Assembly: GCA_001642005.1 (NCBI GenBank)
Contig: LWCA01000134.1
Coordinates: 1 to 48,945 of the forward strand
Direction of reading: 5' to 3'
DNA length: 48,945 nucleotides
Source of the DNA: Intoshia linei
Lineage: Eukaryota; Orthonectida; Rhopaluridae
Shown here: piece after piece, positions 1-48,945 of the stretch
How the letters are laid out: each line of letters starts with the position of its first letter
How positions within the stretch are numbered: the stretch's first letter is position 1
Notes under the pieces: model-generated
Told to the model about the DNA's origin: nothing
Seen by the model: only the letters and a program-made list of their open reading frames with translations
Database searches by the model: none
Position numbers and translations under genes: made by a program

Positions 1-2
1 AC

Positions 3-164
3 AAGCCGACAACAATTGAACAGCTGAAGGATGAGATAATAAGGCATATTGGTGAGATCGAGGAGCAATTATGCAGAGATGTCATAAAAAATTTGGACCA
101 TCGAGTGGAGGTGTGCCGCCGAAGCTTTGGTGAACATTTGGGCGATATTATTTTTCACACATAA
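3..164 (+). mobile_element. C-terminal end of a Tc1/mariner-type transposase
   Basis: An open frame runs in from the left edge and stops at 162-164. It encodes about 53 residues, beginning KPTTIEQLKDEI and ending FGEHLGDIIFHT. This is the usual C-terminal tail of mariner/IS630-class transposases, which follows the last catalytic acidic residue, and the 'HLxDIIF-T-stop' ending is characteristic of the family. The catalytic part lies outside the window, so activity cannot be judged. The element sits just upstream of the RBM28-like exons and may be inserted in one of that gene's introns. No terminal inverted repeat could be fixed downstream of the stop. Confidence 0.75.
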
Positions 165-332
165 TTGCCATGTGCCAAATAACAATTCCATAAAAAAATC
201 AATAAAATTTACCCATTAACATTGTTTTATTTACTGTTTATATCGATCCGTCTTATTGAAATACCCTTTACAATTGTTGTATATTACTTTATTTTAAATA
301 TACTTGTATATATTTATGTACATTTTTTGTAG

Positions 333-2052
333 ATAGAAATGAATAACAGACGAAAATTAAAAAATCCAGAAATATTCGTATCCCAAAAACGTATATGTAT
401 TCACAACATACCTAACAGTATCACTGAGCCTATTCTTAGAACAATGATACTAAATTGTTTAAATACATTTGAAAATATTATGTTGGAGGTTCGATTAATC
501 ATTATGTCAGGGCTTTGCAAACTGTATTCAAGTGTACAAGTTTTGCGAACTATGATGAATTTTATGCTCAAATCAGATATTAACCTTTTCAAGATTTGGA
601 ACTTTGAAATTTTTAGTTACTCATGGAAAAATTTTTAACTCGGTAAAATCCATTCCCGTATGACAATATTTATAATTTTTTTTATTTTTCCTTTTAAAAT
701 TTCGGGCTAGCGGGACTGACGTACTTTGACTCGGACTTATCCGCACTAGTTGCATTGTATCGTAAAAGCAATTGAAGTATATATAAAATAAGCGTATGTT
801 GACTAACTTTTCGCTGAAAATATGGTAGCAATGAAAAAACACAAAGGAATTATTGGAAATGTGTAGAAGTTCAATTGATACTTTTTTTTGAAAATGTAGG
901 ATGATTATTTTCATTTTTAATTTTAATCCAACATTTGAAAAGTATTGATTGATAATATATTAAAAATTATTTTTCACCTGGAATGCGTAAATTTCTGGGG
1001 TTGAAATTTTATATTTATATCAACTGGAATAAGCTGTATCAGAATAATCTTCTTATTTTAATTGTCGGACTGTTAATTATTTAAAATTTTTTGTTTAAGT
1101 AAAATAGTTTCGAAATAAAAATAAATTAATACTAAAGTGCTTTTTTGACCGTGAATGTTGTCACTTTGTTAGATTGAAATTTTTTTAAATTCTGGCACGT
1201 TTCATTTTTAAAATAAGGTAACCTTGGTTTTGATCGTGAAAATTCACATTGTTGAGGTGGCCATTTATGTTAATGCTTTTTATTTTAAAAACTATCCCAG
1301 AATATATGTTTTATTAAATTTTTGGGCTGATTTTATTTTTAAAAAAAGAGAAATTGGGTTTTTGACCCTATAGGACTCAAATACTGAAACTGAAAAATAG
1401 ATAAAACACGTCCTTGGAAAACCTATAATAAATTGGATTTTTAAATTCTGCAACTGTCAATTTTAAATATACGGTAACACCCGCAGACATTCAGTTTTAT
1501 ATAAGTAAAGGATGAGAAAAATTTCATAATTTTTATTTTGACGTGATTGTTTTTTTGAACACTATTATATTGATGGGACGGGACGTATTATTTTGATTGC
1601 AATTTGTGTCGCCAAGTTAAAGATTGGAAAGCCCTGGTCTATTTGATAGATTTATAAAAATTATCTCAAATGTAATAAAAAAAACGTTTATAATGACTTA
1701 TATTTAATTATTTGCTTCATATTTTATATAGTGCAGAATTATAAAAGAAAAGCTGGGATACAAGAATAAAAAGGTTTGTCTAGGGAAATCTCTTGGATTT
1801 GCCTTTGTCAATTTTAAAAACCATCAAGATGCTTTAACTATTCTTCAACATTTTAATAACCGAGATATTTTCGATTCTGAAAAGGTTTGAATTACATGAA
1901 TTTTCTATTGTTTTAATTATACATTTTAGAAACCGGTTGTTGAATTTTCGCTTGAAAATAGACGAGCATTAATAACTAAAGAAAATAAAATTGAAAAAAA
2001 GGTATATTATATGGACCGTTTATATTCAATATTTTTGATTAATAATTATTGA
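333..2052 (+). CDS. RBM28: RBM28/Nop4-like RNA-binding protein, last RRM (5' part outside window)
   Basis: RBM28 is a nucleolar protein with several RRMs that acts in large-subunit ribosome biogenesis. Three exons fit in phase: 333-488, 1732-1884 and 1930-2001 or on to a stop at 2050-2052. They encode the last RRM. RNP2-like KRICIHNIP is in exon 1, RNP1-like GKSLGFAFVNF is in exon 2, and the family tail KPVVEFSLENRRAL is in exon 3. The splice joins ...NIMLE to CRIIKEK, which matches the family. An acceptor (tttttgtag) precedes 333, so earlier exons with the other RRMs should lie upstream, beyond the mariner copy. The first intron is 1,243 bp and full of repeats; the second is 45 bp. A GT follows 2001, so a further exon is possible; reading through gives a 17-codon tail. 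Whether the gene is intact is unknown. Confidence 0.8.
489..1731 (+). repeat. Repeat-filled intron of the RBM28-like gene
   Basis: The intron begins gttcgatt and ends tttatatag. It contains a copy of a dispersed repeat (about 845-1045) whose relatives lie near 9130-10220, 11187, 22489 (reversed) and 34797 (reversed). It also contains degenerate units of the type 'ttaaattctgg...tttttgaccgtgaa', which recur throughout the window. No coding sequence was seen. Its size contrasts with the 45-bp intron that follows it. Confidence 0.7.
934..1045 (+). repeat. Dispersed repeat 1, copy a
   Basis: A block of about 110 bp containing 'gataatatattaaaaatt', 'ttcacc(t/g)ggaatgcg' and 'tcaactggaataagctg'. 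The same block occurs at about 10122-10221, 11187-11281, 22489-22600 (reverse) and 34797-34925 (reverse, disrupted). The copies are diverged, so this is an old non-coding mobile element family. No terminal repeats were established. Confidence 0.7.
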
Positions 2053-2130
2053 CATTGCAACTTCTCGCAAACTCGAATCAAAACTAAGTCCTTATATAGA
2101 GTTTTGGGTTCCTCTATCCATTGTTTAATA

Positions 2131-2460
2131 CAATGATTGTCAAACTTTTTTTCAGCGTTACTCGCGGAGTAAAAAAATGTGTCCCACCATACGAAATGGA
2201 GTTCTGAAATCACTTATTAATTTAGAATAAAATGTCGCAATGATCGGCCCTACTTCTGCGTCATCGTTTTTTAAATAGGTTTCTGGTTACCTTTTTTGGT
2301 TTAAGCTTATATCGAAAAATTAATATTTATATTTTTCTTCTATTAAATGTCAACTTTAGAGATAATTTTCACGTTTTTTCATATTTTATTTGAATCTCAC
2401 AAACCCAGACATATAGTTTTGGACTCCTAAGGGGTCCAGGGATCCAATCGAGAACCACTG
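2131..2460. mobile_element. hAT-like non-autonomous element
   Basis: The right end, ...atcgagaaccactg, is the reverse complement of a classic hAT terminus (CAGTGGTTCTCGAT). The left end, caatgattgtcaaac, is a diverged match. The flanks gtttaata and cattagta agree at 5 of 8 positions, consistent with a decayed 8-bp target duplication. No transposase remnant was seen. Confidence 0.55.
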
Positions 2461-3689
2461 CATTAGTATGACATTAAAAATAATTTTCATAAACATCAAT
2501 GATTAGTGCAAGATAATACACATAAAAATGTTTTTGTTAGAGAAAGTTATATAATTTTTAATAAAGAATTGTCAATACAGAGTCAAATCACTTACAAAAA
2601 ATTCATAGTTTTTCATAGATTTTTTCATAAAACCAAAACCTTTGTCAAATATAGAAAATTGTTTATTTGATACAAAAAATGTACCTACTGATTCAAAGTT
2701 CCTGACCTGTTTTAAACATTTGATTTGATATCTATATATAAATAAATGTATTGAAAATATATTTTGTTTTCTGATAAAAAATAAGTACAACAAAATTTCC
2801 CAAAAAAGATTTTTTTTATTTATTAATTTTTATATTTTGTGGCCCGATTTGATCTTGATGTTTTATGATATTTTTGGTATTAATTAATATTATTAGAAAA
2901 GTACATTTATTGAAAAATATATTGGTAAAAACAAACTCAAATTAAATGAAAAGAATAGACACAGAAGAATATTTTCAAAAAAAATTGGTCCAAAAATTCG
3001 ACACAAAAAATAAATGTAAATTTTTGTACATAATTACAGAATAAATTTATTATTTCAATTGACACAATTATTTTGATCAATTCAAGATTCAAGCTAATTA
3101 AGGGATAAATTAAAACTGTCTGTGCGATGGTTATTTTCTCCATAAAATGCATTCTTATCAGTGTTTTTTAACCTTTTTTCACTGAGGACCATATTTTATT
3201 TTAAAAATTTCTGTGGACCACCAGAAAGTCTCTGCATCACGTTGCGAATCACTGTACTAAATTACTGATTTAGACAAAATTTTAGTTCAAATAAGAATAC
3301 AATTATTGATACATCAAACTATCAATTTAATAGATTTATTTATTTTTTAATACTACTATTTTGATTAATAGTAGTTTTGACATAAAATAGTGCACGTTGG
3401 TCTAATTAAATTATATTTTTTATAATTAAAAAATTTTATGTAAGTTAAAAAATGATAAAAATTAAATATTTTTATATCTCAGTTGATATCAAAACACTGC
3501 GCATATTTATTGATTATATGTGTATTATATTAAAAATTTACTAATTGTATTAATAAAATTAAAAAAAAAATAATATATTTAAACTAAATAAGTAGTTTTC
3601 ATTACCTAATTAAGTAAACATTTGTGTAAAATTGATTTTTACATAAATAGCTCCAATTACTATTTATATATTACTTATTACAATTGAGT
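2461..3689. other. Gene-free stretch before the MANEC cluster
   Basis: AT-rich DNA with no ORF that resembles a protein family. It includes a possible small hAT-like remnant (3159-3254). A TATA-like run, ctatttatatattactta (about 3660-3677), lies just upstream of the first MANEC gene start and may belong to its promoter. Confidence 0.5.
3159..3254. mobile_element. Short hAT-like MITE remnant
   Basis: About 96 bp bounded by CAGTGTTTTTTAACC on the left and GTTGCGAATCACTG on the right. The interior reads 'gaggaccatatttt...ctgtggaccacc', typical of hAT-derived MITEs. No matching 8-bp target duplication could be seen, so the ends are approximate. Confidence 0.4.
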
Positions 3690-5577
3690 ATGATGTTAAT
3701 AGTGTATTTAAATTTTTTGTTCGTCTTTGCATCTCTAAATCAAAGTTCATGCAATAGAAAAATATATTTATTGCAAAATGTAATAATAAACACTAAAAAG
3801 GTGCAAATTTTATCAAACTCAGTTTATGTCAACCCTATTATAGGATGGAAATCTTGTCTAACAGAATGCTGCAATAATGGTATATTTAATGAATAATATA
3901 ATACGTATTAGAATAATGGAGCACTGTCGGAAGTTCACACGATTCAAAGTTTGTGCTCGGGTTTAATTTTGATAGAAATTTACTGAATAATAAGTACATT
4001 ACAATGCATTGTATTGTTGAAAATATAACGGGTGCTTCGAATCGCGTTTCAGACTCTTCGCATAATGTAAATATTTAGATAAATGTGACACTACAATGTT
4101 TTTGTTTGAAAATGAAGGCTATACTTGCACAACTTTGAAATGTAAGGTTTGTGAATTTACACAAATACAAGATGCTATATTGATACTATCGGGTAAATTT
4201 AATGAAAGAAAATATAGTGATTTATCGGACGAAAATTTTATTTTAAGTAAAGGAAATTTTGACAAAATGGAAAAATTTATGAATAAGACCAAGTATATTA
4301 AAAACTACGTTGAGAAACTAAAAAAATTAGACATTGGTTTGGTGAAAACAAATACGACAAAGTCAATTTCACCACAAACTACTACCACTACGAACATGAC
4401 AACTATAACTAAAAAATTCACCAGTGAAATGAGTTCCACAGTTACAAAATCGCCTTACATTATAAAGAATTTAACAAATCATTTTATGACAACAAAAATT
4501 TTATTACTTACAACAAAAAACCTGAAAAAATTAGATGCCAATACCAGTACCACGAGTACAAAAATCCCTTTCAAAGCTCCAAGAATTTTGACAAATACTC
4601 CTTTTTCTACAATTCAGTCTACCTCAGAGACAATAAAAATCCCTAAAAGTTCAACAAATACAAATTTCTCCACTACAACTCAAAAAAATCATCCAATTAC
4701 CAAAAATATGACAAATACTCCTTTTTCTACAATTCAGTTCACCTCAGAGACAACAAAAACCCCTAAAAGTTCAACAACTAAAAATTTATCTGTTACAACT
4801 CAAAAAGATCATCCAATTAACAAAAATATGACAAATACTCCTTTTATTGAAGCCAGCATCAGCACAACAAAAACGTATAGAAGTGAAATGCCTCTAAAAA
4901 GTACTCCAATCTCTACTTTGACAACCCAAAATAGGAAATTAAGTACTAAAGAGCCAATTAACTCTTTAAATTCTTCTGTGTCATCAATAACAAAAGATGG
5001 AGTGACTACAGAATTTTCATTAAATGTTGTTAATAAGTCTACAACGACTTATATACCGGTTACATCTCGTGTAACAAACATTAGTACTCAAAGATTACCT
5101 AAGAATAATGATACAGTTGACCGCTCCGATGTAAACGTTAGTACATTTTTTACTCGATCAACACGTTTACAGTTAATACACGGGAAAATAAATTCAAATA
5201 AAACAAAAGACGGTATATCTACCCCTGCACATTTATTAACTACAATTAATACTACCAAAAAGATAATAAATAGTTCTATATTGACCACACATACAATTCC
5301 ATCTTTTACTAACATTTTTACTAAAGATATGAATACAACACTGAATAATTCCACTTTAAAACCTCACATAACTTCAAATAGAACCACCCAAATGAGACCA
5401 TTGGTAAATATGACAGTTTCATTTAACAGTACATCAATATATACCCTGAATACAACCGTCGATTTTAAAGCCAGGTCTGAAACCATTCACACATATATAA
5501 TTTCAGCGTTTACAATTAGTTTATATGTTGTTAGTATTGTTGCGGTAATAATTGTGGTATATCTGGCTCACAACTAA
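3690..5577 (+). CDS. MANEC-domain type I membrane protein with mucin-like stalk (paralog 1)
   Basis: Two exons, 3690-3879 and 4079-5577, are joined in phase 1 across a 199-bp intron and give about 562 residues. The ATG at 3690 opens a hydrophobic signal peptide (MMLIVYLNFLFVFA). Eight cysteines follow in the order C...C-x3-CC-x4-C-x13-C-x4-C-x2-C, ending near residue 90; this fits the MANEC/MANSC motif. The intron splits this domain right after the CC pair. Residues of roughly 150-520 are Thr/Ser-rich with many N-glycosylation sequons and two and a bit 40-residue repeats, as expected of a heavily glycosylated extracellular stalk. A C-terminal helix (IISAFTISLYVVSIVAVIIVV, about 535-558) leaves almost no cytoplasmic tail. 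An AATAAA lies at about 5645. The cell-surface location is inferred from the layout and the ligand is unknown. It is first of three tandem paralogs. Confidence 0.8.
4588..4850 (+). repeat. 120-bp in-frame tandem repeat in the mucin-like stalk
   Basis: Units start at 4588, 4708 and 4828; the third is only a start. Each full unit encodes 40 residues of the pattern TNTPFSTIQ-TSET-K-PKSST...TTQK-HPI-KN. The first two copies differ at a modest number of positions, so the duplication is fairly recent. The length is a multiple of three, so copy-number change would keep the frame and alter only stalk length. Confidence 0.9.
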
Positions 5578-5708
5578 ACTGCCCAGTTAACCGTTCCAAT
5601 GTAGTTAATAAACATTTACCAATAGTGTTAGTTTATTCACATTAATAAATAAATAGCACATGTATAATATTGAACACTGTATTGGACTTAGTTAATAAAT
5701 AACAAAAT

Positions 5709-8101
5709 ATGAATATTTGGTTTTATTTTTCTATATTTTTTTTGAATCTTATATACAAGACGATTTCGGGTAATTTGCAATGTGATGGTAATATATACTT
5801 AATTAAACATCTTGGACCGGGTATACTTGGTAATAGCACCATTATTAATCAGAAAGATTTTGATAATCCCGTCACTGGTTGGAAATATTGTTTCGCAAAT
5901 TGTTGCAATGATGGTAATTTTTATTGATAGAAAAATTGTATAGAGTAGAATCTACTCCAGTATTTTCTAGTCTAGAGGGCTAGGGAAATTACACGAATTT
6001 ATTGGAATTATAAATAATTTAGATTAATTTAACCTTCATTTTGTACAATACTAGCATTATTGTTATGTAATTCGAACAAACAGCAGGTAGCTCTGCCGAT
6101 GAACGACTTTTTAATTTTTAGAGTTGTAATTTATGATAATACTTATGATTTTAAAAAATAATCCAGAATTTATATTTTATAAATGCTGTAATTTTTTACA
6201 AAAAAAGGGGATTTGGTGGTTTGACCATTAAAATGTGTAAGTAAAAGATTCTCATGTGTCATACCTAATATTAATAAAACCGGTAAGAATCAGTGATATC
6301 ATTATTTCTATAAAATATATATTATAATTAGCTCAAGTTTCGACAATAAAAGCTTTCGATAAGTAATTTATTAGAAAATTATAATTTTTAGTAAATAATA
6401 GTCACTGAATTAATAATAATTCGTTTTTGATTCAACTGTCATATCATCCCCAAAAATTTGGCCGTTAGGTCATTTTTTGAAGTGGGATTATCATAAAAAA
6501 GGTTGGGAAACAAAATCTACTCAGTAGATAGCTACTATGTCATTTCGTTATTAAAACAGTTTTGTTGTTTGCATCTGAAACAAATGAGGAATTTTTCTAA
6601 TAACCTGGATACACTTGTAATTTTTTTAATCTGACCGATTTGAGAAATAATGTCCCTCTGATGGATTTATAACTTTAATAAAATGATAAAATATTTAGAA
6701 AAATGTGATAGCATGACATTTACGAAATCTGGGAATAATTATACTTGCACAAATATCCAATGTACAAATTGCAAATTAAAATTTGTACCGGAAAGTACAC
6801 TTATTCTGTTATACGGCATTGGAAAAAACTATACAAATTTAAACATACACCAACTGCATATAAAATTTCAAAAATTAACATATGAAAAGTTGACAAATTT
6901 GATGAACCGACGCAATATTATTAAAAATTATATTAAAAAAATGGTTAAAACAGAAAAAGCAATTGTACTAGAAACGACAACAGAAAAAATGAATATTAAA
7001 TCAACAAAAATGACTACTACAAAACAATTAATAAGGATAAATCAAACGGTAGAAAATAGCCTTAAAAATGTATTAAATGTTACGTTGGTTCAAATAGTTA
7101 CTACGCCCAAGACCATCCCAATACAAAATAGCACAACCACAATAAAATTGAATGAACAAGAAACGCAAATAAGTAATGAGGATAATAAAGTCATTGATAT
7201 CATGGAAAATGTTTTAAAAGATGATGAAATGATGTCATCAAATTTAATGAATATGTTAGAAAAAAATACGACACAATTAGATGTGGGAATCAATCAAACA
7301 CTGGATGCGTTAAAGGAATTAGAAAATGGTGTAGAAATGAAACGAAACGAATCAATAAATATATTGACCGATGAAAGTGATAAACAAAAACAAGTTGAAA
7401 TAGATAATGAAATGGCTTTAATCAAAATTGAAAACCAAGAAAAAATAAAAAAAGCTGAATTGTCCATAAACGAAGCTGCAAGAGGCATTATAATTGCTGC
7501 AGCTCATGAAGCTGAGAATATTATAGAACATGCAAAATCTGTTGCCAAAAATTATAAGGAATCAATGCAACACCAATTTGAGGAATGGTTAAACGATAAG
7601 AAACAAGTTGAAGTCGAGTTAATGAAATCCATGATTGACCAAAAATTGATTATTAAGACTGTAGCCATTGCAAAAATGAACAATCAGTTGGATTATGAAT
7701 ATAAAAATCAACAAGAAAATTTTAAAGATCGAATGAATATATTAATTCAAAATCATAATGAAACCGAGTCCCAAAATTTATCAAATTATAAAAAAATTCT
7801 TGCAATGCTTGTAAATTCTTATATAAATGGTTTAATCATTAATGAAACAAATAAAAATCATGGGATAGGGAATAATCCAACATACAATGTACTCAATCGT
7901 ACCAATAAAGTAAATCAAACTAATAATGCCATAATATACAAAGATCCAAATCCTTATCCATATGTGTATCTCTATTTAGTTCCTTCCGTTGTCATTTGTG
8001 TCGTAATTGTGAGTCTGTTCTTTATTTATAGTGTAAGGGATTATGTAAACAAGCATGTTGAAGTACTAACAATATCAAAGATTAAAAAGGAGAAGAAATA
8101 A
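5709..8101 (+). CDS. MANEC-domain type I membrane protein with coiled-coil stalk (paralog 2)
   Basis: Exons 5709-5913 and 6699-8101 join in phase 1 and give about 535 residues. A signal peptide (MNIWFYFSIFFLNLIY) is followed by the same eight-cysteine MANEC pattern as the upstream paralog: YCFANCCNDEKC, then YTCTNIQCTNC. After a Thr-rich segment, residues of roughly 280-430 are charged and Ala-rich with heptad-like spacing (IKIENQEKIKKAELSINEA; EAENIIEHAKSVAKNYKES), predicting a long helical or coiled-coil stalk. A transmembrane helix (VYLYLVPSVVICVVIVSLFF, about 490-513) and a short basic tail ending KIKKEKK complete it. The KKxx-like lysine ending could be an ER-retrieval signal, but it is not proof of one. 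The 785-bp intron holds a copy of the 'AGCTCTGCCGA' repeat (about 6072-6120). AATAAA lies near 8108. The function is unknown. Confidence 0.8.
6072..6120 (+). repeat. Dispersed repeat 3 core (intron of MANEC paralog 2)
   Basis: A copy of a conserved core, acaaacag-a-ctagctctgccga-g, here caaacagcaggtagctctgc. Other copies are at 8874-8915, 16586-16630, and reversed at about 30200-30240 and 30275-30312. The core stays recognisable while its surroundings diverge. Confidence 0.6.
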
Positions 8102-8344
8102 TTTTGAATAAATAATTACACCTTTCATATTACATTGCTATGTACTTCGTCATCGATTCGTTACACAAAATGGGTAACGCCAAATTTATTAATTTTTTGT
8201 GGTCATTTTTAACGGGTAATGCAATAAATTATGATTATTTAAACATTTTTTATTTACGACATTTGTATTTTAAATTTGTTGTAATTTAAATTGTTTTAAT
8301 GTTAACGTGGTACGTTCACAAAACATATACGTCACTAGCTAAAC

Positions 8345-8851
8345 CAGTGGTCCCGATTCAAATACAATACGGACCCCATTTCAAAATATTTATACTTTTG
8401 GATCCCAAAGGAAACATAAAATATAAAACGTTTATGAAAAAATTGAAGGTTTTTTCTCATAAGATTTGGTAAAATCGTTTTTTTCAAAAAAATATTTCCC
8501 TTAAGCGTTGTTAAAATTGGATTTTTATTTTGGGATTCGAATAAGGTTTCTCTGATAAGATTTGATAAAATAGTGTTTTTTAAAAAAATATTGGAAAAAG
8601 TCGATTTTCCCCTGAGGGTTTAAAATTGTATTTTTTATTAAATTTTATTAATGTTGGGATAAAAGTGGGTTTTTTGAAATAATAATGTACCGGTCGTCTA
8701 GGCTTTGGGATAAATTCATAACATTTGGCAAAACTGCAAAAATATTAAAAATAAACAAAAATTGATAAATTTTTTTTTATATTTCATTTAAATCTCAAAT
8801 TTAACTTAAGACTCCAGGAATATAGTTTTGTAGCCTAATCGGGAACCACTA
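8345..8851. mobile_element. hAT-like MITE with near-perfect terminal inverted repeats
   Basis: The left end is CAGTGGTCCCGATT and the right end AATCGGGAACCACTA, inverted repeats of about 14 bp. The flanks agctaaac and ggttagac agree at 5 of 8 positions, suggesting a worn 8-bp duplication. The interior has repeated motifs such as 'aagatttg-taaaat-gt-tttt-aaaaaaat'. A related interior lies within the composite at 26415-26910. No coding capacity. Confidence 0.65.
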
Positions 8852-8873
8852 GGTTAGACTGTTATACACTTTG

Positions 8874-8915
8874 TACGAACAGTACCTAGCTGCGCCAAGG
8901 GCGAACTTTTTTAAT
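8874..8915 (+). repeat. Dispersed repeat 3 core, second + copy
   Basis: Reads gtacgaacagtacctagctg followed by cgccaagggcgaac. It is the same core as at 6072 and 16586, and as the reversed pair near 30200-30312. Confidence 0.55.
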
Positions 8916-9156
8916 TCTACCAAAAAAATACATGTCAATAATAGAATCTTACATAAAAATGCTAAAAATTACATAATTTTGGGAACTATTGCTTTAAAGG
9001 TGACAGTAAATTGTGACATTCTTACTCTCTGTTTTTTTAATCATTTGTACACAATTTTTCATTTTCAAAAAGTTTAAAATTAAAGCAATAAAAATAATGC
9101 GAAGGAATCAATTATATAGATTTCCACACATAATTCTTTATTGGAAATGTGTAGAC

Positions 9157-10050
9157 CAGTGCTTTTCAAACTTTTTTAAACATTCACCCCCTGTGACGCA
9201 TATTTTTGTTCTATTCACCCCCAATAAAACAATTATTATGATATGTCATAATTGTGTAGGAATACACAATTTGCACTTATAAAATGTACTGAATTAATTA
9301 AATTTGAGTACACATGACGTCTTCACGTGATCACATCATTTTAAATTTTCATTGTTTGTTTTAAGCATCGTAAATAATGCATATTATTTTCAATATTTTC
9401 ATGAGAGTAAACATGTTTAAATCTACGTTATAGATGTCACTATAATTCAGAAGTAAAAAAATATAGTAATTGTGATTACCATAATTTATTTATTAATAAG
9501 AATATCAATTAGATAAGCAACTTTTAAAAAAAATTTGGTTAAACTGAATGTATGAAAGGGTTAAGTCAATTTTGTACACGAAACATCTAAATTTGGTAAT
9601 TTCTTTTAGAATCAGATGGAGATTTCTATATAAAATTTTGATAAAATTGGATTTTTCAAAAAAATATTTGTAAAAGGGGATTATTTCCTTAAGGGTTGGT
9701 AAAATATTGGTTTTTTGACATACAGTCAGACTTGTTGATAGTGAACTAATAGTGAACTTAACTAATATTAACTTGACTTATATAGAAAATAAACTTAGAT
9801 TCATGATAAATAATGTTTCATTTAACTGTCATTTTCATTGTTCATTATTTTTTTATAGTGAACATTAAAATAATTCGGAACCAAATGTTCACTATTCACA
9901 AGTCTGACTGTATTTGACTAAATTAAATAAAATATGTTAAAAATTTATTATTTACCCCTATTCACCATCAATCATCTAAAATTTTAGTATTCACCCCCTC
10001 ATAAAACTATTCACCCTTGGGGTGCACAGTCACCCCCATGAGAAGCACTG
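9157..10050. mobile_element. hAT-like non-autonomous element with perfect 8-bp target duplication
   Basis: An 894-bp element with ends CAGTGCTTTTCA and (reverse complement) CAGTGCTTCTCA. Subterminal 'attcaccccc' runs occur at both ends. It is flanked on both sides by gtgtagac (9149-9156 and 10051-10058), an exact 8-bp duplication as expected of hAT integration. The site is inside an older repeat: 'ttggaaatgtgtaga' plus 'gttcaat' is contiguous in the related copy near 857-876, which serves as an empty site. It contains a second, younger MITE at 9723-9910. No transposase ORF. Confidence 0.9.
9723..9910. mobile_element. Pogo/Tigger-like MITE nested in the hAT element
   Basis: 188 bp starting CAGTCAGACTTGTTGATAGT and ending with its near-perfect inverse (...ACTATTCACAAGTCTGACTG). 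TA dinucleotides flank both ends (9721-9722 and 9911-9912), the target duplication of the Tc1/mariner/pogo superfamily. Terminal inverted repeats extend about 25 bp. The interior is AT-rich and non-coding. Confidence 0.9.
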
Positions 10051-10747
10051 GTGTAGACGTTCAATCCATATTTTTTTGAGTTGTAAGATCAATATTTACT
10101 TTTTCATTTTAAATTAAAATTTAATTTAATGATAATATATTATAAATTATTTTTCACCGTGAATGCGTAGATTTCTGGAATTAAAATTTTGTATATATAT
10201 CAACTGGAATAAGCTGTATCAGGATTAATTTTTTAAAATTCTAGGGCTGTTTTCATTTTTAAAAAGGGTAATCTGAGTTTTTGATCGTGAAAATTTCCTT
10301 TTTCAAGGTTTTCATTTATGATAATGTTTATGATTTTCAAAAGTATCTCAGAATTTATGTTATATAAAATTCTAAGACTTTCTTAATTAATACAAAAAAG
10401 GGTTATTTGTGGTTTTGACCGTGAGGATATAAGATTTTGAAATTGAAAATTATCATAATATTAATGAATTTAAAACTTTTTATTAGAATGTGTATTTTTT
10501 ATAATTCTAGGACGGGTTTGAATTTAAAGCAAAGGACAATTGGGGTTTTTAACCATGAACGACTCAATTTCTGAAATTGAAATTTGCGATAAAACATAAT
10601 TCTAAAAAAACTGTTATAGAAATATGGAATTTGTAAAACGACCCCTCTTACTTTCTTAAATAAACTGGATCAAACAAACATACATTTTTAACCATTTCAC
10701 TAAACCATTTTAACCACCATTAATAATTTTTAATATAATATTAGTAA

Positions 10748-11105
10748 CAAGATACAATTGTACCATCTGTAAAATTTTTTAAATTCTAGTGCTGTTTTCA
10801 TAAAAAAAGAAGGGTCATTTGTGATTTTGGCCCTGGAGATATAATTTTTTTAAATTCTCTAACTGGTTTGATTTTCAAAAAAAATCAATTGGGGTTTCTG
10901 ACCCGTACGATTTGAGTTTGGTAGGTTGAAATTTAGTTTGCGAACACCCCCGGAAAAAACTGTAATTGAAATGTGGACTTTATAAAATTCTAAGACTGGT
11001 AGTTATTTCAATAAACGATAACACAAACAAATATTGCATAGTATATTATAATATGCTATGATTATATAAGTAATAACACACACACAAACAAAAATCGCGT
11101 AGCAT
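10748..11105 (+). repeat. Dispersed repeat 2, copy a
   Basis: Begins near 'tacaattgtaccatctgtaa' and ends at 'caaacaaaaatcgcgtagca'. It includes the conserved stretch 'actgtaattgaaatgtgg' followed by 'tataaaattctaagactgg'. Sister copies lie at about 16222-16548, 19860-20097 and 25990-26385, all on the same strand. Non-coding. Confidence 0.7.
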
Positions 11106-11186
11106 TTTATATAAGGATGATTCAGACTAAAACTAGTACATAAATAGTAGTAGATTAGTTCATTACTCATTACATTCATAAGATCA

Positions 11187-11281
11187 TTACTAATGATATA
11201 TTAAAAATTATTTTCCACCGCGTATTTATGGATTTCTGAGGTATAAATTTTTTATATATATCAACTGGAATAAGCTGGAAA
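11187..11281 (+). repeat. Dispersed repeat 1, later + copy
   Basis: Repeats the block 'gatatattaaaaattatttt', 'atttctgaggtataaa' and 'atcaactggaataagctg' seen at 934-1045 and about 10122-10221. The copy is truncated right after 'aagctg'. Confidence 0.65.
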
Positions 11282-12147
11282 TTGAAAAATTCCATATTTA
11301 CTAAACATGCCATTAATTAAACCCATTTCAAATTTACCAATTGACATATATTGTAAATGAGTGTACCAAAAAATAAATATAAAAAATTTACACATAGCTA
11401 CAAAATTATACTAATCACTGATTAGTATTCATTAATTTGGCACTGAAAAATAACTTCAACCAACAAAAAAATAACACATGTTGTATAATATAATAGCTCG
11501 GGAACAATCCCATTATGACGATTGAATTTAATAAATACATGATAAATGATAATGTATTGATTATTTAATATTTGAACAGAAATCAAAATCCGTGATCATT
11601 TCAAATTAAAAATATAATACCATTATAAATGAAGTTTTTAATTCCATTTAATAAACCATATCTTTCCCACATAATAAATAACTGATTAAATGAAATTATA
11701 TGTGTTGCATATTTTATAATTTTCAATATTTACATTTAACGTTAATATTTTCAAAAACAAAAAATATATAACAATAGAACGCTACATAACAGTATAATTA
11801 TAATGAGAGCCTTGAACCTTAATCAAATGAATAAGATAGTAAAAAAATAGAAACTTCCACATAGATGAATGAAAATTTGTCGATTATAATGTTACAAAAA
11901 TAAATCAAATTAAATGAATTTCCAGCTCAGAAAACGACACAACACAAGTTCGAACAATTACACAGAATAATAATGCATGTTGCAATACTTCTAGCCGTAT
12001 CCTCAAGTTAAAAATAGTGAGAAGTAAACATTACGTTTCATACATATGGGATCAATTGATTTATTTAATTTTTCAAAATTTTGATCAATACTCGAAAATT
12101 CACATTTAGTTTTAAATAATTGGTAAAATTTTACATTCATTTTTAAA

Positions 12148-13087
12148 ATGTACAAGATAATTAATGTCAACATAATTATTGCGTGTATATTTTTAAAATT
12201 TGTCCTACACGCTAAAGCAAGATCCTGTACGGAAAATTTGACCTATGTGCCAAATAACACAATTTACGACGATGACAGTGGATCAATACTATTTTCAAAA
12301 TTATATAATAATTTTGAAAATAATTGGAAAAATTGCTCTATGGAGTGTTGCCTTGATGGTGATTTCAAAATTTAATGTATATTTTTGAAAAATATATTTA
12401 GATTCCTGTAATGTTGTTTCAATCACCTTATTTCCTGGTACAGATTATTTTGAATGCAATGGGCTTTCCTGTTCAACTTGTACGTTTCAAGAAGGAAATG
12501 GGTTTTCAATATTTTTTAATGCAACATATGATAATGCCGGCTTTTCAGAGTTGTCTCAAAATTATATAAATATTAATCAAAATACTTTGAATTCATTGGT
12601 AGGTTCCGAATTATTAGACGTATTTTCACGTTCAAATGTTAAGACAACGACAAGTACGACACGCCATACAACTGAACAAAATCAAGAAACGACGATAAGC
12701 AATATATTTTTATTTCAAGACAAAGAAAACTCTTCAAATGAAACCATACCGTTCTTTAAACAATACAATATCAACACAAACCCCATTCTGCCTCTGATTA
12801 TCATTTCAATCGTATTTTTGAGTGTAAGCATCATTACACTTGCAATGTTTCTCATACGCAAATTTCTAAATAGTATGGACAAAGATGTCCGATACCAAAA
12901 TCTAAAAAGCACTTTTGATTTACACGAATCAATAAATGATTCAGATATTGAAGAATCACCAATTAAAAAAAAGATCAATTTTAGACACAATGAAGAAAAT
13001 GTACAATCAGAAGAAAACGTTAATTTATTAGATGAAGAAATTACAAAATATGAATCAAAAATGTTTGATAAAGAGGAAAATGCTTAA
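12148..13087 (+). CDS. MANEC-domain type I membrane protein with acidic cytoplasmic tail (paralog 3)
   Basis: Exons 12148-12358 and 12402-13087 join in phase 1 over a 43-bp intron at the same site as in the two upstream paralogs and give about 298 residues. A signal peptide (IINVNIIIACIFLKFVLHA) precedes the eight-cysteine MANEC motif (NCSMECCLDDSC; FECNGLSCSTC). The stalk is short and Thr-rich. The transmembrane helix is at about 199-223 (ILPLIIISIVFLSVSIITLA). Unlike the others, it has a cytoplasmic tail of about 75 residues rich in Glu, Asp and Ser (NDSDIEESPIKKK; SEENVNLLDEEI). 'ESP' and 'ND-SD' could be kinase sites, and 'ENVNLL' resembles an acidic dileucine sorting motif; both are inference. 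No known partner. Confidence 0.8.
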
Positions 13088-14948
13088 TTAAAAGTTTATA
13101 CAGTTATTAATTAAATATAATCATAAAGGTAATTAAATATATCGACTCCAATTTTGCTATAAACAGGTATAACATTTTTTAAATCTACATTACTTTCCCA
13201 AAACGTTTGCCAATTCCAGAGAAATGTTGCATTTATAACTCAAATTGGTTAACCAATGTTTCGAACTGGAGTAACTTTTATTGGTACTTAAATATCCATC
13301 CCGAACGCACGCAGAAATCTAATTTTTAAATTACAAAATTTTTAAATATATTGTATACCAACGGTTTAATACCAAAAAATTGGTAACTCTTGTCGGTATA
13401 AATTGAAACAATAATCGTCATTAATCGATCTAAAGAAAATGATTTTCCTGAACACTGATAATCTTCCTAAAAATATTTTATATAAATTTTTGACCAATTT
13501 ATCAACCAATATTTTTCAAATTTTTGAAATAAAATTAGAAATGAAAATATAAATTTTCATCATACAATTTCGAAAAAAATGATAATTGACTTTATACACA
13601 TTTTAAATACAGAAATATGGGTTTCAATCTCATAAATTGATTCTTCTGTTTTTTATCATTACTATTAGTATTTTAATACAATTTTACAAAAATTTCGTTG
13701 AGCTTTTACCGAAGTGGTGTCTCAGGGTAAAAATACATTTTTAAAAATTTACAACAATTTTTTCTTTTTCCTTATTCTTCAACATGTTTCTTTTTTGTTT
13801 ATCAGAATGCTTTAAAAACAAATGCCTGTCCAAGGAAGTCGGGTTATGAGATGCAATATAACTTGAAACTAATATAACACACCAATGTTTCGTATAACTA
13901 TCAATTACGTTCTTTTGTACTATAAAATAATTAACAAGTACAAATAAATAAGGTACATTTTTTTATCGTAGAAATCTTGTCTTTAAAAAAACTAAACAAG
14001 TTGTATTAATAAAAACTGGAATATAAAGGTCACAAGTCAACTTTAAATATTTCAAATTTTAATACAGTCCAAGTCCTTATTGACGGAATTTTTGTTATCG
14101 GTAATTCATCTTTTAACGTAATTTTGTAATATTCATTTTTTCTTAGCGAATTTGTATAAACCAAAAATTCCGTTAATAAAAATTTTATCTCTAACACTCT
14201 AGAATCTATTTTTAATGACTATCATAAATATAATCTAATTTTTTAAAAATTAAGTCAATTTATTATATTTTTTATCAAATTTTTGATAGATATTAAATTA
14301 GATGGCGTTAATTAGAAATAATTACTATGATTGCGTGAATATTATTTTTAACTTTATTTTATTTCTGTAAATAATTTAAAAATTTTCATAGACCCAAAAA
14401 AACTGCTGTGGACTCCAGGAGTCCACATGGACCCGTTGATAATATTTTGTGTATATTACTTCGTCGTGTATTATTCAAAAACTCATAACAAGAAATATAA
14501 CCATTTAATAGTTTTTATTTAAAAAAATTAAATTCCGTAAACAAGGTCGTTACTATATGGAAAATTCCGTTAATAAGGACTTAGATTAAGCAATATCACC
14601 ACCGATAGTACAATTATTTATAAAAATTTTTCACCACCAGAAAGAAAATTAAAACTAAGGACCTTGAACATTTTTTTAATTTTTTATAAAAATTTCCAAG
14701 CATCACAAAATCACAAAGAAAATTACTCTGTAGATCCATGTAGATACAAATTTTCGGTAGTATATTCTTTCAATTTATTAGAAATAATTGGCCATACTCT
14801 ACAATTTCCTACATATAAAAATATTTTTAAATGGTGTCAAATACAGTTAATACAAAAGCGGTACCGTAAAGTATACCAATTAGTATATTTATTGTGTATT
14901 AATTAAAAATCAACAGCGTAACCTGGCACAAGTAAATAAAATTTACAA
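13088..14948. other. Intergenic stretch between MANEC paralog 3 and ODAD3
   Basis: No supported gene. About 13480-13690 resembles a reversed, diverged member of the repeat-1 region ('caaccaatatttttcaaat', 'atcatacaattt'). A pogo-like element occupies 14065-14586. The 80-codon frame at about 14664-14906 has no recognisable features and is treated as chance. Confidence 0.5.
14065..14586. mobile_element. Pogo/Tigger-like MITE
   Basis: The left end is TA-CAGTCCAAGTCCTTATTGAC and the right end, read inversely, is TA-ATCTAAGTCCTTATTAACG. They share a block of about 22 bp (AAGTCCTTATT-ACGGAATTTT). TA flanks both ends. The interior repeats the motif 'aattccgttaat' and has a hAT-like fragment ('ctccaggagtccacatggac'). 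No transposase. Confidence 0.75.
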
Positions 14949-17900
14949 ATGAGTAATACGAAACTGAGTGTTTTAGTGCAAAAATGCGAAGAATTGAAGA
15001 AAAAAATGGTTTTGATGGGTGATATTATAACGAGTATAAATTAATTTTCGTTAGAGGGAGACAGAAAGGCATTTTACGAAAATTCTGAATGGGAACAAAA
15101 GAAGAACAAAGACACTATATCGAAATTAAGAATGAAATACAAAGAAATTTATCATAATAGAGCGGATAAAATGAAAGTTTCATAAACTAAAATATATTAA
15201 TAAAATTATGATATAGGCTGACGCAGAGTTAATATCAAATTCACTGGCAGATGCACCAGAAGAAAAAAAATGTTTTAAGAATAAACCTGGATTGGTATGT
15301 AGATTATACTAAAAATTTAACCGAAAAATAGATAGCTCTAGATTTAATAAATAATAAACACAAAGACTATGTAAATCAATTAAATTATTTACGATACACA
15401 ACAGAAAATTACAAAAAAACTTTGTCAGCCACAGAGACAAAATATGATGAAATGGTGAAAGACGTCTCAGAGTCGAAAGCAACAGACCAAGGAGAATCTG
15501 ATGTAGCAAAGGTTTTTATAGTTGGTAGAAATTTTATATTATAAACACAGGAAACACGAAATTTGGAAAATAAACTGGAAAAAAGTAAACTCAAATGTCG
15601 TGAAGCAATACACATACATCAAACGTATGATAGTATTAAATACACAATGTTGCAGGAATGTCAAACCTTTAGTCAAAAACTTGACATGGTGGAATCTGAA
15701 ATTCAATTGTAATTTTAGATTTATAGAAAAATTTTAAAATTTCATCTTAGAAGTAACGCCGAACATGAAAATCAAAAGAAAATAAACGAACAGGCAACTT
15801 TGAGTAGAGACACATCACGAGTTATATTAGAAAAACAAGAAAAAGAAATTTATGCTTCTAGAAAAAAAAGAGAAGTTGATTTATCTAACGTTCGAAAACA
15901 AGCAGAAGAAAAAAGATTACAATATGATCGAAGAATGGTATATTTTAAGTAACTTATTAATTTTTAAAATATTCAGGCGGCTACATCATTGAAAGACGAA
16001 GAAGGTTCAAATATAGAAAAATATGAAAAAATGAATGAAACTGATCAAAATAAAATTACAACATATGAACAAGCCACCATAAAAATAAAAGAAGCCACCG
16101 GTGTAACTGATACACAGGTAAGTATATATTTTTTAAATCTTTCAATCTATCAATATTGACAAAATAAATTTCAATTACCATTGATCGAAAAAAGATATTA
16201 TATATTACTAAATTGACTGTCATGTACTACGTACAAACAGGATACAACTGTATAACCTGTAAATTTTTTGAAATTCTAGGGCTGTTTTCATTAAAAAAGA
16301 ATGGTAATTTTGGGTTTTGGCCATGAAGATATAATTTTTTTAATTCTCCAACTCGTTTGATTTTCAAAAAGAGAAACAATTGGGGTTTTTAACCCGTAAA
16401 ATGTGAGTTTGGAAGGTTGAAATTATGTTTGCGAACACCCCCGCAAAAAACTGTAATTGAAATGTGGACTTTATAAAATTCTAAGATGGGTAGCTATTTA
16501 AATAAAGCTGAAAACACTGTCACAGAAACAAAAATCGCGTAGCATATTATAAGTTATGACTATCTTGAATGTTTTGTAGTTAGTACAAACAGCACCTAGC
16601 TCTACCGAGGGTGGACTTTTCTAATTATCAAAAAAATAAAATCTAATATAAAAATGCCGCTACTTACTATTAAAAATCTTTTAAAAAATACTTTTATATA
16701 AGTTAGGATGAGTAATTTGTTGTTTTATTATTGAAATTTAATGATTTTAAAATATGTATCAGAATGTAGATTTTAAAAAATTGTTGGTTTCGTTTTTTTT
16801 AAAAAAAAAGAGATAATTGGTGCTTTTTACACTGAAAGACTCAATTTGTAAAATCTAATTATCGAAATACAATATTAAAAATTGGCTTTTTAAAACTCTA
16901 CATATCTTACTTTCGTAAATAAGATTGAACAAACAAAACTTAAATTAAAAAACTACAACCCTCTTTAAAATTTGCGTAAAAATCCCCTCAAATCTTGGTT
17001 AAAAGTTCCTAAAAACCCCCTTGAAATTTTTACCTTACGCGAGCCTTTTTCGGGTGACCTCAACGCAGTGTTTGTAAAATGGGCCTCATTTTTCCAAATC
17101 GATCATTTTTAAAAAATTATATTTTCGACCATTATAACCATATTGTTTACTAAACTGTCAAGGCCAGAGTTTAGCCTCCAGACACTTGAGAAGTGGCTTG
17201 GTTAAGACATTATTTTCATTATGATGTTTCCAAAAATAAAAAATAGGTATCTATTTTTTTTTTTGGGTGGATTTCGCACTTGGTAGGTTCGGCTCTGATT
17301 TCAACATTTAATCGGTTTACAATGTGTTTTTAAGCCGAGAAACTTTTGACCGATTAAAATTTTATAAGTATACATATAATTAATTTATTATAGGAAGTAG
17401 TAATACGATTTGAAAATCAAGGTGAAACAGAAAAAAGGTTACAATCCATGAAGGAAGATAACGAAAAATTATTAATCAGACAGCAAGAAGAATACGACGA
17501 ATTGAAACAGAATTTTGAAAATATGAAATATACCGGTGAAAATAAGATATCAGAGTAAGTTTAATGGCTGATAAAAAATTAACAAAATCTAGTGGTGAAC
17601 GTGTACTGGAAGAAAAGTTTGACGAGTTAAAATCTATTGAAAATACGTTACAATTAAACAATAAGAATTTGAATAATTCGACAACTCTATTATTGGCCGT
17701 AAAATCTGGAATTAATCATTTAACTGACAAACTAAAACAACTTAAAACGGTAAATAAAACTACATTATTATTAAATTATGTATTATTATAATAATACAAA
17801 ATAACATAATAAAAAATTTTTTTAAAACTCAATTTTACTAGACATCAACAGAACTACAAAAGGTAAAAATACCACCAGAATCTGATGAATATATACTGGA

Positions 17901-18288
17901 CCAATTATCTATATGTGAAGATAAAATGATAAAATTACTTGAAGATATGAACGGTGAAGATATTGATACAGTTTGGAACATGATGACTGAAAACGAAGTA
18001 ATAATACACGATTAATCATTAAAATTTAAAATTGTGTAGTATATCAGTATTGTTGACACCAAACAACCTCAATACAACACTCATGTAAAAATTGGCGAAG
18101 GTCACAAGGAAACTGCATTTGATGGTATATTTAAAAGAATCATTATAGATTTGAATAATTTTTAAGAAGAAGATAGCGGAGACGATCAAGAAGTATTGAC
18201 TCGTTTAATAATCAAAAAACAGTCACAAAATATACTTGAAACTAAAAATAAACGAAAAGTTGGAGGGCGTAAAAAAGAGAAAAAATAA
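14949..18288 (+). CDS. ODAD3: Outer dynein arm docking complex subunit 3 (CCDC151)
   Basis: ODAD3 is a coiled-coil subunit of the complex that anchors outer dynein arms to ciliary doublet microtubules. Twelve exons fit in phase: 14949-15018, 15055-15176, 15217-15294, 15332-15511, 15551-15708, 15751-15937, 15977-16117, 17394-17554, 17593-17749, 17842-17997, 18040-18124 and 18167-18288. They give about 538 residues against roughly 595 in human. Family landmarks in order are EGDRKAFYENSEW, TRNLENKLEKSKLKCREA, QTFSQKLDMVESEI, SRKKREVD, AEEKRLQYDRRM, IKEATGVTDTQ, NFENMKYTGE, and the C-terminal EVLTRLIIKKQSQ...KNKRK basic tail. Introns are 36-92 bp except the seventh (1,276 bp), which holds transposon debris. 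The start fits the family: MSNTKLSVLVQKCEELKKK leads into the EGDRKAF motif. It converges on ORC5. Its presence implies motile cilia or flagella. Confidence 0.93.
16118..17393 (+). repeat. Transposon-filled intron 7 of ODAD3
   Basis: It contains repeat-2 copy b (about 16222-16548), a repeat-3 core (16586-16630) and, near its right end, ttggtaggttcggctctg (17281-17298), which matches in inverse the end of a MITE at 43835-44020. A stretch 'tttgtaaaatgggcctcat' near 17075-17095 recurs inverted near 23228-23252. The real exons flank it in phase, so it is spliced out rather than breaking the gene. Confidence 0.75.
16222..16548 (+). repeat. Dispersed repeat 2, copy b
   Basis: Starts near 'gtactacgtacaaacaggat' and ends at 'acaaaaatcgcgtagca'. 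It shares 'ttctagggctgttttcat', 'gtgagtttggaaggttgaaa' and 'actgtaattgaaatgtgg' with the copies at 10748, 19860 and 25990. It lies inside the ODAD3 intron. Confidence 0.7.
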
Positions 18289-18313
18289 ATTAATTTACCC
18301 ATTCTATTTATTG

Positions 18314-19316
18314 TTATTTAATTGTACCTTTAATAAATTTTTCAAAAAAAGTTTGATCAATCAATTTTCCAATCTATAAAAACAAGTATTAAAAACAGTA
18401 AATAATAAAAATTTTAAAATCACCACATAATCAATTTCAATAACATCGGTAGTAGAATCATATAAAAGTGAAATTGTAATGGAAATAATTTTATCAAAGG
18501 TTTCATTTGGAATATTTAATTTTTTAGCATCGTTTTTATACTTGTGATCAAAAAAAGACAGCATCTCTCCTATTGATAAAACTGATTAAAAAATTTTAAA
18601 CTCAACCTTCCGTCAATGTGTCGAGTTGAATAAAAATGGGATAAAGGCATCGAGGAATGCTACTCAATTTAAAGTTGAAATTTGACCAAGAATGTCTACC
18701 AGATACAATTGTACATATTTTGCAGCTTATCTAAAAAAATTAAAAAGTTATAACATCCAAATTTACCATTGAATGCATGGTTAGAATTAAATACATCAAA
18801 TTTGCGTCCATGTTGAAAAGTTCATTTCCATTGTCAATTACCTAATGACACGGTTAGAGATGCAATTATCATAGAATAAAGTAAAAAATTACTATAAATA
18901 AATCATGGTGCATATTCTCGACTATTTTTTTAAATTTATGTATAAAATTGGAAATTTCAATTTGTTCAGCATGTTCAATTTTCAACATTTTGCATAAAGA
19001 ATCATAAATGTATTGAAAGAATAATACAGGTTCATAATATTCGTAAGCATTTACAAAAATTGATTTATACTATTATAATTATAATTAATTTGTTTAATTC
19101 AATTTAACCTCATAGTTTCTAGCAAAATTTCTTAAAGTCGTAGTTTTTCCACTAGATTCATCTCCTTGAATGTAAAGTACACCACTAGTTGAATATTTCT
19201 ATCAAATTTTTATACATTTTGTAAAACTGTAAAATTACTAGAATGCTGATGAGTTTATAAAAATTTTGGGTAAAATTTTCTCTTGCGTATAGTTCTTTTA
19301 TTGGCTCTAACATCAT
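18314..19316 (-). CDS. ORC5: Origin recognition complex subunit 5, short form
   Basis: ORC5 is an AAA+ subunit of the complex that marks replication origins. Exons on the minus strand are 19316-19239, 19198-19109, 19069-18893, 18841-18767, 18730-18607, 18569-18424 and 18373-18314, giving about 249 residues. If the last intron is retained, the protein instead stops at 18361 with a similar length. Walker A is G38-x4-GKT (QGDESSGKTTT). A Walker B-like HHDLFIVIDNGNEL has Asn in place of the usual second acidic residue. Later family motifs include SIFVNAYE and NMDANLMYL. Human ORC5 has about 435 residues, and the C-terminal winged-helix part is absent: the next gene begins almost at once. Introns are 35-51 bp. 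The identification is by order of motifs and overall register with the family. Confidence 0.8.
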
Positions 19317-19859
19317 TTAGTGATTTTATACATTTTCAAATATGTTTAAATTTACACGAAATGTTTTAAATAAACTTTATTGACCAGTTATAATTGAATT
19401 ACCCCAGTGCAATCAATCACTGGTCAAAAATTTTCACTCAAAACCAGTGATAATCCGGGTATTGGCATTTATTTATTGAAAATAAATATAGATACTTTCT
19501 GGTTGTAATATGCAGAATAATTAAAATATGCGTACATTACTGTCTTAAAATTGAAAACTCATCAGCCCTAAAGGTAAATTTCTTGTTTCCTAAATTTATA
19601 AATTTAAATCGGCAAAGTCTTGTATAATATTAATAACTGCTTTGATTATTTTTAGATATTCGATTAATCTGGTTGGGTGAAATATTTATATTTTTAATTT
19701 TCACAGTACCAGTCTTAGAATTTTATAAATTTCACATTTATATTATAGTTTTTTCCGGGGGTGAAAGTAAGATAAATTTCAATCTCTGAAATTTACATCT
19801 TATCGTTCAAAAACCCGAATTTTCCTTTTTTTTGAAAATCAAACAATTTAAATTTAAAT

Positions 19860-20097
19860 TTATGATTTCAAAGTCCGTATCAGCGTATATTTATTTTTAA
19901 ATTCTCCAACTCGTTTGATTTTACAAAAAGAGGGACAATTGGGGTTTTTACCCGTAAGATGTGAGTTTGGTAGGTTGAAATTTATTTTGCTAACCCCCCT
20001 AGAAAAAACTGTAATTGAAATGTTGACTTTATAAAATTCTAAGACTGGAATTATTAAAATAAAGCTGGACACACACACAAACAAAAATCCCGTAGCA
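19860..20097 (+). repeat. Dispersed repeat 2, copy c
   Basis: Contains 'aaattctccaactcgtttga', 'actgtaattgaaatgttg' and the terminal 'acaaacaaaaatcccgtagc'. It is 5'-truncated relative to copies a and b. Confidence 0.65.
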
Positions 20098-22488
20098 TAT
20101 TATTATATAATATTACATTTTTACAGATGGTTAAACTCACATTGTATATGCGTGAAAAGTGTACATTTTGAACAAAAAAAGTGTTCTATAGAACTGTAAA
20201 TTAATATAAATATGTAAATCTGATTCTAATAAAAAATTTCGTTAATTTATGGGTGATTTTATGTTGGCTCTTTGATTATATAATGTTAATTTTATGTTTG
20301 TCGTCATAAATCATTAAAATCGATGATCATTACAATAAAATGACCATTAAAATTGGATTTTTTTTAGATAACTTAATAAAATTTGAAAGGTCTATTCATT
20401 AGCTATCTTTTACACTTAAGTGGTCGGTTGATTCACATAGCCGCCATAGAGAAATTTTCATTTTAAAATATAAAAGTTAAGAAATAATCTGAAAAAATTA
20501 AAATAATGAACAAATCGTTAGAATATTGTTAAATTTTATTAAAATTTTATATTAACCAATTAATATAAATACATATTAATGTTTAACAGATATCCACCAG
20601 AAAAAATCTGAAAATTTCATATCATATCCTTACGAGACAAAAAAGTTTAAACTAGTCATGTAAAAAGCTAGAATTTTAAAACTGGAATAACTTTTCTACA
20701 CGACCTCTAAAAAAATCTGAAAAACTACCTGCTCTCTGATCTGAGAGGATTATAATGATTATTATCATTATTAATGATATATATTTTAACATGTTAAATT
20801 TTTCAGTGTTGAACCGTGTGATGAAATAAAATACATGTAAAATGTTGCCACTAATTAAAATAAAGAAATGTACATTGTATATGTTTGGTGTTTAAAATTT
20901 AATTTTTATCAAGTATACTGCCAAAAAATTGTTTTTAACTCGAAACCTGTCTTAAAATCTGTTTTAAGAGGCTGTAAATTAGAAAACCACCAATAAATAT
21001 TTATGTAGGTCATATAAAAGGACTACTAGAACTAAGTAATTGGTACTGTGCTTATTTATAAATCCAGATTCTTGAATTTAGTTTGCACAAATTATGTATT
21101 TGATGTTCTACAAATCCTTTAATAAAATAAATTAAGAACATGGAATAACAACTAATAATTATTACATGATAATGTAAACATTTCATTTAAAGTCGTCATT
21201 CATTCTAGAAAAACGTTTTGAAATTCAACATCAAATAAAAGCTTGTACGGTAATGACTAATTACTAATCTAAAAATACTTTTTCACCATCCAATACAATA
21301 GTAATATTAAAACTTTATTGATTATTGTTTAATGACTAAATTATACATTAACCCTTTCACTGCGTAGCGTTAGTGATAACACATTTCAATTTGATAGAAT
21401 CTTTATTTCCATTTACACGAGACACAAGATTATATATAAAATTAAACAGACACTTCAAAATATACTTTATTGTAAAATAAATGAACTCACACTACACACT
21501 GTCTAATACTATTTTATGATGCATCACCACATGTCTGAAATTTACGTTTTAATTCAAACATGTATTATTTTTAAATTACCTATGTGAAAATGTATGAAAA
21601 TAAAAGAATAAAATTTTTCAAAATTATGCTGTGTATACTATAGAATACACAGACAGTGTTAGGGTTAACAAGATTAAGTCATTTTTCAGAGTTCTTATCA
21701 TTTAGGTATAACAGTGCATTCCAACAATATAATTACAAAATCCCAACAATATAATGATATGATTCATCTTTTTCGTAATGTATTTGCAATGTAAATTTTG
21801 CATGATAGATAAAAACAGTAAATTTCACGTTTTCCAATCGCCGGTTCGGATAATTTTTTTTCATCTTTTAGAAATAGGTATTCAGTGAGAACTGAGTGAG
21901 TCACCCTATTCGACAGATGGGCACATTTTATAATTTTAGTAGTTTTGTCGACACCAAATGTATCCTTTACGTATATAAAATTGACTGTCTGTGTGTTACC
22001 AATTAATTAAAAAATTAAACACTTATCTTCATTTAAAAAATTCAAAATTCCTAGCATTTCAAAAAAAAGTGTTTAGAAATTGAAGTCTTCAGTGTCAAAA
22101 CTTATACTCTTTGATTTTTGAATTAATGAAAAATGTCCTAGAATTTTAAGACTTACATTTCGGATAGTTTTTAAATATCTAACATATTTACATTACATCA
22201 AATAGTATTTTAAGAATACCAATGTATTGACAATATCTGCGGATACTCTTAATCGACCTTAAGTAATTAATTCTCAGTGCGGGTATATTTTGTTTACATT
22301 ATCGCTTCTCATTCCTTGTCTTCCGAAAATTTACAATTCACTTATCAAAATTTCAATCTGAATAAGTGACGACTTCACAGTCAAAAAAGCATTTTAGTAT
22401 TCATATATTTTTTTCTGAAATATTTTATTAAAACAAAAAATGTATAATTAACGGTCCGAAAATTAAAAAAAAAAAAATTATTTTGATA

Positions 22489-22600
22489 GAGCTTATTCCA
22501 GTTGATATAAATACAAAATTTAAACCCCAGAAATCTACGCATTTCCGGTGAAAAATAATTTTTAATATATTATCAACCAATATTTTTCAAATATTTAGAT
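22489..22600 (-). repeat. Dispersed repeat 1, reversed copy
   Basis: Reads, on the + strand, 'agcttattccagttgatat...gaaatctacgcatttccggtg...ttaatatattatcaacc', the reverse complement of the block at 934-1045. It is followed by 'gaaatatgggtgaaaatcta', which also recurs near 29570 and 35000, so the full element is longer than the core. Confidence 0.65.
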
Positions 22601-23581
22601 TAAAATAAAAATTGAAAGTGTAAATATTAATCCTACAATTTAAAAAAAAGAGAAATATGGGTGAAAATCTATATAATTCATTCCTTCGGAATTTTTTTCA
22701 TTGCTACAAAATTTTTAAATCTCAAAACTACAACTACAATTGTACCAATTTTAGGATTGACTGTTTTTATTTTATTTTTAATATTATAGACACATTCTGA
22801 CTAATAAATTAAAAAAAAGAGATAAAAATTGTTTTTAAAATTATTTACGCAAATGTTAACAAAACAAAATAAAGATAAAATAATTCACTTTAAAGTTAAA
22901 ATTAATGATATGATGGTTCAACCTGAAACAAATTTATAAGTCATTATTAGTTATTAAACAGCTAATTCAGATAGCGAGACGAACGTAATTTGAAAAACTG
23001 GTGTAATATGAATCTACATTGTAAAAAAATTCTTTTTTTAGATGAAAATGGTTGTACCCTCCATACCTTTATAAATTATGGCTATTACACTCTAAATTGT
23101 ATCCACCTGCCTATAAATATGAAAATATCACCATGTGTGGTGTAATATCAAATGGAGGGTTAGATAAAGTCCTCTGATATTCAAGATTATAATTTTTATA
23201 ATGCTCATATGTTTAGAATTTAGAAAAATGAGGGCCCCATTTTACAAAAATTTCGTTGAAGAAAAGGTTTGCAACATACATTAAACTATACTACACCACT
23301 TTTAACTAGGTTAACTTTTCAGACTAATTGACAAAGATTTAACTTTATTTGAATAATATTCAAAAATTTATAACAAACTTATCATTCATAACTCTGACGT
23401 TACTAGAGAAATTTATGAATTTGAAATTAGCAATTGTGTGGAAATTTGTTTTGTAAAAATGAGTTCACACGTGTACTATTTAAACTTGATTTGCAATAGA
23501 ATGCAAACTATATCAATATTAGCATAACAGTTGCAATATAAAATACAAATAGCGAACCTGGATTCATTAAAATTTGCAAAT

Positions 23582-25460
23582 ATGAAAAAATACCTAAACA
23601 AAGATATTTTGCTGGGATTCGAAAAATATAAGGTTTTTAAATAAACTTAAAATTATATCATTTTTTACAACAATAAAAATTAAATGCATGAAATCACTGA
23701 CAACTTTAGTGAAACCACGCATGATATTACTTTTTAAAACGAACCAAAAATATCGTGAATGTGAACAAAATAACTTTAAATTTTAGTATTCATCAATCGA
23801 TACTAGTCCAATCAGTAAATATGTAATGCATCCTTTTTGGGATAGGGTTGTAGAGGTAATTTTATATGCACCATAAAATTGAATAATATCGATTTAGTAT
23901 GTACCAAAATGGGTTGCTCCAAATATTCTCACATTGGGTGGTTTTCTTTTTGCACTTTGTTCATTTTTACTATTTGTATATTACGATGATGATTATAATG
24001 CAATGAGCTACGCATCCACCGTGAAAATTCCTCCTTTTGTATGGATACTTTCTTCAATATTTATTTTTCTGTCGCATACTTTAGGTACGAAATTTCTCAA
24101 TTAAGTTTTTATTTAATTTAGATGGTATCGACGGAAAACAGGCCAGACGTACAAACACATCATCACCAATTGGTACTAGTTTATCAATATTCACATTAAT
24201 ATCCTATTTAGGCGAGTTGCTTGATCATGGCATCGACAGTCTAGTCATGATATTTATTGTTTCAAACTTTTACACTATATTTGGAAGAGACCCTACCTAC
24301 AGCATATCCCCTTTTTTCTTTCTTGTATTTACAATGATTATATCAACATCATTTTGCCTTTCTCATGTTGAAAAGTACATAACTGGAGTCTTGTACTTAC
24401 CATGGACATACGATCTTAGTATGGTGGTAATCTTTTCATCTTTCCAAATTAATATTATTATTGATTTTAGTTTGAGATTGTTAATTAAATTTTTAGTTTA
24501 CAACAGTCATGTATCTAATTATTGCAATTTTTGGAAACGAATTTTTGCACAACTATGTTTTAAAAGAAAGTAAATTAACTGTTGCCATCTTTTTAATTTG
24601 GGTGGTTATTTGTAAGTTTTTTCAATAATAAAGTGGATAATGATTATAATACACACAAATCTTATTTGAAAATACAATGTTCTTTGCTTTATATCATTTT
24701 TAGGTATAATTATATGCTACTCAACAGCCGTTACATTATATAATATTTACAGGTTATTACATAAATATTTCGAAATTTTTTATTCAAAATTTCACGCTTT
24801 ATTAAAATAAAAATAAACATTTAGTTCATATATCAATAAAACAATAATCAGCAAATCATTGATTGATTCTATCAGACCGATAATACCCATTATTACCCAC
24901 TACACTGTGGTTATATTATGGGTTTTGTACTCCCCCAATAACATTATAGAAAAGAAACCTAGATTGGTATATCTTGTGACTGGAATTATCTTGTCAAATA
25001 TAACGGTATATATTATTTTTATTCTCAGACTATTCTCAACGGGGTTGAGTTTAAAGAGGTATACGTCAATTTTTAAATTGTATACATTTTAATACAGTAC
25101 CTGAGGGTTGACGGTACGAAATGTTTTTGGTCGTCTAATTTAAATGCTTACAAGTAGATTCAACTAATAAATATTTTAATTTTAGATTCACATCATTGTT
25201 AGTGGAATGTCAAAAACAATTGCACCAATTTTTAACGAGTTGACCATATTTTTATCTTGTGTTGCTGCATTTTGTACATTATTCAAAGTCAATTTTGCAT
25301 CAGAAATTATCATTTCATATGCCACTTTATACATCATAATATACTACCATTTTAAATACGTTGTCGGAATCGTAATTTAATTTATTATTTTTGTAATTTA
25401 AAAAAAATTTAGATGAATGAATTGGCCGCTCATCTTAAATTGTCCTTATTTTCCATATAA
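23582..25460 (+). CDS. SELENOI: Ethanolaminephosphotransferase 1-like CDP-alcohol phosphotransferase
   Basis: The enzyme transfers phosphoethanolamine from CDP-ethanolamine to diacylglycerol (Kennedy pathway, ER/Golgi membrane). Ten exons fit in phase: 23582-23632, 23787-23855, 23898-24084, 24122-24172, 24212-24426, 24497-24611, 24704-24752, 24852-25005, 25186-25371 and 25413-25460. They give about 374 residues. The CDP-alcohol motif DG-x2-AR-x8-G-x3-D-x3-D is complete: D106, G107, A110, R111, G120, D124, D128. SELENOI-type landmarks are YVMHPFWDRVV, WVAPNILTLGGF, LSHVEKYITGVLYLPW and a C-terminal NELAAHLKLSLFSI. Multiple hydrophobic helices follow the motif, as expected. The vertebrate selenocysteine-containing tail is missing and no in-frame TGA is read through. 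Choline-type specificity cannot be excluded from sequence alone. AATAAA lies at about 25487. Confidence 0.9.
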
Positions 25461-25989
25461 TTGTGAATACATACAAATTATTTCTAATAAATTATTTATC
25501 TGTTAATTCATTTCAAAAAAAGGTGTGATTTAAGTTCTCAACCGGGCCCTGAAATATGACAACACAAAAAATACAGGCTAATTCCTATTTAACGGGAAAA
25601 ATTCCTGATTGACGGACTGAATTTTTCTAAAGTACAAAGATTCCGTTAAATTTTAACAAATGACTCGCATGAAAATTATACTATAGCTTTTTCGGTTCAA
25701 ATTAAAAGTTTTAATATTACGTATTTAATACGCAAAAATTTTATAAATAAATTTTAAAAAGTTGAGTGGAATCAAAATATCTTCGTTTTTTCATTGTTTT
25801 AATGCAGTAGTTCCCGGTTGAAATACATAGGTAGTATACCGACTAGGGAATGATATCCGATTAATCGAAAACCCGGTTAATCGCTTACAATAATCGGAAT
25901 ATATTTCAAATAATCGAATTTTCAAAAATTTATATATGAATACTAAAATGCTTTTTTCACCGTAAAGTCATCACTTATTCAGATTGAAA

Positions 25990-26385
25990 TTTTCTGTGTA
26001 TGTTAACAGGATACAACTATACCACCTGTAAATTTTTTTAAATTTAAATTTATGATAATGTTTATGATTTTAAAATCCATATCAGCGTATATATTTTTTT
26101 AAATTCTCGAACTCGTTTGATTTTCAAAAAAAAGACAATTGGGATATATATTTTTTTAAATTCTCCAACTCGTTTGATTTTCAAAAAGAGGGACAATTTT
26201 TTAAATTCTCCAACTCGTTTGATTTTCAAAAAGAGGGCAATTGGTGTTTTTGACCCGTAAGATATAAGTTTGGGAAGTTCAAATTTATCTTATATGTCCC
26301 GGAAAAAACTGCAATTGAAATGTGGACTTTATAAAATTATAAGACTGGTAGTTATTTCAATAAAGTGGAACAAACACACACACAA
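25990..26385 (+). repeat. Dispersed repeat 2, copy d, with internal tandem triplication
   Basis: Carries 'acaggatacaactataccac' at its start and 'aaaaactgcaattgaaatgt' near its end, as in copies a-c. Between about 26098 and 26236 the module 'aaattctc-aactcgtttgat' plus 'tttcaaaaa' occurs three times at intervals of about 45-60 bp, whereas the other copies have it once. Confidence 0.75.
26098..26236 (+). repeat. Three-copy tandem repeat
   Basis: Three successive 'aaattctc(g/c)aactcgttt' modules, each followed by 'gattttcaaaaa' and 'ggacaatt'-like sequence. The second and third are nearly identical, pointing to a local duplication within the repeat. Confidence 0.8.
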
Positions 26386-26414
26386 GTAAGGATTATTGGT
26401 TTTTCAAATTTTCG

Positions 26415-26910
26415 AATAATTAGGACTTCATAATACGAACCACCATTTCAAAATAGTTATTTTTTTGAACCTAAGGGAAAAATGAAATATAAAACATTTA
26501 TAAAAAAATTAAAGGCTTTTCATCATAGGATTTAATAAAATCGTGTTTTTCAAAAAATATTGAGAAATGAGTCTTTTTCCTGAGTATTAAGGATTGATAA
26601 AATTGAATTTATGTTGTCGTTTGATTCAATCAGATTTTTCATTAAAAAAATCGGTAAAAGTCAATTTTTCCCTAGGGCTTGAAATGGTATTTTTTATTAA
26701 ATTTTATTAATAATGGGATAAAAGTGGTATTTTTAAATAATAAGCCGTCGTCTAGGGGATGATTAGGGATAATCAACACCTAGAAACTCTGTAATAAATA
26801 ATAAAAATTATCTTATAAAAATAAACAAAAATTGATCAAAATTTTTCTGTCATTTGAATCTCACAAACCCAGGCATATAATTTTGGATCACAATCGTGAA
26901 TCACTGTTTT
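26415..26910. mobile_element. hAT-like fragment inside the pogo composite
   Basis: The right end reads '...cacaatcgtgaatcactg', a diverged hAT terminus. The interior ('aaggcttttcatcataggat', 'tgaaatataaaacatttat') parallels that of the 8345-8851 element. The left terminus is worn and could not be placed exactly. Confidence 0.5.
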
Positions 26911-27452
26911 AATGTATACATTATTTATAAAAAATTTCGTTACCGAGAATGATACTTTTTTCTGGACCAATTATTCCATTAACGAGGAATTAGCCGTACA
27001 TCAATTTATAAATTACACTAAAATCAAGACTAAAAGGCACTATAATGAAGAATTTCAATATGTTCATTTTTGACCACAAGTGATTAAATCTATTAGAACT
27101 CGTACTGACTATCTGGACTTCAGATTCTGAAGTATAGGTTAATTCTATTATTTGAATCCTTTTACAATAATTTTGCTAAATAAAACTGCATATTTTGTTA
27201 CATGATAGAGATAATTTGAGTATTAAATTAGGAAATATAGTTTTTGGGTCAATTTGCAGGATGTGGTAACAGATTTATAGATTGTATATCAGTATCCCTG
27301 TATCATTGTAAGTAATGAATTGCAAGATTAGCGCATCAGGCAACAAAGACTGAAATTTTGTAAAAATTTATATTTGAAAATTTATGCAAAAAATAAAGTT
27401 AAATTAAACAATTTGGTTTATCGCTCTACATTTTTAAAATTATTATTATAAT

Positions 27453-28715
27453 ATGGTATTATCTTGCCATAAATTTATATATATATATATTCAATTTTAG
27501 CACACTTACGTCTTAAAAGCTAGTGAAAGGCCAATATTAAAAGTTTTGTTTAACAATGACGGTGATTTACTTTTTACTAGCGCCAAGGATAAATTTCCAA
27601 CTTTGTGGCGTTCTTATAATGGAGAAAAATTAGGAACATTTAACGGTCATAACGGTGCTGTTGGTGACTTGAGCGTAGATTGTAATTATCATCATATATA
27701 ACGTATAATCCGAAATAGACACATCAACTCGTCTTTTGACGGCAGCAATGGACTATAATGCTAGACTTTTTGACGTTGAAACAGGTACATTCTTAAAATT
27801 CAAATTGAAATAAAATTTTAATTTTATATAGGAAAACTATTAAATACAATCTTAGCAAAGTATAGGGTGGATCAATGTGATTTTTCTTATACAGCCCAAA
27901 ATTTTATCCTATTAATTAAAGATAAAATAGAAATCTATGACACTCGAGTTTGTGGTATGACCTTTTTTTTCAATCTAAAATAATTGAAATTATTTAATAT
28001 TGCTAGGAAACTCGATTCAAACGCATGATTTTGGACAAATTATTGATAAGGTTATGTATGGAAACTTAGATTCTTTGGTTGTTGGGTTTAGTGGTGGAGA
28101 TGTAAAAGAGATTAATGTTTCATCTGGTAAAACTATTAATTCGTGTTCAACAAACCAACATAATGGTAAAATTAGCGTTTTAAAAAAATCTTACGATCAA
28201 GAGTTTTATATTAGTGGATCTGCCAGCAAAAGTGCACTGGTAATTTTTTTTAATTATTAATTATTTTTTAAATAGTTGATCGATGCAAACTCTTTTCAAC
28301 CTTTAACTGAATTTAATACTGAACTTCCCGTTACCACTGCTTGTATTTCACCTACATCACATCATGTAATTTAGTATATCAATTTTGATCAACGTGTATA
28401 GGTCATCATTTGTTGCGGTGAAGAGGCCATCAAGGTTACTACTAGTGGTAAATCTACAGAACAGTTTGGTGCCACCATTTATGATTCTATATATAATCAA
28501 CCTATTGCATCTATAAGGGAACATATAGGTGCTATAAATAGCGTTGAATATTCTCCTGATGGTTTAGGGTAATTTTTATTATTCGACATTTTCCTTTTTA
28601 TTGTCGAGGTTTAAGATTAATTTAAATTTTTAGATTTGCAACAGGTGGAGAAGACGGAATTGTTTTCTATCACAAATTTGATAGTGATTATTTAAGAATT
28701 GCAGAGGAAAATTAA
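27453..28715 (+). CDS. EIF3I: Translation initiation factor eIF3 subunit I (WD40)
   Basis: eIF3i is a seven-bladed WD40 subunit of eIF3 that helps recruit the 40S ribosome. Exons fit in phase as 27453-27455 (ATG only), 27501-27681, 27719-27784, 27832-27954, 28007-28239, 28276-28365, 28402-28568 and 28634-28715. They give about 314 residues against 325 in human. Matching segments are NNDGDLLFTSAKDK, NGEKLGTFNGHNGAV, LLTAAMDYNARLFDVETG, and the last-blade INSVEYSPDGLGFATGGEDG. The start is inferred: joining ATG|gtatta to cag-type acceptor ...ttttag|cac gives MHTYVLKASERPILKVLFN, the same length to the first blade as human eIF3i. No other in-frame ATG was found. Introns are 36-65 bp. AATAAA lies at about 28725. 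The protein is quite diverged but collinear. Confidence 0.88.
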
Positions 28716-31291
28716 ATTATATTAAATAAATGTATATACAGAATAGTACGGTATCTTTACTTTGTATAGACTTGTATACACACTGATTCTAAAATTATCA
28801 TTTGAAAAACATTTTTAGTGGATCGGCATATCACAGTATAATTAAATTAAAAACGTAATAGGATAATCAATCTTTTTTATTTACAGGGTTTGCAATTCAT
28901 TTTGATAAATTCAACTCACATTTTAATCTTTTCATAAATAAATGATAAAATATCTTACATAATTATTTAATGATCCACTCATTCCGCATTATGGCTATTT
29001 TACAATGAATAATTATAATTTAGTAATTATTTATACAATACAACATTTTGGCTTCTAAATTATTATAAGCCAAAATTAATTTAGGTTTACAGTCAAGCAC
29101 CGTTAGTAGAGAATTCGATAGTAAATTATGTGCTAATTTGTAATGTTTGTAAATAATTTAGAATTGTTAGTGAATAATTTATTTAACTTTAATTAAAATT
29201 TGTTACTAAGATAGTATAGTATAATTTTGTCTTATAATAGTACACTTTCGTTTATTTTCGACTCATTTGACACTATGACCTTACAATAAAATTTTATTAA
29301 ATTTAAATAATTTACTTTCAGCTTGTTATAAAAAATCGTAATTTTGCTCTTGAACCTTTATTGTGAATTTGTATTAGTTTATCACGAAATTTTCATTGAA
29401 TTTTTTCAATTATCAAAAAATATTATTTATAATTAAGCCATTAAAACGAAACAATTTTATACTTTACAGCAGGTGTTTTGTAACCTTTTTTACCTCAGGA
29501 ACACTAATTAAGGTTAAATTTTGATAAGAAAAAACACTGAATGATGAAATCTCTAATCTATATGGATGAAAATCTATATAATTCATTCTATCGGAATTTT
29601 TTTTAAACCTACGCAATTTTTAAATTTCAAATGCTCATTTTCAAAACATTTTGTTTCAAATTTAAACTACAACAACGAAATTAAAAGTAATACAACTTTG
29701 TTATTATCATTTTTATATTTATTACAATCCTTTGAAATATTGGTAAAATTCGGCTGAAATATGTTTATAAAGTAAAGATTCCGTTAATTATTGATACATA
29801 ATTGGTATTTTTAAGTATTTATTAAATTGGTACTGAATATATATTATCACATTGAAAATGACAAAATAGGTTTTTATAATTTTATTTTTTCTGGAATTTA
29901 TACTATTTATCACAATTTTTAGGATTGGAGTGTTTTCACTTTATTTTTAATATTATACACACATTCTGTCTAATAAATTAAAAAAATGGGATATCAATTG
30001 TTTTAAAAACTCTTTACGCAAATGTTAACAAACAAAAAATTAAAATGGAATAATTCACGTTAAAGTAAAAAATAATGTGATATGATAGTTCCACCTGAAA
30101 CAAATTTGGGAACCACTCCTTTAAAGGATTGATAATAGTGAATAGTAGGATTTTTAAGTTAGATTTTCAACGTGAATTTATTTTTTAAGTATAATAAAAA
30201 TGTGCTCTCGGCAGAGCTAGGTCCTGTTTGTACGTAGTAGAACATGAATTAATTTTTTTGGTAGAATAATAATGTGCCTTCTGTAGAGCTAGGTAATGTT
30301 TGTACGTAGTACATAACAGTCAACCTAGTGTTTTATAAAATTTTAGGCATTTTTTATTTTTAAATCAAAAGGTAATTTGTGGTTTTGATCATGACGGTAT
30401 GCTTATAATTTTTAAGGCTGAGATTAACGACAATGTTAATGATTTTAATACGCGTCCAGAATGTATGTTTTATTACATTTTTTGGATACCTTTTTTAAAC
30501 AAAAGGTGGAATTTTTTTTTGTCTTGAAGGACTTAAATTCTGAAACTGAAAAATACTTGTTTATTAAACACGCTCTGGGAAAAACTGTTCTAGAAAATTT
30601 CTAGTAATATAATTGATTCAATATCAGATTTCGGCCCAAACGAGAATAAAATATTACAGAGAATTGTACTGTTTACAGGTTTGAGGAACTGAAGTTACAG
30701 AAAAGTAAACGTATTGAACTTGTCTAAAATATTAAAATTCACTCTAGTTGACTTAGATAACCAAATCTTTGTGAAGAGTTGAAAATAAATGTTAGGAATC
30801 GTTGATTATTACTTAATGAAATTAAACAAATTACGTAACACTAACCTTTGTTATTTATTTTTTTGTTACATGCAACCAGTTCGTCATAATTTCCTATCTC
30901 TCTTGTCATCTTATTACCATTCCCAAACTCAATTTTATATTGTCCCATTTCATCATAGTGTCAGCGCCACTAAAATTTTTTTCGATTGATTAAAATGACA
31001 CAATTTCAGTTATTTATTCAAATGTTCCCAAAACTTGTTTTATCTCCCATTAAAAGCCAGAAAGTTATTAACGCCAACTTTCCCAATGAATTCAACATTA
31101 TCATGAAACCATATTTCAAGGGTCATGTGTACTTTAAGCAATAATTAATATACATATGTCTAGATTTATGAAATTGACAAATTGTATTTTATTTTATTAT
31201 TGGAAATAACACGTAAAATATTTGGAGTCATAACGACATTTTGTTTATTTTTTTATACATAAAAAATATTGTTACATGTTTTTAAAATAGT
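28716..31291. other. Repeat-bearing intergenic stretch
   Basis: No gene supported. It carries reversed debris of the repeat-1 neighbourhood ('gatgaaaatctatataattc' at about 29565), two repeat-3 cores in reverse (30200-30312) and units of the 'ttttgaccgtgaa' type near 30340-30600. Short frames at about 29566-29757 and 30789-30989 look like chance in AT-rich DNA. Confidence 0.5.
30190..30315 (-). repeat. Two tandem copies of dispersed repeat 3, reversed
   Basis: On the + strand, 'gcagagctaggtcctgtttg' + 'tacgtagta' and, about 75 bp later, 'gtagagctaggtaatgtttg' + 'tacgtagta'. Each is the inverse of the 'tactacgtacaaacag-acctagctctgc' core. Both are preceded by 'aataa(a/t)aatgtgc', so the duplication includes flanking sequence. 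Confidence 0.7.
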
Positions 31292-34200
31292 ATGGCTATA
31301 ATAATTTCGATAGAAACAGTCATAGTATTTTTTGGTACATGTATTTTACTGTATATTTACGGTAATTTAACGAAGCAGCATGTAGTTGTAACATTTAGTA
31401 CCCTTCTTTCCTGGGGTTTTTCCTTTCTTATAATTTTTTACCTTCCAATAGACATTAGCGAGGTATTTTTGATAATATACCAATTTAGAAAAGTTTAGAC
31501 AACTTACAGACAATGTTTGCATTTAAAGAATTTTAGTCTAGTAGTAAACAATTCTATATCAAATGTAACAAATTCTTCATATTGCAACAAGCCATTTAGT
31601 TACGTGAACCACCAGTCCCTTGTCGTTTTATGGAGAACATTATATTGGACCATGCAGGTATTGACATGGTTGTTACTTCCTGCAATGAAATCCTATGTTT
31701 GTTCAGGAGAATTTCGAGTTTCAAAAAAAATTTTGTATAGCATCAAAAACAACATTTTGTTTTATGGAGCATACTTGTTGGCGTGCATTGCTTTTTTAAT
31801 TTACCTTGCTGTTAAATCACCTGATATGTTGAAATTGTAAGATTTTTAAATCCAATGTTAACTTTTGTATAGCAAGAACCTTATGACGTTAGCCTCTGCA
31901 GTGAGCACAACATATGGGATTTTTTTCATGTTGCCTCTACTTGGATATGGACTAGTCAATATTCCAAGACATATTTTTTTCATTGCTAATTACGAACATG
32001 TGCTGACTTCAAATTACTTTCAATTGAGTAAAATTAACGAAGAATTTGAAGAAGCTAAAATGAATATGCGGGAGATTGTTTCAGTAATTTGAATTTAACA
32101 TTTATTTTAAAATTTTCCAGGAAAGCAGAGCCATTGATAGACTTATACCTATGGACGATGTAAACAGAAAGTGTATAGAAATTGTACTACTCAACGTACG
32201 AAAAATTATGCTTGAATTCAATTTTATCAATTTAGTTACCACCGGATGTAACAGAACTGGATGATGCCAATATTGAAATTGTTGATGTCGAAGCGTTCAC
32301 AGAAAGCGTACGTTATAAATTTACATTACTTTTCAATATCATGTATTTTTATACTTAAAATTTTTAGAATTACGTGAATTTAAATCGGCGTCTTATTCAG
32401 AGGAAAAGAGAATATTTACGTACCAAAGCTAAATTTCATCAACATTTTACTATTGCCAAAAAATATAGAAAAATACACGAAACAATTACCTCATGCGATG
32501 AAAACATTAATACGAAATTATGTAACATAATATAGTATATAGTATAACATCATATAGTTAGATTTTGGCACATTGCATGCCGTCGAATAGCGTTTTATTT
32601 GATATTCGGGTGTATGCTAATCATGACTTTTGTAATAATTTGGTCTGAATGTACTTTTTTTATTTCAAAGCCAATTTTATCTATATTCACCATTTTCCAC
32701 CTTTACACTCGTCAACACTATTTATTGGCAGAGGTATTTTATCTATAGTTTTTATATAATTATTTTTAGGGGTTCTATGTTTTGATTCTTTCTTACATGT
32801 GCTACTGTACCTATTCCACCGTGTTTAATATTAAATTTCTGCATTACTACTACTTATCACCTGACCATCTTACCGATTCATATAGCTTGCTTTTTTGTGG
32901 ATCGTATCATTCGAGATTACACCAATAATACATTTATTTAGAACACTATGTCGCCTTATGCCAGCACTTTGTCTTAATTTTTTGTGTATGCTTCAATTGG
33001 ACAATTCCAAGATTATTAATAAAAATTTGGACACACAAACTGCGTTTACTGAGGTATTTACTTTGTTCAATAAGGCTACTTTCTCTAGGATTTTTATGTA
33101 TCCTTTATAATTATTTAAAAAGTAATTTATGTATTTTATGTGACCAAGTTTATCACCTTATGTTTATTCTTTAGATAATGGGTCATCTCAGTATTGTTCC
33201 ATTTATTACTAATGGTTTTAACATTTATTTTCCTATCCTTCTCATAGTTATTTGCTTCTTATTTCTCATAAAGATTGAAAATTGCTTACAACGTTGTTGC
33301 GGCATCGACGTTTTTTCTACACAACAGGATGATGATGTGGTTTTCAATCGAGTTGAAAATGGTCGATTATTAGTGGAATTGGGTAATTTTTTTTTAATTT
33401 TTACGAGTGTATCGTACCAAAGTGTTAAGTAGGTTTTGAACCTCTGAGCTATTCCCTTTCACTTAGTGGAAGTAAAATCAGATCTATTTTTTTACCTAAA
33501 CAATAATTTTTTGTTTACATTTTTCAGCTTTTCTTTGCAAAATCTTATTCAACAGTAAAGATTTTCAGTAGGCACCAAGAGAAAATTGTGTTACTTATTT
33601 ATGGTTCACGTTTGATAGAGTAAGATTTTTTTGATTTTATTAGACGTAAGTCACAAATTAGACAATAATTATTTGATTTTGTACAATAATTGTAATTCAT
33701 TTAAAAGTAGAGGTGTCAGACTCAATTTGTTTTCCGGGCCAAATGTGAAAAAAAATTATTACGCGGGCCGCACAAAAAAATCTTTACCCAAAAAATTATG
33801 TCAAAGCTAACAGATTTAATTAATTCATAATAATTTTAATTCATAAAATGAAATATGAAACAATAAAAATGGAATAAGTGTAAAAATTGTTATAAAAAAT
33901 AAAAATTTATATTATAACGCGGGCCGCAAATGGCCCGAGGGACGCATAATTGACACCCCCGTTTAAAAGTGAATCAACTTTATATACGTATTAGTTTAGT
34001 TCTATTTAACTACAGAAATGACAGTTATTAATATTTAAATATTAATTGATACTTTAACTACGAGATATATTTTTAAAATTTTTTCAAGAATGTAAAAATT
34101 ATAATTCATATTTGCATATTATTTTATTTTTAAGCAAAAATTTTTTTCAGTGTTATCCTTACTTATGTAGGATGGTTAAAAATGTATCTGATTATTTAAG

Positions 34201-35723
34201 AAAGTAAAGAAGTCGAGTTTTACAAATTCCATATTCTTATAACAGTTTTTCCAGAATGATATTTTATCGTAAATTTCAATTTCAGAAATTTGTTCCTTCA
34301 AGGTTAAAAACCTCAATTGTCGTTTATTTTTAAATTCAAGACCGTCCTAGAATTATAAAAAATACACATTATAACATAAATTTTTTAATTCATCAATATT
34401 ATGATAAGTTTCAATTTCAAAATTTTATATTTTTACGGCCAAAACCACAAATTACCCTTTTTTGTAAAAATTAAGAAAATTTTATAATTGTATACAACAT
34501 AAATTCTGGAATGGTTTTTAAATTTATAAGCATTATCATAAATGGAAATTTTCACGGTCAAAAACCCAGATTACCCATTTTTTTAAATGAAAACAACCCT
34601 ACAATTTTAAAAAAAATTAGAGATGAATCAGTTATATTCATTTAACTTACCTAAAAAAATTCAATCTGATAAAGGGACGCCTTCGTTGTCAAAAAAACAC
34701 TTTAGTATTATTTTTTTTTATATATTTAGAAACTATTTTATATATTCATACAAAACAAAAAATTTGAAAGAATTAACGGTCGAAAACTAATAACAAGATT
34801 ATTCCAGTTGATTTAAATACAAAATTTTAACTCTATATTCTATAAAATAATATAATAATATAATTCTATAAAAGAAATCTACGCATCTATATATCAATCA
34901 ATATTTTTCTAATGTTGGATTAAAATAAAAAAGTAAAATTCATCCTACAATTTAAAAAAAATTGTGGATAGAATGTCTTCACATTTCCAATAAAGAAATA
35001 TGGGTAGAAATCTATATAATTGATTCCTTTGGATTTTTTTTATTGCTTTTAATATTGGTAAAATTTATCTGAAATATGTTTCTAAAGTGCTGATTCCGTT
35101 AGTTATAATAATTATTGATACAAAATTGATAGTTTTTACTCATCGAAAGCAGATACTGATTATACACGTTTATTTTTTATGGAATTTAAGTTACATAAAC
35201 ATATTACAAATTTTATGACAGTTTTTACATTATTTTTAAGATGATACACACATTCTCTAATACATTAGAAAAATGGAATAACAATTGTAATTTGAAAATT
35301 CTTTACACAAATGTTAACAAAACAAAATTAAGATGGCATAATTCACTTTAAATTAAATATATATGCTATATAAAATTTAATAAGGTGTTAACAAATAATG
35401 TATTTTACAAAATTAAACTAATTTTTTAATTTGGCTGGTAATAAAATCAGAAATTCTGGTCACACCTTTGTTCATCGATAATCTGCTAATAAATACATGA
35501 GAAAATGAAAATTTGATTTTATTATATCACCTAGATTTGAGCTACTGAGTAGCTCTAAAAAAGTACTAATATTTTTAAAACTGTACTTATGGGTAGTTTA
35601 GTTTTTTAATTTCAAATTTTAGATATCGATTTTGTAGAAAGACAAAATAGACAGAATCGTCGCAGAAACGTTAATAAATATGATCCTATTTCTCAGAGTG
35701 AATCCCTTATTCTTAATGATTAA
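31292..35723 (+). CDS. LMBRD2: LMBR1 domain-containing protein 2
   Basis: LMBRD2 is a multipass plasma-membrane protein linked in vertebrates to GPCR signalling. Eleven exons fit in phase: 31292-31462, 31499-31836, 31873-32077, 32121-32195, 32236-32307, 32368-32521, 32558-32733, 32770-32903, 32942-33053, 33175-33382 and 35623-35723. They give about 581 residues (human about 695). Landmarks in order are YGNLTKQHVVVTFSTLLSW, LWRTLYWTMQVLTWLLLPAM, GYGLVNIPR, FVIIWSECTFF, YYYLSPDHLTDSYSLLF, CRLMPALCLNFL and IVPFITNGFNIYFPIL. At 32522 the acceptor is the first of two adjacent AGs; the second would create an early stop. The last intron is 2,240 bp and hosts a hAT MITE and repeat-1 debris; the others are 35-121 bp. 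The cytoplasmic C-tail is short and Arg/Asn-rich. Confidence 0.93.
33708..33961. mobile_element. hAT-like MITE with perfect 8-bp target duplication
   Basis: 254 bp with ends TAGAGGTGTCAGACTCA and ...ATTGACACCCCCG, close to the common hAT terminus CAGGGGTGTCA-ACTC. It is flanked by tttaaaag on both sides (33700-33707 and 33962-33969). Subterminal 'cgggcc(a/g)' motifs occur near each end, a typical feature of this subgroup. No coding sequence. Confidence 0.9.
34797..34925 (-). repeat. Dispersed repeat 1, disrupted reversed copy
   Basis: Reads 'attattccagttgatttaaa' ... 'gaaatctacgcat' ... 'caatcaatatttttct' on the + strand. An AT-rich duplication ('attctataaaataatataat') interrupts the block. 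Confidence 0.55.
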
Positions 35724-35949
35724 ATGTTAACTATATAAATGCATTTTCATGGCCTATTTTGTAGACGCAGAGTTGCCATTTCAATTATTAATTCAGTATT
35801 TAGTGGAGTGTTTCAATTTCGTAAATTTTTATTGGTATTGATTTATTTGAATTTTACAGGTAATTTAAAACATTTTTTATTTTTTTGAGTGTTTACACAC
35901 AAGAATATTTTATTTACCTCTTATTTCAATTTAATTGGATATTCTAACG

Positions 35950-36472
35950 CAGTGTTTTTCAACCTGGGCGATATCGCCCACTAGTGGGCCATTTGACTTT
36001 TTTACTGGGCGATGCGAAAATATATTTTTTTCAACAAATTAAATTTTCAATTTGATCAAATAAGAAAAAATTGAACAATAATTAATTTATTAAGAGTTTG
36101 ACAATATAAGTTATTTAACACCAATTATCTGTGTAGTAAGTAAAATAGGAAATAATTTGACACTGATATGCTGTAACAAAATTATCTGTGTTTATTAAAA
36201 AATTAGAAATCTTTAGTTATAATTTAGCAATAAAGGAATTATACCAATTTTCTAAATTGCATTCTATAAAAAAAGAAATAAATTGTACCGATATAAAGAG
36301 ATTTGTTGATCACATCAATGGTCACAAAAAAGACATAGAAAGTAGATTCATTGACATATTAGATCTAAAAATAAATGTATTTGTTCGTGCATACAATATA
36401 TATAACGTTACATTTTGAAATTAAAATTTTATTTTTAATGGGCGATAACGCAAAATGGGTTGGGAAACACTG
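35950..36472 (+). mobile_element. hAT element with transposase remnant and perfect 8-bp target duplication
   Basis: 523 bp. Left end CAGTGTTTTTCAACCTGGGC and right end, inverse, CAGTGTTTCCCAACCCATTT, both followed within about 15 bp by 'atcgccca'. The flanking duplication is ttctaacg (35942-35949 and 36473-36480). An open frame at about 36188-36418 encodes residues such as FIKKLEIFSYNLAIKELYQF and FVDHINGHKKDIESRFIDI, which look like the middle of a ZBED/SCAND3-type hAT transposase. Catalytic and BED regions are missing, so it is a deletion derivative. It lies between the convergent LMBRD2 and TIMM9 genes. Confidence 0.9.
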
Positions 36473-36547
36473 TTCTAACGTTTTGCCTCGGAATGTCTAT
36501 TCAATTCATGCGTTTTATTTACAATAAATTAAGTTTTAAATATAAAT

Positions 36548-37117
36548 TCATTTTTTTTTTGATTCTTCTAAACGTTGAAGCTGGAGTGCACCAAAACGAC
36601 CGGACATTCTTTCTGTCATTTTAAGATATTTATTCATATAATTTTCAGCACAAGATTTCTATATATAAAAATTAAATAAATACCATTACAAACTAAACTA
36701 AAACATGTAAAAATCAACGTATATTCGTTTATTATAATGAATTACTTGACAGTAATTGAAAATACTGTGTTTACAATAAAGTTAAATAATTAAATCATTT
36801 TTTGTTAATAAAATAATTATACAGATTAAATTGCAATTCATACTGTTTGGCAAGATACAGAAAGACCTATAAAAATATACAGCAACACTCATCTACGCGA
36901 AAACTTGTTGAATGTAAAATGAATAAAATCACCTCATTGCTATTGATGGTCCTGTTTGTAAAATCAAATACACAAGCTTTAAAGCACTTTTGTGAAATCT
37001 TGTTGTAAACTTCAAGAAACTCTTTTATCTAGCTTAAATAAAACATTATCAGCATAATTATACTTGAGAATAAGATGCTTCAGTGTTAACATCAAGTTTA
37101 ACTATATCATTTGACAT
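36548..37117 (-). CDS. TIMM9: Mitochondrial import chaperone Tim9
   Basis: Small Tim9 pairs with Tim10 in the intermembrane space to escort hydrophobic precursors to TIM22/TIM23 or the outer membrane. Minus-strand exons 37117-37064, 37028-36933 and 36658-36548 join in phase 0 and give about 86 residues (human 89). Matching segments are IKEFLEVYNKISQKCFKAC and MNKYLKMTERMSGRF. The first CX3C is intact (C33, C37). In the second, the position expected to be Cys reads Tyr: C53-AEN-Y57 (codon tat where tgt is expected). That residue normally forms one of two structural disulfides. The second intron is 274 bp and the first 35 bp. The poly(A) tract of lysine codons before the stop is simple sequence. 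It diverges from the next gene (start 37960). Confidence 0.87.
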
Positions 37118-37959
37118 TACAGTATTGTGTATAATTAGAAAAAATAAAAATTTAAATTGCTTCACGTTGGTATAGTAAACGTTTTGTAATTTAATTTTAT
37201 TTTACATTTCATTGACAACAGTATTTATTTACCAATATCTTGGATATTTCAATCGAGTTATTTTCATATGAAATTTTTCAATATTTATAATTCATCATTG
37301 TTTCCAATTATTGAACCGTTGAATTTATACTTAGCGCCAAACTGTAATTATTTTTTTAATGTAATTTTGTAATTTATTATTATTAATTTAATTATATTTG
37401 TCTTGAATTTTTATTAATGGATTCATTCAATAATCTAAAATTGTTTAATTTCATAATGGGATAACCATAACATTTATGAAGTTAAATAATGGGTATCAAA
37501 AAGTATGACTCTAAAATAGTGGAAATGAGTAGTAGACTAATAATAGAGATGTAAATAAGTGAGGTCGGTTTTTTTAATTACAACTCATTTATGTTTTATT
37601 TATCTAGTTTTGATTTTTGTTTAAAAATTAAGTAAATTTTTTAATACAATTATCAACATTCTACTTTTATTTACGTATATTTTAAGAAATTTTATTTTTT
37701 AAAATTTAAATGTTTATTAATTAATCTATGGAATGGTTTATATGGAAAATATAACTTTATTGTTTTCTTAAATTAAATATTTATAAATCATCTGTAATTC
37801 TATTGGAATTTTTCAGTTTTAGTAAATATTTACTTTAAAATAATTTTAATTTATGTTATTTTAGATATTGATGTGAAAAAGTATTTAATGACGTTATTTA
37901 ATTATTAGTTGACAATATCTTATATTGTTTATTTATTATCATACCTTATTTATATCAAA
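37118..37959. other. Divergent intergenic region between TIMM9 and the 37960 gene
   Basis: About 840 bp of AT-rich sequence without ORFs or recognised repeats. Because the two genes diverge, both promoters should lie here, but no specific motif could be assigned. Confidence 0.45.
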
Positions 37960-40477
37960 ATGGCAAAAAATGACTTGCACAGCGCATGTTATGAAAACAT
38001 TCAGTTTAACCTACCTAAACAGTCCGTCCAAACTCTTTCAAAAGTGGTGGAAAGTGATTGGAAGTTGTTGAAAAAATTGGGTCTTTTGTCTTTTAATTCA
38101 CACGACAGTAGTTCTGTAGTTATTTCAAATAGAGGATTTAACCGTTCCAGCAACGTAAATCACAGACTTTCAACATTGAAACAAAATAATTCACTCAAAT
38201 TAAAACAAAATGATAGTACACTAACCAATTATACTAATTTGGTTAATATATCCAATATGCGTGCTCCTCATGTTAAACCCACCGAAATCAAATCTGTTCC
38301 GACTACAACAATTACGCATAAATTTGTCAAGTTGGCGAGACCTCCCACTGCATCAAATTGTCATATTCCGCTAAAAAAACCTAAAATTCAAGAGAATGTA
38401 TATGAACAAAACATTCAACCTGCACATTCTCAGAATGTTAATACAAATAAAGTATACTCTAAGCTCTATTCTAATGCGAATCAAGTGGATAGTTCAGGTA
38501 TTGGTCAATCCATTGCGAAATCTTTAGTAACATCAGAAATGCCAGTAATGAAACATCCTAGTGAACCAAATAGAGTTTATGTAAATAACAGCAACATTAG
38601 CGGTTCGAAAAGTAGAGAGAGACCAGAAGTTAGCCATGTAAATAGATTAAACCAACAAATGAATGTCCGTCTCTCATCTCCACTCCTAGTTAACCTGTTG
38701 GGTAAAAAATCTAAAGAGACAAACGAACCTTTTAGCTCAAACATTGTAGGAAAACCTACCTCTATGAACTACGCTAAAAACTCCAATAACCAAAACTATC
38801 AATATTTCAATTGTGATAATAAGCAATACACTCCAAATTCTCATTTAAACATGTATCCACCAAATAACGTTTATAAGGGAAAACGTGCGACAACACCTAA
38901 CGTTCATGTTTATTCTGTTAGACCTAGAATGAACTCTATTAGAAAACAATTACCTCAACGTGAAATTAGACCTGCTACTCCTAGACCCACAGCGAAACCT
39001 AGACAAACTCCTGTACCCTCAGTAGATTCGAATGGTTCAGAAACAGTTGAAAAGGAAGTTTTTTATGAATATTCTACTCCAGTGCCTAATGCTTATATAA
39101 AAAACGGTATTTTTATCTAAGGTTGGTAAATTTTAATTGTTTATTTAGATGTGAATCAAATTCACCGCCCACATTACGTTAATGTTAGAACTCAAAACAA
39201 TCAAATGTGGAATTATGATGCCAATCATGCGACTAATATGCCATTGCAAAGACGTACACCTGACAACCAAAACTTTAGGCGCGTTTACAGGGCTGAAAAT
39301 CGAATGAAAATTCCACAAATGGATCCCAACATGTATAAATATAAAAATGTCATAAATGGCTCAGCACTGACGCAAAATGCGCACTCTAGAAGAAATATAG
39401 CTTATTCCACGACACATTTTACCAAAAATGTGAATGATTATGAATACCAAAACAGAATGCAACAAAATGCTTACAAAAATTATTACGAAGGCCAACAAAT
39501 TATGCAACAGCCAAATCAAGTATACACCAATAATGTTCAGTACCAAAATCAGAAATTTAAAGTCATGCATGATCAACGTTATCAATATAGAGGTCAGGTT
39601 CGTAACATGAATGTCAATCAACCTCGAATTGAGAAAGGTTATATTTTTTATATTTGACTTTTTTTTTAATCTCATTTTAGAAGCTCAACGAATGTATAAT
39701 GATCCAAATGTACAATATAGAGGCAATGTCATGGTTCAAAGAAATGAAAAATATGCAAATTTTCAAAATACACAAAACAAAAACATTGGATTAACACCGC
39801 GTACTCCATGTTCACCCCACAATTCAACTTCGTCAATGTCTCCTAATGTAATGCACCCTAATCGACTTACAAATGCTACCATGCGGCATGTTAAATACCG
39901 AATGAATCCTGCCCATCTCAATTCCATGCATCCTCCTTCCATGTACAAAAAAAATGAATATTTAATGCACGACCCTCAATATTCCCAAGTCAATTTAAAG
40001 TCAAATATTCAACAAACCCCCATATCGAGAACATCCACTCCTCAAGAATATAAACAACCACTTTCTGTCAAACCTAACCAGCACTTTTCTCGGCCCGTAA
40101 AATCTTTACGATATAGTACACCTCATGATAATTATAACGAACAATACTTTACCATACCAGAAAATCCTTATTCAGTTTACTCGACAATGCCGAATAATTT
40201 AAACCAGCGAATGCAATATACAAATGAACCAATAAATAATTACCCTCAACCTACCCAAGAATATGTTAATAATAAATCTATGGATTCTTACAAGAATTAT
40301 GTACCTCATACATACAAAAACAGAAAAATGGCCAAATTTACTGCAGAAAAATTAGTTCAGGATGCAAAAAATTCTTCTCAGCTACCTAATGCTGTTGATA
40401 TGGAAGTAGCTGACAAAATTGAAAGCTATGACTTTCTCGTAAGCCTTATTCAAGAAACCAGCCCCAAAAACGGATAA
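37960..40477 (+). CDS. Unrecognised Asn/Gln/Pro/Tyr-rich, probably disordered protein
   Basis: Three exons, 37960-39106, 39149-39637 and 39681-40477, are separated by 42- and 43-bp introns in phase 1 and give about 810 residues. The ATG at 37960 begins MAKNDLHSACYENIQFNLP. The first 50 residues look helical and may be the only folded N-terminal part. The rest is low-complexity and basic, with many N, Q, P, Y, M and R and scattered S/T-P sites (RATTPNV, PATPRPTAKPRQTP, LTPRTPCSP, SRTSTPQ). The last 45 residues are again less biased (FTAEKLVQDAKNSS...IESYDFLVSLIQET). That ending faintly recalls the region before the PAN3 kinase-like domain, but no such domain follows. It has no signal peptide or membrane helix. 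A nuclear or RNP-granule role would be guesswork. AATAAA lies at about 40581. Confidence 0.8.
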
Positions 40478-40624
40478 TCATTGTACATTAATTTTAAACT
40501 TACAGGAATCCATTTTATTTTATTTATATTGTAAATTTTTACTTATTACAATTTGTAATTTAAATATGTATCTACTTAACTAATAAAGATAAGTATAATG
40601 ATTTATCTTACAAAAACAAATAAT

Positions 40625-43600
40625 TTACATTGTTCTTCCAATGAGTTCGTCTATGGAAGCGGGAGAATATTGATCATTACCAATGCGTACAAATATAACG
40701 TTTCTATCAAAATAAATAGTGAATCGTCCAAATCTGTATAATGGAGTATTGTGATATTTTTTATCTACCAATGGAACAAAAACAATATTGTGTTCGTATC
40801 CCTTTTTTTCGACCAATTCTTTCGCGGATGTAGCAGTTATGCATGGGTTGATTTGAGCGTACTAGAAATAAAATGATGAAATATCAAAACTAACATTACG
40901 TTTGAACTGCTAGGGTAGTTTGAAGTTCTCGAGGGTTCTGGTATATTATTGTTCATAAGTTGAATTGCTCTATTGAAATTATCTAAAAAATTGCAATAAA
41001 CAATTTAAAAGGTAAAAACCTTTTACAGATTGATCCTTGGCAAGTATCTCGGGAAATTCGTTTTTCCAGAGTGAAAACCATTTAGCAATCTGTTTAATAT
41101 TTGCATTTTTCACTTTTAACCACCCACCTAGAACTAGAAGCCATTTGGGAAAAAAACATTCCACCATTATCTTACTGAGTAAGCTAATTGGCATTACATC
41201 ATTCCATATAACAACATTTTCCCATTTATCTAAAAAAGTATAATTGATCAGTTTATCATGAATGCAAATTTTGTGATAAAAGGCACTCAAGATGAGTCTT
41301 AATAAAAGAATATTTTTTTACTTGCAAATCTGAACATAGTAGTTTATAAGTTATTTCATTTTTAAATAATAATTATGTTAGAAACTTTTTTAAAAAAAAT
41401 GATATTTTTACTTTCATTATTCAGCAATTTACACGTGTAAATACGATATAAACCACTGGATCCATACGCTCAACCACCATGTAACTGGTCTAACGACATT
41501 TGAGATCCTGTTAATTTTCAAGGGTTAACGCTGATGTTCAGATTTCATAATTGAAAACATTACAATATTCAGTACAAATTAAACCTTAATTAAGACACAT
41601 TGTGGCTGCATGTTGAACATGGCATTATAAAAAAAATCTAAATTTTTTTGTGGACCCAATGGATCAAACGTACCACCCCGACAATGGATGATATAATTGA
41701 CTCATCTGCAAATTCTATTTAAATTAAACATCATCGATCAAAATCCTTAATAATAACAAAAAAATTACCCATTTTTTGATTTTGGGGGTTAATTTCAAAT
41801 CGATTCATTTCTTGATAAAGTTTAGGGAAGATATTGGTTAAAATGAAACTATACACATTTCTGGGATCAAAAATACCGATCCATGGTTTAAGTATATTTT
41901 TAGCTGAATGGTCATGTGGTCTCCAATTTTTTAGAATGTTAGCAAGTTTTTGTTGGATAAGTTCTTCAATCTGATTCATTTGCGGAGCTGAATAGTAAAA
42001 ATGAAAAAATTGTCAAAACCAGACTACCATCAAGTATATCTTTCCAAATAATGGTCCATTCATGGATAGGCACCTTATCCAAAGTAGGATTCCAATTATG
42101 AATATAGTTGAGCAATTGAGGTAAAATATAATCATTCACCATGTGGTCATATATTGGTTCAGATATTATATTTTTATAATCTCTGACAAGTATAAAAACC
42201 GGTTCCGAGTAAACAACAGGGTTCCAGGTTCTAAATGAAACATTTGCAAAAAAGACTACATTATTACCGTATTGTTTCAGTAAATTTTTTAAAAAAAATA
42301 TTCCAAACAAGTTCGTCATAACAGGTATTTAAAGGGCTTTTTTCGATTTTCCAATTTTCATATAGCTGGAAAAAAATATCATAGTACATGGTGGGTGCTT
42401 CAAGAATATTCCAATGGCATAAATGAGCGTCAATCTGGACAAAAATATTTAAATAAATAGTTTAGACAAATTAAAAATTACCAATGGATATAGTAAAATT
42501 GGTGGAATTTGTCGATAGTTTATGAATTTAAGATAACTGACATGTTCAATAAACATTTTTTTGATAAAATTGCCGCAAAAAATAATTTTAGCGTCATTGT
42601 CCGCACAATTTGATAATTCCATTTTATATCTAAAGGTTTTTAAATTCGAAATCATAAACAAATTTACTCTTTAATTGACGCAATCATTTTCTTTATATTA
42701 GAAATAGCTGTGACAGTATCATTAACATTTTCTCGTGAAAGGTCATACTCACTTTTCAATTTATTTAAATTTGCATTGAGAGAAACATCTTTTTGTTTAA
42801 AACTTTCAACTTCATTTCGCATTTTTACATACATGTTCCGAATTGCATTGAGAAGTCTATCATTTTTTCCAGTATAATCAGCAGAATGTACATTTGATTT
42901 AAAGGACAAACAGCCATATCCTAAATTCAATGTAATTAGGTTTACACTAATTTACTAAAAATTAAACACGATTCATTACCACTTATAACTTTAGCAGACT
43001 CCCCCGTCATGTCCACAACTTTGTCACCGTAAATTTCATAATTTATATTATTTTCAAAAGGTTCATTATTTTTTAGTACGTCTCCAGCATCTTTGTCATT
43101 TGGCTATTAAAATAAATAATTAAATAATCAAGAACAACTACTTTATAGTCTTTATGCCAAGGCTTGATAGTAACCACATTCTTTTTCAATACATTATCGG
43201 ATTGCATCTGTTCATCATACTTGTCAAATGTATCTTGTGTGACAATTTTATCTTCTTTGTAATAACCTAATGCGCTTTTTCCCTGGCGAGCAGAAACTTT
43301 TATAGGATTAACAATACCTTGTAAATTTTTTCCGAGTCCTCTTCCGGGAACGTGGCCCATCTAAAATATTTTGTTAAGAATCTTTAAATTAATTTATTAA
43401 CTTTTTGCAAGAGTTTCATTCCAATACCATAAGTTCGGCTGTTGTACGTAGAACTATATAAAAAGTTATAAACACCAAAATCATTTTCATTTAATTTTTT
43501 TAATTAAAAACATACGATTTCATTGTTTCAAAAGTGTCTTCAGTACATTGCATATTTTTATGTTGCTTTATATTTTCTGGTTCGCATTCGTCGTCCGAGT

Positions 43601-45305
43601 CTTTTATAGACTAGAAAAATGAAAAATAGAATAATTAGTAAAAAATCAATTACATAAACATCATCTTCAACAGGGTTGAAAACTGTTCCAGTCACAAATT
43701 CAATGTTATCAGATGACGCATCTTCAATAATTCTGGATTTCTTTGAAGAAACAAAAATACCTACATTGCATATATAATTATACACATACACGGAATTTTA
43801 CCAACATTCACTTTACATAATTAAGGATTTGATCCAGAGCCGAACCTACCAAGCTCGAAGTCATTAAAATGATCCTAAATATGTTCACAGACGATGCGTA
43901 GCGTAATATAGACTTATCCACCTCTGCAAGGCTTTTGACATTTAAAATTAAACACATATTTTTAAAAAATAGTTCAATTCACTCCTAAAGATGAACCTCG
44001 GTACGGTAGGTTCGACACTGATATTGACCATTGACACTCTTGACGCAGTTATGCGTCAAAATTATATTTTAAGAATTTAAAAATTAGTAATCTCAAAGTT
44101 AATTTATAATCATATCCAAGGATACACTGATATTACCTTTGGTTTATATCAGGGGTTCCAAAACTCATTTTGCCTACCGCCCCTTTTTTAGCAATATATT
44201 TTCTCAACGCTACCCCCCTAAAAAAATTTTCGACTAAAATATAAAAGCGATAATTAAAATTATAATTGAAGTCACCAATTGTCACTAATATTCGAAAATA
44301 AGAATTTCAAATTGGCAAAATCGCAATTTGTTTTTTAAACCGAACTAACATTGGGATTAATTTGTAATCTTTATAGTACATCCTGTATTGTTATTTTAAT
44401 TAAGTAACTAATCTAAGAAAAAAATTCCTTTTTCACATCCGGCTACACCAAATAAATAATATTTTTTTAATTATTTGTTGATACCAAGTATGCTTCATGG
44501 ATTATACCGGAACAAACATTTCATTATGTTGTACATCACAAACTTAGTAAAGAGTTCTTTATTGTGTTATCATTCATATTAAAAGTCGGCAACAATTGGA
44601 CAGAATAATTTTGGTTATCCTTTGAATAAATATGCAAATTATTTATTTTCAACTTTTAAACACCTTTTTAAATATTTTTTACTATAATTGGCTCATTATA
44701 ATAATTTTAACTGTTCATTTCATATCGTCTGGATATTATTTTGTTGAATATATTAGAACCGTTTCTCTTTAGTTAAAATTGAAATGAATCAATCAAATTT
44801 TCAAGACCCGTAGAATTTTTTAATATAAAAAAGTGGCTCACGAGACGCAAAGGATTGCGACCCCTCATTTATATTTTTATTATGGATTTTATCAAATGCA
44901 TTTACTATTCTTTCTTCTTATTCTTTATATTACTTCGGTTTAACATTTGTTTTTTTTATGCACCCGTAATAAAACCATTAATGTCAACTGGACATTATCC
45001 ACATTGACCACGTGGAGAATGTGAACCATAATAATTTCCATCACTTAATTAATTTTTTGTACCTAAAAATTATTGTTACCCATTTCGGACTCACTGGTCT
45101 GCACTTTTTTATGAAAATCAAAACTATAGATTTACTCTCTGAAAATAGCATTTGATTTTTGAAAAGTAAATGTTATTCTATATTAAAATGTATAACCATA
45201 TGTTGCTTCTTCTTTTGTTTGAACATGACTGGAACGGTTTAGATTGAATTCGTTTCTTATATCATCATCATTAATTTCGAAACTTTCGTATTCCGGAGAT
45301 GACAT
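40625..45305 (-). CDS. TFIP11: Tuftelin-interacting protein 11 (Ntr1/Spp382-like G-patch protein)
   Basis: TFIP11 recruits and activates the helicase DHX15 to disassemble the post-splicing intron-lariat spliceosome. Fourteen minus-strand exons fit in phase: 45305-45197, 43760-43654, 43610-43516, 43453-43402, 43360-43142, 43103-42980, 42920-42668, 42629-42482, 42434-42268, 42230-42028, 41987-41769, 41229-41020, 40982-40900 and 40861-40625. They give about 741 residues (human 837). The TIP_N segment is [16 protein letters not shown]...TKEEATYG. The G-patch is [20 protein letters not shown] (about 110-140). A GCFC-type region carries [31 protein letters not shown] and [15 protein letters not shown]. 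The C-terminus is [15 protein letters not shown]...[12 protein letters not shown]. Two introns are large (1,436 bp after exon 1; 539 bp before exon 12). It converges on the 37960 gene with 147 bp between stops. Confidence 0.95.
43835..44020. mobile_element. MITE with CAGxGxCGAACCTACC termini
   Basis: 186 bp. Left end CAGAGCCGAACCTACCAAG and right end, inverse, CAGTGTCGAACCTACCGTAC. The left 18 bp match, inverted, the sequence at 17281-17298 in an ODAD3 intron, so this is a multi-copy family. The flanking duplication is unclear (atttgatc versus atattgac). Non-coding. Confidence 0.65.
44150..44866. mobile_element. hAT-like element with near-perfect target duplication
   Basis: The left end, CAGGGGTTCCAAAACTCATT, is a classic hAT terminus. 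The right end '...attgcgacccctc' is its worn inverse. The flanks gtttatat (44142-44149) and atttatat (44867-44874) match at 7 of 8 positions. No transposase-like frame was seen. Confidence 0.65.
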
Positions 45306-46182
45306 TTTATTTATCAATTTTAAGACTATGTAAAGCTTTGGATATATCGCACATTATTTCTTTTATTTTTAAAATTGTGTAATTAAAGTTTGGATTCAAT
45401 TTATTTTATATAGTCATGTTTATTTTGTAATATATTGTTTTTCAATTTGAATAAAATTTATTATGAATTCATTATCGTTGTCAATATAAGTAATTTGATA
45501 TCATTACAACTTGTAATTTACAGAAACGCATCCTGCTTTCTGTAGTAAGAAATCTGGTCTTTCATAGAGAGATAATGTTAGAAAGGGTTGAGACATTGAT
45601 CAATTTCAAAATGTACGTTTTATTGTCATCTAAAAAATGCCGACAGACTGATGTCATATGATGAAATAATTCTTTGGTACTTAATTCTCAAAAAGTACTT
45701 AAAAAGTGCTTTAATTCAAATTTATCAAAATCAAATACTAAAAAACTTTAATCTTTTCTTAACTATGTTATTGTTATTATTAAGGTTGATAATAACATCA
45801 CTTTTTTATGTTAATGTTTTACAAAATACCTTATATAGTTATGTTTCTAATGCATTCACCTGCATTTAAAAATTTTTCGACTTTGTCTGAAACCAAAATT
45901 GAATTTTTGAAATGTTAGAAATCTAATTATCCAACAAAGAATTTTAACACAATACGCCAATATTTTAGACCTTAATGACCAAAAATATTTTGGTGTAATG
46001 TTAACAATGTTTGTCGTCAAACGCATATTTTTATAAAAGAAATTGTACTATTACAATTATAAATTTAAATATTGAACCTAGATAATACAATTAATCATTA
46101 TTTAGAATGCGTTGCAATTTAATAGTATTATTTCAATATTTAGTGACGTATATTGAAATTATATGTAAACAAATATGGTAAA
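45306..46182. other. Divergent intergenic region between TFIP11 and the ankyrin gene
   Basis: AT-rich, with no recognised repeat. A 72-codon ATG frame at 45651-45869 encodes a Leu/Ile-rich segment, but there is no family resemblance, so it is not called. Both flanking promoters should be within this region. Confidence 0.45.
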
Positions 46183-47293
46183 ATGAAGAAGGTAATATTA
46201 TCAAAAACCAATATCTTCTCCTTAATAACGAGAAAGTACATTTACAGAATAGAAAAGTATTTGCAAGATTATGAGAATGACGCATTTTTAAAAATGCGAA
46301 AAGACGGCATGCCGATATTGTGTTATATAGCCAATCTTACCGATTTCGAAGAAGATTATTTGTGTTTTGTAGCACGCAAATTGATAAAGAATGGTGCGTC
46401 GGTCGCTACAAAAGACGATCAATTTAATCGAAATGCTTTGCACTACGCTTGCTACAATTTCAAACCAAAATGTAATTTTTTTCTGTTTTAAAATTTAAAT
46501 AAATAATTATAAATTGTTAGTAATTGAAATATTTTTAAATTCAATGGATTACAATATAAATGCACTGGATAATTTAAAAAATACCGCTTTGTATTATTCA
46601 TGTATCAACTACATCAATAATAGAGACGAGGGGACATTATCAGTGATAAATAGGATTATGAATTTTATGAAAAAATGCAACCCTTTGATAGAAAAAATTT
46701 TGAATAGAAAAAATGAATTGGGTATTACATGTTTTCAAGTTATGAAAAAATGCCCTGAACTTAATCAATGTATACATTTATGTAGAAATTCAATAAGAAA
46801 TAATGAAAGAAAATATACACAACATAGTTGTTACATGAAAAATAAATTATTTTCTCGAATGGGTAGTTTAAATATTTATGAAAGTAATACTCCAATATTT
46901 CCAAAAATTGACAGGTCTAATACTGCACCTCAAACGAGAAGATCATACAACACTTGTCGCAATTCATTTGATTTTATCAATGAAAAAGTCAGAAGAGATG
47001 ATTCTAACCTGAAAAAATTAAATAATTATACAGAAAAAGAAAATTTGAATTCTAGACAAAGTATAAGTTTGATGTATTATTTGTATTTACACCAGTTCAG
47101 TCCGTCTTATGTAGCTAATCATTCTTTCAGCAATCTGGCCGACAATAAATCTATTCCTACTCCAGGTAGTTCAAGAACATCTATACGTGTGGATCATCAC
47201 GTTTCTATAAAAAGTTTTAAAAGCGAATCTATATTCTTTAATTTAAAAAGCAAGGATTTGGGTGACGTTTCAAACTATATTTTAAAAATTTAA
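46183..47293 (+). CDS. Ankyrin-repeat protein of unknown function
   Basis: Exons 46183-46471 and 46521-47293 join in phase 1 over a 49-bp intron and give about 353 residues; the ATG at 46183 is the first in frame. Residues of roughly 40-130 contain degenerate ankyrin repeats: GMPILCYIANLT, ARKLIKNGASVATKDDQF-NRNALHYAC, then IEIFLNSMDYNINALDNLKNTALYYSC after the splice. The splice falls inside a repeat, which supports the join. The C-terminal 200 residues are Ser/Asn/Lys-rich without a clear domain (NTAPQTRRSYNTCRN; PTPGSSRTSIRVDHH). There is no signal peptide or membrane helix. The role is unknown; ankyrin repeats normally mediate protein binding. AATAAA lies at about 47313. Confidence 0.75.
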
Positions 47294-47386
47294 TATACGT
47301 ACTGTACTGTATTAATAAACTTTTATTTTCAATTTTTACTTTATTTTTTAAACAATATATCCGTATTACCAACTGGGTAATACCTA

Positions 47387-47535
47387 TGTAATGTTTATTG
47401 TAACAATAATTTTTAAATAAGTTTTTATTCTGTTTCAATATTCTAAAGATACTTAAGTCGTAATATAAAATAGATTAGTTTCGAATGTAAATATAGAGAT
47501 TAATAAACTAATCTTGTCTCATAGACTACATTACA
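47387..47535 (-). repeat. Long terminal repeat (3' LTR) of a retroelement
   Basis: On the minus strand it starts TGTAATGTAGTC and ends AATAAACATTACA. The TGTAATG...CATTACA inverted ends and 149-bp length fit a short LTR. The purine-rich GACGGGGAGG immediately precedes it. The flank on the far side reads accta. A second LTR was not found in the window. Confidence 0.7.
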
Positions 47536-47545
47536 CCTCCCCGTC
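47536..47545 (-). other. Polypurine tract of the LTR element
   Basis: The minus strand reads gacggggagg directly before the LTR start TGTAATG, the position and composition of the plus-strand primer in Ty3-like elements. Confidence 0.6.
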
Positions 47546-47604
47546 AAAATTAGTGATATATTCACTAAGGTGTGAAAGTGGTTTCCAAACACATTGAGCT
47601 ACAC

Positions 47605-48545
47605 CTAGTCATTGGTCACAGAGTATTCTTGACGTGACATGAGAGGAGGTAACATAACTTGGTACTGGTCTCCAACTCTAACATCCGTCCGATGCAATTT
47701 GGAGCTGGATTTTGAAGAATGTGAATCAGCTTTTTGGTTATTTTTAGTCTTAGATCTTTTTTTTCGTTTCACATTATAGTCTTTCATAATAATGTCCAAA
47801 TTTGTTGAACCGTCCATTAACAAAGTTTTTTCTTCGTCCTTGACAAAAACATCGTTTTCACCCTCAATTTGAATATCGAATGTTTTCATTAAGTCGTCTT
47901 TCGTTGGATTGTATTCAGTGTCGGTAGTTTCAGAGCAACTCGTTTCGTTTTTAATGAGCATAATTGTATTTTCATTCTGATCAGTGTTGTCATTTTGTAA
48001 ATCAACCGATGTGGTCAGATTACCCTGCAAGAGATTTACTTTCATCTTGTCTTTCCAGCAAAGCTCTTCATAATGGGAAAATTTCCCACAATTTTTACAT
48101 TTATGGCTCCATGCAGGGCAATTTGTTCGGATTTTACAGAATTTTCCACACCCACGGCAATAATTTATATTTGTTTAATAATTGGATTCTTTTTCGTTAA
48201 CAAATTCATAAAGTATTGCGTGAGCTAACGCCATCTTATGTGATAGGCTAACTTGCATAAGTTAATTATTGTAAAGTTTTATCAGTTAGACCGTATAAAA
48301 ATTGATCCCGAAGTACCTCAAATTTTAATTTTGCATCGTAATTACATTTATCAACTTGTTCCCTCAACTCGGCATTAAATTCAGCAATAGATTTTTGCTG
48401 TTAAAGGATTTTCCTTAATTTAAATCTCTCAATTATTTTGTACAATCTGTATATCGATCATAATTGTTGCATCTTCCAAACTATAAAATTTGCATGCTTC
48501 ATAGCCTATAAGATTCTTACAAAGACTTGCTATATTTTGTCTGTA
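47605..48545 (-). pseudogene. Broken, internally deleted LTR-retroelement coding region (gag zinc-knuckle part)
   Basis: Read leftward from about 48545, gag-like segments occur in different frames: NLIGYEACKFYSLEDA, then AEFNAELREQVDKCNYD followed by RDQFLYGLTDKTLQ and a stop. The region 48159-48055 carries two zinc knuckles. The second is canonical CX2CX4HX4C (CKNCGKFSHYEELC); the first has Lys for His. The frame then stays open to a stop at 47605, through an acidic and Lys/Ser-rich segment (KRKKRSKTKNNQK), and ends RVGDQYQVMLPPLMSRQEYS. No protease, reverse transcriptase, RNase H or integrase is present between the knuckles and the LTR, so a large deletion or rearrangement has occurred. The terminal segment also resembles the start of ELM2 domains. 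Confidence 0.7.
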
Positions 48546-48945
48546 GCAATTCTTTCATCTGGATTATGTGAAATGTTTCGGTAAAAATACATAAAATTTA
48601 TTTATGTTAATACTAATCAATAAAATGTATTGATAAATAAAGTTAATTTTGAATAATAAATTTTGGAATGGATTATCGAAGAGTAACTCCAATTGTCAAA
48701 TGGGTTCGGAATTTATTGAGCCGTGTAGGTAGATTAATATATTTGTAAAGTTTAATGTTTCCTCAACTTGACAAATTTTCGCGTGAATTACAGTGGTTTT
48801 TCTACAATATGAATGTCAAGGGACTGATATTTAGAATATTTATAATAGAGTTGGTTGTACAATATGAATGAAATGAATATTAACAAAAATGTATAAGTAT
48901 TTATTTTTGCAATGGAAAATAGTTTGTAATTTTGTTGCTATTTTC
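48546..48945. other. Right-edge stretch
   Basis: AT-rich sequence with no ORF or repeat that I can identify. If the retroelement is more complete than it seems, its 5' LTR could lie here or further right, but no match to the LTR at 47387-47535 is visible. Confidence 0.35.

What the first reader, a model, noticed from the sequence alone, without database searches (positions are those of the whole stretch)
3690..13087. Tandem family of MANEC-domain surface proteins with interchangeable stalks
Three neighbouring genes share a signal peptide, an eight-cysteine MANEC domain with conserved spacing (C-x3-CC-x4-C-x13/15-C-x4-C-x2-C) and a phase-1 intron right after the CC pair. After the domain they share no visible similarity: one has a repeat-bearing mucin-like stalk, one a long helical stalk, one a short stalk with an acidic cytoplasmic tail. 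A conserved head with unrelated bodies suggests a locally expanded cell-surface system (adhesion, recognition or protease inhibition). I know of no described family with this combination.
Basis: partly seen in the sequence, partly recalled or inferred. Interest (0 to 1): 0.75.

Follow-up and report, generated by a model that had tools for sequence, protein, structure and literature searches.

The report
Three tandem MANEC-headed surface protein genes
A tiny parasitic worm (the orthonectid Intoshia linei) carries three neighbouring genes for membrane proteins that share a cysteine-rich, MANEC-like head but have different stalks and tails; it is most likely a small local duplication of a known animal domain, not a new kind of system.

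Summary
Three same-strand genes (3690-5577, 5709-8101, 12148-13087) encode a signal-like N terminus, a head with eight cysteines at matching spacing, a stalk and one transmembrane stretch, with a phase-1 GT-AG intron at the same place in the head. The third model equals a deposited protein, A3Q56_01697 of the orthonectid Intoshia linei, whose UniRef name already says 'Seven cysteines N-terminal domain'. MANEC is the best reading of the head: trimmed heads match MANEC (18.5, 19.0 bits) or KIAA0319_N (19.2, 16.0 bits), all below curated cut-offs; 0 of 9 cysteine-fixed shuffles do. AlphaFold gave no confident head, so the fold is untested. No fourth copy was found in the 34.65 Mb assembly, but diverged copies could be missed. 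'Interchangeable stalks' is not supported: head half, stalk and membrane stretch lie in one exon, and genes 1 and 2 share sequence past the cysteines. Likeliest history: tandem duplication with fast stalk divergence. Likeliest function: a membrane-held protein-binding head (inferred). New member of a known kind; modest interest.

The parts
3690..3879 (+). g1 exon 1: signal-like N terminus and first half of the head (Cys 1-4)
   Evidence: open frame, GT donor at 3880, phase 1; genome search with g1 returns it; hydropathy
3880..4078 (+). g1 intron, 199 nt, phase 1
   Evidence: GT-AG, homologous position in all three genes
4079..5577 (+). g1 exon 2: second half of the head (Cys 5-8), Thr/Ser-rich stalk (S+T 37%), membrane stretch within 533-562, practically no tail
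   Evidence: 503-aa frame; hydropathy; composition
4589..4845 (+). 120-nt (40-aa) tandem repeat inside the g1 stalk, 2.1 copies, 91% matches
   Evidence: TRF
5709..5913 (+). g2 exon 1: signal-like N terminus and first half of the head
5914..6698 (+). g2 intron, 785 nt, phase 1; holds one copy (6115-6183) of an interspersed repeat
6699..8101 (+). g2 exon 2: second half of the head, charged Pro/Gly-poor (perhaps helical) stalk, membrane stretch within 487-519, short basic tail
   Evidence: 479-aa frame
12148..12358 (+). g3 exon 1: signal-like N terminus and first half of the head
   Evidence: the spliced model equals P0001 / A3Q56_01697
12359..12401 (+). g3 intron, 43 nt, phase 1
   Evidence: the deposited model uses the same join
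12402..13087 (+). g3 exon 2: second half of the head, short stalk, membrane stretch within 194-227, acidic tail with YQNL and ENVNLL
   Evidence: helix 199-228 in the model, 10-residue blocks from 201 to 230 at pLDDT 85, 92, 86

Best explanation
The three genes are tandem duplicates of one ancestral type I membrane protein of the orthonectid Intoshia linei. Each displays an N-terminal MANEC-type (PAN/apple-class) disulphide-bonded head on a stalk above the plasma membrane. The head most likely binds a protein partner. The stalks (Thr-rich and probably O-glycosylated in g1, charged and perhaps helical in g2, short in g3) set reach and spacing, and only g3 has a long tail that could link binding to the cell interior. 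Shown: open gene models, cysteine pattern, shared intron position, C-terminal membrane stretch, tandem order. Inferred: the transcripts of g1 and g2, the fold and disulphides, surface location, ligand binding, glycosylation, helical stalk, any signalling or uptake. The stalks differ, I infer, because they diverged quickly after duplication (with repeat growth in g1), not because modules were exchanged.
For: Spliced models, eight aligned cysteines and a common phase-1 intron; pairwise head scores beyond 1000 shuffles and no similarity of stalks above shuffles. MANEC matched over profile positions 2-88 of 89 in g3 and 3-83 in g1; g1 and g2 match KIAA0319_N, g2 weakly PAN_4; 0 of 9 cysteine-fixed shuffles match any of these (7, 2). 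UniRef names g3 a 'Seven cysteines N-terminal domain-cont...' protein. MANEC of HAI-1 has eight cysteines in four disulphides and is a PAN/apple subclass suggested to mediate protein-protein contacts (passages of PMC12940448). Stalk repeat.
Against: All Pfam scores lie below the curated cut-offs, g2 has no MANEC match of its own, and one shuffled control reached E 0.0023 with an unrelated family, so E-values of this size are not proof alone. AlphaFold block pLDDT in the head is about 25-43. No relevant PDB relative by sequence. No ligand, expression or localisation data. g3 kinship to g1 and g2 does not exceed all shuffles when cysteines are masked. Signal peptides of g1 and g2 are weak by the 19-residue window.
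Confidence: 0.7

Rival explanations
1. Protease-inhibitor accessory proteins, HAI-1-like: the heads regulate pericellular serine proteases.
For: MANEC is known from the membrane-bound inhibitor HAI-1, where it is said to attenuate inhibition (PMC12940448 passages).
Against: In HAI-1 Kunitz domains inhibit; none of the three proteins has a Kunitz, PKD or LDLa match up to E 1. The two Kunitz matches found in the assembly lie together on contig C17 beside a VWA domain; no MANEC-like head was seen by eye in the first 6,000 of its 27,870 bases.
Confidence: 0.08
2. A mucin-like surface coat: the heads hold glycosylated rods in a glycocalyx rather than recognise anything specific.
For: g1 stalk 37% Ser+Thr with a 40-aa repeat and 25 N-glycosylation sequons in g1.
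Against: g2 and g3 are not mucin-like (S+T 12% and 18% of the whole protein).
Confidence: 0.15
3. True modular exchange: a head cassette was joined to three unrelated stalk genes.
For: Stalks and tails show little or no similarity above shuffles (stalks z -0.5 to 0.7; membrane stretch plus tail z 1.3 to 2.8).
Against: Head half, stalk and membrane stretch lie in one exon; g1-g2 similarity runs on past the last cysteine; stalks of this composition diverge fast (general knowledge).
Confidence: 0.08
4. The head is an independent cysteine-rich domain that only resembles MANEC.
For: All matches are sub-threshold and the fold could not be modelled.
Against: All three heads reach MANEC-group families among 24,736 models and none of 9 cysteine-fixed shuffles does; cysteine number equals HAI-1 MANEC; UniRef name of g3.
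Confidence: 0.1

Closest known systems
MANSC1 and similar MANEC type I membrane proteins (architecture recalled; the domain paper, Guo et al. 2004, was seen only as a reference entry)
   Same: signal peptide, N-terminal MANEC, Ser/Thr-rich stalk, one membrane helix
   Different: not compared by sequence here; here three linked copies with three different stalks
HAI-1 / SPINT1 (PMC12940448 passages)
   Same: N-terminal eight-cysteine MANEC on a membrane-anchored protein
   Different: no PKD-like, Kunitz or LDLa match here
KIAA0319 N-terminal domain (Pfam KIAA0319_N)
   Same: best Pfam match of the trimmed g1 and g2 heads, below cut-off; its kinship to MANEC is recalled
   Different: no PKD domain match here (PKD repeats of that family recalled)
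A3Q56_01697, Intoshia linei, UniRef 'Seven cysteines N-terminal domain-cont...'
   Same: identical to g3 over 298 aa
   Different: nothing; it is g3

Membership tests
MANEC domain (PF07502) | curated Pfam score of 25.5 bits | tested here: not met
   g1 18.5 and g3 19.0 bits, g2 no MANEC match. Below cut-off, so I call the heads MANEC-type, not Pfam members; near full-length alignments, and 0 of 9 cysteine-fixed shuffles match
MANEC domain (PF07502) | eight cysteines, four disulphides (as described for HAI-1) | tested here: inconclusive
   eight aligned cysteines in 3 of 3, so the count is met; pairing untested
MANEC domain (PF07502) | N-terminal position in an animal membrane or extracellular protein | tested here: met
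   hydrophobic N terminus before the head (clear in g3, weaker in g1 and g2) and one C-terminal membrane stretch in 3 of 3 by hydropathy; animal, Intoshia linei
MANEC domain (PF07502) | PAN/apple-type fold | tested here: inconclusive
   AlphaFold head pLDDT about 25-43 in two jobs; no fold search run on it
HAI-1 (membrane Kunitz inhibitor) | Kunitz domains after the MANEC | tested here: not met
   no Kunitz match in 3 of 3
Head-plus-interchangeable-stalk exchange system | an intron as module boundary between head and stalk | tested here: not met
   the intron lies inside the head; second head half, stalk and membrane stretch are in one exon in 3 of 3. Other recombination points were not tested
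Large genome-wide family | further paralogues outside the cluster | tested here: inconclusive
   none in protein searches or motif searches; but the Pfam model search missed even the window copies, so diverged or differently split copies could be missed

The most novel reading that the evidence does not exclude
A parasite-specific set of surface recognition proteins in a highly simplified animal: one MANEC-type head retained for a common ligand (host or self) and presented at three heights and with three different cytoplasmic ends, so that the same contact is read as passive coat (g1), spacer (g2) or uptake/signal (g3, with YQNL and ENVNLL sorting-like motifs).
Probability: 0.1. Interest if true: 0.55.

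Novelty: new member of a known kind. Interest (0 to 1): 0.3.

Why it matters
It describes MANEC-type proteins and their tandem expansion in an orthonectid, a highly simplified parasitic animal (abstract of PMC12249979). I found no paper on such proteins in orthonectids in the listings (listings only, open-licence library). g1 and g2 had no match at E <= 1 in the public protein search, which looks only at proteins of 0.55-1.75 times the query length, so two genes may be missing from, or modelled differently in, the public annotation.

Tried and rejected
Pfam search of the assembly with PF07502 and PF23597 gave nothing; since the first missed the window's own copies, which are split by an intron, it says nothing about absence. 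COX1 (PF00115) also gave nothing and did not help to identify the organism; the organism came from the name on P0001, and innexins (26 matches) fit an animal. Profile search of the PDB with the three heads: 0 matches up to E 10; P0001 alone: 4 matches, E 0.3 to 2.4, not relevant. NCBIfam: two weak unrelated matches. Two AlphaFold jobs on g3 left the head unmodelled, so no fold search was run; in the second, the alignment (A2) placed the first residues of the exon-2 pieces, with the fifth cysteine, wrongly at the first cysteine, and two further attempts were no better. A MANEC-Kunitz (HAI-1-like) gene was looked for on contig C17: two Kunitz domains and, downstream, a VWA domain (35.2 bits), no MANEC seen by eye in the first 6,000 of 27,870 bases. 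Heptad test of the stalks: g2 reached by 8 of 100 shuffles, g1 by 49 of 100, not significant. Sorting motifs in the g3 tail: YxxPhi in 4575, acidic dileucine in 1864, both in 853 of 10,000 shuffles, not significant. Literature: 'MANEC' alone gave 405 papers, and the 40 listed are oncology papers by title; 'MANSC domain' gave 26 papers, 24 listed, none on orthonectids by title; a search for any three of 'Intoshia linei', MANSC and three general words gave 1,009 papers, 12 listed, none on this by title.

Full report
Observation. The three genes are open models on one strand. After joining at GT-AG sites they read 562, 535 and 298 residues. Each begins with a hydrophobic stretch (best 10-residue window 2.51, 2.10, 2.96) and ends with one strongly hydrophobic segment (within 533-562, 487-519 and 194-227). 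By the stricter 19-residue window only g3's N terminus passes 1.6. The intron splits the third codon after CC, phase 1, in 3 of 3.

Chance. The half-motif W-x2-C-x3-CC occurs three times in the window against 0.01 expected. Head alignments scored 202, 119 and 95 against maxima of 85, 58 and 68 in 1000 shuffles; with cysteines masked only g1-g2 stays clear (124 against 59; g1-g3 50 against 53; g2-g3 38 against 58). Thus g1 and g2 are plain paralogues, and g3 is joined to them by cysteine pattern, the WK motif and the intron position.

Organism. The spliced g3 model is identical over 298 residues to P0001, named hypothetical protein A3Q56_01697 of Intoshia linei, on a contig of 48,945 bases (the window's length), with a UniRef name beginning 'Seven cysteines N-terminal domain-cont'. 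This identifies the contig as orthonectid and shows that the depositors' model uses the same join; it is not transcript evidence. g1 and g2 had no match at E <= 1; those searches consider only proteins of 0.55-1.75 times the query length, so fused or truncated models would be missed.

Head identity. Full-length proteins gave weak MANEC matches for g1 and g3 and a weak KIAA0319_N match for g1; g2 gave neither. Trimmed heads gave: g1 KIAA0319_N 19.2 bits and MANEC 18.5 bits; g2 KIAA0319_N 16.0 bits and PAN_4 12.0 bits; g3 MANEC 19.0 bits, aligned over 2-88 of 89 positions. None passes its cut-off. Of nine controls in which all residues but the cysteines were shuffled (seven, two), none matched MANEC, KIAA0319_N or PAN; two matched unrelated families, one at E 0.0023, so such E-values alone are not proof. 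A review of HAI-1 describes MANEC as an eight-cysteine, four-disulphide PAN/apple subclass suggested to mediate protein contacts (passages of PMC12940448). The agreement of three heads on one superfamily, the cysteine number and the UniRef name make MANEC the best reading. The fold itself remains untested: AlphaFold placed the head at pLDDT about 25-43 with one sequence and with five rows, while the membrane helix 199-228 was confident.

Stalks. g1: 37% Ser+Thr between head and membrane, with a 40-residue repeat. g2: Pro/Gly-poor and charged, perhaps helical, but the heptad test was reached by 8 of 100 shuffles. g3: short. With membrane ends set by me at 559, 512 and 220, the tails are 3, 23 (net +4) and 78 residues (net -7). 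Stalks do not align above shuffles (z -0.5 to 0.7) and membrane stretch plus tail hardly (z 1.3 to 2.8), but g1 and g2 share about 32 residues just past the cysteines (score 63, maximum 65 of 1000 shuffles). The second head half, the stalk and the membrane stretch are in one exon in all three, so the intron offers no head/stalk joint. Divergence after duplication is therefore preferred over exchange.

Extent of the family. Protein searches of the 34.65 Mb assembly with head or exon sequences of g1, g2 and g3 returned only the cluster. W-x2-C-x3-CC occurs at 24 places (11 for the reversed control), but the second half-motif follows within about 1.5 kb at only 3 of 24, all in the window. Without W but with a donor site there are 12 places (9 for the reversed control), of which 3 qualify, again the window's. 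The Pfam model search of the assembly is uninformative, since it missed the window's own genes. Relatives that are more diverged, or have a longer intron, may exist.

Mechanism. Most likely these are cell-surface proteins whose heads bind a protein partner, held at different heights; this is inferred from the domain and the architecture. HAI-1-like inhibition lacks a Kunitz domain. A coat function is plausible for g1. The g3 tail has YQNL and ENVNLL, which resemble sorting signals (motif definitions recalled), but both appear in 853 of 10,000 shuffled tails, so this is only a lead.

Verdict. A real, small, tandem family with a known type of domain in an unusual animal; new member of a known kind.

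Noticed in passing
window 10877-11015, 16368-16506, 19926-20064; 921-1055, 10101-10235, 11162-11296; inverted arm 22466-22617: Degenerate interspersed repeats (135-139 nt and shorter, copies 67-88% alike, inverted arm 86% complementary) scattered outside the three genes' exons in both orientations; a 69-nt copy of a related family lies in the g2 intron at 6115-6183.
   Followed up: partly
window 5578-5708: Only 131 nt separate the g1 stop from the g2 start, with four AATAAA words inside; possibly a very compact or co-transcribed pair.
   Followed up: no
window 12359-12401: A 43-nt intron of 14% GC, used also by the deposited g3 model.
   Followed up: no
window 24085-24573, 31499-31840, 41966-42328 (-), 43073-43360 (-), 47605-48174 (-): Neighbouring frames match CDP-alcohol phosphotransferase, LMBR1, GCFC and G-patch (TFIP11-like, recalled), and weakly, below cut-off, ELM2.
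   Followed up: partly
L056 1645-1995, 3459-3722 and 4988-5692: Contig C17 of the same genome has two Kunitz domains (53.9 and 67.4 bits) followed by a VWA domain (35.2 bits), perhaps one multi-exon protein.
   Followed up: partly
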